Assembly (NCBI GenBank): GCA_029582155.1
Contig: CM055897.1
Span: 11,832,482-11,896,481, forward strand
Length of the DNA: 64,000 bases
From: Panopea generosa
Lineage: Eukaryota > Mollusca > Bivalvia > Adapedonta > Hiatellidae
Reading direction: 5' to 3'
Under the pieces are notes generated by a model. That model ran no database searches and was not told the DNA's origin. It worked only from the letters and a program-made list of their open reading frames with translations. The position numbers were made by a program, and so were the translations under genes. Positions within the stretch are counted from its first letter, which is position 1; each line of letters begins with the position of its first letter. Positions 1 through 64,000 of this stretch are shown in pieces.

Positions 1-263
1 TTTCATTTACCAAAAACATATATAAGTGCAAAAGGGACCTCTCCTATCCCCTTTTTAAAATAACTGACTTTTTAAAAAAAACACAAAAAAACAAATACAT
101 AATTATTATATAAACCATATTTATAAATGCTGCAACTTGACACATATAATTTTCATTACGACAAATGGTTATACAAGTTATTATGTTTTTTTTATTTAAT
201 GTCAATCTTGTTATCTATCTTGTACATATACTGAAAAGATAAATAAACGCTGGATGAATGAAT

Positions 264-431
264 TTCAGAGCCACATCATCAAACCATTGTAAGTGATCTA
301 GTTACAGGTTTAGAAAATACTAATGTGAAGGTATTTCATGCATGATGATTTGCATTCATGAAATACCTTTGCATAAGAATATTTTGAAACTGTAAATATC
401 CCTTACAATAGTTTGATAATGTGGCTCTGAA
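264..431. mobile_element. Palindromic MITE-like element, left-arm copy
   Basis: This 168-bp imperfect palindrome starts TTCAGAGCCACATCATC and ends with its complement (GATAATGTGGCTCTGAA). The terminal arms match over about 30 bp. A second inner pair, GGTATTTCATG and CATGAAATACC, brackets the centre. It has no coding capacity. The size and full-length self-complementarity fit a foldback MITE or a structured hairpin. The same unit is at 17844-18010 in the other arm, so it predates the arm duplication. I saw no convincing target-site duplication. Confidence 0.7.
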
Positions 432-551
432 TTTTGAAGTCTTTCAGTTTATAATGTATTTTGATCTGCCGGAATATATGATTATTGTTGTATTGTTTAT
501 GTTGAACTGCAATAAAATCCAGTTGACATTAATTTTAATAGTATCGTTTTA

Positions 552-3419
552 GTTTAAACAATATTTATTCGTTTTCAACATATTACATATAAATATATTC
601 AAATAGTCAGCGATACATAACAATAGAATTGAGAAGAAAGCTATTTCTAGCTTATACAAAGTCTCTCTTCTGAATATCGTGCAATGACTATACAATGGTG
701 TTACAAATGCGATGAAAACAAATTAATTACTAGACAAACGGATTATAAGCAGCGCTTGAGATGAAAATAATAAATATGTGCAAGTATCTTGATCGTTGAG
801 AATACAGATGTAGCTGATTTTGGTATGTATATAGGCTGCGGCGTATGCGACGCTTCAACTACAGAGAGTTGTGTATATTAGCACTGAACAATAATTGCCG
901 TATATAATTTAAAATTTATTAAAAAAGAAAAAAAAATATGTGAGTAGAAATAAAGTGGAAAGGGTAGATAGAGAGAAACAGGAAAAGAGAAGTGTGATCA
1001 CAGGATACCTTTTGTGGTGTTGTGGGTCACTCTTATGGAATAAAGGATAGTTCATTTCAATGAATAAAACGCTTGGTCTTCGAAATGTATGTTTGGACAT
1101 GGTGAAATATTTTACGATTGACATCATCAGAAAGAGAGTCGTTGCCGAACAGTTGTGTGTTTAGGTCTAGACGAGTTATAAGACGAAGGACGTCATGGAG
1201 TAGAGTTCTTTGGCGTTGATATAAGGGGCATGTGAAGAAAAAGTGATACGTATCCTCAATTTCTGCACAGACACAGGTAGGGCTTTCTACAATGTTTTTG
1301 GAAAACAGGTGCTCTTTCAAGGAACTGCAGTGCATCCGTAACCGCGCATGCTGAATTGCCGAATCTCTTCTACCATCGTAATAAAATTTTGGAACAGTCT
1401 TCTTGTTAGAATTTAGATCGTGCTTGAAAGACAAGACGGAAGCAGCAGACCGGGTGGCAGGGGGTAGTTTGTTCCATTCTGATATAGTGGAGGGGAGGAA
1501 AGATGCAGAGAAGTGTTGTGTATTGAAGGAAACGTTCCTAATGTGGTCAGAATTGCGTAGGCCATAGGTTGCAACATTACCTACTGTCATGGGGATCATA
1601 TTGGATAAGTAGGTAGGGGTAGAAGGGCTGTTGAGCATTTTATAGAAGTGGATCAATTTGTGTTTTCGTCTGCGGGACTTCAAAGGCTCAAGAGCAGATT
1701 CTTTGTATACGTTATTAAGTGATACCAGGCTTGTTGCTCCCGTAATGATTCAAGCTGCTTCGATTTGGATTTTTTCAAGGTCTTCTTCTTCAGCTTTCGT
1801 TTTATTATCCCAAACGACGTCAGAGTATTCGAGTGTAGGTCTAATGAAAGATGTGTAGATAGTTTCAAGCGGCCGACGATCAAGAGTGAATTTGAGAGAG
1901 CGCAGATTGTTGACTCGATTCCAAGCTTTTTTGGTGATGTCTTCAATGTGTTTGTGCCATGTGCCATCGTTAGATAGAGTTATTCCAAGGTGTTTGTGAT
2001 TGTCAGCGTCCTGTATTTGAATAGAGTTCATGAATATGGGCGGGTGCTGGGGTTTGACATGTTTGCGAGAAATAAGTAGAGATTCAGTTTTAGAAGGATT
2101 AAAAGTTACTAGCCAGGTTGAAGCCCAGTCATTGATTTTTTGTAGGTCAGAATTTAAACGGAGAGCGTCATGTTGAGTATTATCGACAATAACATAAAGG
2201 GTTTAGTCGTCAGCAAAGAGGCGAATCGCAGAGCCTATTTCAGAAACAATATCATTGATATAAACAAAAAATAATAATGGACCAAGAATTGAGCCTTGAG
2301 GAACACCAGCCGATATTGGAACCGTGTCAGATGAGGTCCCGGAAAGGACTACACATTGTGTTCTGCCAGCTAAATAATCTTTGAACCAAAGAAGAAGAGA
2401 GGCAGATATACGACTGCGTTCAAGTTTGAATAAGAGTCCCTTATGCCACACGCGGTCGAAAGTGTAGATATATCACAAAAGACAGCTCGAACCTCTTTAC
2501 CATCACCTAGAGCCTTGCAAAAGGTATGATAAATATATGTAAGCTGATTGACAGTAGAGTCCTTGGGAACGAAGCCAGATTGAAAAGAAGAGATGAAGTT
2601 TTGTCATGGAAGAAGTTAAATACATGTTTGTGGATAATCCTTTCGAGGACTTTACTGATTGCACTGAGTAGGGAGATTGGCCTGTAGTTGCTAACATCGT
2701 GAGGGTCTTTCTTCTTGTAGATTGCACAGACGTGGGTTAGTTTCCATTGACGGGGAACTTTGGATAGTCGTACGGAGTAATTGAAGAGATCACAGAGAGG
2801 TCGGGATAGTTCGTTTGAGAGTTCTTTGAGCACTATGTTATTGATGGTATTGGGACCGGTGGCTTTCCCTGATTTAAGAATTTTTAGGGCGTCAGTGACC
2901 TCTTTAGGCTGGATGGTAATGTTGGTGAGTTTAGGACTTTGATCGCTGATGGGAAGGTTTGGGAGGTCTTTATTCGTGTCATCTAGGAGTGTTTGTGCTT
3001 GAAAGAATATGTTGAGTATGTCTGCTTTTTCTGTGTTTGTTTCATATGTGTTGTTGTGATAAAGTGTTGGTATTCTTGTTGTAGAGGAATTGGGATTAAT
3101 GAAGCCTTTTAGAAGTTTCAAGTAGTCAGACGAATTGTGTTGTGACAGATGGTACATTAGTATTTCGGCCAGTTTGGTGTTGTGTACGTGTTTGGCATTG
3201 CGTACGAGTGAGTTAGTTTTGTTGCGTATGGTGTTGTATGTATTCCAATGGTTTGGGTTGTTTGTTTTGCGTGCTCTGATATATGCTCGTTTTCTTCTTC
3301 GAATATGGGTTCTAATTGTGTTGTGCATCCAAGGTGGGTCGGTGGGTCGTACTGTTACAGTTTTGTTAAGAATACACTCATCACATAAAGAAAAAAGAAA
3401 GTAAAGCTGCAGTGAGACT
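552..3419 (-). mobile_element. LINE-A: 5'-truncated non-LTR retrotransposon
   Basis: The element is a 2868-bp insertion flanked by an 11-bp direct repeat, GTATCGTTTTA, at 541-551 and 3420-3430. The matching site in the other arm (about 17710-17740 on the opposite strand) is empty, which fixes both boundaries. It encodes a reverse transcriptase but no endonuclease, so it is 5' truncated, as is usual for target-primed LINE insertions. The 3' end (toward position 552) has about 500 bp of untranslated sequence, an AATAAA, and no poly(A) tail. That and the protein resemble the Jockey/CR1 group; the clade call is inference. It inserted after the arms separated. Confidence 0.92.
1057..3328 (-). pseudogene. 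LINE-A reverse transcriptase ORF, broken
   Basis: Read on the minus strand from 3328, the protein shows a linker and RT fingers (KATGPNTINNIVLKEL, NYRPISLLSAISKVLERI). Next come GFVPKDSTVNQLTYIYHTF in another frame, then the palm (SAGVPQGSILGPLLFFVYIN and the FADD active-site box near 2205). After the thumb (HLGITLSNDGTWHKHI, IRPTLEYSDVVWD) a C-terminal domain carries a C-x-C-x(9)-C zinc-knuckle-like run (CVCAEIEDTYHFFFTC). At least two frameshifts (about 2460-2600) and two in-frame stops (right after FADD, and near 1750) interrupt it, so it is inactive. These are LINE enzymes that copy the element RNA at a nicked target. Confidence 0.9.
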
Positions 3420-3565
3420 GTATCGTTTTATCACAAACAATCCAGTCAAATCGATATTTACCAATTTATCACTATAATCTTTAATAGAATTGGAAACAAC
3501 GTAAGTGCGTTAAGTTACACATACATGCGTGTATTGAAATATAGGGAAAATATTTTACTAAAACG

Positions 3566-3975
3566 TCTCATTACACAGTTACGCCTTATTTTCTCCACGG
3601 TAACATGATTTTACGCTTAAAAAAGGCCTATGTAATTTGGTTTTGAAATATTTTCAAAATGGTTCATAGAGGCTGTGATTTCTTGTTGCAGATGTGTAGA
3701 GCAAAAGTTGGCATATAAGACATCACTGGTGTTAAAAACTGACTTTTAAAGGATTTCAACATATGCATGTATTTATGAGCATTTGAGGACTTATTTTTTT
3801 CAAAATATCTCAGGGTGTCAATGCATCCTCTTTTAAAAAGACAACTGGTCAACCTACTAGTTATTGTGCATATTTATGTGGGTATACGCTATCCAAAAAA
3901 AAAATACTTTGTTGAATTCTTTTTTTACCATTATTTTATATAGAACGAAGAATGACATTCAGCTGTGTAGTGAGA
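3566..3975. mobile_element. MITE with TCACTACACAGTT ends, left-arm copy
   Basis: The element of about 410 bp starts TCTCATTACACAGTT and ends with the complement of TCTCACTACACAGCT. Equivalent copies lie at 17223-17586 (other arm) and 31029-31415 (outside the palindrome). The copies share interior sequence, such as the complement of TTTTGCTCTACACATCTGCA, and there is no coding capacity. The CACTA start recalls CACTA/EnSpm termini, but no 3-bp target duplication is clear, so I leave the superfamily open. Confidence 0.75.
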
Positions 3976-5029
3976 CCTATACGGATATGTAACAAAATAG
4001 TAAGATTGTTGTGGCCTAATTCCGTAGTGTTAGCTAGTACGTGTCCATTGTAATGGTATATTTAGAATAGGTAGCGTGGAATTGTAAAAACGTATCGATA
4101 GCTCGATAGGTGTAACGATTTTCAGATCTTTTTACATTTTCATTCTTTGATTAAAGAATAAATCATTTTAAAGTTTATTTCATCAAATTCAATAAAATAT
4201 TAAGAAAATTAAAATAATTAAACGGGTTTATTTGTCATAAAACTAATGTAAGTTTATATTGGCCTAATATCGTAAAATCTGTGTTATGGGGAAACGGTCT
4301 AGTTATCAGAATCATCTTTGGAGTTGGCGTGACGAGAAAGATTGGGCAGGTTACTGATCCAGTACATAACGGCAGATGGGTACGTGAATTTTATATTATG
4401 TTGTATTTAAATGTCTGATAGATATATCTTTTACATAATCAGATATAAGTAAAGTTGTATAAATTGTTCATATCCATTCCGAAGATAATGTCTGTAATTT
4501 AATACACATCCATGGTATTGAGAAGCGTTTCATTAGAATATAGGCCGAGGAATCTGAGAACGTATTTTGAGCTGTTGATATTGTGTTTACGATGAAGTGT
4601 TGAAATTCACAATGTTAGAATTGATTGATATGTGTAATTAAATTTTGTTGATTCTTATTCTGATTTTCACAAAGTGAATAGATACAGAATTCGTCTGTAA
4701 TTGTTCATATTATAAATGAGAAGTTATGTAGAGATATAATTGCTATTTTGAGATTGACGGAAGGGCGTATATGAGATGTTTAAACTGCCATGAAACTGCA
4801 GATAGTAAGACTTGGATGAACTGTTATCATATATTGATAAATCTACCATGAAACTGTTATTGATTGCAATGTTATAATATGTTGCTGTAAGATGGTAAGA
4901 AATGAATGCACTGTTATCATATATTGATAAAAATACCATGAAATTGATAGATGGTAAGTAATAAACGCCATGTCATTACATATTTGTGTAACTAGTAAAT
5001 ATGAGTTTATTTATATTGTAGCCGTTTTT

Positions 5030-5310
5030 AGATGTAAGCGAGACATGTGTCCGCTACGTCAACGACGTATATAGACGTGACAGGAAGTCAGCCGATGGTA
5101 GTACCGTCATAAGGACAGCAACCCACATACTCGTCATATGGACGACTTGACGGTCCTGATGTCGAGTACGGTCGAAAGTCGGTACGAGGCAACGTAAAGT
5201 CAGATACTCAGTATAGAGTTCTAGGGAAGATAACCCAGTTTATACAGCCATCGCCGCAAGGGACGAGTGATACTAAATCTACGATAATACGGACACGATA
5301 GTAGTATCTA
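5030..5310. other. CpG-dense segment inside the left arm
   Basis: In otherwise AT-rich arm DNA this stretch of about 280 bp is rich in CG dinucleotides, with many ACG/CGT words (for example CTACGTCAACGACGTATATA). It is matched at about 15890-16160 in the right arm. A 58-codon open frame runs through 5127-5300, but a one-base indel in the other copy breaks that frame, so coding is unlikely. It may be a regulatory island or part of an old mobile element. Confidence 0.35.
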
Positions 5311-8277
5311 GTGCATTTTTAAAAACAGTTTTTACATTCAAATGCTATAAGCGATGTAGATTACGAGACGTGTAGGGCGATAGAACTGTGTAAAAAAAGT
5401 GTTAATACCATCATAGTACCTTTTTAAACCAGCTGTGTTTTTTTTGTTGAGTAATTATCTCTAATTTGTATACATTGTATAATTGTATATTCGTAATTTT
5501 ATTCATGTAAAATTAAAATTGTAAATTTTACTTTGTGTATGCTTGTATTCTACCCTCGTGCGTTGTCGGCCCTTGGTCATTTTGCTACAAGTGAGACCTA
5601 TACGGATATAAACCAATCGAGTACATTGTTTGTAAGCTGTGTATCCAGAAAGTCTCTTTACATTATCGATCTAATTCATCATGTACAATATCAAACAGTA
5701 TCAATGATTGAAAAATCTTCACTTGAATAGGATACAGCATTTAAATGTGAAGCAAAATCTACTGATATCATATTAATGACAGTTTATGTACCCTGATACA
5801 TTCTGATTTTTTTTTGCTATGGTTTTGCATACTGTATTTTGTATTTCTTGCACGTAACCATATAAATAACATATTAAGTAACACAGTCTGTAATGTATTG
5901 TATCGTATCAAATTAGTTCCCCGCATTTAAACATAGAATTTTCTACGGTAACTCTGAGACCAGCTATGTCCGAAGGCTTTGAACAAACTTACATGTCTTT
6001 GTCACGTTTTAAAGCTAAATTGTGTTTTAAAGAGTGGACACATTTAACACAATTGTCGTTTTTAGATTCTCTTTACATGTCTCAATACGAGTTATTTTGT
6101 ATGCTAATTCATATATTGTGTAGTGAAGTATAAGACATACCGTAAAATCAGTTTATAACCTTTGATGGTAACTATGTTCTAATACGTTATTTTGTCACAT
6201 GTAGTTGTAAATTTACTTGAATCATTTTTATTTGATAGTTTAATATTTTCTATCAATAAAATACTAGCGAAAAAGAGGCAAACGAATTTGAAAACGGTTA
6301 TCTTAGATATAATACATCCGTATATCTGCTTGGCTAAATGGTATCCGCATTACAGGGTTTAAGTTGGGAGTATGTGGTGTATTTTATATACTGTTGAACA
6401 TTAGTTTCTTGGTAAATAGATCAGTTTTAACGTCTAGATTTTCGCCGGTACTCATACTAAAACATATTAGAAATAGATTGATGATGTTTTAAATGGTACG
6501 AGTGAAATTTCATACACAGGTGCAAATCATGTATTAACTTAACTAAAATATGTGTATTTATTTATTTATAACCCATAGTCAGTATAATAGAAATAGTGGT
6601 GGGATGGGTGTGGGTTAAAACTTGGGGAAGAATAGTAAAATTATTTAGGAGGTTTCGGAGGGTGTTGATAGCTTGCCGTCTTCACCTTGGTAAATATTTT
6701 ATTCTTACATGTAGTACTTTTTTTGTTTTAGCTATCCTCAGTCAAATGATCAAACTGATGACTCTGAAACCCATATTTATAATTCATATACCCTTCAATA
6801 TTAGCTTGATGGAAAAGTGTTTTTATTATTATTTTTATTTTTATTTTATTATAACTATTGTACTCGTCCCGGAGTCGGCGTTCATTTTTTGTTTAAGACT
6901 TTTAGCAACCTCATATCTCAGTAACTAACTAAGTGTGTTCACAACCAAAGAATGGACTCAATTAGACAATGAAATAATTTTAATTTTGTTTTGATTTTAG
7001 ACAGTACAATAGCCCGTTTTACATAGACGGTTTAAGTTCTTAGCAAGTTTAAGTCTAAGAAACTATTAGTGATACATCAATTTAACTTCACGTGTTTGTT
7101 CACTACGTTTAAGGGTGTGTGAACAAGTGACATTTGATCACTGTCACGTTTATACTCGGTTATTTTGATTAAAGTTTCATAGAAAGCTTTTATCTCAGTA
7201 ACTGCTAGTTTAAGAGAAGACATTGTTTTTAAGTTTTCTCAATAATAGCCCTTGTACATATAACAGAGCCTTTGTGGCTATCCTGTTTGGCTCTCGGATG
7301 AAAATAAACACAATTTTGCCACAAGTTCACCAGAGAAACAATCTAAGAAAATGTCAATGAAAATGTTTATATAGTTTCAGAGATATCAAATTTCAAAAGC
7401 TCACGTTTGGTGGGTCAATGTAACCAAGTTTTATTAAAATTGAGTCAGTATAGTTTTCTCTAGGTAATACTGTTTGACGTCTGGACATAGATTATGATAC
7501 TGGATGGTTACATATTGTCATGAATCTTAAGAAAAGTGAAATATCAATAATAAATCAGATTAGAAGTGATATTCCCCTGCTAGACTTGAAACGGGAAGAT
7601 ACGTTGAAGTGACACCAGGGCAAATACTTTGAAATGCCGTCTATTGAGGATGAAATGTACTTTTTATTGACCTGTGAACTTAATAACCTATTAAGAGAAA
7701 ATACTTTTGGTGATACATTGGATGACAATACTTATATGACTCTTCAAGTTCACGAGAAAATGTCATACTAGTATCTGACGCATACATATCCTAAAAATAT
7801 TCATTCAAGAACAATGATATTAAGAGGTTATTAACTGGGATTGGTGTGCCTCTTGGTGATATTGGCCCATCAAAGTGATATGAGGCCCGAGGGCTTTAGT
7901 TTTTAGTTTCCTAAACCCCAAAACAAATATCTCTTGTTTTATTGACACTGACCAATGATAGAACGAGGCTGTTAAAACTATTGTTTGGAACAAAAATGTA
8001 ACGTGTTCTACCTCCTTCAACATCTTAGTTAATAAAAAGTAAAAAAAAAATAACAATATCTTACACATGACATACATTTCATTCATACACATTCTTAATG
8101 TTATCTCGAGGCCAAACATTCATATGTTCTCATGTATCCTTTCTCTGCTATCCTTTTATGTACTCTTTTTATTTTCCTTTCATTTTATACATCTATATCT
8201 ACATATTACTCCCAATAATCAATTTCTAGTTAATACTTCGAGCGGTGTCTGGGGAACAACAAAAGAAATAATAAAAA

Positions 8278-9589
8278 ATGAATTATGGTTTAAAAAGAAG
8301 AAATAATACCAGTGATAGGCGCAGAAATGTAGACGTAAGACATACGAGAGTAGGCGACAATGACAGCACGCACATTAATGGAAACCGAAGTACTAGTTAC
8401 CGATCATTTGAACAATATCCGCAAAGAAGTTACCAACATATCGAAAATAATCGCGAATACAACAAACATAACGCTCAAACAAATAACCAAAGCAGAAAAA
8501 AATCTCATACTTATGACAATAGAGGTAACAGACAAGACAGCTGGAATAGAAATGCTCAACAAGACGGATGGAGAAACAGACGAGGCTATAATGGAAGCAT
8601 GAACTATTACAGTGAATCAAGATAGGTTCAATTAGGGTTTTGGAATGTAAATGGATGGTCTAGTGATAGCGGTTCAGATAATTTTATTTTTAGAGAAAAT
8701 TGTGTATGTTTTATGAATATTGATATTATTGGCCTAGCTGAAACTCATCTTTTAAAAGAAAATCATTGAGCTTTAGATAATTATGTGTTTATTGGGCCTA
8801 ATAGGAAACAGATAAATGTTAATGCTAGAAATGGATCAGGAGGCGTATGTTTACTTGTAAAGAGTGACTTATATAAGGAGTTTGAGATTAATGTATTAGC
8901 AAAGTCATATGAAGGCATTTTATGGGTGTCTTTTAAAAAAAAAAAAACTTTTATCTTTTAGCGTATGTGTATTATTTACCTCCTCAAGGATCTTCAAGAT
9001 ATGTCAATTCGAATGATTTTCATGATCAACTCTTAACAAATATATATATGAATATCAAAAATTAGGTCAGTTTGTCATATGTGGTGATTTTAACAGCAGA
9101 GTTGGTGATATGCCAGATTTTATCGAAGGTGTTGATAATGTCTTAGAAAGAGATGTGATTGAGTTTACTAAAAATGCATATGGAGACATGTTGTCTAATT
9201 TTTTAATTGATAGTAATTGTTGTATAATGAAGTGGAGACATTTTAAAAGTAATAATTTCACATGTATTTCATCGAAAGGTAGTTCTGTAGTCGATTACTT
9301 TATAGTTCCTTATGAAGGCATTGAATGTATAGATAATGTAAATGTAACTATTGGATCAGATATGGTGCGGGAACAATGTATAGAGTCGAGGAGTATACCT
9401 GATCACTCACTTTTGACATGTTATTTTTTTCCTAAATGTTTGAAATCTGCAATTGCAGAACAAAATAACAAATATATCATAACAGAAAAGATGTATACAA
9501 AATTTGATGTTAGACATATTCCTGAACATTTTTGTCTTAATTCAGAAATAGCTTTTGATAACAGTATTCAAGAAACGATTTCAAAATAA
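8278..9589 (+). pseudogene. LINE-B N-terminus and APE endonuclease, broken
   Basis: A 115-residue Arg/Asn/Gln/Ser-rich stretch (8278-8625) precedes the endonuclease. The nuclease core shows GFWNVNGWSSDS (about 8637), the catalytic Glu motif IDIIGLAETHLL (about 8720), GDFNSRVGD (about 9083), SSVVDYFIVP (about 9282) and the final IPDHSLL (about 9397). These are the conserved blocks of exonuclease-endonuclease-phosphatase domains that nick target DNA for LINEs. A TGA stop at about 8768 and a frameshift in the A-run at about 8937-8960 break the frame. The start of the element may lie in the stretch shared with the arm, so the true 5' end is uncertain. Confidence 0.87.
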
Positions 9590-12567
9590 AAAAATAATGA
9601 ACAAGAACAGAGTGCAGTAGATATTTTGTATAATTCGTTTTCATGTATTATTAAAGATGAAATATTAGAGAAAATACCTAGCAAAAAAGGTTGTTTAAAA
9701 ATATTGGTATTCTAATAAACGTAAACAAATTTCAAAAACACGGTGGAATGAAAATTTAATTAAACTTTGGAATGATATGTGTAGCGTGGAGAGAATTTGG
9801 TTAAAGACTAATGGTATGATAAAAAGTAGTAAAAAAGAGTTTTTGTTGAGAAAAGAAAAAAATTCGATAAAAATGTACAACAAAGTAAACGTAGATACTG
9901 GTTTAAATTGCAGGAAGAGATTATTAATGATGTTAAGAAAAACCCAAATGAATTTTGGAAAACTATTGGTCGGGTTGGTGTTAGAGATAATAGAAAAAAC
10001 GACATACCTATGGAAATTTTAGATAACGATGGTAAAATTGTTACAGATAAAACAGCTGTTTTTAATAAATGGAAGTTAGATTTTTGTGACCTTCTTAATC
10101 AAGATATAAACACTGATATTGATATAGAAAATGTGGATGTTTATCTTAATGTTAATAATGATAGTCAAAATTTTAGTTGTGGTTTTACGTTAGATGAAGT
10201 AAGAAAATCTGTACTTAATGTTCGTAATGGGCGTTCCATTGGAGTAGATGAAATTCCAGGGGAGGTCCTAAAGAATGAAATAGTGATAAGTTACCTTCAT
10301 AAGTGTTTTAATATATTTTTGAATACAGGTAAAGTTCCTACTGTGTGGGGTAGGGGTATTATTACTCCTATTCCAAAATGTACATCTAGTAATCCAAGAG
10401 ACCCTTATATTTGAAGGTCAAAATGGGTTTCATAAAGGTTGTAGTACCATTGACCATCTTACATCTCTAACAAACTTAATAGATACTAGGAAAAAAATGA
10501 AAAAATCTACTTATTGTACTTTTATTGATTTTAGAAAGGCATATGATACTGTAAATAGAGATATTCTGTGGAAAAATTAGATAAGTCAGGAATTCGGAGG
10601 AAACTTTTAGAAGCCATTAAATCTCTCTATAAGAATGTATTATGTTCTATTAAGTTAAATGGTTTTAACACGGACTGGTTTAGTGTAAATACGGGCTTGG
10701 AGCAATGGTGTTCTTTATCACCGATACCGTTTAACCTGTATATTAATGACTTGCTTTGAAAATAAATACGTTATTGAAGGGTGTTCTGATAGATGACACT
10801 CTAATTTCAGTTCTTTTATATGCAGATAATATTGTTCTAATAGCAGAAACACCAGAAGATCTATGTTAAACATGCTTAATAGTTGGTGCATCAATAAGTA
10901 TTTGTCAGTTAACTGTACTAAATCCAATATAGTACATTTTAGAAATCCATCATGTGCACGTTGTAATGTTATATTTAAGTTTGGCAATGATGTAATTGAG
11001 TACACGTCACAATATAAATACCTAGGTCTTATATTAACAGAACATCTAGATTTTGCAGTGACTGCAAAAAAATGTTGGGCAATCTGCAAACAGAGTGTTA
11101 GGCCTTCTTATTGCAAAATCAAAAGCTTTCGGAGGTTTCCCATATGAGTTTTTTTTTTCAAAATTATATGACAATCTTGTTTTTCCAGTTATTGCGTATG
11201 GGGAGGGAGTTTGGGGTACACATAACTCTAGTAGCATAAATGCTGTCCAGAATAGAGCGGCTAGATATTTTTAAAGTGTGGGTAAATACACACCAAATTC
11301 TGCAGTTACCGGAGATATAGGAATGACCCTATGTATAGGTAAAGTGTGGAAATGTGTACTATTAAATTTGTGTCGTTGTATTAATATGCAAACTACAAGA
11401 CTAAATAAAAAAATATTTTTATGGTCAAATTCAAAAAGTAATAATAGATGCAAGAACTGGAATTTTAAAGAATTAGAAATGTTCAAAAAATATAATGTAG
11501 AAAGATATGGTAACGTTAATGTAAATGCAAATAAATTTGTACTTTTAAACGAAATAATACCACTGATTGTGAATGACGTTGTCACACAGTGGCACGAATA
11601 TGTAAACAGAGAAGTTTCAGGAAGAGGTAACGGGGGAAATAAACTTAGACTTTATAAACAGTTCAAACATGAATATATTGTGGAACCATACTGTAAATTA
11701 GTATACAATAGACGCAATAGAGTTTAGCAAAATTTAGAAGTGGCACTGCTCCAATAGCCATAGAAACTGGAAGATATAGACAGTTGAGTGTATTGATCGA
11801 GTGTGCTTTCATTGTAAAGATGAAGTTGAAAATGAGATGCATGTGTTACTAAATTGCCCTTTGTTTGATACCATTCGATCAGAGTTATTGACAAAAATTG
11901 TAAGTGTTTTTAAGGAATTTAATTCGTGTAGCGATAATGATAAACTATGCTATATACTACTGAACCAAAGTGTTGCGAAACTAAGTGCCAAAACCTGTTT
12001 TATGATTTTGGAGAAAAGAAGAAATATGTTATATAGTTGTATATAAATAATGTAATAGCTGATTTAGACATATGAAGCATTTTAACATTGTAGTGAGAAG
12101 TCGGTGTTAATCAGTTCATTCAAGATCTGATATAGAATGATATTCGATTTTTTAAAATATTTTTTATGCTTTAAGTAGCAGATGCGTTAGCATTTCTTTT
12201 CTTCCTCACATCGTTATCTTATATAATTTTAATAACATTTTAGACAATATGTCAAGATTAGCACCAGCCTCTCATTTTTACGGTGTATATATATGTTATA
12301 ACGTGGTGTGTTATATGTGCTATTCTGGAAGTATGTTTGCTATTCTGTAAGGGTATCAGTAAACATGCAAATATATAAACAGCAAGTATTATTAATTGTG
12401 ATAAATTGGTTTAAATATGTATTGATATGTTTTACATGTAATATAGTCTCTTATAATTCTTTATAGAATGGCATAGCTAATTATTAAATATAATGTTTTA
12501 TTTAATGTATATACTGTGCGTTAACCATGATGAGACTTGAATAAAGAAAAACTATCTATCTATGTAC
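8300..12567 (+). mobile_element. LINE-B: non-LTR retrotransposon in the palindrome spacer
   Basis: About 4.3 kb on the + strand carries, in order, a basic low-complexity N-terminal segment, an APE-type endonuclease, a reverse transcriptase, and a C-terminal domain with a CCHC-like knuckle. It ends in a short TATC microsatellite (ACTATCTATCTATG, about 12551-12564) rather than poly(A), a 3' end type seen in several LINE clades. Many stops and frameshifts make it inactive. It begins at or next to the inner end of the left arm, so most of the spacer is this element. The closest clade is not decided from sequence alone. Confidence 0.88.
9890..12046 (+). pseudogene. LINE-B reverse transcriptase and C-terminal domain, broken
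   Basis: RT blocks are seen in order but in changing frames. They are NPNEFWKTIGRVGV (about 9946), GRSIGVDEIPGEVLK (about 10230), QNGFHKGCSTIDHL (about 10417), CTFIDFRKAYDTVNRDILW (about 10520), INDLL (about 10744), LLYADNIVL (active site, YADN in place of YADD, about 10815) and YKYLGLILTEHLDF (about 11015). A C-terminal region (11278-12046) has FRSGTAPIAIETGRYRQL and CFHCKDEVENEMHVLLNCP, a zinc-knuckle-like block common in invertebrate LINEs. Several stops and frameshifts show it is dead. The YADN change may be a mutation after death. Confidence 0.88.
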
Positions 12568-12590
12568 TTAATTGTTATGACTTAACAAGC

Positions 12591-12846
12591 AGTGTCACCC
12601 AAATGTTTCAAAGAAAAATAAAGTCATCACTCATCTATAAAATACCAAACAACCTAGTTAATGCAGATCACCACCATCTAATCCCATTGAAAATATAGGT
12701 GGTCATGTTTCTTTTTCTCGAACCCTATACCATCAGAACTCATTCTTCCCTGGAACAATCAGAAATTGAAAAAAGGCTCCCAAGTTATGCCAAAGCCAGT
12801 ACAAGCCTCAATCAGTTTGCGGCTGGTCTTGCCACAGTGGAATTCT
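12591..12846 (+). mobile_element. LINE-C: 3' scrap of a second LINE
   Basis: Translation gives VTQMFQRKIKSSLIYKIPNN, then LVNADHHHLIPLK, SFFPGTIRNW and LPSYAKASTSLNQFAAGLA before a stop near 12846. These match the well-known C-terminal signature of many invertebrate LINE reverse transcriptases (a YKI.NNLV block, then SFFPRTIRDWN.LP). A stop replaces the Trp of RNW and a one-base shift follows. Only the last 85 or so codons remain. It lies between LINE-B and the inner end of the right arm. Confidence 0.75.
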
Positions 12847-15800
12847 AAAGAAGTCTCGTTTTTAATATTAGAAATGTAGTTATTTTTAAATGAAAATATA
12901 TGTATAGCTTTGGTGTTTTTAAACCATAATTCATTTTTACTATTTCTTTTGTTGTTCCCCAGACACCGCTCCAAGTATTAACCAGAAATTGATTATTGGG
13001 AGTAGATGTAGATGTATAAAATAAAAGGAAAATAAAAAGAGTAAATAAAAGGATAGCAGAGAAAGGATACATGAGAACATATGAATGTTTGGCCTCGAGA
13101 TAACATTAAGAATGTGTATGAATGAAATGTATTCATGTGTAAGATATTGTTTTTTTTTTGGTGTTTTTTTTTTTTGTTGTTTTTTTACTTTTTATTAACT
13201 AAGATGTTGAAGGAGGTAGAACACGTGACATTTTTGTTCCAAACAATAGTTTTAACAGCCTCGTTCTATCATTGGTCAGTGTCAATAAAACAAGAGATAT
13301 TTGTTTTGGGGTTTAGGAAACTAAAAACTAAAGCCCTCGGGCCTCATATCGCTTTGATGGGCCAATATCACCAAGAGGCACACCAATCCCAGTTAATAAC
13401 CTCTTATTATCATTGTTCTTGAATTAATTTTTTTAGGATATGTATGCTTCAGATACTAGTATGATATTTTCTCGTGAACTTGAAGAGTCATATAAGTATT
13501 GTCATCCAATGTATCACCAAATGTCTTTTCTCTTAATTGTTTATTAAGTTCACAGGTCAATAAAAAGTACATTTCATCCTCAACAGACGGCATTTCAAAG
13601 TATTTGCTCTGGTGTCACTTCAACGTATCTTCCCGTTTCAAGTCTAGCAGGAGAATATCACATCTAATCTGAGTTATTATTGATATTTCACTTTTCTTAA
13701 GATTCATGACAATATGTAACCATCCAGTATCATAATCTATGTCCAGTCGTCAAACAGTATTACCTAGAGAAAACTATACTGACTCAATTTTAATAAAACT
13801 TGGTTACATTGACCCACCAAACGTTAGATTTTGAAATTTGATATCTCTGAAACTATATAAACATTTTCATTGACATTTTCTTAGATTGTTTCTCTGGTAA
13901 CCTTGTTGCTTAATTGTGTTTATATTTTCATCCGAGTGCCAAACAGGATAGCCACAAAGGCTCTGTTATATGTACATAGGCTAATATTGGGAAAAACTTT
14001 TTAAAAAATGTCTTCTCTTAAACTAGCAGTTACTGAGATAAGAGCTTTCTATAAAACTTTAACCAAAATAACCGAGTATAAACGTGACAATAATCAAATG
14101 TCACTTGTTCACACACCCTTAAACGTAGTGAACAAACACGTGAAGTTGAATTGATGTATCACTAGTAGTTTCTTAGACTGAAACTTGCTAAGAACTTAAA
14201 CCGTCTATGTAAAACGGGCTACTGTACTGTCTAAAATCAAAACAAAATTAAAATTATTTCATTGTCTCGTTGAGTCCACTCTTTGGTAGTGAACACACTT
14301 AGTTAGTTTCTGAGATATGAGGTTGCTAAAAGTCTTAAACAAAAAATCAGCGCCGACTCCAGGACGAGTACAATAGTTCCACTTTTCCATTAAGTTGATA
14401 TTGAAGGGTATATGAATTATAAATATGGGTTTCAGAGTCGTCAGTTTGATCCTTTGACTGAGGATAGCTAAAACAAAAGAAGTACTACATGTAAGAATAA
14501 AATATTTACCAAGGTGAAGACGGCAAGCTATCAACACCCTCCGAAACCTCCTAAATATTTTTCTGTTCTTCCCCAAGTTTTAACACACACCCATCCCACC
14601 ACCAATTCTATTATACTGACTATATGGGTTATAAATAAATAAATACACATATTTTAGTCAAGTTAATACATGATTTGCACCTGTGTATGAAATTTCACTC
14701 GTACCATTTAAAACAACATCAATCTATGTCTTATATGTTTTAGTATGAGTAACGGCGAAAATCTAGACGTTAAAACTGATATTTTTACCAAGAAACTAAT
14801 ATACAGTATATAACCCTGTAATGCGGATACCATTTAGCCAAGCAGATATACGGATGTATTATATCTAAGACAACCGTTTTCAAATTCGTTTGCCTCTTTT
14901 TCGCCAGTATTTTATTGATAGAAAATATTAAACTATCAAATAAAAATGATTCAAGTAAATTTACAAATACATGTGACAAAATAACGTATTAGAACATAGT
15001 TACCATCAAAGGTTATAAACTGATACATTTTACGGTATGTCTTATACTTCACTACACAATATATGAATTAGCATACAAATAACTCGTATTGAGACATGTT
15101 AAGAGTGCCTAAAAACGACAATTGTGTTAAATGTGTCCACTCTTTTAAAAATAATTTAGCTTTGAAAAGTCAAAAAGACATGTAAGTTTGTTCAAAGCCT
15201 TCAGACATAGATGTTCTCAGAGTTACCGTAGAAAATTCCATGTTTAAATGCGGGGAACTAATATGATACGATAATATACATTACAGACTGTGTTACTTAA
15301 TATGTTATTTATATGGTTACGTGCAAGAAATACAAAATACAGTATGCAAAATCATAGCAAATAAATCAGAATGTATCAGGGTACATAAACTGTCATAAAT
15401 ATGATATTAGTAGATTTTGCTTCACATTTAAATGCTGTATCTTATTCAAGTGAAGATTTTTCAATCATTGATACTGTTTGATATTGTACATGATGAATTA
15501 GATCAATTATGTAAAGAAACTTTCTGTATACACAGCTTACAAACAATGTACTCGATTGGTTTATATCCGTATAGGTCTCACTTTTAGCAAAATGACCAAG
15601 GGCCGACATCTCACGAGGGTAAAATACAAGCATACACAAAGTAAAATTTACAATTTTAATTTTACATGAATAAAATTACGAATATACAATTATACAATGT
15701 ATACAAATTAAAGATAATTACTCAACAAAAAAATCACAGCTGGTTTAAAAACGGTCCTATGATGGTATTAACACTTTTTTACACAGTTCTATCTCCTACA

Positions 15801-17222
15801 CGTCCCGTAATCTACATCGCGATCTAAACTGCTTATAGCATTTTAATGTAAAAATTGTTTTTAAAAATGCACTAGATACTACTACTGTGTCCGTATTAGC
15901 GTAGATTTATCATCACTCGTCCCTTGCGGTGGTGGCTATATAAACTGGGCTATCTTTCCTAGAACTCTATACTGAGTATTTGGCTTTACGTCGCCTCGTA
16001 CCTACTTTCGACTGTACTCCGACATCAGGACCGTCAAGTCGTCCATATGACGAGTATGTGGGTTGCTGTCCTTATGACTGTACTACTACCGGCTGGCTTC
16101 CTGTCACGTCTATATACGTCGTTGACGTAGCGGACACATGTCTCGCTTACGTCTAAAAACGGCTACAATATAAATAAACTCAGATTTGTAATGACATGGC
16201 GTCTATTTCTTACCATCTAACAGTTTCATGGTTGATTTATCAACATATTATAACAGTGCAATCCATTCTTATCATCTAACAGTTTCATTGTAAATTCATC
16301 AATATATGATAACAGTTCATTCAAGTCTTACTATCTGTAGTTTCATGGCAGTTTAAACAACATCTCAAATACTACCTTCCGTCAATCTCAAAAAAGAAAT
16401 TATATCTCTACATAACTTCTCATTTATAATATGAACAATTACAGACCAATTCTGTATCTATTCAGGATATGCATCAACAAAATTTAATTACACATATCAA
16501 TCAATTTTAACATTGTGAATTTCAACACTGCATCGTAAACACAATATCAACAGCTCAAAATACGTTCTCAGATTCCTCGGCCTATATTCTAACGAAACGC
16601 TTCTCAATACCGTGGATGTGTATTAAATTACAGACATTATCTTCGGAATGTATTTGAACAATTTATACAACTTTACTTATATCTGATTATGTCAAAAATA
16701 TATCTATCAGACATTTAAATACAACATAATATAAAATTCACATACCCATCTGCCGTTATGTAATGGATCAGTAACCTGCTCAATCTTTCTCGTCACGCCA
16801 ACTCCAAAGATAATTCTACTAACTGGACCGTTTCCCCATAACACAGTCAGAATATATAGCAAAACAGTTCAGGTACTTTAGTGAATTTCGTGCAAATTAT
16901 GAAACAACAAACTTTCAAACATCGTACGAAGCCAATTTTACGCTATTAGGCCAATATAAACTTACATTAGTTTTATGACAAATAAACCCGTTTAATCATT
17001 CTAACTTTCTTAATACTAAATGGAATTTGATGAAATAAACTTCAAATGATTAATTCTTTAATCAAAGAATGAGAATGTAAAAAGATCTCAAAAACGTCAC
17101 ACCGTCCGAGCTATCGATACGTTTTAACAATTCCACGCTACCTGTTCTAAATATACTATTACAATGGACACTACTGAATTAGGCCACAACAACCTAACTA
17201 TTGTGTTACATATCCGTATAGG

Positions 17223-17586
17223 TCTCACTACACAGTTGAATTTTGTTCTTCGTTCTATATAAAATAATGGTAAAAAACAATTCCACAAAGTATTTTTTTT
17301 TGATAGCGTATACCCACATAAAAATGCAATGACACCCTGAGAGAGATATTTTGAAAAAAGAGGTCCTCAAATGCTCATATATACATGCATATGTTGAAAT
17401 CCTATAAAAGTCAGTTTTTAACACCATTGATGTCTTATATGCCAACTTTTGCTCTACACATCTGCAACAAGAAATCACAGCCTCTTTGAACCATTTTGAA
17501 AATATTTCAAAACCAAATTACATAGGCCTTTTTAAAGCGTAAAATCATGTTACCGTTGAGAAAATAAGGCGTAACTGTGTAGTGAA
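17223..17586. mobile_element. MITE with TCACTACACAGTT ends, right-arm copy
   Basis: This is the inverted counterpart of 3566-3975. It begins TCTCACTACACAGTTGAA and ends AACTGTGTAGTGAA, about 364 bp. It is slightly shorter than the left-arm copy because of small internal length differences. There is no coding capacity. Confidence 0.75.
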
Positions 17587-17843
17587 ACGTTTTAGTAAAA
17601 GATGTTCTCTGATATTTCAATATACACATGTATGTGTAAATTAACGCACTTACGTTGTTTCCTATTCTAGTAAAGATTATAGTGATAATTTGGTAAATAT
17701 CGATTTGAATGGATTTTTTGTGATAAAATGATACTAATAAAATGAATGTCAACCGGATTTTATTGCAGTTCAACATAAACAATACAACAATAATCATATA
17801 TTCTGGTAGAACAAAATACATTATAAACTGAAAGACTACAGAA

Positions 17844-18010
17844 TTTAGAGCCACATTATCAAACTATTGTAAGGGATATTTACAGTTTCAGAATAAACTG
17901 ATGCAAAGGTATTTCATGAATGCAAATCATCATGCATGAAATACCTTCACATAAGTATAACCAAACCTGTAACTAGATCACTTACAATGGTTTGATGATG
18001 TGGCTCTGAA
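17844..18010. mobile_element. Palindromic MITE-like element, right-arm copy
   Basis: This is the inverted counterpart of 264-431, with ends TTTAGAGCCACATTATC and GATGATGTGGCTCTGAA. Inner GGTATTTCATG and CATGAAATACC arms are retained, so the secondary structure is kept in both copies. Confidence 0.7.
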
Positions 18011-18539
18011 ATTCATTCACCCAGCGTTTATTTATCCTTTCAGTATATGTACAAGCTAGATAACAAGATTGACATTAAATAAAAAACATAATAACTTGTA
18101 TAACCATTTGTCATAATGTAAATTATATGTGTCAAATTGCAGCATTTATAAATATGGTTTATATATGTATTTGTTGTTATTTTAAAAAGGGAATAGGGGA
18201 GGTCCCTTTTGCACTTATATATGTTTTTGGTAAATGATAACTTGTTGAAGCGTTGCTTATATCTTTCTGTAAAATATGTATTTGTTTAAATAAATCAAAA
18301 TTTAAACAATTTTTCAAATTATAATTCCACAAACAACCATTGAAGCAGATTTGTACCTAATATTTATCGAACGAAATGTTATATGTTCCCTCATTCAACC
18401 AAATATTTGTTGATACATGCATTATTTTTTGTTGTTGTTAATCATTTCCTGCACCTGATTATATGGCTGTTATAAAACATATATTAGTACATTAACATGC
18501 CATCAATTAGATCAAATACTTGCATTATGCCAGGTAAAT

Positions 18540-20290
18540 GTATATTAATTGATCAGTTAATTTCAGATATTGTCAAAGTGTTCTCTAACATGACTTTGGT
18601 TACGCAAGCGTCTCCAAGCCCAGTTTTCTGGCCTTTTTCTATTTTGTTAATATCTGACTGCAGGTAGGGATTCCATACCGGTGGACCAGCGTGTTTTAGG
18701 CAACCACTTTTTTTGTCTTGGAGCTAAAATTATGTTACGACGAATTAAACATATAGTTTTAGTTGCCTTACTAGTAATATATAATGTGTGATCCCTAGTC
18801 GACAGTGTTAGTTAAACTGGCTCTTTATTAGTGTGCAGATATTACACTCTTTAACACCTGACCATGAAGTAGGTAATCACATCTAATAATTTTGTCCAGT
18901 TGATGTCTCATTGTGTGGCATTTCCTACATTAAATTTCATTATACAGTCTTTTTCCCAGAGGGTATGTTTGTCGATATCATCTTGTACAGTCTCACAATC
19001 CCACTGCGTGGTGATATGTCTGTATAAAACACAGTCGTCTGCGTACAATCGGATATATGTTATCTGGAAGGTCGTTAATAAAATGAAGAAAGAGTACTGG
19101 CCCAAGGACAAAGCCTTGGGGAACTCCGCACCATTCATCAGCAGCGTCTGAGTATTACCTGCTGTGTGTGGTCGGATAACCAAGCAGAGATCAGCCTCTT
19201 TTCAGATCCACGTTTACCATTCTGTGTTAGTGTTTTGTAATGGACCTTTGTCGAATGCTGTGACAAAACATTGAAGATTATATAAATTTGTTTGTGTTTC
19301 TTTTTTTATGTTTCATCCAGATTAAATGTTAAGTTTTGTACAAACTGAACTAGTTGTGTCTCATGTTCATTTTGCGAATCCACATATATGTCTTGTCTCG
19401 TCAAATGTCGCATTATGTGGGGGTATGGGATTTCACCTTAACTGGGGCTGGAAAAGTCAGTTTCACATGTGAAGACAGATTACAAATGATTATTCAAAAT
19501 ATTGGCCTTGTATTCGCTATTTGATTTGCACGTGCCATTCTCCCGTAGAGAGTTTCTTTCAGTTATTCACGAATTATCAGATTTTTTTAGGTTTGTCATT
19601 TCGACTTTGACCTTTGTCCTTGTCACTGTCAATTAACACAAACATACCCGAGACGTACCTCCAATAGGCATCTCTGGTAGCATTTTTGACCGAGGCTTTG
19701 AAGTTTTTCTAGTGTTGAATTGTGATCGATTCTTTGACCTTTGAGCGCGGTTGTGAATTTTCTGTCCCTTATGCATTATTTGTTCAATAGGTTTATCAAT
19801 CAATGGGTGATCAATTTTAGATTTAGGCATCTTAGATAGGATAAACCTGCCAGTGGCAGACAGCAGTCCGTTTTTAAAGTCATTCCAAATAAAAGGCCAT
19901 TAACAGGGATTTCTCTCAGCGGTCCAGACTGAATATTAATCTTAAATTCTCCAATGTGGTTTCTTAGACTATCCATATCGGCACTTTTGTACAAAAGTAT
20001 ATTCCTAGGGTCTTGCCTAACTCGTTTTGCTTTAATGTCATATTCGATACGGATGGTGTCATGCTTGGACTTGAAAATAGGTGGCATGCTTCTGATCCTA
20101 TTTATTGGTGACGGGTTGTTCGTCGGTAGTACGTACATACAATGATGCTGATACCAGACTTCTAGGCATTTTTGCATCAATTAAGAATTTGTGGTTCGAA
20201 CTGTTCGTGGGCATATTATCAATGTTTTCCAAGATGACGTCACTATCTCCAATTAAACACATCACTAACCGATTTTGGTTAGTTATTATA
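18540..20290 (-). mobile_element. LINE-D: degenerate non-LTR retrotransposon
   Basis: The element reads on the minus strand from about 20290. It opens with the end of an APE endonuclease and linker (TNNPSPINRIRSMPP, HDTIRIEYDIKAKRVRQDPR, KSADMDSLRNHIGEFK). RT pieces follow: ETQLVQFVQNLTFNLDE, FDKGPLQNT, LMNGAEF then the active-site block IRLYADDCVLYRH (about 19030), and FNVG near 18915. The RT C-terminus is near 18680 (HAGPPVWNPYLQSDINKIEK). Many frameshifts and stops, and shortened spacing between the linker and YADD, show decay and probable internal deletion. The motif set resembles Jockey/CR1-type LINEs; the clade is inference. Confidence 0.8.
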
Positions 20291-20924
20291 TTAATAGCAT
20301 AGGGTTGTTAGAAGGCTGGACTGTTTTAATAGAAATATGCTCATAAATTGTCTCAGATTTAACTTTTCCTTGAAATAAATGTTAATAATCTTCCCTAAAT
20401 ATTTTGAACAGAGACATATATATTTCTAAATAGTATAATATTATAGTTTGTGAATTTTAACAAACATTTACATTCCGCCTCCAAACAATTTTCATAACGG
20501 AAATATAGCTGACCATGAGAAGTTTTCTGCAAGAGACGACACTATCTCTTGGAATCACTACACCATTCAAATAAAAACAAATTGAGTGTTTGAATGCCGC
20601 TTCATAGGAGAACGACTGCATTGTGGTACTCCTGACTTGTTACGGGAAAACTTCCAAATTACATAGTTTTAATGAAAACAAATCCCATGGTTTATTCACT
20701 AAGACACGGGTCAGTGCGTAAGCGCCACCTAGTGGTAACACAGTGGACATATTATTACTCTGGAAATTGATAGGTATCCCCAAACCATTGGATTTTTTAA
20801 AAACGAACTTGCCAATGTATGATTTTTTTTTATAATTGCAGATCTTGAACCAGTGTAGAATTTGAGTCCATACACATGCTGCAGATTTTATTCACTGCGT
20901 TCTAGGCATAAATGTTACAACTGA

Positions 20925-21280
20925 GTCCTATAGTGTTGTGAGACGTTAAGACCGCATCGCCCTACGACGGGACCTCAAACAACCAGAGACATGGATTGAT
21001 ACTGAGGACATGCGTTTCAACGCAAATAAATGTTACTTGATAGGTATGAACATCAAATCAGCATATATGTATGAACTTAACAAAGCCATACTACAACAAG
21101 TTAAAATAATATCTTGGAGCAGAGGCATTCAAACATGTAAGCCAGTCACTGTTTGGAGTATCACTACCTGAATACCTCAAGTGGACCATCCACATCGCTA
21201 AGATATCCTCAGAAGAAACTCAGAAAAAAATAAGCAACATGAACGTTCTACAATTACCAAGATTGTAGGAAATCACAGAG
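20925..21280 (+). mobile_element. LINE-E: RT thumb fragment
   Basis: On the + strand the frames give LRRDLKQPETWIDTEDMRFN then ANKCYLIGMNIKSAYMYELN, followed in another frame by FGVSLPEYLKWTIHIAKIS. This is the post-YADD region of a LINE reverse transcriptase (pattern LQ.DL..L..W...W.MRFN..KC, then LGV.ISEDLKW..HI). Only about 350 bp is left. It lies tail-on to LINE-D but on the opposite strand, so it is a separate insertion. Confidence 0.65.
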
Positions 21281-23529
21281 GTAATCTTTCTTTCCTTTCT
21301 TAAGGTGATTGGGGGCTGGAGCTGGTGTTGCTTTTTTATTTCTTTAAGCAAGTTTTAAACTTTAGCGAGTGACTGTTAAATGAAGATATACAAGTCCTGA
21401 ATTGAAGTGAACCAGTATATGTATTGGAAGGGTAAGTTTTCTAAAAAAAAAATATTTTTTTTTATTTGGTCCTTGATTTGATTTTGATTTCACATTATCT
21501 GTGCCTTTACGTTCGATTGATGAATGTTCTGGAATAAGTTATCAACATGTGAAAGTCCTTTTTGTAAAGTAAAACCAATTCCCCATTTCCGTATATGGAT
21601 AATTTCATTTTGATAATAAAATATTCTAAAGTCTATTCGTAAAGATATCTCCTTATTTTTGTCGTTTTCGTAAAAAAATCCCTTTCGCCATTTAATTTTT
21701 GGTTTCCTTTTTAGTCTTGGTCATATGCGACGCTTGCTTTTCTAAAAAACAAACTTTTAGAAAAGCAAGCGTCTCATATGATCAAAACTATTTCCACTTC
21801 TCAAGAACTATCGGCACGACCTTAGTGCCGATTATTTTCTTTATCGGCTTATCGGCACGACGGAAACATTTTAATTTATGTAATCAGGGTTTACTCTCGA
21901 GATCTATGTTTAAGTCCTCTGTTTTTTTTATTAAAACCTTTTACACTTTTCTTCATTATAATTTTTTATTCATCACTTTTTTTTTATCACTGAAAATACA
22001 TTACATAAATACAGAGTAACAGTTTATCACATGTGTCACATATACAATACACATTTAAAATACATTATAATAAATATTACAATAATTTTAACAATAGCTT
22101 GCTTTTACTTCTAATTCTTTACACAATTTTACATTTTACTATATTTAATCATCATAATAGCTAATTAAGAGCAATAATGCGTGGTGAGAGTTAGGTCAAA
22201 TCCGTATTCAACACATTTTTATTTTACTACATATTCGCTACTATTTAGATTCTAATATTTATACTGTGTTGGACCAATTAAATTGTATATAATGGATTGA
22301 CCATTGTAATTGACCAATCAACATGATTAATACAGTATTTCCAATATTCGATACCATATTTGGGAAGTTACACAACACAGCTAAAAGTTAACATTACTCA
22401 GTGTCAACATACACATTACCACATTTACATAGTACGTGAGTGAGGAGAAATACTGAATTGAGAGAACTAAGAATATAAAGCATATACAAGCTTGTATTCA
22501 GATCACACGTTTTTTAATACAGCAAAATAACTAAATCACAAGCATCATGTGAACAATAAACGTTTTTAAAATATATAGTTTTATTACCATGGAAACAATT
22601 ATGTTGTGAAGGCAGCAATATTTAGTACCTGCATTCCGGAATGTGTAAAAAAAACTTTCTGACTGGTGCATTATATAACAATGTAGAGAAAGCCTTTAAT
22701 GTCGAAAATTATACAAATGCCTGTGAAAAATCTATTAAATAAGTGACGAGATTTATGTCCCGTCCAGGAAAGGTGTTTTTTTCTGAACTCGTTTAATAAA
22801 ATTCTGTATGACAACTTTTAAAAAAATGCCAAAAAGGCAAATGACAAGACAGCATAACACAACTCACAGGAGACAAGACAAAAAGACAACACAAGACAAG
22901 CTCCCTGCCAATAAAGTCTCCAGCTAAAAAGTCCTAAATGAATGTTGACAGCCCTATATAAGGTATTTATGAATAGTTTTTTGTCAAATCGATGTAATGT
23001 GGCATATATAGACACTGTCTGAACATATAATTTTATATCTGGGTAAATTTTGAGCAGAGTTTGTTGGCAGTTTTCTTCGTCATGAGTCATGAATTTTCAC
23101 TTTTGTGGGTAGATTCGAAAAATGAAAAAATACATAAAAATTCAAGTCTCAGTCATGAAAATTTTACAGAAGAAGACAGAGATGACACTTTGGTCGTACA
23201 GACAGTAGAAGATAGAGATGGCACTTTTGTCGTACAGTAACAGTGGCACAATAACAGATCAAAAAATATTTACCTGTAAATTTTCATCTAAACAACTATG
23301 ATAGGCCTTATCAAAATAAAAAAATGTCATTCACATTACTTTTCGAACTTCAAGAAAACAAAAGGAGAATATAAACATCCGCACAGTATGATCATTGATT
23401 GTGGAATCGCTTTATCACCCATTCTGTTGATACTGGAGATTTGAACTAGATTAAACCGAAAGTAGATTTTTGCATTGCATATCTCCATCACGAAACAAGG
23501 TATATACTTATCTTATTCTTAATACTGTT
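21281..23529. other. AT-rich intergenic DNA, no gene seen
   Basis: Apart from the hairpin at 21717-21785 and a short imperfect duplication near 23180-23240 (two copies of a unit containing GTCGTACAG), I see no gene, RNA or element. Open frames here are short and show no family features. Confidence 0.5.
21717..21785. repeat. Near-perfect 31-bp hairpin
   Basis: The arms 21717-21747 and 21755-21785 are complementary with two mismatches around a 7-nt AACAAAC loop. The left arm contains GGTCATATGCGACGCTTGC. A second small inverted motif (ATCGGCAC and GTGCCGAT) follows at 21809-21860. The stem is too long and perfect for a typical animal microRNA precursor, so a foldback remnant or a small-RNA source is equally possible. 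Confidence 0.75.
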
Positions 23530-25050
23530 TTTGAAAATATATTGGGCCGTTCATGAGAAGAAGATTTTAAGTTTTGGACTATTTTTAGTAACGGCGGCCA
23601 TCTTGAATTTCAGATCGAAAAAAAAATCTTCTGTATTGTCTCCTATGCAACAGAAACATGCATGTGAAGTTTCAGTTTAATTGGCCTAGTGGTGTGAGAA
23701 AGGATGAAAGAAAAAGAGAATTTTTTGTTTTCCCATAGTATCCCTATGTAAAATTCTAAGTCCCCTTACAGGGCCCCTATAAATTTAGCCCCTTAATTCT
23801 TATCTGCAATCAAACCCCTACACATAGGGATAATTTATGCCAAATATGAACAAATCTGACTTACCAGTTCTCAAGAAAACGATTTTAGTAATTCAGAATT
23901 TTTACCCTTTTGGGGCCCCTCCTGACCCCTTTAGACAGTGGAACCCATTCATTTTTACAAATCTGAACCTCCTTCACCAATCAATGCTTCTGTGAAGATA
24001 TAGGTAAAATCATTTCCATTTCTAAAAAAAATATATATATATATATAATAGTGACATGTGTCCCCTAATTGAACCCTCGGGGCGGGGTCATATTTAACCC
24101 TAGGGCACCATTTGAACAAATATAACAATACTATAGTTGGTCATCATTACTACATTAACATTTTGAAAATCTGTTGGGCCATTCATGAGAAGAAGATTTT
24201 TTAAGTTTTGGAGTATTTTTAGTAACGGCGGCCATCTTGAATTTCAGATCGAAAAAAAAAATCTTCTGTATAGTCTCCTATGCAACATAAACATGCATGT
24301 GAAGTTTCAGTTTAATTGGCCTAGTGGTTTCAGAATAAATGAAAGAAAAAGAGAATTTTCTGTTTTCCCATAGTATCCCTATGTAAAATTCTAAGTCCCC
24401 TTACAGGGCCCCTATAAATTTTAGCCCCTTAATTCTTATCTGCAATCAAACCCCTACACATAGGGATAATTTATGCCAAATATGAACAAATCTGACATAC
24501 CGGTTCTCAAGAAAACGATTTTAGTAATTCAGAATTTTTACCCTTTTTGGGCCCCTCCTGACCCCTTTAGACAGTGCAGCCCATTCGTTTTTACAAATCT
24601 GAACCTCCTTCACCAAACAATGCTTCTGTGAAGATATAGGCAAAATCATATCAATTTTAAAGAAAAAAAATATATAATGACATGTGTCCCCTAATTGAAC
24701 CCTCGGGGCAGGGTCATATTTAACCCTAGGGACACCATTTGAAAAACTCTAACAATACTATAGTTGGTCATCATTACTACATAAACATTTTGAAAGTCTG
24801 TTGGGCCGTGTATGAGAAGAAGATTTTTTAAGTTTTGGAGTATTTTTAGTAACGGTGGCCATCTTGAATTTCAGATAAAAAAAAATCTTTTGTATAGTCT
24901 TCTATGCAACATAAACATGCATGTGAAGTTTCAGTTTAATTGGCCAAGTGGTTTCAGAGAAACTGCTGCTAACAGACGACAGACGACGAACGACAGACAA
25001 CGCGCCATCGCACAAGCACTTCTGGCCTTTGGCCAGTAGAGCTAAAAACA
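23530..25050 (+). repeat. Tandem copies of an interspersed repeat of about 630 bp
   Basis: Three successive units start with a block containing GGGCC and ATGAGAAGAAGATTTT at 23551, 24183 and 24810, periods 632 and 628. Each has GGCCATCTTGAATTTCAG, then ATGCATGTGAAGTTTCAG and AATTGGCC. Units 1 and 2 are full, and unit 3 is short. Unit 3 ends in a different tail with CTGGCCTTTGGCCAGTAGAG at 25021-25040. An inverted copy with the same tail is at 53733-54485. The tail has the look of a terminus, so units 1 and 2 may be internal amplifications of one element. No coding capacity is visible. Confidence 0.85.
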
Positions 25051-25630
25051 AATTCCTTCATGTAAAAGTGTATTTAGGTCACACGCGACAACTGGACTTA
25101 GACGGTCAAAATGGTAGTAGTGAAAGTAGTCAAAATGGTAGTAATGGAAAGTAGTTCCATAGAAAATTGACAGTGGTCGTTCAAGATGGTGTGAATGTAA
25201 AAATGCACTTGACAGGTACTATTGCAATGTGAAATTGTGAAGGGAATATATTTTCCCAGAGAATGTTGCAGAATTGAGTGGACTGGTAGCTATAACACAC
25301 AGATGGGACTATTTCTTAGACGGTAAGAATTTTGCACAATTTGGCTGATTTGACCCCTGTATGTGAAATAGGGACACCTACTTTCACTTTGAGCAAAATT
25401 GTGAAATTGGAAGCAGTTAATGCCCATGTTTTTAACTGTTTTTTGTGTTCTGCTTGAATTGAATGTGAATTCTGGAAATTCTCATGGAGTTTGGAGCACA
25501 ACTGTAAGTGTGATAGTCTACTGTGCTAATATTACGGTCTATGTGAAATTAATGGTGGGCCAGCTTCAACTGTCACGTGATCGAAATCTGGTGCGATATA
25601 AATTTGCGCCCTCTGAAATCGAGTCCGTGT
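25051..25630. other. Intergenic DNA, no gene seen
   Basis: A small repeat of GTCAAAATGGTAGTA words lies at 25102-25150. Otherwise there is nothing I can assign. Confidence 0.4.
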
Positions 25631-25634
25631 GATT

Positions 25635-25865
25635 CCGCCCACAATTTTTTCGACCGCGTCTTTTTCCGAACGTGTCTTTTTCGGACCTTAGCAAAAAAAA
25701 GAAAAAAATGCTCTTAGAAAATTCCATTACCCTCGTTAACTCCCGCCATCTTGAAAATGTTGCTGATAGTCGATATATTTAAGGAGCGGAATTTTAATGC
25801 CTTCACCGCCTGTATGACGTCACTTTTTCTCGCGAGAGTATCACGGTAACATGCAAAACATCAAA
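25635..25865 (+). promoter_or_regulatory. Candidate CpG-rich promoter
   Basis: In a locally CG-rich stretch I see a GC box (CCGCCC, 25635-25640), a YY1-like GCCATCTTG (25745-25753), a full CRE palindrome TGACGTCA (25815-25822) and the palindrome TCTCGCGAGA (25828-25837). These motifs are established elements of TATA-less housekeeping promoters in animals. An ATG in good context (AAAATGG) follows at 25866, 29 bp after the last motif. Direction is inferred from that ATG. Confidence 0.5.
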
Positions 25866-25878
25866 ATGGCAGATTTCG
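25866..25878 (+). pseudogene. Possible first coding exon split by a transposon
   Basis: The sequence ATGGCAGATTTCG directly follows the candidate promoter. Its last nine bases, CAGATTTCG, recur at 27982-27990 on the far side of the transposon, where they are followed by TAAGG. At that right-hand copy the bases read TTC/GTAAGG, a good splice donor. The simplest reading is a short first exon (Met-Ala-Asp-Phe, then a donor) interrupted by the insertion. No downstream exon is recognised, so the gene identity is unknown and chance cannot be excluded. Confidence 0.35.
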
Positions 25879-25888
25879 CGGTACATAG

Positions 25889-26275
25889 AAACACCGGAAA
25901 ACACCTAAAACACCGGAAAACACCGAAAAACACAAGAAAACACCAAAAAAACACCCGAAAACACTTTCAATATATCAAATTTAACATTGATGTGCTTGTT
26001 TAATACCAGTTTCTTTATATATTACTCTATTTACGACAATTGTATATGTGTTTTTCGGTTTCCAAAGTGAATATTAACACCGTAAAACACCTAAAACACC
26101 GAAAAACACAGGAAAACGCCCAAAAACACCGAAAAACACTATCATTATATCAAATTTATCATAAATGTATTTGTTTAATACCAGTTACTTTATATATTAC
26201 TCTACTTTATGTGTTTTTCGGTTTCTCAAGTCATACGGTTAGAAACACCAGAAAACACCTAAAACACCCGGTGAC
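25889..26275 (+). repeat. ACACCGGAAA-rich terminal array and 180-bp tandem units
   Basis: Short A/C-rich words (ACACCGGAAAACACC and variants) fill 25889-25965. The block then recurs with the following AT-rich part (TATATCAAATTT at 25971 and again at 26151), a period near 180 bp. A third partial unit ends at about 26270. The complement of the array forms the other end of the element at 27894-27972. Confidence 0.8.
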
Positions 26276-26944
26276 CGTGAAATCTGGAAAGGTGTGACAA
26301 TTACCAATACTTGCAATATTCTTACAGTTTAATTAAATTTGAACATTTAATTATATTAAATGTAAGAAAAAGCATTAGACAGAATAATGTATGTTTAAGT
26401 TTTTATTTATCCTCGCACTTTGAACTGGTCATTTTGGCGAGCAGGAAAAGATAATTATTAAAAGATGATTATCGCAAGTGTATATGATTGATTGATGAAT
26501 GATTATGATATCTATTTGACAATGATTTCTCAAACTTTGAAGATTATATTGAGAACTCGAGCAGATTATGGTTATAAAATTCAATAATCTGCACACACTA
26601 TTTGGAGGTTGTAAATAATTATCATAATATCTGGCTGCAATGTTTTCAATTTCTAAATATAAGGTCTTGTTGGTATGATGGTTATTTTAAATATATTGAA
26701 TGTATGTATATGAAGAAAGTTTGTCTAAACTTTTCATACTCATTACATTCAAAGAAGAAGTGAAACTCATCTTTGACTACAGAAATATTATGTTTCATAT
26801 ATATAGGACAGAATCTTAGATTTAAAATGTTTATAATGCAGAGATTTAGGAGAATCGTTCCCGTCTATTAACAGTGATGATTATGAAGAGTCACCCCTGC
26901 GGCTACATGTTAAAATTCATATTAAACATTTAAAATGCTGTTTC

Positions 26945-27008
26945 TTAAATATGTTATTATTAATATTATTATTATGATTATTATTACTATCATTATTATT
27001 ATTATTAT
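26945..27008. repeat. ATT microsatellite
   Basis: This is an interrupted run of ATT/ATTATT trinucleotides inside the 2.1-kb transposon. Confidence 0.85.
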
Positions 27009-27495
27009 ACCTAATACTTTACATATGTGATTTTTGTCTAGTCATGCATGATTTATCTTTTACTTATCATAACTTTTACAACGTATTTTCATTTTAACAT
27101 CTATGCATCTATACATGTGATATATATTTTTTATAACATTTTCAATGCATTTAAATTTTATATGTTTATATTTCACACCAACAACATGATACTTTTTACA
27201 TCAAGGTCCCTATATGCATTGTTATTTTGAATTTACATATATTTATAGTTCGCATTTTCTTACCTAATACTTTACATATGTGATTTTTGTCTAGTCATGC
27301 GTGATTTATCTTTTACTTATCATAACTTTTACAACGTACTTTCAATTTAACATCTATGCATCTATACATGTGATATATATTTTTATAACATTTTCACTGA
27401 ATTTAAGTTTTATATGTTTATATTTCACACCAACAAACCTGATACTTTTTACATCAAGGTCCCTATATGCAATAATGTTATTCTGAATTTACATA
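27008..27495 (+). repeat. 253-bp tandem duplication
   Basis: The block starting TACCTAATACTTTACATATG at 27008 recurs at 27261 with few differences, including its end ACATCAAGGTCCCTATATGC. Two copies lie head to tail. The high similarity indicates a recent duplication inside the transposon. The two open frames of about 60 codons here are this repeat and not genes. Confidence 0.9.
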
Positions 27496-28492
27496 TATTT
27501 ATATTTCTCATTTAAATACTTGTTACCTTTACAATTAATGTTACTACCGCAATACTGCTTTTTGTTATTTTCTTTTGTACATTTACTATATGACATTATC
27601 TTGTTTGTTTGTATTAAAAATAAAAGATGTTGATATTTACTCAATTATTGTTTTTATTATCACTAATTTGTATAAATTATTGATGTCTGTCCAAAACGAA
27701 TTAAAAAGAATACACACAACAATAATCTATAATATATTTACAGCCATAGGTAATTATCACACGTGCCAGATTTCATGGTCACCGCATACGAATAAATGCT
27801 GACATGAGAAACCGAAAAGCACCTACTAAATTGTCAAAAATAGAGTTTACGTATAGTAACTGGTATGAAACATTTACATTTTTAATATTTTAATAGTGTT
27901 TTCCGGTGTTTTAAAGGTGTTTTCCGGTGTTTTTGGGGTGTTTTCCGGTTTTTAGGTGTTTTCCGGTGTTTCTACGCACCCCAGATTTCGTAAGGATTTC
28001 GGTACTTCATAACATAAATGTCTTTTAACGAAACTACAGTAGATAAAGATGCAGTTTTAACATTGCAGATTGGTAAATTAAATATCAATTCATCGATATG
28101 TCAGGCTAAACTACCTAAAACATGAGACCAAACGTCAAATACACCGTTGAAAGTGCTTGACTGTGTGGTTTTCAGTAATCGCCGGGTTTTTTTGGGGCGG
28201 TGCTTTAGCAGCCGCTCTCAGAGCTAACATGATTTTATTTTCAATACCGCAAATTTACAACCGTGTTTCGTGTTGATGCAAACCTAACAACCACTTATCA
28301 AATAGTTCCACCCCCTGATAAGCTCTAACTCACTATAAACAGTAGATTCACCTATTTCAACGAAAACATTAATATTATAACATACAGCAACGATTTATAC
28401 CTATTAACAATTACGTACCTTATAAATTCCAAGTTTATATTCTGTAGCATTAATCAGCACAAAGGAATTAAAGCGCATGAATACAGACATGC

Positions 28493-28524
28493 TGGTCACG
28501 TGACCAAAAGATTACGCCATCTTG
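28493..28524. promoter_or_regulatory. Candidate promoter motifs: E-box palindrome and GCCATCTTG
   Basis: A perfect 14-bp palindrome TGGTCACGTGACCA (28493-28506) contains the CACGTG E-box bound by USF/TFE-type factors. Ten bases on is GCCATCTTG (28516-28524), a YY1-type site like the one at 25745. A GGGGCGG box lies upstream at about 28194. No start codon or exon can be tied to it, so it is only a candidate. Confidence 0.35.
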
Positions 28525-28529
28525 TAAAT

Positions 28530-31020
28530 CAAATTCCAGGTCACAAACTATATCGCCATCATGCACATTGAAAGAGTCGTATATTTCGGCAAGGACTTCA
28601 GATAATAAGTACTTGATTCGGGAGTCTGATTTCGCTATTTCTATCATTTTAAAAATGTGTACGGTAACGAAACTTTTCTAGATCTGTCCCTTATGCCAAG
28701 GAACTTTACTCCTTGCTTATGTCAATAAACAATCAATACTCGTTCTAAAAATAGAGATATGCTAATGTCGATCATGTGACTTGCGGTTTCTCCCAAATGT
28801 TAAAAATAGACTTGTATTCTTAAAAAGAATTCGAGATTGATCGAGTTATGAACAATGTCAGTGCTGTTGTTTTTTATTATTTAGTAAATATTTCACATAT
28901 TTCCAATAATTGGAACGGTAGATAATTTCTACTTAAACATATAAGAGTTAAAGTATTTGTGTTTCCGTAGCGAAAATACGCAAACATCCAGATGTGTCTA
29001 AAAATCGGCGCTATAACATTTTGGTTAGTGCGGTACCGTTTACGGGGTGATATAGGGCCCTTGAAAATATAAATGTAAACATCAATTATTAATGTTGAAA
29101 TACACATTTGTACTTTTCGTCTTTTAAACGAATTGTTTCACTGTTGCCCTAGATAAATCAATAAAGAAAATGGTAAATGAATATACTCAAAGTGGAATTC
29201 ATCGTGCTAGATTCAGAGCTCTTTGATATTTTATATATACTGTATATGACAGAAAGCTTATAATTTCTGAAAATATCACAAGTTGAGTAGAAGATACAAA
29301 TCTCATATCATTGAGTTGAATTAATATCTTGAAGTTGGACATTTGCCAAATTTAAGAGTTAATATTCTTACTATAGCAGAAATACACTTTCAGAGGCAAA
29401 CCATTCAGTTACGTTCCTGACATATTCGAGAAAAGAGTCAACGTTAAGCATAGAACATGTAGATTCTGTACAACGTATAAGAATCAAAGGTAATCGGGAT
29501 TATTCTACTTCAACGTATGCAAACTGACCTGTTTGTCTAAAACAATAGCGACATTTTACATCTTATATGCTCCGCCCCCATCAGCACTGCAGTGCTTTGA
29601 TTACTATAGGAGTTCCTCTGACCCTAAGCCGCAAAAAAAAAAAAATGGAAAAAAAAGGCTACTAGGGTCATAGAAGTCTCGGATTACCCATTGGCCTGCT
29701 TTCAATAAAGTTGTCATTCCTGCGAACTGTCTTATTACGCATCACAACATAAAGGCCAAACTTTCAAAGTTACTTCAGGAAATTTTTAAGGGCTCTGCAA
29801 TGAACCTTTCATTGGCATAATGCCTACTAGTGTCAGACATAGGTTTTTTTTGTTATTGCTGCTTTCTTTTATTGTTGAAAAATGTTGTTTTTTGTTGTAT
29901 TCATGTATTTGACTTTTTCATGACTGAGTTTGTGTGGGTATAGAAACCTAACTTTCTATGTTAAAGATTGATGTTTTGACTTCGATATATAGCCCTGTTT
30001 GAGCAGCATTGAAAACATAAATATCATTTTTCTATTCAGTGAACTAGTATTTTAGTCCCAGAATACTGTTTAACATCATAGTAATATATCATTTTGTATT
30101 CATGAATTTTATATTAAGGTACAGTAGTGTGAGAAGAACAGTTTATTCTTGCTCTCGCAGTTATGCAGTGTAAAAAGTATATTCATGTCAGCAAATATCT
30201 TTACATTATGCGTGTTTACTTAATTCTTATTTAGCCATTTGACAAAAATATGACGTAGAATCGAGATGACAACGATATAGTTTGTCAATGATATTCGTCA
30301 TGAATTTATCTATAGAAGAATCTAAGATCCATTTCCTGTTTACTTTGTCTCGAAAAATAAATTGTCTGCTTTGAAATATACTGATTAGCCTAACCCTCAA
30401 CCTTTCTACAATGGATTTCTCCAACAAGGAGAAATAATTTGTGATGCTCCCTCATCATTTAAAGCTGCCATTTGGGAAAACTTTTCCAAGGTATTGAAAA
30501 AATGGCGTTCTTGAAATTGACCATACTTGATATGCAAAGGGCATGTTTGAATGCAAAGCATGTCGAAAGGCTCCTTTTCCTAAAGAAAAACCTGAAGAAG
30601 CCCATTTAAAGTTGTCATTAATTGATACTAGTTGATGTAATTCCAGTTTAGTTATATTCACTGTTAAATTTTTGATTTCATATAAAAAAAATGTTCATGA
30701 AGATATTTAACAGTTGATACACATTTTAGTTCTGTTGTTCTCTGTTTATAATAATAATAATAATAATAATAAAGATACTTTTAAGTTGCATATGAGTATA
30801 CACCTTATTTAACAATCATGGTGATTGCATAAGATACAATTTAAAACTCAGTATCGTGATGCATATTGCATTGCGACTTAAATTTTGCAATGAGCATCGC
30901 CTTTTATTTTCACAGTTAATATGTATCATGGTACGCATCGTTCTGATAATGAAGTATCACTATACACATTGCAGATGAAAAAATTGCCAATGCGCAGCCC
31001 TAATAATTCGGTCAGATCTG
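28530..31020. other. AT-rich intergenic DNA, no gene seen
   Basis: I see only A-runs (29630-29660) and an ATA microsatellite (about 30750-30771). Open frames of 60-76 codons on the minus strand lack recognisable domains. Confidence 0.45.
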
Positions 31021-31028
31021 GTTTCACA

Positions 31029-31415
31029 TCACTACACAGTTGAATTTCATTTTTTGTTCTATATAAAATAATGTCAGATTTCCATGGTTAAAAAAACTCA
31101 TGAAGAAAAAGTTTTTAAATAAAGTACATGTAATGTATTCTATGATAGAAGTGTATATGCACATAAAAAAGAACTCAAATGCTTATAAATACATTCATCT
31201 GTTAAAACCCTGTAAAAGTAACTTTTTTAACATCAGTGATGTCTTATTACAGTATATGATATGCCAGCTTTTGCTCTTATCACCTGCAGCAAGAAATCAA
31301 AGCCCCTATGAACCATTTTAAAAAGTATTTCAAACTGATTTACAAAGTACTCAATTCTTTAAGTGCTAAAATCGTGTTAACGTCACTAATAAATTGGCAC
31401 AACTGTGTAGTGAGA
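31029..31415. mobile_element. MITE with TCACTACACAGTT ends, third copy
   Basis: The element begins TCACTACACAGTTGAAT and ends AACTGTGTAGTGAGA. It is a diverged copy of 17223-17586 in the same orientation, sharing interior words such as TTTTGCTCT and AGCAAGAAATCA. Being outside the palindrome, it shows that the unit is mobile in its own right and not just part of the arm. Confidence 0.78.
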
Positions 31416-31589
31416 GGTAAATGTCTTAGTTGTGGCTCTCTAATGATCAGAAATCACTCTTATTTAACATGGTCTCCTATGTCACAGGTGAGTGATGAAG
31501 GAGAATCATGAACCTCTTGTTTTGCATTTATATATATGCAAACTTTATTTTGTATACTTCTTTGTTTTAAACTTCTTTATTTTATCTTG

Positions 31590-31752
31590 ATTGTGAACCA
31601 AGTTCTTGTTGGCAACTCATGCTCGATATCTTTCTGGGTGAACAAGTACTAAGAATATGTGGATAAAGTGTCTTGCTTATAGCTGTGGCAGAGAATCTAA
31701 CCCAAGACCCTCCAATCCTGGGTCCGATGCTCTACCATTGGGCCACATGCTC
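31590..31752 (-). mobile_element. tRNA-derived SINE
   Basis: On the minus strand the head reads GTGGCCCAATGGTAGAGC (box A-like) followed about 40 bases later by GGGTTAGATTC (box B-like). The body then has AAGCAAGACACTTTATCC. This is the layout of a tRNA-derived SINE with an RNA polymerase III promoter. It does not fold as a full tRNA and lacks an anticodon arm I can defend. It lies about 340 bp upstream of the first coding exon of the cysteine-rich gene. Confidence 0.68.
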
Positions 31753-32088
31753 CACTTTTGTATACAGGTAGCTATGCCAACATATATATGATAAGTGTCA
31801 TATATATGAAAAATTACATAACCCATTGACAAAAAGCATAATGATTACTACAGAAAATGGTGTTTTGTTATTAATATTATATATTCAGTGACAATACCCA
31901 TGTAGCATTAAAGGGCTTGCTTAAATATATTGATACAATTTTTAAAAAATGTATATTTGTGTACTATTAGGTATGAAGGAAAATAGAGGAATGTTTTTGA
32001 AGGCTATAATCGGTGCTTTATTTTCGGAGGAAGATTAAGTTTACCTGACTTCAGCGCTGACTTATCTTACTGGATAATGAAGATCTAA

Positions 32089-32145
32089 ATGGACCAAACT
32101 ACAATGTCTACAAAAGGAATGATTCTTCTTCTTCTGTCAGTTTTG
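32089..32145 (+). CDS. Exon 1 of cysteine-rich secreted/receptor protein: signal peptide
   Basis: The ATG at 32089 opens MDQTTMSTKGMILLLLSVL, a short N-region followed by a hydrophobic core, so a signal peptide for secretion or membrane insertion. It ends at a consensus donor (TTG/GTAAGT, phase 0). An in-frame ATG at 32119 would give a shorter signal. I chose the first because both keep the same frame. The next exon joins at 33811 in phase. The 1665-bp intron 1 holds a 60-bp triplicate and no other feature. The gene lies on the + strand and continues through exons 2 to 4. A 5' UTR probably lies in 31960-32088, but its start is not visible. Too short to be found as an open frame, the exon is inferred from splice context. 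Confidence 0.72.
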
Positions 32146-33810
32146 GTAAGTTAATGCCGAGTTACTATATCATTTATTAAAAAAACATATTTAGGTGTAT
32201 ATATCTAAGGATAGAAGTTGACGTTGATGATGCATTTGTGAATATTTTTTGAAAATCTTTCTGCTTTCCTGTAACAAATGGCTAACAGTATATCAAAGAA
32301 ATTACTGACGCAAATATGTTTCAGTCTGAGCAATAGAAGTAGGTTGAACATATACGTTGATCCCACAGTTCACTGATCACACAACAGAAGATATACTTCT
32401 CTGACATTAGTAATGGATTACTGCACATTTACTTTTTTCTCGCCTGTCAGCTTATACAATATGCAGACAAACAATCGGATTATGAATCAAATTACCTTGA
32501 TTTAGTCCCATGAATAAATTTATTGATTACTCCAATGGAACAGCTAAATTAAAAATTTGATCATGTATTATTTTAAGATTTTGAGATGCCTTTGGTTATG
32601 TGACTGACACCAAACTGAGTGGACTTAACATTGAGTGAACGCTGAATAAACGAAGCAAACGTGAGCCTAGTATAAATAAAGAGTATAGAGTGCTGAGATA
32701 TACAGTACGCAGATATTAGTTTACATCATTAGTGAGCGAATACTTGTATTAATTCTGTGAGCGTGTGAAATTAATAACACTTAAGTGCATGCAAGCGGAG
32801 TTTAGTTTAGTTATATTTTATTGCACCTATTATAAAGTATATTACATGAATAATAATTACAAGTTTTTACAACATTAGCAACAGCCCTCCCCAAATTTAA
32901 CCACTTAGTCATCCATATTTATGACATTAAATTTTGGATTCTGTTTAAATGTAATAACTATGTACTTTGGAATCTGTATTTAGCTGACAGAGTATCACAA
33001 AAGTAGTTTGTTCATTTATATAATATTATATGTACCTGGTATACACCACATAATGCATTAAGAACATTACTGCTGCTCTATCTTCACATGCACATACTTG
33101 ATTATTTGTGTTAAACACATTTATGCAATATTCTTCAGAGAAGGCACTTAATAATAAACAGCTGGTCAATTTTGTTTAAAAAAATGTTTTGTCAATAAAA
33201 AGAGCCCTGAATGTTATGTGTAATTGCTTGGGAAACATTTGTTAAACGCTTTTTTTAAAAAAAAAAACACTTTATAAACGCCTTTGCCAACCCTATTTTG
33301 AAAAATGCATCATCCCAGAGGCATTTATTTTGAGGAGTACTGTATTTAATACTGTTTTCCAATACATTTACTTAGAATTCTGTATGGAACACATTTATAC
33401 TGTTTTTAATACTTTTTTTCCAATACATTTACCTAGAATTCTGTATGGAACACATTAATACTGTATTTAATACTATTGTCCAATACATTTACCTAAAATT
33501 CTGTATGGGACAATTTAATACTGTATTTGTCAGCATGTACTTAGAAATGTGACATTAAGTATGTATTTATCAGTATAATTATAGTGTAATGTAGAAATCA
33601 CTATACATGATTGTTTTAAATACAATATGCACATACTAAATAATCTTAATTAACAGATAAATACCATAGCCATATTTATGTTCTTGATAATCTGTAATGT
33701 CTAATGACGTTCATTCCACTTTAATAATGCAAAATTAAAGTACTGTTATTTAATAAGCTTATTTTGAACTCTGTCTATAACTGTACTCTGTCTTTAACTT
33801 CTATTTTCAG
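32146..33810. other. Intron 1
   Basis: The intron is bounded by GTAAGT and CTATTTTCAG. It is AT-rich, with a triplicated unit at 33341-33530 and nothing else assignable. Confidence 0.7.
33341..33530 (+). repeat. Three copies of a 60-61-bp unit in intron 1
   Basis: The word TTCTGTATGG recurs at 33378, 33439 and 33499, each preceded by CCAATACATTTAC and followed by ACTGTATTTAATACT-like sequence. Confidence 0.88.
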
Positions 33811-34048
33811 GAGTTTAAGTTAGGAGTCTATACCGTTTCGACTCTGAGCCGAGAGATGGACCAATGTGGTTGGGATGTAAAACAAATGGGTTACTGTCCC
33901 CCCCTCCCTTCAAACAATGTCAGTTGGACGTGTCTTGCCAACTTAAAGGCTTGTGATGGTGGCTTGAAGTACCATTGTGCACGAGGTTACGGCAAGGAGG
34001 AAGACAAATTTGTTGAAGCATGCAGAAAGAGCAAAATTTGTATAATGG
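33811..34048 (+). CDS. Exon 2: first cysteine-rich segment
   Basis: The acceptor CTATTTTCAG precedes 33811 and the donor G/GTAGGT follows 34048 (phase 1). The exon reads EFKLGVYTVSTLSRE, then MDQCGWDVKQMGYCPPLPSN and onward to KSKICIMG. It has seven cysteines in 79 residues, with a probable N-glycosylation site in NNVS. Cysteines spaced 4-20 residues apart after a signal peptide point to a disulfide-bonded extracellular domain. I do not recognise the family. A TNF-receptor-like or other small cysteine-rich ectodomain is possible. Upstream in-frame codons before the first Met in this exon are kept because they join exon 1 without a stop. Confidence 0.82.
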
Positions 34049-35145
34049 GTAGGTTATTGTTTATATAGGTTTTGATCATTTATTATTTAAGAGTACTTAT
34101 TGCAATCATCAGATCAGTTGCAACGATGAAGCAATCAACACTTCAACCCCATATACATTTTATTTCTCTTCCATTTTCTTCGGAAATTTTCTCATACTAA
34201 ATTATTTCTCTCAAAATGTTACTACCTGAGATACGACATTTGAGGTTTAATGATTTTTGTTCACAATTGGGGACTATCATCGCTGTAAAAAATCCATTTC
34301 TGATGGGATACGGATGTTTATGTATGAAACAGACATAACACCTGTCAATACTTAAATAAATTATTTTATTTTCAAAGCAAACTGGGGGAATTAAAGAGAA
34401 GAAGACATGGTGTAGCACTGTCACTTGTATTGCTGTTATAACATATATTTTGTCATAATATAAAGATCTGCAGCAGCTGATATCATGGAGGTTTAATTCG
34501 CATGAAGCACCCTTATCATGCAATGGCTATCTGTGAAATTGAATATACAAACTTAAATTTAGTACATCCTTATTAAAAAGCCCAACACCTAACAGAAAGT
34601 TTTTACCAGATTTCTTCATAAACCACATTATCAACCACATTCAAAATTTTAAAGTGCCATATAAACCTCATGTTTTCTTTTTGTGTTCTTGACTTTGAAC
34701 TCTTTTGGGTGGATCTTATGAAAATATGTGTAAACAACGTACCTATTCGGCAAATGCAGTGACCTCGAGAGGGCCTACACAAGTATCACTTATATACCGA
34801 CTGTATCACATGAGATAGCTTGTGCTCTATATCCTTGAGTCCGTTCTTAAAAAAATGTGTTTGCCGTGTTCCTTCTTACTCACTCAAAATTGCAGCTACC
34901 CAAGGTTCTTTATTGACTTTCAAATGTGTTTTTTTATGGTTTCTGTCCATATTTGTTTAAAAATGACTATATATATGAAATCGCAATCTGGCCCAAAAAA
35001 ATTTTTTAACTACCTTCTTACCCACATGAAAAGTTCTGGGTCGGAGCACAGCAAACAAACATTTTTTAAAGGATGACCTGACTGACGTTACATTGTTCAT
35101 TTGCTTCATTTGTATTTAAATACATATCTAACTACATGTAAGCAT
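34049..35145. other. Start of intron 2, unique part
   Basis: About 1.1 kb of AT-rich DNA lies before the repeats. No coding segment is recognised; open frames here lack splice context or family features. Confidence 0.5.
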
Positions 35146-35288
35146 ACACATTATGTTGTTGTTGTATGGCGTTAAGCGTCGCTTTCAACAATTTTTCAGT
35201 CATATCGCGACGGTGTCTACTTGAGACAGTATTCTGAGCACTGTCACACTGGAGTATCATGCCGCAGACACGTGGTATGATACCCCAC
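35146..35288. repeat. Probable interspersed repeat beside the 44-bp array
   Basis: The stretch holds GGCGTTAAGCGTCGCTTTCA, CATATCGCGACGGTG and a GTATCATGCC/GGTATGATAC inverted motif, CpG-rich against its AT-rich surroundings. I recall similar sequence as a common repeat in mollusc DNA, but no second copy exists in this window to prove it. It abuts the start of the minisatellite. Confidence 0.4.
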
Positions 35289-38200
35289 CCGGTCGTTTTA
35301 GGTTGTTTTCTGGTATATAAGAATAGTTTGACTCTTTGTTTCATGTTGTTTTCTGTTTTATATGAATAGTTTGACCCCTTTGTTTCATGTTGTTTTCTGG
35401 TTTACAAGAATAGTTTAACTCCTTTGTTTCATGTTGTTTTCTGTTTTATAAGAATACTTTGACCCCTTTGTTTCATGTTGTTTTTCTGTTTTATAAGAAT
35501 ACTTTGACCCCTTTGTTTCATGTTGTTTTTCTGGTTTATCAAAATAGTTTTACTCCTTTGTTTCATGTTGTTTTCTGGTTAATAAGAATAGTTTGACCCC
35601 TTTATTTCATGTTGTTTTCTGGTTTATAAGAATACTTTAACCCCTTTATTTCATGTTATTTTCTGGTTTATAAGAATAGTTTGACCCCATTGTTTCATGT
35701 TGTTTTTCTGGTTTATAAAAATAGTTTAACTCCTTTGTTTCATGTTGTTTTTCTGGTGTATAAGAATAGTTTAACCCCTTTGTTTCATGTTGTTTTCTGG
35801 TGTATAAGAATAGTTTAACCCCTTTGTTTCATGTTGTTTTCTGGTTTATAAGAATAGTTTGACCCCTTTGTTTCATGTTGTTATCTGTTTTATAAGAATA
35901 CTTTGACCCCTTTTTTTCATGTTGTTTTTTTGTTTATAAGAATACTTTGACCCCTTTGTTTCATGTTGTTTTCTGGTTTATAAGAATAGTTTGACCCCTT
36001 TGTTTCATGTTGTTTTTCTGTTTTATAAGAATACTTTGACCCCTTTGTTTCATGTTGTTTTTCTGGTTTATCAAAATAGTTTTACTCCTTTGTTTCATGT
36101 TGTTTTCTGGTTAATAAGAATAGTTTGACCCCTTTATTTCATGTTGTTTTCTGTTTTATAAGAATAGTTTGACCCCATTGTTTCATGTTGTTTTTCTGGT
36201 TTATAAAAATAGTTTAACTCCTTTGTTTCATGTTGTTTTTCTGGTGTATAAGAATAGTTTAACCCCTTTGTTTCATGTTGTTTTTCTGGTGTATAAGAAT
36301 AGTTTAACCCCTTTGTTTCATGTTGTTTTCTGGTGTATAAGAATAGTTTAACCCCTTTGTTTCATGTTGTTTTCTGGTTTATAAGAATAGTTTGACCCCT
36401 TTGTTTCATGTTGTTATCTGTTTTATAAGAATACTTTGACCCCTTTTTTTCATGTTGTTTTTTTGTTTATAAGAATACTTTGACCCCTTTGTTTCATGTT
36501 GTTTTCTGGTTTATAAGAATAGTTTGACCCCTTTGTTTCATGTTGTTTTCTGGTTTATAAGAATACTTTGACCCCTTTGTTTCAGGTTGTTTGCTGGTTG
36601 ATAAGAATAGTTGAGCTACTTTGTTTCATGTTGTTTTCTGCTTTATAAGTTTAGTTGAACCCCTTGGTTTCAGATTGTTTTTTAGTTTATCAGTTTAGTT
36701 TGACCCCTTGGTTTCAGGTTGTTTTCTGGTTTATATGTTTAGTTGGACCCCATTGTTTCATGTTGTTTTCTGGTCTATAAGAATAGTTGAGCTACTTTGT
36801 TTTAGATTGTTTTCTGATTTATATGTTGAGTTGGATCGCATTGTTTCAGGTTGTTTTCTGGTTTATAAGAATAGTTGAGCTACTTTGTTTCAGGGTTTTT
36901 TTCTGGTTTATAAGTTTAGTTGAGCTTCTTTGTTTCAGGCTGTTTTCTGGTTTATAAGAATAGTTGAGCTACTTTATTTTAGATTCTTTTCTGGTTTATA
37001 TGTTTAGTTGGACCACTTTGTTTCAGGTTGTTTTCTGGTTTATAAGAATAATTGAGCTACTTTGTTTCAGGTTGTTTTCTGGTTTATAAGAATAGTTGAG
37101 CTACTTTGTTTCAGGTTTTGTCTGGTTGGTAAATTTTGTTAAGCTTTTTTGTTTCAGGTTGTTTTCTGGTTGATAAGAATAGTTGAGCTACTTTGTTTCA
37201 GGTTGTTTTCTGGTTTATAAGTTTAGTAGGACCCCTTTGTTTCAGGTTGTTTTTTGGTTTATAAGTTTAGTTGGACCCCATTGTTTCATGTTGTTTTCTG
37301 GTCTATAAGAATAGTTGAGCTACTTTGTTTTAGATTGTTTTCTGGTTTATAAGTTTAGTAGGACCCCTTTGTTTCAGGTTGTTTTTTGGTTTATAAGTTT
37401 AGTTGGACCCCATTGTTTCAGTTTGTTTTCTGGTTTATAAGTTTAGTAGGACCCCTTTGTTTCAGGTTGTTTTTTGGTTTATAAGTTTAGTTGGACCCCA
37501 TTGTTTCATGTTGTTTTCTGGTCTATAAGAATAGTTGAGCTACTTTGTTTTAGATTGTTTTCTGGTTTATAAGTTTAGTAGGACCACTTTGTTTCAGGTT
37601 GTTTTTTGGTTTATAAGTTTAGTTGGACCCCATTGTTTCAGGTTGTTTTCTGGTTGATAAGATTAGTTGAGCTACTTTGTTTCAGGTTGTTTTCTGGTTT
37701 ATAAGTTTAGTTTGACCCCTTTGTTTCAGGTTGTTTTCTGGTTTATATGTTTAGTAGGACCCCTTTGTTTCAGGTTGTTTTTTGGTTTATAAGTTTAGTT
37801 GGACCCCATTGTTTCAGGTTGTTTTCTGGTTGATAAGAATAGTTGAGCTACTTTGTTTCAGGTTGTTTTCTGGTTTATAAGTTTAGTAGGACCCCTTTGT
37901 TTCAGGTTGTTTTCTGGTTTATAAGTTTAGTTGGACCCCATTGTTTCAGGTTGTTTTCTGGTTGATAAGAAAAGTTGAGCTACTTTGTTTCAGGTTGTTT
38001 TCTGGTTTATAAGTTTAGTTTGACCCCTTTGTTTCAGGTTGTTTTCTGGTTTATATGTTTAGTAGGACCCCTTTGTTTCAGGTTGTTTTTTGGTTTATAA
38101 GTTTAGTTGGACCCCATTGTTTCAGGTTGTTTTCTGGTTGATAAGAATAGTTGAGCTACTTTGTTTCATGTTGTTTTCTGCTTTATAAGTTTAGTTGAAC

Positions 38201-41200
38201 CCCTTGGTTTCAGATTGTTTTTTAGTTTATCAGTTTAGTTTGACCCCTTGGTTTCAGGTTGTTTTCTGGTTTATATGTTTAGTTGGACCCCATTGTTTCA
38301 TGTTGTTTTCTGGTCTATAAGAATAGTTGAGCTACTTTGTTTTAGATTGTTTTCTGATTTATATGTTGAGTTGGATCGCATTGTTTCAGGTTGTTTTCTG
38401 GTTTATAAGAATAGTTGAGCTACTTTGTTTCAGGGTTTTTTTCTGGTTTATAAGTTTAGTTGAGCTTCTTTGTTTCAGGCTGTTTTCTGGTTTATAAGAA
38501 TAGTTGAGCTACTTTATTTTAGATTCTTTTCTGGTTTATATGTTTAGTTGGACCACTTTGTTTCAGGTTGTTTTCTGGTTTATAAGAATAATTGAGCTAC
38601 TTTGTTTCAGGTTGTTTTCTGGTTTATAAGAATAGTTGAGCTACTTTGTTTCAGGTTTTGTCTGGTTGATAAGTTTTGTTAAGCTTTTTTGTTTCAGGTT
38701 GTTTTCTGGTTGATAAGAATAGTTGAGCTACTTTGTTTCAGGTTGTTTTCTGGTTTATAAGTTTAGTAGGACCCCTTTGTTTTAGGTTGTTTTTGGGTTT
38801 ATAAGTTTAGTTGGACCCCATTGTTTCATTTTGTTTTCTGTTCTATAAGAATAGTTGAGCTACTTTGTTTTAGATTGTTTTCTGGTTTATAAGTTTAGTA
38901 GGACCCCTTTGTTTCAGGTTGTTTTCTGGTTTATATGTTTAGTAGGACCCCTTTGTTTCAGGTTGTTTTCTGGTTGATAAGAATAGTTGAGCTACTTTGT
39001 TTCAGGTTGTTTTCTGGTTTATAAGTTTAGTTTGACCCCTTTGTTTCAGGTTGTTTTTTGGTTTATATGTTTAGTTGGACCCCTTTGTTTCAGGTTGTTT
39101 TTTGGTTTATAAGTTTAGTTGAACCCCATTGTTTCAGGTTGTTTTCTGGTTGATAAGAATAGTTGAGCTACTTTGTTTTAGGTTGTTTTCTGGTTTATAA
39201 GTTTAGTAGGACCCCTTTGTTTCAGGTTGTTTTCTGGTTTATAAGTTTAGTTGGACCGCATTGTTTCAGGTTGTTTTCTGGTTTATAAGAATAGTTGAGC
39301 TACTTTGTTTCAGGTTGTTTTCTGGTTTATCAGTTTAGTTTGACCCCTTTGTTTCAGGTTGTTTTCTGGTTTATATGTTTAGTAGGACCCCTTTGTTTCA
39401 GGCTGTTTTTGGTTTATAAGTTTAGTTGGACCCCATTGTTTCAGGTTGTTCTCTGGTTGATAAGAATAGTTGAGCTACTTTGTTTCATGTTGTTTTCTGC
39501 TTTATAAGTTTAGTTGAACCCCTTGGTTTCAGATTGTTTTTTAGTTGATCAGTTTAGTTTGACCCCTTGGTTTCAGGTTGTTTTCTGGTTTATATGTTTA
39601 GTTGGACCCCATTGTTTCATGTTGTTTTCTGGTCTATAAGAATAGTTGAGCTACTTTGTTTTAGATTGTTTTCTGATTTATATGTTGAGTTGGATCGCAT
39701 TGTTTCAGGTTGTTTTCTGGTTTATAAGAATAGTTGAGCTACTTTGTTTCAGGGTTTTTTTCTGGTTTATAAGTTTAGTTGAGCTTCTTTGTTTCAGGCT
39801 GTTTTCTGGTTTATAAGAATAGTTGAGCTACTTTATTTTAGATTCTTTTCTGGTTTATATGTTTAGTTGGACCACTTTGTTTCAGGTTGTTTTCTGGTTT
39901 ATAAGAATAATTGAGCTACTTTGTTTCAGGTTGTTTTCTGGTTTATAAGAATAGTTGAGCTACTTTGTTTCAGGTTTTGTCTGGTTGATAAATTTTGTTA
40001 AGCTTTTTTGTTTCAGGTTGTTTTCTGGTTGATAAGAATAGTTGAGCTACTTTGTTTCAGGTTGTTTTCTGGTTTATAAGTTTAGTAGGACCCCTTTGTT
40101 TTAGGTTGTTTTTGGGTTTATAAGTTTAGTTGGACCCCATTGTTTCATGTTGTTTTCTGGTCTATAAGAATAGTTGAGCTACTTTGTTTTAGATTGTTTT
40201 CTGGTTTATAAGTTTAGTTTGACCCCTTTGTTTCAGGTTGTTTTTTGGTTTATAAGTTTAGTTGGACCCCATTGTTTCAGGTTGTTTTCTGGTTGATAAG
40301 AATAGTTGAGCTACTTTGTTTCAGGTTGTTTTCTGGTTTATAAGTTTAGTTTGACCCCTTTGTTTCAGGTTGTTTTCTGGTTTATATGTTTAGTAGGACC
40401 CCTTTGTTTCAGGTTGTTTTTTGGTTTATAAGTTTAGTTGGACCCCATTGTTTCAGGTTGTTTTCTGGTTGATAAGAATAGTTGAGCTACTTTGTTTCAG
40501 GTTGTTTTCTGGTTTATAAGTTTAGTAGGACCCCTTTGTTTCAGGTTGTTTTTTGGTTTATAAGTTTAGTTGGACCCCATTGTTTCAGGTTGTTTTCTGG
40601 TTGATAAGAATAGTTGAGCTACTTTGTTTCAGGTTGTTTTCTGGTTTATAAGTTTAGTTTGACCCCTTTGTTTCAGGTTGTTTTCTGGTTTATATGTTCA
40701 GTAGGACCCCTTTGTTTCAGGTTGTTTTTTGGTTTATAAGTTTAGTTGGACCCCATTGTTTCAGGTTGTTTTCTGGTTGATAAGAATAGTTGAGCTACTT
40801 TGTTTCAGGTTGTTTTCTGGTTTATAAGTTTAGTTTGACCCCTTTGTTTCAGGTTGTTTTTTGGTTTATAAGTTTAGTAGGACCCCTTTGTTTAAGGTTG
40901 TTTTCTGGTTTATATGTTTTGTTGGACCCCATTGTTTCATGTTGTTTTCTGGTGTATAATAATAGTTTAACTCCTTTGTTTCATGTTGTTTTTCTGGTGT
41001 ATAAGAATAGTTTAACTCCTTTGTTTCATGTTGTTTTTCTGGTGTATAAGAATAGTTTAACTCCTTTGTTTCATGTTGTTTTCTGGTGTATAAGAATAGT
41101 TTAACCCCTTTGTTTCATGTTGTTTTTCTGGTGTATAAGAATAGTTTAACTCCTTTGTTTCATGTTGTTTTCTGGTGTATAAGAATAGTTTAACTCCTTT

Positions 41201-44200
41201 GTTTCATGTTGTTTTCTGGTGTATAAGAATAGTTTAACCCCTTTGTTTCATGTTGTTTTCTGGTTTATAAGAATACTTTGACCCCTTTGTTTCATGTTGT
41301 TTTCTGTTTTATAAGAATACTTTGACCCCTTTTTTTCATGTTGTTTTCTTGTTTATAAGAATACTTTGACCCCTTTGTTTCATGTTGTTTTCTGGTTTAT
41401 AAGAATAGTTTGACCCCTTTGTTTCATGTTGTTTTCTGGTTTATAAGAATACTTTGACCCCTTTGTTTCAGGTTGTTTTCTGGTTGATAAGAATAGTTGA
41501 GCTACTTTGTTTCATGTTGTTTTCTGCTTTATAAGTTTAGTTGAACCCCTTGGTTTCAGATTGTTTTTTAGTTTATCAGTTTAGTTTGACCCCTTGGTTT
41601 CAGGTTGTTTTCTGGTTTATATGTTTAGTTGGACCCCATTGTTTCATGTTGTTTTCTGGTCTATAAGAATAGTTGAGCTACTTTGTTTTAGATTGTTTTC
41701 TGATTTATATGCTGAGTTGGATTGCATTGTTTCAGGTTGTTTTCTGGTTTATAAGAATAGTTGAGCTACTTTGTTTCAGGGTTTTTTTCTGGTTTATAAG
41801 TTTAGTTGAGCTTCTTTGTTTCAGGCTGTTTTCTGGTTTATAAGAATAGTTGAGCTACTTTTTTTTTTAGATTCTTTTCTGGTTTATATGTTTAGTTGGA
41901 CCACTTTGTTTCAGGTTGTTTTCTGGTTTATAAGAATAATTGAGCTACTTTGTTTCAAGTTGTTTTCTGGTTTATAAGAATAGTTGAGCTACTTTGTTTC
42001 AGGTTTTGTCTGGTTGGTAAATTTTGTTAAGCTTTTTTGTTTCAGGTTGTTTTCTGGTTGATAAGAATAGTTGAGCTACTTTGTTTCAGGTTGTTTTCTG
42101 GTTTATAAGTTTAGTAGGACCCCTTTGTTTCAGGTTGTTTTTTGGTTTATAAGTTTAGTTGGACCCCATTGTTTCATGTTGTTTTCTGGTCTATAAGAAT
42201 AGTTGAGCTACTTTGTTTTAGATTGTTTTCTGGTTTATAAGTTTAGTAGGACCTCTTTGTTTCAGGTTGTTTTTTGGTTTATAAGTTTAGTTGGACCCCA
42301 TTGTTTCAGGTTGTTTTCTGGTTGATAAGATTAGTTGAGCTACTTTGTTTCAGGTTGTTTTCTGGTTTATAAGTTTAGTTTGACCCCTTTGTTTCAGGTT
42401 GTTTTCTGGTTTATATGTTTAGTAGGACCCCTTTGTTTTAGGTTGTTTTTTGGTTTATAAGTTTAGTTGGACCCCATTGTTTCAGGTTGTTTTCTGGTTG
42501 ATAAGAATAGTTGAGCTACTTTGTTTCAGGTTGTTTTCTGGTTTATAAGTTTAGTAGGACCCCTTTGTTTCAGGTTGTTTTCTGGTTTATAAGTTTAGTT
42601 GGACCCCATTGTTTCAGGTTGTTTTCTGGTTGATAAGAATAGTTGAGCTACTTTGTTTCAGGTTGTTTTCTGGTTTATAAGTTTAGTAGGACCCCTTTGT
42701 TTCAGGTTGTTTTCTGGTTTATAAGTTTAGTTGGACCCCATTGTTTCAGGTTGTTTTCTGGTTGATAAGAAAAGTTGAGCTACTTTATTTCAGGTTGTTT
42801 TCTGGTTTATAAGTTTAGTTTGACCCCTTTGTTTCAGGTTGTTTTCTGGTTTATATGTTTAGTAGGACCCCTTTGTTTCAGGTTGTTTTTTGGTTTATAA
42901 GTTTAGTTGGACCCCATTGTTTCAGGTTGTTTTCTGGTTGATAAGAATAGTTGAGCTACTTTGTTTCATGTTGTTTTCTGCTTTATAAGTTTAGTTGAAC
43001 CCCTTGGTTTCAGATTGTTTTTTAGTTGATCAGTTTAGTTTGACCCCTTGGTTTCAGGTTGTTTTCTGGTTTATATGTTTAGTTGGACCCCATTGTTTCA
43101 TGTTGTTTTCTGGTCTATAAGAATAGTTGAGCTACTTTGTTTTAGATTGTTTTCTGATTTATATGTTGAGTTGGATCGCATTGTTTCAGGTTGTTTTCTG
43201 GTTTATAAGAATAGTTGAGCTACTTTGTTTCAGGGTTTTTTTCTGGTTTATAAGTTTAGTTGAGCTTCTTTGTTTCAGGCTGTTTTCTGGTTTATAAGAA
43301 TAGTTGAGCTACTTTATTTTAGATTCTTTTCTGGTTTATATGTTTAGTTGGACCACTTTGTTTCAGGTTGTTTTCTGGTTTATAAGAATAATTGAGCTAC
43401 TTTGTTTCAGGTTGTTTTCTGGTTTATAAGAATAGTTGAGCTACTTTGTTTCAGGTTTTGTCTGGTTGATACATTTTGTTAAGCTTTTTTGTTTCAGGTT
43501 GTTTTCTGGTTGATAAGAATAGTTGAGCTACTTTGTTTCAGGTTGTTTTCTGGTTTATAAGTTTAGTAGGACCCCTTTGTTTTAGGTTGTTTTTGGGTTT
43601 ATAAGTTTAGTTGGACCCCATTGTTTCATTTTGTTTTCTGGTCTATAAGAATAGTTGAGCTACTTTGTTTTAGATTGTTTTCTGGTTTATAAGTTTAGTA
43701 GGACCCCTTTGTTTCAGGTTGTTTTCTGGTTTATATGTTTAGTAGGACCCCTTTGTTTCAGGTTGTTTTCTGGTTGATAAGAATAGTTGAGCTTCTTTGT
43801 TTCAGGTTGTTTTCTGGTTTATAAGTTTAGTTTGACCCCTTTGTTTCAGGTTGTTTTCTGGTTTATATGTTCAGTAGGACCCCTTTGTTTCAAGTTGTTT
43901 TTTGGTTTATAAGTTTAGTTGGACCCCATTGTTTCAGGTTGTTTTCTGGTTGATAAGAATAGTTGAGCTACTTTGTTTCAGGTTGTTTTCTGGTTTATAA
44001 GTTTAGTTTGACCCCTTGGTTTCAGGTTGTTTTTTGGTTTATAAGTTTAGTAGGACCCCTTTGTTTAAGGTTGTTTTCTGGTTTATATGTTTTGTTGGAC
44101 CCCATTGTTTCATGTTGTTTTCTGGTGTATAATAATAGTTTAACTCCTTTGTTTCATGTTGTTTTTCTGGTGTATAAGAATAGATTAACTCCTTTGTTTC

Positions 44201-47200
44201 ATGTTGTTTTCTGGTGTATAAGAATAGTTTAACCCCTTTGTTTCATGTTGTTTTCTGGTTTATAAGAATACTTTGACCCCTTTGTTTCATGTTGTTTTCT
44301 GTTTTATAAGAATACTTTGACCCCTTTTTTTCATGTTGTTTTCTTGTTTATAAGAATACTTTGACCCCTTTGTTTCATGTTGTTTTCTGGTTTATAAGAA
44401 TAGTTTGACCCCTTTGTTTCATGTTGTTTTCTGGTTTATAAGAATACTTTGACCCCTTTGTTTCAGGTTGTTTTCTGGTTGATAAGAATAGTTGAGCTAC
44501 TTTGTTTCATGTTGTTTTCTGCTTTATAAGTTTAGTTGAACCCCTTGGTTTCAGATTGTTTTTTAGTTTATCAGTTTAGTTTGACCCCTTGGTTTCAGGT
44601 TGTTTTCTGGTTTATATGTTTAGTTGGACCCCATTGTTTCATGTTGTTTTCTGGTCTATAAGAATAGTTGAGCTACTTTGTTTTAGATTGTTTTCTGATT
44701 TATATGCTGAGTTGGATCGCATTGTTTCAGGTTGTTTTCTGGTTTATAAGAATAGTTGAGCTACTTTGTTTCAGGGTTTTTTTCTGGTTTATAAGTTTAG
44801 TTGAGCTTCTTTGTTTCAGGCTGTTTTCTGGTTTATAAGAATAGTTGAGCTACTTTTTTTTTTAGATTCTTTTCTGGTTTATATGTTTAGTTGGACCACT
44901 TTGTTTCAGGTTGTTTTCTGGTTTATAAGAATAATTGAGCTACTTTGTTTCAAGTTGTTTTCTGGTTTATAAGAATAGTTGAGCTACTTTGTTTCAGGTT
45001 TTGTCTGGTTGGTAAATTTTGTTAAGCTTTTTTGTTTCAGGTTGTTTTCTGGTTGATAAGAATAGTTGAGCTACTTTGTTTCAGGTTGTTTTCTGGTTTA
45101 TAAGTTTAGTAGGACCCCTTTGTTTCAGGTTGTTTTTTGGTTTATAAGTTTAGTTGGACCCCATTGTTTCATGTTGTTTTCTGGTCTATAAGAATAGTTG
45201 AGCTACTTTGTTTTAGATTGTTTTCTGGTTTATAAGTTTAGTAGGACCTCTTTGTTTCAGGTTGTTTTTTGGTTTATAAGTTTAGTTGGACCCCATTGTT
45301 TCAGGTTGTTTTCTGGTTGATAAGATTAGTTGAGCTACTTTGTTTCAGGTTGTTTTCTGGTTTATAAGTTTAGTTTGACCCCTTTGTTTCAGGTTGTTTT
45401 CTGGTTTATATGTTTAGTAGGACCCCTTTGTTTTAGGTTGTTTTTTGGTTTATAAGTTTAGTTGGACCCCATTGTTTCAGGTTGTTTTCTGGTTGATAAG
45501 AATAGTTGAGCTACTTTGTTTCAGGTTGTTTTCTGGTTTATAAGTTTAGTAGGACCCCTTTGTTTCAGGTTGTTTTCTGGTTTATAAGTTTAGTTGGACC
45601 CCATTGTTTCAGGTTGTTTTCTGGTTGATAAGAAAAGTTGAGCTACTTTGTTTAAGGTTGTTTTCTGGTTTATAAGTTTAGTTTGACCCCTTTGTTTCAG
45701 GTTGTTTTCTGGTTTATATGTTTAGTAGGACCCCTTTGTTTCAGGTTGTTTTTTGGTATATAAGTTTAGTTGGACCCCATTGTTTCAGGTTGTTTTCTGG
45801 TTGATAAGAATAGTTGAGCTACTTTGTTTCAGGTTGTTTTCTGGTTTATAAGTTTAGTAGGACCCCTTTGTTTCAGGTTGTTTTTTGGTTTATAAGTTTA
45901 GTTGGACCCCATTGTTTCAGGTTGTTTTCTGGTTGATAAGAATAGTTGAGCTACTTTGTTTCAGGTTGTTTTCTGGTTTATAAGTTTAGTTTGACCCCTT
46001 TGTTTCAGGTTGTTTTCTGGTTTATATGTTCAGTAGGACCCCTTTGTTTCAGGTTGTTTTTTGGTTGATAAGTTTAGTTGGACCCCATTGTTTCAGGTTG
46101 TTTTCTGGTTGATAAGAATAGTTGAGCTACTTTGTTTCAGGTTGTTTTCTGGTTTATAAGTTTAGTTTGACCCCTTGGTTTCAGGTTGTTTTTTGGTTTA
46201 TAAGTTTAGTAGGACCCCTTTGTTTCATGTTGTTTTCTGGTTTATATGTTTTGTTTGACCCCATTGTTTCATGTTGTTTTCTGGTGTATAAGAATAGTTT
46301 AACTCCTTTGTTTCATGTTGTTTTTCTGGTGTATAAGAATAGTTTAACCCCTTTGTTTCATGTTGTTTTCTGGTGTATAAGAATAGTTTAACCCCTTTGT
46401 TTCATGTTGTTTTCTGGTTTATAAGAATACTTTGACCCCTTTGTTTCATGTTGTTTTCTGTTTTATAAGAATACTTTGACCCCTTTTTTTCATGTTGTTT
46501 TCTTGTTGATAAGAATACTTTGACCCCTTTGTTTCATGTTGTTTTCTGGTTTATAAGAATAGTTTGACCCCTTTGTTTCATGTTGTTTTCTGGTTTATAA
46601 GAATACTTTGACCCCTTTGTTTCAGGTTGTTTTCTGGTTGATAAGAATAGTTGAGCTACTTTGTTTCATGTTGTTTTCTGCTTTATAAGTTTAGTTGAAC
46701 CCCTTGGTTTCAGATTGTTTTTTAGTTTATCAGTTTAGTTTGACCCCTTGGTTTCAGGTTGTTTTCTGGTTTATATGTTTAGTTGGACCCCATTGTTTCA
46801 TGTTGTTTTCTGGTCTATAAGAATAGTTGAGCTACTTTGTTTTAGATTGTTTTCTGATTTATATGCTGAGTTGGATCGCATTGTTTCAGGTTGTTTTCTG
46901 GTTTATAAGAATAGTTGAGCTACTTTGTTTCAGGTTTTTTTTCTGGTTTATAAGTTTAGTTGAGCTTCTTTGTTTCAGGCTGTTTTCTGGTTTATAAGAA
47001 TAGTTGAGCTACTTTTTTTTTTAGATTCTTTTCTGGTTTATATGTTTAGTTGGACCACTTTGTTTCAGGTTGTTTTCTGGTTTATAAGAATAATTGAGCT
47101 ACTTTGTTTCAGGTTGTTTTCTGGTTTATAAGAATAGTTGAGCTACTTTGTTTCAGGTTTTGTCTGGTTGATAAATTTTGTTAAGCTTTTTTGTTTCAGG

Positions 47201-49285
47201 TTGTTTTCTGGTTGATAAGAATAGTTGAGCTACTTTGTTTCAGGTTGTTTTCTGGTTTATAAGTTTAGTAGGACCCCTTTGTTTCAGGTTGTTTTTTGGT
47301 TTATAAGTTTAGTTGGACCCCATTGTTTCAGGTTGTTTTCTGGTTTATATGTTTAGTTGGACCCCATTGTTTCATGTTGTTTTCTGGTCTATAAGAATAG
47401 TTGAGCTACTTTGTTTTAGATTGTTTTCTGGTTTATAAGTTTAGTTGGACCCCATTGTTTCAGGTTGTTTTTTGGTTTATAAGTTTAGTTGGACCCCTTG
47501 GTTTCAGGTTGTTTTTTGGTTTATAAGTTTAGTTGGACCCCTTTGTTTCAGGTTGTTTTTTGGTTTATAAGTTTAGTTGGACCCCTTGGTTTCAGGTTGA
47601 TTTTTGGTTTTTAAGTTTAGTTGGACCCCATTGTTTCAGGTTGTTTTTTGGTTTATAAGTTTAGTTGGACCCCATTGTTTTAGATTGTTTTCTGGTTTAT
47701 ATGTTAAGTTGGACCGCATTGTTTTAGGTTGCTTTCTGGTTTATATGTTTAGTTGGACCCCATTGTTTCATGTTGTTTTCTGGTCTATAAGAATAGTTGA
47801 GCTACTTTGTTTTAGATTGTTTTCTGGTTTATAAGTTTAGTTGGATCCCTTTGTTTCAGGTTGTTTTTTGGTTTATAAGTTTAGTTGGACCCCTTGGTTT
47901 CAGGTTGTTTTTTGGTTTATAAGTTTAGTTGGACCCCTTTGTTTCAGGTTGTTTTTTGGTTTATAAGTTTAGTTGGACCCCTTGGTTTCAGGTTGTTTTT
48001 TGGTTTATAAGTTTAGTTGGACCCCTTTGTTTCAGGTTGTTTTTTGGTTTATAAGTTTAGTTGGACCCCTTGGTTTCAGGTTGTTTTTTGGTTTATAAGT
48101 TTAGTTGGACCCCATTGTTTCAGGTTGTTTTTTGGTTTATAAGTTTAGTTGGACCCCATTGTTTTAGATTGTTTTCTGGTTTATATGTTAAGTTGGACCG
48201 CATTGTTTTAGGTTGCTTTCTGGTTTATATGTTTAGTTGGACCCCATTGTTTCATGTTGTTTTCTGGTCTATAAGAATAGTTGAGCTACTTTGTTTTAGA
48301 TTGTTTTCTGGTTGATAAGTTTAGTTGGACCCCTTTGTTTCAGGTTGTTTTTTGGTTGATAAGTTTAGTTGGACCCCTTAGTTTCAGGTTGTTTTTTGGT
48401 TTATAAGTTTAGTTGGACCCCATTGTTTCAGGTTGTTTTTTGGTTTTTAAGTTTAGTTGGACCCCATTGTTTTAGATTGTTTTCTGGTTTATATGTTAAG
48501 TTGGACCGCATTGTTTTAGGTTGCTTTCTGGTTTATATGTTTAGTTGGACCCCATTGTTTCATGTTGTTTTCTGGTCTATAAGAATAGTTGAGCTACTTT
48601 GTTTTAGATTGTTTTCTGGTTTATAAGTTTAGTTGGACCCCTTTGTTTCAGGTTGTTTTCTGGTTTATAAGTTTAGTTGGACCCCTTGGTTTCAGGTTGT
48701 TTTTTGGTTTATAAGTTTAGTTGGACCCCATTGTTTCAGGTTGTTTTTTTGTTTATAAGTTTAGTTGGACCCCATTGTTTTAGGTTGTTTTCTAGTTTAT
48801 AAGAATAGTTGAGCTACTTTGTTTCAGGTTTTGTCTGGTTTATAAGTTTTGTTAAGCTTCTTTGTTTCAGGTTGTTTTCTGATTGATAAGAAAAGTTGAA
48901 CTACTTTGTTTCAGGTTGTTTTCTGGTTTATAAGTTTTGTTAAGCTTCTTTGTTTCAGGTTGTTTTCTGATTGATAAGAAAAGTTGAACTACTTTGTTTC
49001 AGGTTGTTTTCTGGTTTATAAGTTTTGTTGAGCTTCTTTGTTTCAGGTTGATTTCTGGTTTATAAGTATAGTTGAGCTACTTTGTTTCAGGTTGTTTTCT
49101 CGTTTATAAGTTTAATCGGACCCCTTTGTTTCAGGTTGTTTTCTGGTTAGTAAGAAATGTTGGAATCCTTTGTTTCAGGTTGTTTTCTGTTAGTAAATTT
49201 GGTTGAGCCACTTTGTTTCAAGTTGTTTTTTTTTTTCATGTACATGTAAATGTTAGTTGAACTTTCATGTTCAGGTTGTTTTCTG
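35289..49285 (+). repeat. Giant 44-bp minisatellite in intron 2
   Basis: About 14 kb of units of 44 bp (some 43-46) runs through most of intron 2, about 315 copies. A typical unit is TTGTTTCAGGTTGTTTTCTG followed by GTTTATAAGTTTAGTTGGAC and CCCA. Two variant classes alternate. Class A has TTTCATG (35289-36570, about 40925-41465, 44105-44455, 46225-46615). Class B has TTTCAGG (the rest). Longer blocks are re-duplicated: TTGGATCGCA or TTGGATTGCA recurs at 36831, 38371, 39690, 41717, 43171, 44712 and 46871, mostly at multiples of 44. The + strand is strongly G/T-biased. Because 44 is not a multiple of 3, long frames here (for example 40790-41104) are by-products and not genes. Confidence 0.97.
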
Positions 49286-49298
49286 GTTTTAATTTCAG
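49262..49298 (+). promoter_or_regulatory. 3' splice site of exon 3 inside the last repeat unit
   Basis: The acceptor region reads TTCAGGTTGTTTTCTGGTTT then TAATTTCAG, ending at 49298. The first 20 bases are identical to the array consensus. The functional TTTCAG takes the place of the TATAAGTTTAG that follows in a normal unit. So the acceptor and its pyrimidine-rich tract are a modified terminal unit of the minisatellite. Confidence 0.8.
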
Positions 49299-49649
49299 GA
49301 AGAGAACCACGTATAAGCTTTGAACCAAACAACAATATAGAAATATTCTGTGAACTGTGCTTTGATGTTGACCATTACAATTCTGTGCCAACCAAGTCAT
49401 CAACAGAGTTTTCTGAATGTCCATATAAGAAAATTATCTGTTCTGAGGACCAGATTGAATGTAAAAAGACTAATAATCCAGAGGCCAGCAGCAGATTTTG
49501 TCGATGTGATGCTAGAAATGGTTACATAGAAGAGGGCTTCAGTCCTCCAGAAACTGGAACCTATGATCCATGTAGAAACAAACAGTTTAGATGTGTCAAG
49601 GCCACTCCATGTAACGCTGTCAATGAAATCCCACAAGAAAGAATGCTAA
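49299..49649 (+). CDS. Exon 3: main cysteine-rich segment
   Basis: The exon joins exon 2 in phase 1 (G+GA gives Gly) and reads GREPRISFEPNNN onward to NEIPQERML, 117 codons. The donor is CTAA/GTAATT (phase 1). Ten cysteines occur, in FCELCF, SECPY, IICSE, IECKK, RFCRCDARNGY, YDPCRN, FRCVK and TPCNA. The C-x-C-x(5)-GY motif and later spacing recall TNF-receptor or EGF-like cysteine-rich modules, but no module fits cleanly. It is not a chance frame, because it has the lowest A/T content and best cysteine pattern of the region and is bounded by phase-matched splice sites. The open frame upstream of 49299 is repeat-derived. Confidence 0.88.
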
Positions 49650-50350
49650 GTAATTTTTTTTTATTTGTTTCTGGTGTAAATCATTTTATTTATTCAGTTT
49701 TCAGCTCCTTTGAATCAAAAGTCAAAGTAGGTTTATACTTACTTTGGTATATCTGCAGACTGGCGTCTGTTTTCCATTAACTTTTACAGTGTGTGCTCCT
49801 ATATTATTCATTGGATTTTAGCCAAACCGACACAGTAATTAAATATATACCCTGGAAGAATACTTGAACAGGTCAAATCTGACAATTACTGACTTATAAG
49901 TTTGTTATGGTCATTGAATTGTCATAGGTTGTACAAGTTCGACTTTTTGTCATATCACCGTAATATCTCATCTGATTATTTGTTAAAATATTTGCCATAT
50001 TATTGATGAAATGCAATTGGACCATTATTGAACAAGTTAATATATGCCACTAAAACGACACTTAACAACTTTGATGATTTTCACTCAACAATGTTTCGGA
50101 AAACTCTGTATTAATTTTACATGATGCAAATATCAAATTAATATGCTCTTGTATGTATCTATCTATCTTGATACCTTTTCCAGTTTGTAGAAGGGGCATA
50201 ACTATTGTAAATGACTGAAAGGCATCCTATTTTGAGGTAATCTCTGACAAAAGTGAAAAAAATATTTTGAGGTCATTATTTTTTTTCAGTATGATAGAAA
50301 ACAAAATCAAGAAAATAACTCAGTTTGTGTTTTTTAAAGATTTTTATGCA
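49650..50350. other. Intron 3, proximal unique part
   Basis: AT-rich DNA after the donor; nothing assignable up to the MITE at 50353. Confidence 0.5.
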
Positions 50351-50352
50351 TA

Positions 50353-50525
50353 CAGTCTAACCTGTGTGTTGACCTTTATTAAGCAGCCACCTGTCTTAAG
50401 CAGCCATATTTTCTATTTATCCTTTTATGCTTTCAGAGTAAATTAACCTGTATTAAGCAACACCTGGTCTTAAAAGGCCACTTTTTCTCATTCCCTTGAC
50501 TAGCTGCTTAAGACAGGTTTGACTG
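50353..50525. mobile_element. Tc1/mariner-type (pogo/Tigger-like) MITE
   Basis: The 173-bp element starts CAGTCTAACCTG and ends CAGGTTTGACTG, inverted ends. It is flanked by TA on both sides (50351-50352 and 50526-50527), the target duplication of Tc1/mariner elements. CAGT-starting ends are typical of the pogo/Tigger branch. Internal words (TTAAGCAGCCA and its complement) repeat. No transposase is present. Confidence 0.78.
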
Positions 50526-50527
50526 TA

Positions 50528-51689
50528 CTTTAAAAACTAGCATAATGCTTCTAGTTTTATTAAAACTGCTTGTAATTTCTTAAATATTGAAGTAACAAAA
50601 TATTTGGGGATTAGTATTTCTCTATAATCATTTTTATATGTGAACATTAAAACTTTATTTTAGCATTTGTCTGTGTCCTTTTAAATATATTTTTGAAGAA
50701 ATCATTAAGTGTTCTCTAGCAACCACAATTTTCGTTTTATTCTAACCAAACTTACATAGTAGGTATACGTAGTAGGATGTCTGTCAAGCTAAATTGAATA
50801 ATAGCTATCTAAGATTGTCATACTTGTTTAAAGAGGTTATATCGGGATTTTTCAAAATTTTAAAATTAGCTAAAAACATTTTTTTCCAACATATCATGCA
50901 ATTATATACTCACTGACTCCATATTGGCAAAAGAATATCTATTTAAAGATGTCAAAATAATAGTCGAAAAAGGGATATCCTAATTTAGGCCATGCAACAA
51001 GGTTAGACTAGAATAGATTTCCCTCTTAAAATTGCAACATATTTTATGACATATTAAATGTGTCATGTGAATTCAATTTGATCTGTTATACAGGTTTACA
51101 CGTAGTAAAAATCGTTTTTATCGTTAGAAAGAGTAAAAAAAATATGCAAAGGTCATTTAGCAGTATTTAAGTGCTCTCTATTTTTAAATATCAATTTTGT
51201 CATGTATTGGTGTTTTCATTAACAAGAACTTGGAATTTCGTTGAACAAGGGGTTAAATAATCATAATGAAATGCATAAGCGATGTAACTTTTGCATTAAA
51301 CAAGACTAATACACCAAAGGAAGACATGGCCATTTTATATTTTTGGTTGTTTGAGGCACAAAAATGACATAGCATAACTGTAATAATTCATTTATTGCCA
51401 TCATCGTTGTTGTCATTGTTGTTTTTTTTATTAAAATATTAATCAAGTGAAGATCATTTTGACTAATTGCCAGACAATGATATACTTGAATAGGCCGTAG
51501 TAATCCAGTAAGCATTACTGGGGTTATTTAAGCATTGAAATTAAAAGTAAATGGTAAGATTCTGACAATTCAAATTTTGATTGTTTTATTTTAAATAGCA
51601 ATTTTATTAAAATATGTTACCCATAACATATTGAAAATAAGCAATGCATGACAATTAAATGAGGAAAATACTCATTTGAAGAAATGCCT
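50528..51689. other. Intron 3 DNA, nothing assigned
   Basis: AT-rich sequence with no repeat, exon or RNA I can support. Confidence 0.45.
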
Positions 51690-51975
51690 GTTTGGAGCAC
51701 AGTAGATATACATAAATGTATCTGGAGCACTGTATATGCATAAATGTATCTTGAGCACTGTATATGCATTAATGTATCTGGAGCACTGTAGATATGTATT
51801 ACTGTATCTGGAGCACCGTAGATATGCATAAATGTATCTGGAGCACTGTAGATATGCATACATTTATCTGGAGCACTGTAGATATGCATTAATGTATCTG
51901 GAGCACTGTAGATATGCATAAATGTATCTGGAGCACTGTAGATATGCATTAATGTATCTGACGCACTGTAGATAT
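51690..51975 (+). repeat. 30-bp minisatellite, first block
   Basis: Nine to ten units of GTATCTGGAGCACTGTAGAT plus ATGCATTAAT. As 30 is a multiple of 3, the minus strand stays open as a ten-residue repeat (MHIYSAPDTL). This is a by-product, since no splice or start context supports it. The same unit is found at 54505-54605 and 55125-55305. Confidence 0.93.
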
Positions 51976-53154
51976 GGGTGAATTAAAAAAAATGAAGCCA
52001 AAACGTGACATAGGTGTCAAAATTTAAACATGATTTTTTCAATTGATTTTTATTGCATTTTGTAGCTAACATGTTCAAGCTTATTTTCTCGTATTGTCAA
52101 ATGGATAAGTGAACTACATATATGATTTTTTTAGCATTTTAATTTAATTGTAAGAAACTTTTTATGAACATGGTACATAATTTTTAAGGAACATAATATC
52201 AAAAACAACCAAAATAATACTGTTTTTTAAACAGAATAACATCAAGTACTAAGGTAACTTATAATCTGACCAAAATAAGATACAAAAAGTACCAAAATCT
52301 GAAAAATATACCCTTTTTAACTATTTTATGTCCCCTTATTTTACAAATACACTTTCAAAAGTTTGTTTTACTTGATCAAATGTGGTTTGGTTTCCATAAA
52401 AAGACATGTTTTGAATAAATTATGCCTCAATGCAGGTAATTGCCAGGTTTCATCAGGATTGAATTAAATTTGACTTTGATACAGCTCATTAAATATATAG
52501 CATTTTTTCATCTTTTAGTACACTCCGAACATTTTAGTATATGTAAAATAATCTACATTCATAGCAAACAACATACTGTAATGCAACACTCAATGTATGT
52601 TATACATCATTTAAAGGATACACTGAACTATATTTATCAGTAAATTTGATATTATTTTTCGCACAATTAAATTATTAACAACAGTAACAAACAATATTTG
52701 TAAATGCTACATAATAATACTTATTGTGAAAAAAATTCAAATAATAATGTGAAATATCAACAAATTGTCTAATAATAAATAACTTCTGATGATTTTCAAG
52801 GATAAAATCGAACATAAGTACAGTCAGAATGCTTAACTTTGCTCCATCTCTGGGTTTTACATACACTCAGAATGAGTTACAGTGTACACTCAGGACAACA
52901 ACGGTTATCAGTATTTTAAGCTATTTGGTTGATTGGTATGCTTTGATATAAAATAGTTTTTTAAATAAATAAATTGTTTTATTAATATTAAGCAATACTA
53001 TTTAAATGAAATTTTGAACAGTTAAACAATCAAACTATTAACAAGCTAGAATTAGATGCCATTTTTTTATGCCATTGGGGTAAAATACTTCACATTAACT
53101 TGACTGTGGCACATACCATCATTGTCATGTATCTACCAGATGCTCAACCTTCAT
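51976..53154. other. Intron 3 DNA, nothing assigned
   Basis: AT-rich, with no supported features. Confidence 0.45.
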
Positions 53155-53335
53155 GGAGAGTGTGGTTCGGTGGTAGAGCATTGTACCCAGTATAAGAGGG
53201 TTGTGGGTTCAATACTCCTTCATGGCCATGTGTAGTGTCCTTGAGCAAATATACTTAGAATTGGTTCTACCCAGGAAGACCTTGAGCAAGATTGGAAACT
53301 TTTTCACATTTGAGGTTAAATAAATAAGTTTAAAT
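53155..53335 (+). mobile_element. tRNA-derived SINE
   Basis: The head GTGGTTCGGTGGTAGAGCAT (box A-like) is followed by GTGGGTTCAATACTC (box B-like). The body contains GTGTCCTTGAGCAA and ends in an AT-rich tail (TTAAATAAATAAG). The body motif is related to that of the SINE at 31590-31752 on the other strand, so both may be one family. Confidence 0.72.
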
Positions 53336-53732
53336 CAACCTTTAGTCAGTTTAGTATGGAACCATGTTCATTTTATTATTTTTTGTCATGGTCATTATTG
53401 TGGTTAAATTACCAGCACCTGTGTGGTTACAGGCAACTATATAAGTGATGGCAAGAAAAGGATACCTGTGGCTCATGCATTTCGTAGGAAGCAACGGTTT
53501 GATTTATATGATAGAATCTGCCAAAACTCTGCAGTTCTGCATATATCAAGGTTCACGGTTCATTGTGCATATTCATTTTGAAATATTTTTTTAATCTGTA
53601 TGTTAACATTTAGAGTGTACCTGGACTCTTCTGTCCTGTTGGTGTCGAAAAACTATTATGTGTTGGCATACCATAAAACTCCATTTAATAATTCTAATGG
53701 CAGTTAAAACTGATTAAATGGTTTTCCTTTTT

Positions 53733-54485
53733 TAGCTCTACTGGCCAAAGGCCAGAAGTGCTTATGCGATGGCGTGTTGTCCATCGTCTGTCCTCTATTA
53801 GCAGCACTTTCTCTGAAACCACTAGGCCAATTAAACTCAAACTTCACATGGATGTTTCTATTGCTAAGGAGACTATACAGAAGATTTTTATCTGAAATTC
53901 AAGATAACCACCATTACTAAAATTAATCCAAAACTTAAAAAGTCTTCTTCTTATGAACGACCCAACAGATTTTCAATATGTAGTAATGATGACCAACTAT
54001 ACTTCTGTTAGATTTGTTCAAATGGTATCCCTTTGGTTAAAAATGACCCTGTCCCAAGGGTTCAATTAGGGGACACATGTCTGATGTCATTATATATATA
54101 TATATATTATTTTTTTTTAAATGGAAACGATTTTCTTCACAGAAGTATTGGGATCAGGAGGGGCCCAAAAAGGGTAAAAATTGGGAAGTTCAAAAGTCGT
54201 TTTCTTAAGAAACGTTATGTCAGATTTGTTCATATTTGGCATAAATAATCCCTACCAGTAGGAGTTTGATTGCAGATAAAATTTAGGGGCTAAAATTTAT
54301 AGGGGCCCTGTAACTGGACTAAGAATTTTACACAGGGATGCTATGGGAAAACAGAATATTCTCTCATCTATTCTGAACCCACAAGGCCAATTAAACTGAA
54401 ACTTCACATGGATGTTTCTATTGCATAGAAGACTATACAGCAGATTTTTTTTCTATCTGAAATTCAAGGATTCAATTAGGGGACA
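53733..54485 (-). repeat. Inverted copy of the 630-bp interspersed repeat
   Basis: The copy begins with the complement of the tail (CTCTACTGGCCAAAGGCCAG at 53735-53754). It then runs through the unit seen at 23530-25050 on the opposite strand and re-enters a second unit near 54360. It is cut at about 54485 where the 30-bp minisatellite starts. The CTGGCCAAAGGCCAG palindrome marks the element end at both sites. Confidence 0.83.
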
Positions 54486-54494
54486 CATGTCATT

Positions 54495-54867
54495 ATAATG
54501 CCATTAATGTATCTGGAGCATTATAGATATATGCATTAATGTATCTGGAGCACTGTAGATATGCATTAATGTATATGGAGCGCTGTAGATATGCATTAAT
54601 GTGATCAAGATGAATGAAAACATTGATTAGATGAAAGATCCATTAATGAAAACACTGATTGGATGAGAGAAAGATTAATGAAAACACTGATGGATGAGAG
54701 AAAAATAAATGAAAATGCTGATTGGATGAGAGAAAGATTAATGAAAACACTGATTGGATGAGAGAAAAGATTAATGGAATTATTGATTTGATGATAGAAA
54801 GATTAATGAAAACACTCTTTGGATGAGAGAAAATAAAAACATGTCTGACATCTGCTTGCTTCTTTCT
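54495..54867 (+). repeat. Composite minisatellite block, copy 1
   Basis: About three 30-bp units (GTATCTGGAGCACTGTAGAT core) are followed, after a GTGATCAAGATGAATGAAAA junction, by units of about 31 bp with GATTAATGAAAACACTGATT and GGATGAGAGAA. The block ends with AAAACATGTCTGACATCTGC. The same order recurs at 55125-55630. Confidence 0.88.
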
Positions 54868-55122
54868 TTTTTTACATGGAAATGATTTTGCCTATATCTT
54901 CACAGAAGCATTGTTTGGTGAAAGAGGTTCAGGTTTGTTAAAATGACTGGGTTCCACTGCCTTAAGAGGTCAGAAGGGTCCCCCAAAGGGTAATAATTGG
55001 GAATGACAAAAACTGTCTTCTTAAGAACCTGTATGTCAGATTTGTTCATATTTTACATAAATTATCAGAATTGAGGGGTTTAATTTACATAGGAATATTA
55101 TAGGGAAAACTGGATTTTTTCA
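54868..55122 (-). repeat. Fragment of the 630-bp repeat between composite blocks
   Basis: Words such as ATATCTTCACAGAAGCATTG and GTATGTCAGATTTGTTCATA match, in inverted orientation, the middle of the units at 23530-25050. It separates the two composite minisatellite blocks. Confidence 0.75.
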
Positions 55123-55124
55123 TT

Positions 55125-55630
55125 TTGTAGATATGCATTAATGTATCAGGTGCACTGTAGACTGTAGATATGCATTAATGTATCTGGAGCACTGTAGATA
55201 TGCATTAAAGTATCTGGAGCATTGAAGATATGCATTAATGTATCTGGAGCACTTTAGATATGCATTAATGTATCTGGAGCGCTGTAGATATGCATTAATG
55301 TGATCAAGATGAATGAAAACATTGATAAGATGAGAGAACAATTAATGAAAACATTGATTGGATGAGAGAAAGATAAATGAAAACAGTAATTAGATGAGAG
55401 AACAATTAATGAAAACATTGATTGGATGAGAGAAAGATTAATGAAAACACTGATGGATGAGAGAAAAATAAATGAAAGTGCCGATTGGATGAGAGAAAGA
55501 TTAATTAAAACACTGATTGGATGAGAGAAAAGATTAATGGAATTATTGATCAGACAAGAGAAAGATTAATGAAAACACTCTTTGGATGAGAGAAAATAAA
55601 AACATGTCTGACATCTGCTAGCTTCTCTCT
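55125..55630 (+). repeat. Composite minisatellite block, copy 2, beside exon 4
   Basis: About six 30-bp units, the same GTGATCAAGATGAATGAAAA junction, then about eight 31-bp units and the same AAAACATGTCTGACATCTGC end. It stops about 40 bp before the exon 4 acceptor, so intron 3, like intron 2, has its array at the 3' end. Confidence 0.9.
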
Positions 55631-55669
55631 TTATACTAAACAGAAATAACATTTTTGTTCTCTTTCCAG

Positions 55670-55733
55670 ATTACACCTGCAAACCTGAATGTCAAGATGG
55701 CTATGGACGAAATGAGACATCTGATGAATGCAG
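55670..55733 (+). CDS. Exon 4: short cysteine-rich segment
   Basis: The acceptor TTCTCTTTCCAG ends at 55669 and the donor AG/GTGTGT follows 55733 (phase 2). Joined to exon 3 (A+AT gives Asn) it reads NYTCKPECQDGYGRNETSDE, then C and R. It adds three cysteines (20 in total) and probable N-glycosylation sites NYT and NET. The C-x(3)-C-x(2)-GY spacing resembles the start of a TNF-receptor or EGF-like repeat. No later exon or membrane segment is visible to 64000, so the protein is incomplete here. Confidence 0.75.
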
Positions 55734-56027
55734 GTGTGTTATAATGATTCTAATCAGTTACCTATCAGTCAAATATGGCAACAATGTGTCAGTATGGCTT
55801 TCCATTAAGTTCAAAGTATAGAATATATATGTTTTACTTAGTCTTTGATACCTGAGCACAGCTTACAGAAAGCTGTTGCTTGCCCTATGTCAGTTTTCTT
55901 TCATACTTCTATTAACTTTAAAGTAAGTTATTGAGTTATGGCCCTTGAATCATAACACTGCTTTGTTTGGCTTAGTTTTGTGTGTGTTATTGGCCTGATT
56001 GATACAATATGTTTCACACCACTATTA

Positions 56028-57012
56028 CATTCATTCCCCACAGGGCCTCATTGTAACATTTATGTCTCACACCACTTCAAGGTCTCACTGAAGAATAACT
56101 TCCCTTACATGACGGTAGCAAGATTATTACGCCAAAGAAATTAGAATTGTGTAAAGCAGTTGGGCATTTTTTTGTTAAAAATGCATAAAATGTCACATTT
56201 CTTTGTGCATATGGGAACATTTGAACATTTTCATGATTTCTGCAAAGTTTTGGTGACATTGGGGACTGTTTGGCGATGCTATGATAGTTTAAAGATGCAT
56301 AGTGATACACTGCAACAAATGGGCAGAATTGTCAAAAATGAAGGGGTGCCATCAAACCATCGAAATTGTGAAAAAGCAGCCTGGTCAACCCCCTGTATTT
56401 TCTACATATTTGGACCAACAGAGGACTATCTATGGGAATCAGACACTTTTAGAACCATTGGTAATATATCCAGTGTTCCAGAAGTGCATGTCTCTATATG
56501 TAGAACAGTACAAAATTAATTGGTGTGTGAAACGTACTACATTCCCCACAGGACTTCGTTGTACCATTTATGTCTTACACCACTATTACATTCCCCACAG
56601 GGCTTCATTGCAACATTTCTATCTCTCACCACTATTACATTCATTCCCCACAGGTCTTCATTGCAACATTTCTGTCTCACATCACTTTTACATTCCCCAC
56701 AGGGCTTCATTGTAACATTTCTGTCTCATATCACTGTTACATTCCCCACAGGGCTTCATTGTAACATTTCTGTCTCACACCACTATTACATTCCCCACAG
56801 GGCTTCATTGTAACATTTATGTCTCACATCACTGTTATTTCATTTCCCACAGGGCTTCATTGTAACATTTCTGTCTCATATCACTATTACATTCCCCACA
56901 GGGCTTCATTGCAATATTTCTGTCTCACACCACTATTACATTCATTCCCCACAGGGCTTCATTGTAACATTTATGTCTCACACCACTACTACATGGCTTC
57001 ATTGTAACATTA
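56028..57012 (+). repeat. 49-bp minisatellite after exon 4
   Basis: One unit stands alone at about 56028-56080. The main array, of about ten units, is at 56535-57012. A unit reads TTCCCCACAGGGCTTCATTG, TAACATTTCTGTCTCACACC, ACTATTACA. Every unit contains CCCCACAGG, an acceptor-like CAG/G after pyrimidines. Between the two lies 56081-56534, a non-repeat stretch with an unrecognised 119-codon frame (56160-56519) that may be an insertion. Long frames through the array are by-products. Confidence 0.92.
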
Positions 57013-58449
57013 TGTCCAAAACACAGTGAAAAAACAATATCTGCAACATGTGTTGTTTTTTGGAAGGCGAGGAAAGCCTGATAAAGCTTTCATGTGGAGT
57101 ACAATTTCGTTCTATAACCTTCATTATATTGTTGACAGCGATTTCATTTTCTCCAACCGATACAATAATTCCAAAAGTTTCAAAACACAATGGCCATAGC
57201 AGAGGATGTAGAGATCCAAATTTGATTTTATTGCGATTTTTGTACTATCGAACAGAGAGCACAACACTTCAAATATACTGTAGTCAAAGCAGACAGTTTC
57301 CACTAGTATAACATGAAATGGAGACGACTACTGCGCATTAGTTTGTCTATAAGCACTTTTCATTGTCATTGTGCATAGTGATATCATCTGGGGGAAATTA
57401 AATTGTGCTTTAAGGAATATATCGAAAATATTCAACAGTGTTAGTTCCAATAATCTATAACATAATTTTAGTTGTGAACAGTTTAATATCAGTAACAAGG
57501 AGAAACACATTTGGCGATTAAATAATCCATAGTCATGGGGGAAGTGAAGATCTGTAATTACTTGACCGCCGGAGGAAATTGTACGTATCAGATATATATA
57601 CAAATTCCCTAATACGGAATTAAATATAGAAGTAAGCATTGAATATAAACAAAGATTAGTTATAATCCTTGTATTGTTCTATGGCGGAATGCTAAAAAGG
57701 CCCCTTAACTAAAGGTGAACATCTTACCCCCCATTTGCGTAAAGTAGTGTCATGCTATATGCTATTATAGACTGTTCTATTTATAAAATAGGTGTATTAA
57801 TCTTTCGTGCATTTAAATTTCCTGCCATTTGTTATAAACATCATAAATATGGCATCCAAACAATTGACTATCTACAATTTCATCTAAAAAGAACATTTTC
57901 TAGCTTACCAATGTCCGTTGTGAGAATTCTACTCGACACAGTAAAGACAGTTGTTAAACTGAGAAGCAACATCTAAACACAGAGGTAAATTATAATTCAG
58001 ACTTGATGATATATCTCCCATGTGGGCCCTGGAATATATGCACAATAAGATTACGTTTAATTTGTTTGCAAAATGTGTTACCTATTATATTACAGTTTAC
58101 TGTTAAAAAATCACGAGGACAAAGTATTTAAATTAGAGAGGCCATTGTAATTCAAATTATTTTTACAGGCAAAGAAAAGTGGCTTGATGAATTTAGCTGG
58201 ATCACTAAAAAGGATGCTAAATGTAAGGGCGAGTGAAAATTTAGTTTGTTGGTCACTAGTCCTACAGAGCAAGTAGTCAACAAAATAACTTTACACGCCT
58301 GATTAAATTTTGTAAAAAATCAATGTTATTTTCAAAATGACACCGCAAGTGCGAATTATACATCATGCAAGAAACCACAAATTGATTATTTTGAGTTAAT
58401 GTGGAACAATATATTAATATATAGATAGTAGTAAATGAGATCATTTCGA
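57013..58449. other. Intronic or intergenic DNA, no gene assigned
   Basis: An 87-codon open frame (57048-57311) has a hydrophobic stretch (SITFIILLTAISFS) but no start or splice context I trust. Nothing else stands out. Confidence 0.4.
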
Positions 58450-59344
58450 GGGCTCAGCGCAACACTATTGTAACTGTGTTTTTTCAAAAAAAAATTTTTT
58501 TGCATAAATAACTATAGTTTTACAATGTGCACCCTGTGTTAAAATTTGGTCGAGATATTTTAAATAATTTTGAAGATATTCACTTTTGGTGAAAATATTG
58601 TATCTCAGATACACTAATTCTTTAGCGCAAAACTATTGTAACTTGAGTTACAATAGTTTTGCACCAAATAATACTTCGGAAACCTTTATTTATACTGGTA
58701 TAAAACTATTGTAACTTGAATTTAAATTTTATTAAACCCAGTTATTATTATGTATAACCACTTTTATTTAGTCCAAGAATATTGCAATACAAGTTTCAAA
58801 TGATAGTTCAGGAAAATCTTTCAAGATTTTGAAGAAATACAGGTAGAGACTTTTCTTTTTTTCTTTTTTTTATTTTTACTAAATTTTTAAAAACATTTTA
58901 ATTTGATAAAAAAGTAAAATTTAGTCAGATGAGTATGTTAAATGTTTTATTGATTTTATAAGTGGAATTAATATAGTTATTGTGCTATAAAAGAACCATT
59001 TGTTGATATTTTGTTAAAAAATCTGATTATTAAAATTTATAGTGAATTGTTTGGTTTGCATTTTTTTTTAATAAAAAGGCCGTCCAATCTCACAATATTA
59101 CTCAACACACTTTCAATTTTTACCAATTATAACTTGACTTAATCAATATATCCCTTTTGAATACTTCCAGAATGAGATATGACCTCAGGTACACTCAGTA
59201 TTATTCTTTTTAATACCTCAGTACTAGAAGTCAGCAGTATCTAATTATTTTAAAATGGCTGTTAACTTAGAACCAAAATAATATATTTTAGATATTGATA
59301 AACCTTGGTTTCTCAGAGTTAACTTTTAATTATACCAATTGAAA

Positions 59345-60505
59345 AAAGCACAATGTGGGTAGTGGGGTTGGTATGGGGTATGGTGGATACAGAGTGTACA
59401 GCAGATAGTTGAGATGGTGAAGTGGATGTAGCAGGTACAGCAGCTGCTGGTAGTGTAGTTGGTATGATGGATGAGGCGGGTACATCAGGATGCTGTAGTT
59501 GGTATGATGGATGCAGATGGTACAGCTGGTACTGCAGTTGGTATTGTGGGTGTAGAAGGTACAGCTGGTTGTATAGGGGGTATAATTGGTGTAGAAGGTA
59601 CAACTGGTAGCATAGTTTGTATGGTTGGTGTTGAGGGTACAACCCAGGTAGCATAGTTGGTATGGTGGGTGTTGAGGGTAAGCTGGTAGTGTAGTTGGTA
59701 TGGTAGGTGAAGAGGGTATGACAGGTAACAGTTGGTATGGTGGATGTAGAAGGTACAGCTGGTAGCATAGTTGGTATGATGGTAGTAGAGGGTATGGCTC
59801 GTAGTGTAGTTGGTATAGTGGGTGTGGATAGTACAACTGGTAGTATAGTTGGTATGGTGGGTGTTGAGGGTACAGCTAGTAGTGTAGTTGGTATGGTGGA
59901 TGAAGAGGGTATGACAGATAACATGGTTGGTATGGTGAGTGTGGATGGTACAACTGGTAGCATAGTTGGCATGGTGGGTGTTGACCGTAGAGCTGGTAAT
60001 ATAGTTGGTATGTAGGTGTTGAGGGTACAGCTGGTAGTGTAGTTGGTATGATAGTTGGAGAGAGTACAGATGGTAGTGTAGATGGTTTCATGGGTGTAGA
60101 CAGTACAGCTGGTAGTGTAGGCGATATGGTAGGTGTAGAGGGTACAGCTGGTAGCGTAGTTGGTATAGTGGTTGTAGAGGTTACAGTAGGTAGTATAGTT
60201 GGTATGTTTGGTGTAGAGGGTACAGCTGGTAGCGTTGTTGGTGTTGTGAGTGTAGAAAGTACAACAGGTAGTGCAGTTGCTTTTGTGAATGAAGGGGGTA
60301 CAGCTGGCAGTGTAGTTGGTATGGTGAGTAGCATAGATGGTATAGCGGGTGTTGCTGGTACAACTGGAAGCATAGTTGTTATGGTTGGTGTTGAGGGTAC
60401 AGCTGGTTGTTATGATGGGTAAAGAAAGTACAGCTGGTAGTGTAGATGGTATCATAGTTGTATATACAGTACAGCTGGTAGTATAGTTGATATGGTGGGT
60501 GTAGA
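59345..60505 (+). repeat. 39-bp minisatellite, block 1
   Basis: About 30 units of GGTAGTGTAGTTGGTATGGT plus GGGTGTAGAGGGTACAGCT. The 39-bp length (13 codons) keeps frames open on both strands. The minus-strand 420-codon frame (59319-60581) reads PTTLPAVPSTPTI repeats but switches repeat phase several times, and a plus frame reads VGMVGVEGTAGS. That all frames give repeats argues for non-coding DNA. Confidence 0.93.
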
Positions 60506-60959
60506 GGCATAGTGCCACCATTGCAAAAAAGAAGTGCTTCCGTGGGGTAGTCGCATAATGGCGGTTGTAAATAATCCTCAATTCTTCTTCTTTAAAAATG
60601 CATTTTCCTATTTTTAATGCTCATTTTTTTATTTGAATGGCATTATTGATGTATTTTGAACATTTTGATAGCATTGTCATGTTTGAATTGTGAATTTAGA
60701 AAAAAAAAATGATGCTTGGAAATTGGGGCATGAATTCATGATTTCGGAAGTCTACTTTCACTTTGTCACCAGTGTACACACTGAGCAGAAAAAAAATCTC
60801 TTATATGACACATGACCCCTACTTTTCTCATCATATTTTGATAGTGCAGAGGTTGACAAACAGTAAAATGTAGGTTTCACTTCTTTCATTTGGGACCCTC
60901 TATGAATGACAAGCCTTCAAACTTTTATTATTTACTATAGAATAAAGAACAAAAATCAA
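60506..60959. other. Non-repeat interruption of the 39-bp array
   Basis: About 450 bp of unique AT-rich DNA separates the two blocks. It may be an insertion. No ends are evident. Confidence 0.5.
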
Positions 60960-62870
60960 TGGTGGGGTTACACCTAGAGGGTACAACTGGTAGTGTTGTT
61001 GGTATAATGGGTGTAGAGGTTACAGCTTGTAGCGTTATTGGTGTTGTGAGTGTAGATGGTACAATTGGTAATGTATTTGGTACTGTGGGTGTTGAGGGTA
61101 CAGCAGGTAGTGTTGTTGGCATAGTGGGTGTAGAGTATACGCCTGGTTTTAAACATAGTTGATATTGTGGATGTAGAGGGTACAGCTGGTAATGTTGTTG
61201 GTATAGTGAGTGTAGAGTGTTTGGCTGGTAGCGTAGTTGGTATGGTGGGTGTAGAGGGTATGGCTGGTAGCATAGTTTTTATAGTGGGTGTAAATGGTGC
61301 AACTGGTAACGTAGTTGGTAATGTGGGTGAAGACAGTACATCTGGTTGTGTAGATGCTATCATGGGCATAAACAGTACAGCTGGTAGTATAGTTGGTATG
61401 GTGGGTGTTGAGGGTACAACTGGTAGTGTAGTTGATATTGTGGGTGAAGAGGGTACATCTGGTTGTGTAGATGATATTATGGGCATAAAAAGTACAGCTG
61501 GTAGTATAGTTGGTATGGTGAGTATAGAGGGTAGACTGGTAGCATAGTTTGTATGGTGGGTGGAGAAAGTACAGCTTGTAGTGAAGTTGTTATTGTGAGT
61601 ATGGAGGGTATAGCTGGTAGTGCAGTTTGTATTCTAGGTGTAGAGGGTACAGCTAGTAGTGTAGATATTAATGTGAGTATAACGGGTACAGCTGCTAGTG
61701 TAGTTGGTATTGTGAGTACATGTATAAAGGGTACAGTTGGTAGTGTAGTTGGTAATGTGAGTATAAAGGGTACAGCTTGTAGTGTAGTTGGTATGGTGGT
61801 TGTATAGGGTACAGCTGGTAGTATAGTTGGTATTATGGGGAACAATGAGTAATTAAGATGGTTGATATGGTATTATATTGAATGTAGTAAGTACAGTGAG
61901 TAGTTATAATGGTATGGTGGATGCAGAGTGGACATTGAGTAGTTGTGTTGGTATAATGAATATAATGAATGCAACGGGTAGTGATGTTGATATTAAGGGG
62001 GTAGTGAGTAGTGAAATTAGTAAAGAATTATAGAGGATGTAAAAGGAACAGTGAAGAGGTGAGATGGTATGGTGGATGATTGTAGTGTCCATGAAACAGA
62101 TGGTAGTGATGTTGGTATGGTGAATGCAGTGTGTAAAGTGGGTAGTGATGTTGATATAATGTGGATTGTGAGTAATAAAGTTGGTATGGTAGATGTTTAG
62201 GGCACATTTAGTGCTGTTGGTGTTGTTGATGTAGAAGGTACAGTGTAGTTGAATCTAAATGGTGGGTGTAGATGGTACATTAAGTGATGGGGTTCTGGTT
62301 GGTATTATAGATAATGGTTGGTAGAGAGAAAACAGTACCTATATAATAGAGTAATGTAGATGAAGCATTGGAGTGAATGTAGATGTTACAGCGGATAATG
62401 GTACTTGATTGGTGGGTGTAATGGTTCAGTAGTTAATTAGGTCAGTATGATGGATGTAATGGATGCAGTGGGGTAGTGTGGTTGGTATGGTGGATGTTGA
62501 AGGTACATTCGCTGTGGATAGTTGAGTTGGTATGGTGAGTCGATACATCTAATGAATACAAAGGATCAGTGTCTTATGGATTTGGTTTGGCGGATGTTAC
62601 TGATGTAGTTGAAAATGGTACTAGTATACTAGATGTAGAGTGTAGAAGTGATGATGTTGGTATGGTGGTTGTATAGGGTACAGTGGGCATAATGATGTTA
62701 GTTTGGTGGGTGTAAAGGGTGCAGTACCATGTTGGTGGAGTTAGTTCATGTATGAAGACTGAAAGGTATTTAATTAATTTGGTATGATGGATTTTGAAGG
62801 TGCAGTTGGAATTGGAGTTTGATGAATGTAGATGGTACAGTTGTTAGTGATGTTGGTATAGTGGGGCCCA
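60960..62870 (+). repeat. 39-bp minisatellite, block 2, decaying to the right
   Basis: The same unit as block 1 continues. To about 61830 the units are regular; from there to 62870 they become irregular in length and sequence (GTTGGTATGGTGGATG words remain). This is the usual sign of older repeats at an array edge. Confidence 0.88.
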
Positions 62871-64000
62871 TGTAGCACAGTACCCACTTACCGCTTGTTT
62901 AAAATTTAACGATAACTTTTTCCAAATTTTTAACTAAATAAAACAGAGGTATCTTTTTGTCTATTTGTCTAAAAATAAGGTTTTAACCAAAACAATCATG
63001 TAGTATGCAATTTGATTTCAACTGCTTATTGCACCCCAGGTAAAAATTCGTCAATAAATTTATAAGACTGAAAACAACCGTTTTAAAATCTTGTTTGATA
63101 TATACTGGTATGTTAATATCAAAATGTCACATTTTTAAACATGACAGTTAGTTACGATTATGCTGTGGTCCAGAAAGTATCTGCATACTATATAAATTTA
63201 CACAATATCAATTTCTAAATATGAATTTGGAAATATAATTATATATATTAACTTATATAAACATAATTTAATACTTTCATAACTGAAATATTATGCTTTA
63301 CATTATTAATGACATAGGTTAATTGATTGTTAACACAAAAACTACCAAAATTATTGTATTTATAGGCTAAAACATAAATAATACAGTTTAATATACTTTT
63401 GTATATGTTTTTCTTTATTTCTATATACTATACTTCTTATATGTTTGTGTTAACCTTTAATAGAATTAAAATTAGTTTTGGAGTAATAACAACATAATTT
63501 AATCAGTTTTATATTGAGTTACAATATTTTTAAACTTAGAAATTAATTATTTATCTCATAAAACTTGTGCACCAAATATAAATTCAGTTTTATTGAATTT
63601 TCAATGCAACACTATTGTAACTCAAACTTTTACAATTAAATCAAGTTATATTAAAGCTTTTATTGATAACACTTGTTTGTATTGTAAGTAATGCAGTTTT
63701 CATTTGAATTTTGAAAAATATTAGCAAAAATATCTAAAGAAGAAAATAAAAAACATTTTTTTCCTCCTCCTGAACGATTTGCAAAAACCTAGTTACAATA
63801 GTGTTGCGCCAAGCCCTTGATTTGAAAATTGTATATGATATTCTGATGAGAAAGTAAAGAAAGACAACATGATGGGCAAAACTGAACAATTAGACCATAA
63901 CTGATTTCCACGGTTTGTCGAGTAGTCTGCTAATATTTTATGCAGAAGATGTTGTTTATGGCTATTTCTTCCATTCTGGTCAATTTGTTTGGGTACGGTC
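62871..64000. other. AT-rich DNA at the window end
   Basis: The right inverted end of the candidate TIR element lies at 63791-63816. Beyond it is unassigned sequence. No exon is seen. Confidence 0.45.

Follow-up and report, generated by a model that had tools for sequence, protein, structure and literature searches.

A 14-kb minisatellite running up to the predicted exon 3 acceptor of a predicted cysteine-rich gene in Panopea generosa

The second intron of a predicted cysteine-rich gene in the bivalve Panopea generosa contains a tandem array of 44-bp units (35295-49298, forward strand, ~14 kb) that continues into the predicted 3′ splice site of the next exon. Judged from the sequence, the polypyrimidine tract of the exon 3 acceptor appears to be repeat sequence, and its AG perhaps is not. 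We propose, with about even confidence, that the seed of the minisatellite lay at the 3′ end of intron 2 or a few bases from it, and that the array is tolerated for want of donors and through AG scanning. All positions refer to the window, the 64,000-nucleotide stretch of contig CM055897.1 (GCA_029582155.1) that was analysed (Table 1).

The host gene and the array

The host is predicted to be a cysteine-rich gene, with which reading exons 1-4 agree in phase; the product of exon 1, MSTKGMILLLLSVL, looks like a signal peptide by eye. Exon 3 was predicted from reading frames to start at 49299, and the choice of its donor is uncertain, with weak alternatives in the same phase at 49461 (score 0.28) and 49611 (0.27). 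Searches with the exons gave no Pfam family for exons 2 and 3 at E up to 1, no relative in viral contigs, and no paralogous exon within the window by tblastn (best off-target E 1.9 for exon 3 and 2.0 for exon 2). Exons 1-3 matched five sequences of solved structures at E up to 1 (best 0.048), which we took as chance.

Minisatellites are head-to-tail units of ~10-100 bp that form kilobases of array, and the head-to-tail 44-bp units found here, in an array kilobases long, belong to this class. TRF reported a period of 44 and 316.3 copies over 35295-49229, and wraparound alignment against a cyclic consensus yielded 319 pieces over 35287-49298. The first piece, 8 nt at 35287-35294, matches the consensus at 5/8 positions and probably belongs to the flanking element rather than to the array; we took 35295 as the left array edge and count 318 units, including the partial last one. 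The initial annotation had held that the array turned this intron into one of 15 kb, and the measurements bear this out: intron 2 spans 15,250 bp, against ~1.25 kb when the array is left aside.

Unequal exchange is expected to leave a homogenised core, decayed edges and repeated blocks, and all three are present. The whole parse holds 105 distinct sequences among its 319 pieces, and 267 of the 317 near-full units have an identical twin. Only six units differ from every other unit by at least three edits, namely unit 2 on the left (edit distance 5), unit 250 (3) and the exon-side units 315-318. We found 29 pairs of duplicated blocks, each of 12-35 units and 97.72-99.61% identical, with an identity floor of ~95% set by defining block runs at no more than 2 edits per unit. 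Segmental amplification is recent and the exon-side edge is older. The acceptor AG is gone in 28 of the leftmost 29 units because CATG replaces CAGG; the outermost of them retains it.

It is decidedly improbable, in our estimate, that exon 3 is not joined to exon 2 and the gene model is wrong, or that the array length is a product of assembly. The splice sites of exon 3 are weak, and arrays with so many identical twins are hard to assemble; against this, the four exons are phase-consistent with the cysteine-rich reading, and unique decayed units on either side tie the array to its surroundings.

Table 1 Features of the predicted gene and the array (slashes mark splice junctions)
Feature	Position	Strand	Details
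Predicted exon 1	32104-32145	+	MSTKGMILLLLSVL; donor TTG/GTAAGT, score 5.06
Predicted exon 2	33811-34048	+	acceptor TTTTCAG/GAG, donor TGG/GTAGGT, end phase 1
Predicted intron 2	34049-49298	+	15250 bp; 1246 bp (34049-35294) outside array
Short flanking element	35165-35294 (left bound approximate)	-	strong predicted hairpin 35250-35287; end adjoins first unit
Leftmost 29 units	35295-36578	+	CATG replaces CAGG in 28/29
Longest duplicated block	41112-45649	+	35 units at 41112-42654 again at 44107-45649, 99.61% identity
Decayed exon-side units 315-318	49084-49266	+	nearest-unit edit distances 3, 7, 7, 16
Candidate branch point TTCAT	49264-49268	+	A at 49267, yTnAy motif
Last exact unit match	49270-49289	+	TTCAGGTTGTTTTCTGGTTT, 20/20 bases, at polypyrimidine-tract position of predicted exon 3 acceptor
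AG of unit-register acceptor, last unit	49273-49274	+	TTCAG/GTTG, in frame, score 4.04 vs 3.07 for 49298
AG of predicted exon 3 acceptor	49297-49298	+	context TTTTAATTTCAG/GAAG
Predicted exon 3	49299-49649	+	351 nt, phase 1 both sides, weak donor TAA/GTAATT (-0.14)
Predicted exon 4	55670-55733	+	YTCKPECQDGYGRNETSDEC; acceptor TTTCCAG/ATT, donor CAG/GTGTGT

SINEs are marked by a target-site duplication and a tRNA-like head. The short element on the left flank may be SINE-like; it has no shared flanking word above 6 nt, and ARAGORN called 0 genes in it at default and one tRNA-??? at a relaxed threshold. The window as a whole holds 0 tRNA genes and no Rfam match at gathering scores. That a mobile element of Helentron/HINE or pearl type was inserted beside exon 3, with the array as its inner repeats, is very improbable. 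The hairpin-bearing element does adjoin the left array edge, and oyster Helentron elements, in the excerpts of PMC7492417, combine tandem repeats and a microsatellite with subterminal repeats and a terminal palindrome. However, the 9 nt between the last exact match and exon 3 are too short for another terminus, the oyster units in those excerpts are mostly 140-180 bp with no more than 29 monomers, and the exact 26-base unit core matches 0 viral contigs, which is weak evidence. A Helentron/HINE has termini on both sides of its repeat block; with the hairpin element on the left only, this assignment is disfavoured.

The junction with exon 3

As the initial annotation had noted, the array comes to within about 10 bases of exon 3: the exact unit match runs to 49289, 9 nt away, and TAATTTCAG follows to 49298. 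The final 46 nt of intron 2, aligned with a single AG-to-AG turn of the unit, score 42, which 0 of 3,000 background 46-mers reach; internal units on the same comparison score 68.5 on average, with a minimum of 27. At the ends of introns 1 and 3, likeness to the unit is no better than background (1,591/3,000 and 979/3,000 as good, vs 0/3,000 for intron 2).

This likeness depends on the 20-mer at 49270-49289. The 20 nt preceding it (49250-49269) are by themselves at chance level, with 707 of 3,000 background sequences as good, and the final 9 nt, when fitted freely and locally to the unit, are matched by 179/3,000. When these 9 nt are anchored to the continuation of the unit, their fit is equalled by 11.6% of 5,000 random 9-mers, 5.5% of 614 window NNNNNNCAG and 5.4% of 5,000 pyrimidine-rich 9-mers. 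Both stretches, neither of them clearly unit-derived, count against seeding at the intron end. The acceptor had been said to align with a unit of the array; this holds for the polypyrimidine tract, which comes from the last unit, and its AG may be the TTTAG of a unit, at a quality of fit that 5-12% of comparable 9-mers reach. The unit register that had been proposed for this AG (offset 30) proved weak, with 1 of 253 sites reaching the score of exon 3.

Acceptor-like units and scarce donors

Strong false acceptors are generally expected to be rare in introns shortly before the real one. The unit has a strong acceptor-like site of its own, TTTCAG/GTTG at offset 5, which the initial annotation overlooked; scored with splice matrices that, like the branch-point motif, are general textbook ones not trained on this organism, 222 of the 231 AGs at this offset equal or exceed the exon 3 acceptor. 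The best unit acceptor scores 7.31, compared with 3.07 for exon 3, 6.34 for exon 2 and 7.73 for exon 4, a value reached by 0.5% of 6,000 random 44-mers from the window made tandem and by 2.3% of 5,000 shuffled units made tandem. Among eight further array consensuses tested, one, that of the 49-bp array downstream of exon 4, likewise has a unit acceptor better than exon 3's (4.18, reached by 3.9% of random 49-mers), so the presence of an acceptor in the unit may be luck or local composition.

Donors as strong as that of exon 2 are scarce: 1 of 1,651 GTs in the array reaches this level, against 112 of 3,266 outside. CAG/GTTGTT, which occurs 157 times, has a donor score of -2.09, compared with 2.18 to 5.17 for exons 1, 2 and 4, and for lack of strong 5′ splice sites the units could hardly be defined as exons. 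This scarcity need not be selected, because 50% of random 44-mers have a best donor that does not exceed that of the unit (-2.09). Among the 12 best array donors listed, 11 reach the level of exon 3's own (-0.14); if donors as weak as this work, the array is not donor-free at such a level. A recursive splice site combines a strong acceptor with a strong donor directly after it, and a ladder of such zero-length exons was rejected since the donor half is too weak. Nor did we find RNA structure that might loop the array out: the 291-nt stretch at 39000-39290 folds worse than its shuffles, 199 of 200 of which fold at least as well (z +2.03).

Three features may let the gene tolerate its more than 200 acceptor-like units. 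The array offers hardly any strong 5′ splice site; transcripts in which exon 2 is joined to a decoy would soon meet a stop (within 98 codons at 181 of 181 CAGG junctions tested) and be discarded; and the A at 49267 is only 7 nt from the unit-register AG. The consensus of the branch-point motif is yTnAy. From this candidate A, 49274 lies 7 nt and 49298 31 nt downstream; the nearer AG would be too close, and scanning would proceed to 49298. The rule for preferring 49298 comes from work on the AG exclusion zone and branch-point scanning, according to excerpts of which an AG can be bypassed if its distance from the branch point is less than 12-15 nt (PMC1431707). The introns in those excerpts are without AGs before the acceptor, whereas the array has 917 in ~14 kb. 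A second branch-point-like motif, with its A at 49238, from which scanning would reach the AG ending at 49256, counts against the use of 49298 by bypass.

Origin of the array and what it may mean

On the account that we favour, the array would have started at the 3′ terminus of intron 2, or a few bases away from it, and spread through the intron as segments were duplicated again and again and exchanged unequally. The decayed exon-proximal units would then be the oldest, having escaped homogenisation, and the last unit, whose sequence occupies the polypyrimidine-tract position of exon 3, would still serve there. Of the two directions that the initial annotation had left open, growth from the intron end is favoured over later capture of the acceptor by placement, by the grade of the unit acceptor and by the greater decay on the exon side; these are post hoc arguments, none of them decisive.

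Alternatively, an ordinary minisatellite of intron 2 may have expanded until it met the exon, its last unit merging with an acceptor that already stood there and ends in 9 non-repeat nt, so that the coincidence with the acceptor marks a limit imposed by selection on the exon. We consider this unlikely, although the locus is rich in minisatellites (at least 10 other arrays in the window), another array ends 73 nt before exon 4 (55596 vs 55670), the unit is without exon sequence, and 5-12% of comparable 9-mers fit the unit as well as the final 9 nt do. With uniform placement of the seed in the remaining 1.25 kb of intron, an end within 9 nt of the exon is expected for ~0.8% of positions, and an acceptor motif as strong as the unit's is found in 0.5% of the 6,000 random 44-mers.

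It is less likely still that 49274 was the original acceptor, that the repeat arose from a duplication spanning this boundary, and that a subsequent in-frame shift took the acceptor 24 nt downstream. The motif at 49274 is open and in frame with exon 3, to which it would prepend 8 residues (CFLVLISG), it outscores 49298, the strong acceptor of the unit lies in about its register, and a similar step belongs to the model for amphioxus mirages in the excerpts of PMC3087553. Frame agreement alone, however, is a one-in-three event, and by eye the 8 residues bring a cysteine and a hydrophobic run unlike the remaining exon. As to the location of the seed, this account overlaps with seeding at the intron end.

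The closest known system is the amphioxus 'mirages', described in excerpts of PMC3087553 and PMC3902484 for Adh3, the globins BflGb6 and BflGb9, and PGBD5; the exon sequence in the unit that defines them is absent here. Mirages, too, are minisatellite-like tandem repeats that bear splice sites at an exon boundary, with AG/GT signals in many units as in the 222 of 231 offset-5 AGs above; they are reported as not interfering with regular splicing, and the boundary units of the BflGb6 mirage are left out of homogenisation, as the decayed exon-side units here would be. They span the boundary and duplicate exon sequence, whereas we found no exon 3 sequence within the unit (its first 60 nt are equalled by 208 of 600 background 60-mers), and a true mirage was rejected on these numbers. 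Mirage units measure 150-160 bp in BflGb6 (3 or 6 units), 157 bp in BflGb9, 60 and 108 bp in PGBD5 and 10-72 bp in Adh3, against ~318 units of 44 bp over 14 kb here, and the predicted acceptor lies outside the acceptor register of the unit, unlike those excerpted for mirages.

The CAG/GT that the units carry resembles the AG/GT proto-splice sites whose duplication has been proposed for intron gain (Rogers 1989, as cited in the excerpts of PMC3087553), and under this model a single unit might in theory act as a 44-nt intron; unlike the model, the donor half is poor and the intron here need not be new. Intron 1 of earthworm metallothionein shares with our case a long intronic array, a structured monomer order and a small gene, whereas the excerpts of PMC12783039 describe no array that reaches into the splice acceptor. 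Among the matches listed from the open-licence literature, we found no minisatellite of such size ending in a splice acceptor.

Skipping of exon 3 (351 nt, phase 1 to 1) and use of the 49274 acceptor (8 more residues) both preserve the frame. A bolder reading, which we regard as improbable, is that the minisatellite was born from a working 3′ splice site and multiplied this site more than 200-fold, that the gene escaped through an in-frame shift of its acceptor by 24 nt, to the first AG past the repeats, and that array length tunes the inclusion of exon 3. If true, a weak real exon (acceptor 3.07, donor -0.14) would stand beside a long ladder of stronger decoys, and array length, which is expected to vary between individuals, would set how often it is included.

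Intron 2 seems to contain over 200 acceptors whose scores equal or exceed that of the predicted site, but very few donors. If exon 2 joins exon 3 cleanly, this intron would be a natural test of how exon definition and AG scanning ignore many decoys. It would also illustrate how the turnover of repeats can make an intron about twelve times longer or displace the edge of an exon, and differences in array length, should they occur, could alter the balance of isoforms.

The array and its junction with exon 3

TRF reported a period of 44 bp and 316.3 copies across 35295-49229. In a wraparound alignment, with GTTTCAGGTTGTTTTCTGGTTTATAAGTTTAGTTTGACCCCTTT as cyclic consensus, 319 pieces extended from 35287 up to 49298, where intron 2 is predicted to end. 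Only 5 of the 8 nt in the first piece match, and this piece more probably forms the end of a flanking element, so the array holds 318 units and starts at 35295. The 319 pieces comprise 105 distinct sequences, and an identical twin was present for 267 of the 317 that measure 40-56 nt. We searched the string of units for repeated blocks (at most two edits per unit, lag of at least three units) and found 29 pairs of at least 12 units with 97.72-99.61% identity, the longest spanning 35 units (41112-42654 and 44107-45649). These blocks point to recent segmental amplification. Six units lie at least three edits from their nearest other unit (see table); distances reach 16 at the right edge versus 5 at the left, so decay is greater on the exon side. 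The left edge adjoins a short element that is predicted to form a strong hairpin and may resemble bivalve SINEs. Its flanks share no word longer than 6 nt, and blastn found no second copy within the window.

The initial annotation had the array reaching to about 10 bases from exon 3, and this was borne out by an exact 20-base match to the unit at 49270-49289, with predicted exon 3 beginning at 49299. The final 46 nt of intron 2, compared with a single AG-to-AG turn of the unit, scored 42, which none of 3,000 background sequences equalled (maximum 23); internal units averaged 68.5, with a lowest score of 27. The ends of introns 1 and 3 were not unit-like (1591/3000 and 979/3000 background sequences as good). 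The likeness rests on the 20-mer: the preceding 20 nt (49250-49269) alone were at chance level (707/3000 as good), and the terminal TAATTTCAG alone was matched by 179/3000 in a free local fit. When anchored, the fit of TAATTTCAG was equalled by 11.6% of 5000 random 9-mers, 5.5% of 614 CAG-ending 9-mers from the window and 5.4% of 5000 pyrimidine-rich 9-mers. The polypyrimidine tract before predicted exon 3 is thus repeat sequence; the AG may or may not derive from the repeat. The proposal that the 3' splice site itself aligns with a unit is supported in part, for the tract. The start of exon 3 was absent from the unit (208/600 background sequences as good).

Acceptor-like sites and the predicted gene

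Sites were scored with generic textbook splice matrices rather than organism-specific ones. The AG at offset 30 of the unit, the register that the initial annotation aligned with the exon 3 acceptor, is a poor acceptor (mean -3.89), and 1 of 253 such sites reaches the exon 3 score of 3.07. The strong acceptor-like site, which that annotation missed, is TTTCAG/GTTG at offset 5: 222 of 231 score at least 3.07, and 124 at least 6.34, the exon 2 acceptor score. Among all array AGs, 230/917 reach 3.07 (a count including the exon 3 and 49274 sites), as do 3.27% of the 2752 beyond the array. When random 44-mers from the window (n = 6000) and shuffled units (n = 5000) were made tandem, 0.5% and 2.3% of them, respectively, reached the score of the consensus-unit acceptor (7.31). 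The offset-5 site of the last unit, at 49274 (score 4.04), lies 24 nt upstream of the predicted acceptor; it is open and in frame with exon 3 and would add 8 residues.

Joined, the four predicted exons read as a cysteine-rich protein with consistent phases throughout. We left the gene unnamed, because a Pfam search with exons 2 and 3 matched no family and five weak PDB-sequence matches (best E 0.048) were taken as chance. The 3' boundary of exon 3 is uncertain. Candidate donors in an exon-4-compatible phase are the GTs at 49650 (-0.14), 49611 (0.27) and 49461 (0.28); the best-scoring GT nearby, 49727 (2.97), is incompatible. Both exon 3 sites score below the splice sites of adjacent exons, and its equal end phases mean that skipping it preserves the frame.

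Features of the window
Feature	Position	Strand	Remarks
Exon 1	32104-32145	+	Predicted; MSTKGMILLLLSVL
Exon 2	33811-34048	+	Predicted
Exon 3	49299-49649	+	Predicted; 351 nt; phase 1 at both ends
Exon 4	55670-55733	+	Predicted
Divergent unit 2, left edge			Edits to nearest other: 5
Divergent unit 250			Edits to nearest other: 3
Divergent units 315-318, right edge			Edits to nearest other: 3, 7, 7, 16
32-bp array	55306-55596		Ends 73 nt upstream of predicted exon 4
49-bp array	56538-56994		9.1 copies, downstream of exon 4; acceptor-like CATTCCCCACAG/GG, consensus-unit score 4.18, 9 sites in 457 bp; no sense-strand donor at exon 2's level
39-bp (13-codon) array	59446-60326		9 donor-like sites at exon 2's level
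39-bp (13-codon) array	60975-61833		11 donor-like sites at exon 2's level
Near-identical peptides, first pair	7820-8119; 13126-13422	-; +	
Near-identical peptides, second pair	6572-6928; 14259-14579	+; -	
Short AAACACCGGA-type arrays and reverse complement GTGTTTTCCG	25889-26139; 27896-27971		On either side of the tandem pair
253-bp tandem pair	27008-27513		

With the 32-bp array, two of the three predicted introns carry a tandem array near the 3' end. Elsewhere, each strand of the 39-bp arrays holds long open frames, including a frame of 433 aa on the minus strand. The peptide pairs point to long inverted repeats (6572-8119, 13126-14579) around open frames at 8275-11727 that look retroelement-like by eye, and the AAACACCGGA and GTGTTTTCCG arrays are possibly two ends of a single element.

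Possible tolerance of decoy sites

The branch-point motif yTnAy occurs three times in the last 100 nt of intron 2, with its A at 49238, 49267 and 49292, the last too near the predicted acceptor. Downstream of the A at 49267, the 49274 AG follows after 7 nt and the 49298 AG after 31 nt. By a published rule, splicing takes the first AG past the branch point as the 3' splice site, although AGs less than 12-15 nt away can be bypassed (PMC1431707). With a branch point at 49267, the 49274 AG would be bypassed as too near and 49298 selected; one at 49238, if used, would argue against this model, since an AG ending at 49256, 18 nt away, would be met first. Upstream decoys would be nearly harmless under exon definition, having no strong partner donor, and harmful decoy-spliced products would be removed. 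Joining exon 2 to CAGG sites (these only, 35287-49274) gave a stop within 98 codons in 181/181. Any use of these candidate sites by the cell is inferred. A hairpin looping out the array was not supported, as one 291-nt stretch of array RNA was less structured than its shuffles (199/200 fold at least as well).

GTs reaching the exon 2 donor score (2.18) number 1/1651 in the array versus 112/3266 outside; at 0.18 the counts are 8 versus 327, and at -0.82 they are 29 versus 496, so donor scarcity is less complete at lower levels. Of the 12 best array donors listed, 11 reach exon 3's own donor score (-0.14). About half of random 44-mers have a best donor that does not exceed the unit's (-2.09), and the scarcity may therefore be luck filtered by survival. 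CATG occurs in 28 of the 29 leftmost units (35295-36578), where the acceptor AG is missing, versus missing in 58 of the other 289. Both outermost units retain it (TTTTAGG left, TTCAGG right), so its loss is probably derived. The first-transcribed part of the array is thus almost free of these decoys, which segmental duplication alone could explain.

Origin and relation to described repeats

If a seed landed at random in the remaining intron, its end would fall no more than 9 nt from exon 3 at about 0.8% of positions (10/1248, counting 1238 bp; 1246 bp with the left edge at 35295 gives the same to one figure). This placement, the acceptor grade of the unit and the decay at the exon side, three arguments framed after the data were seen, favour seeding at or near the end of intron 2.

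None of the literature matches listed corresponded to the array, which is weak evidence of novelty. Oyster Helentron repeats are unlike the array in the length of their units, in the size of their arrays and in having termini on both sides (PMC7492417). The nearest described structures found are amphioxus mirages, tandem repeats over intron-exon boundaries that contain splice signals and yet reportedly leave splicing regular (PMC3087553, PMC3902484). Of two defining features, the array shares one, splice signals within its units, and lacks the other, exon sequence within them. We therefore do not class the array with the mirages; it has the look of a relative on the intron side, far larger in scale.
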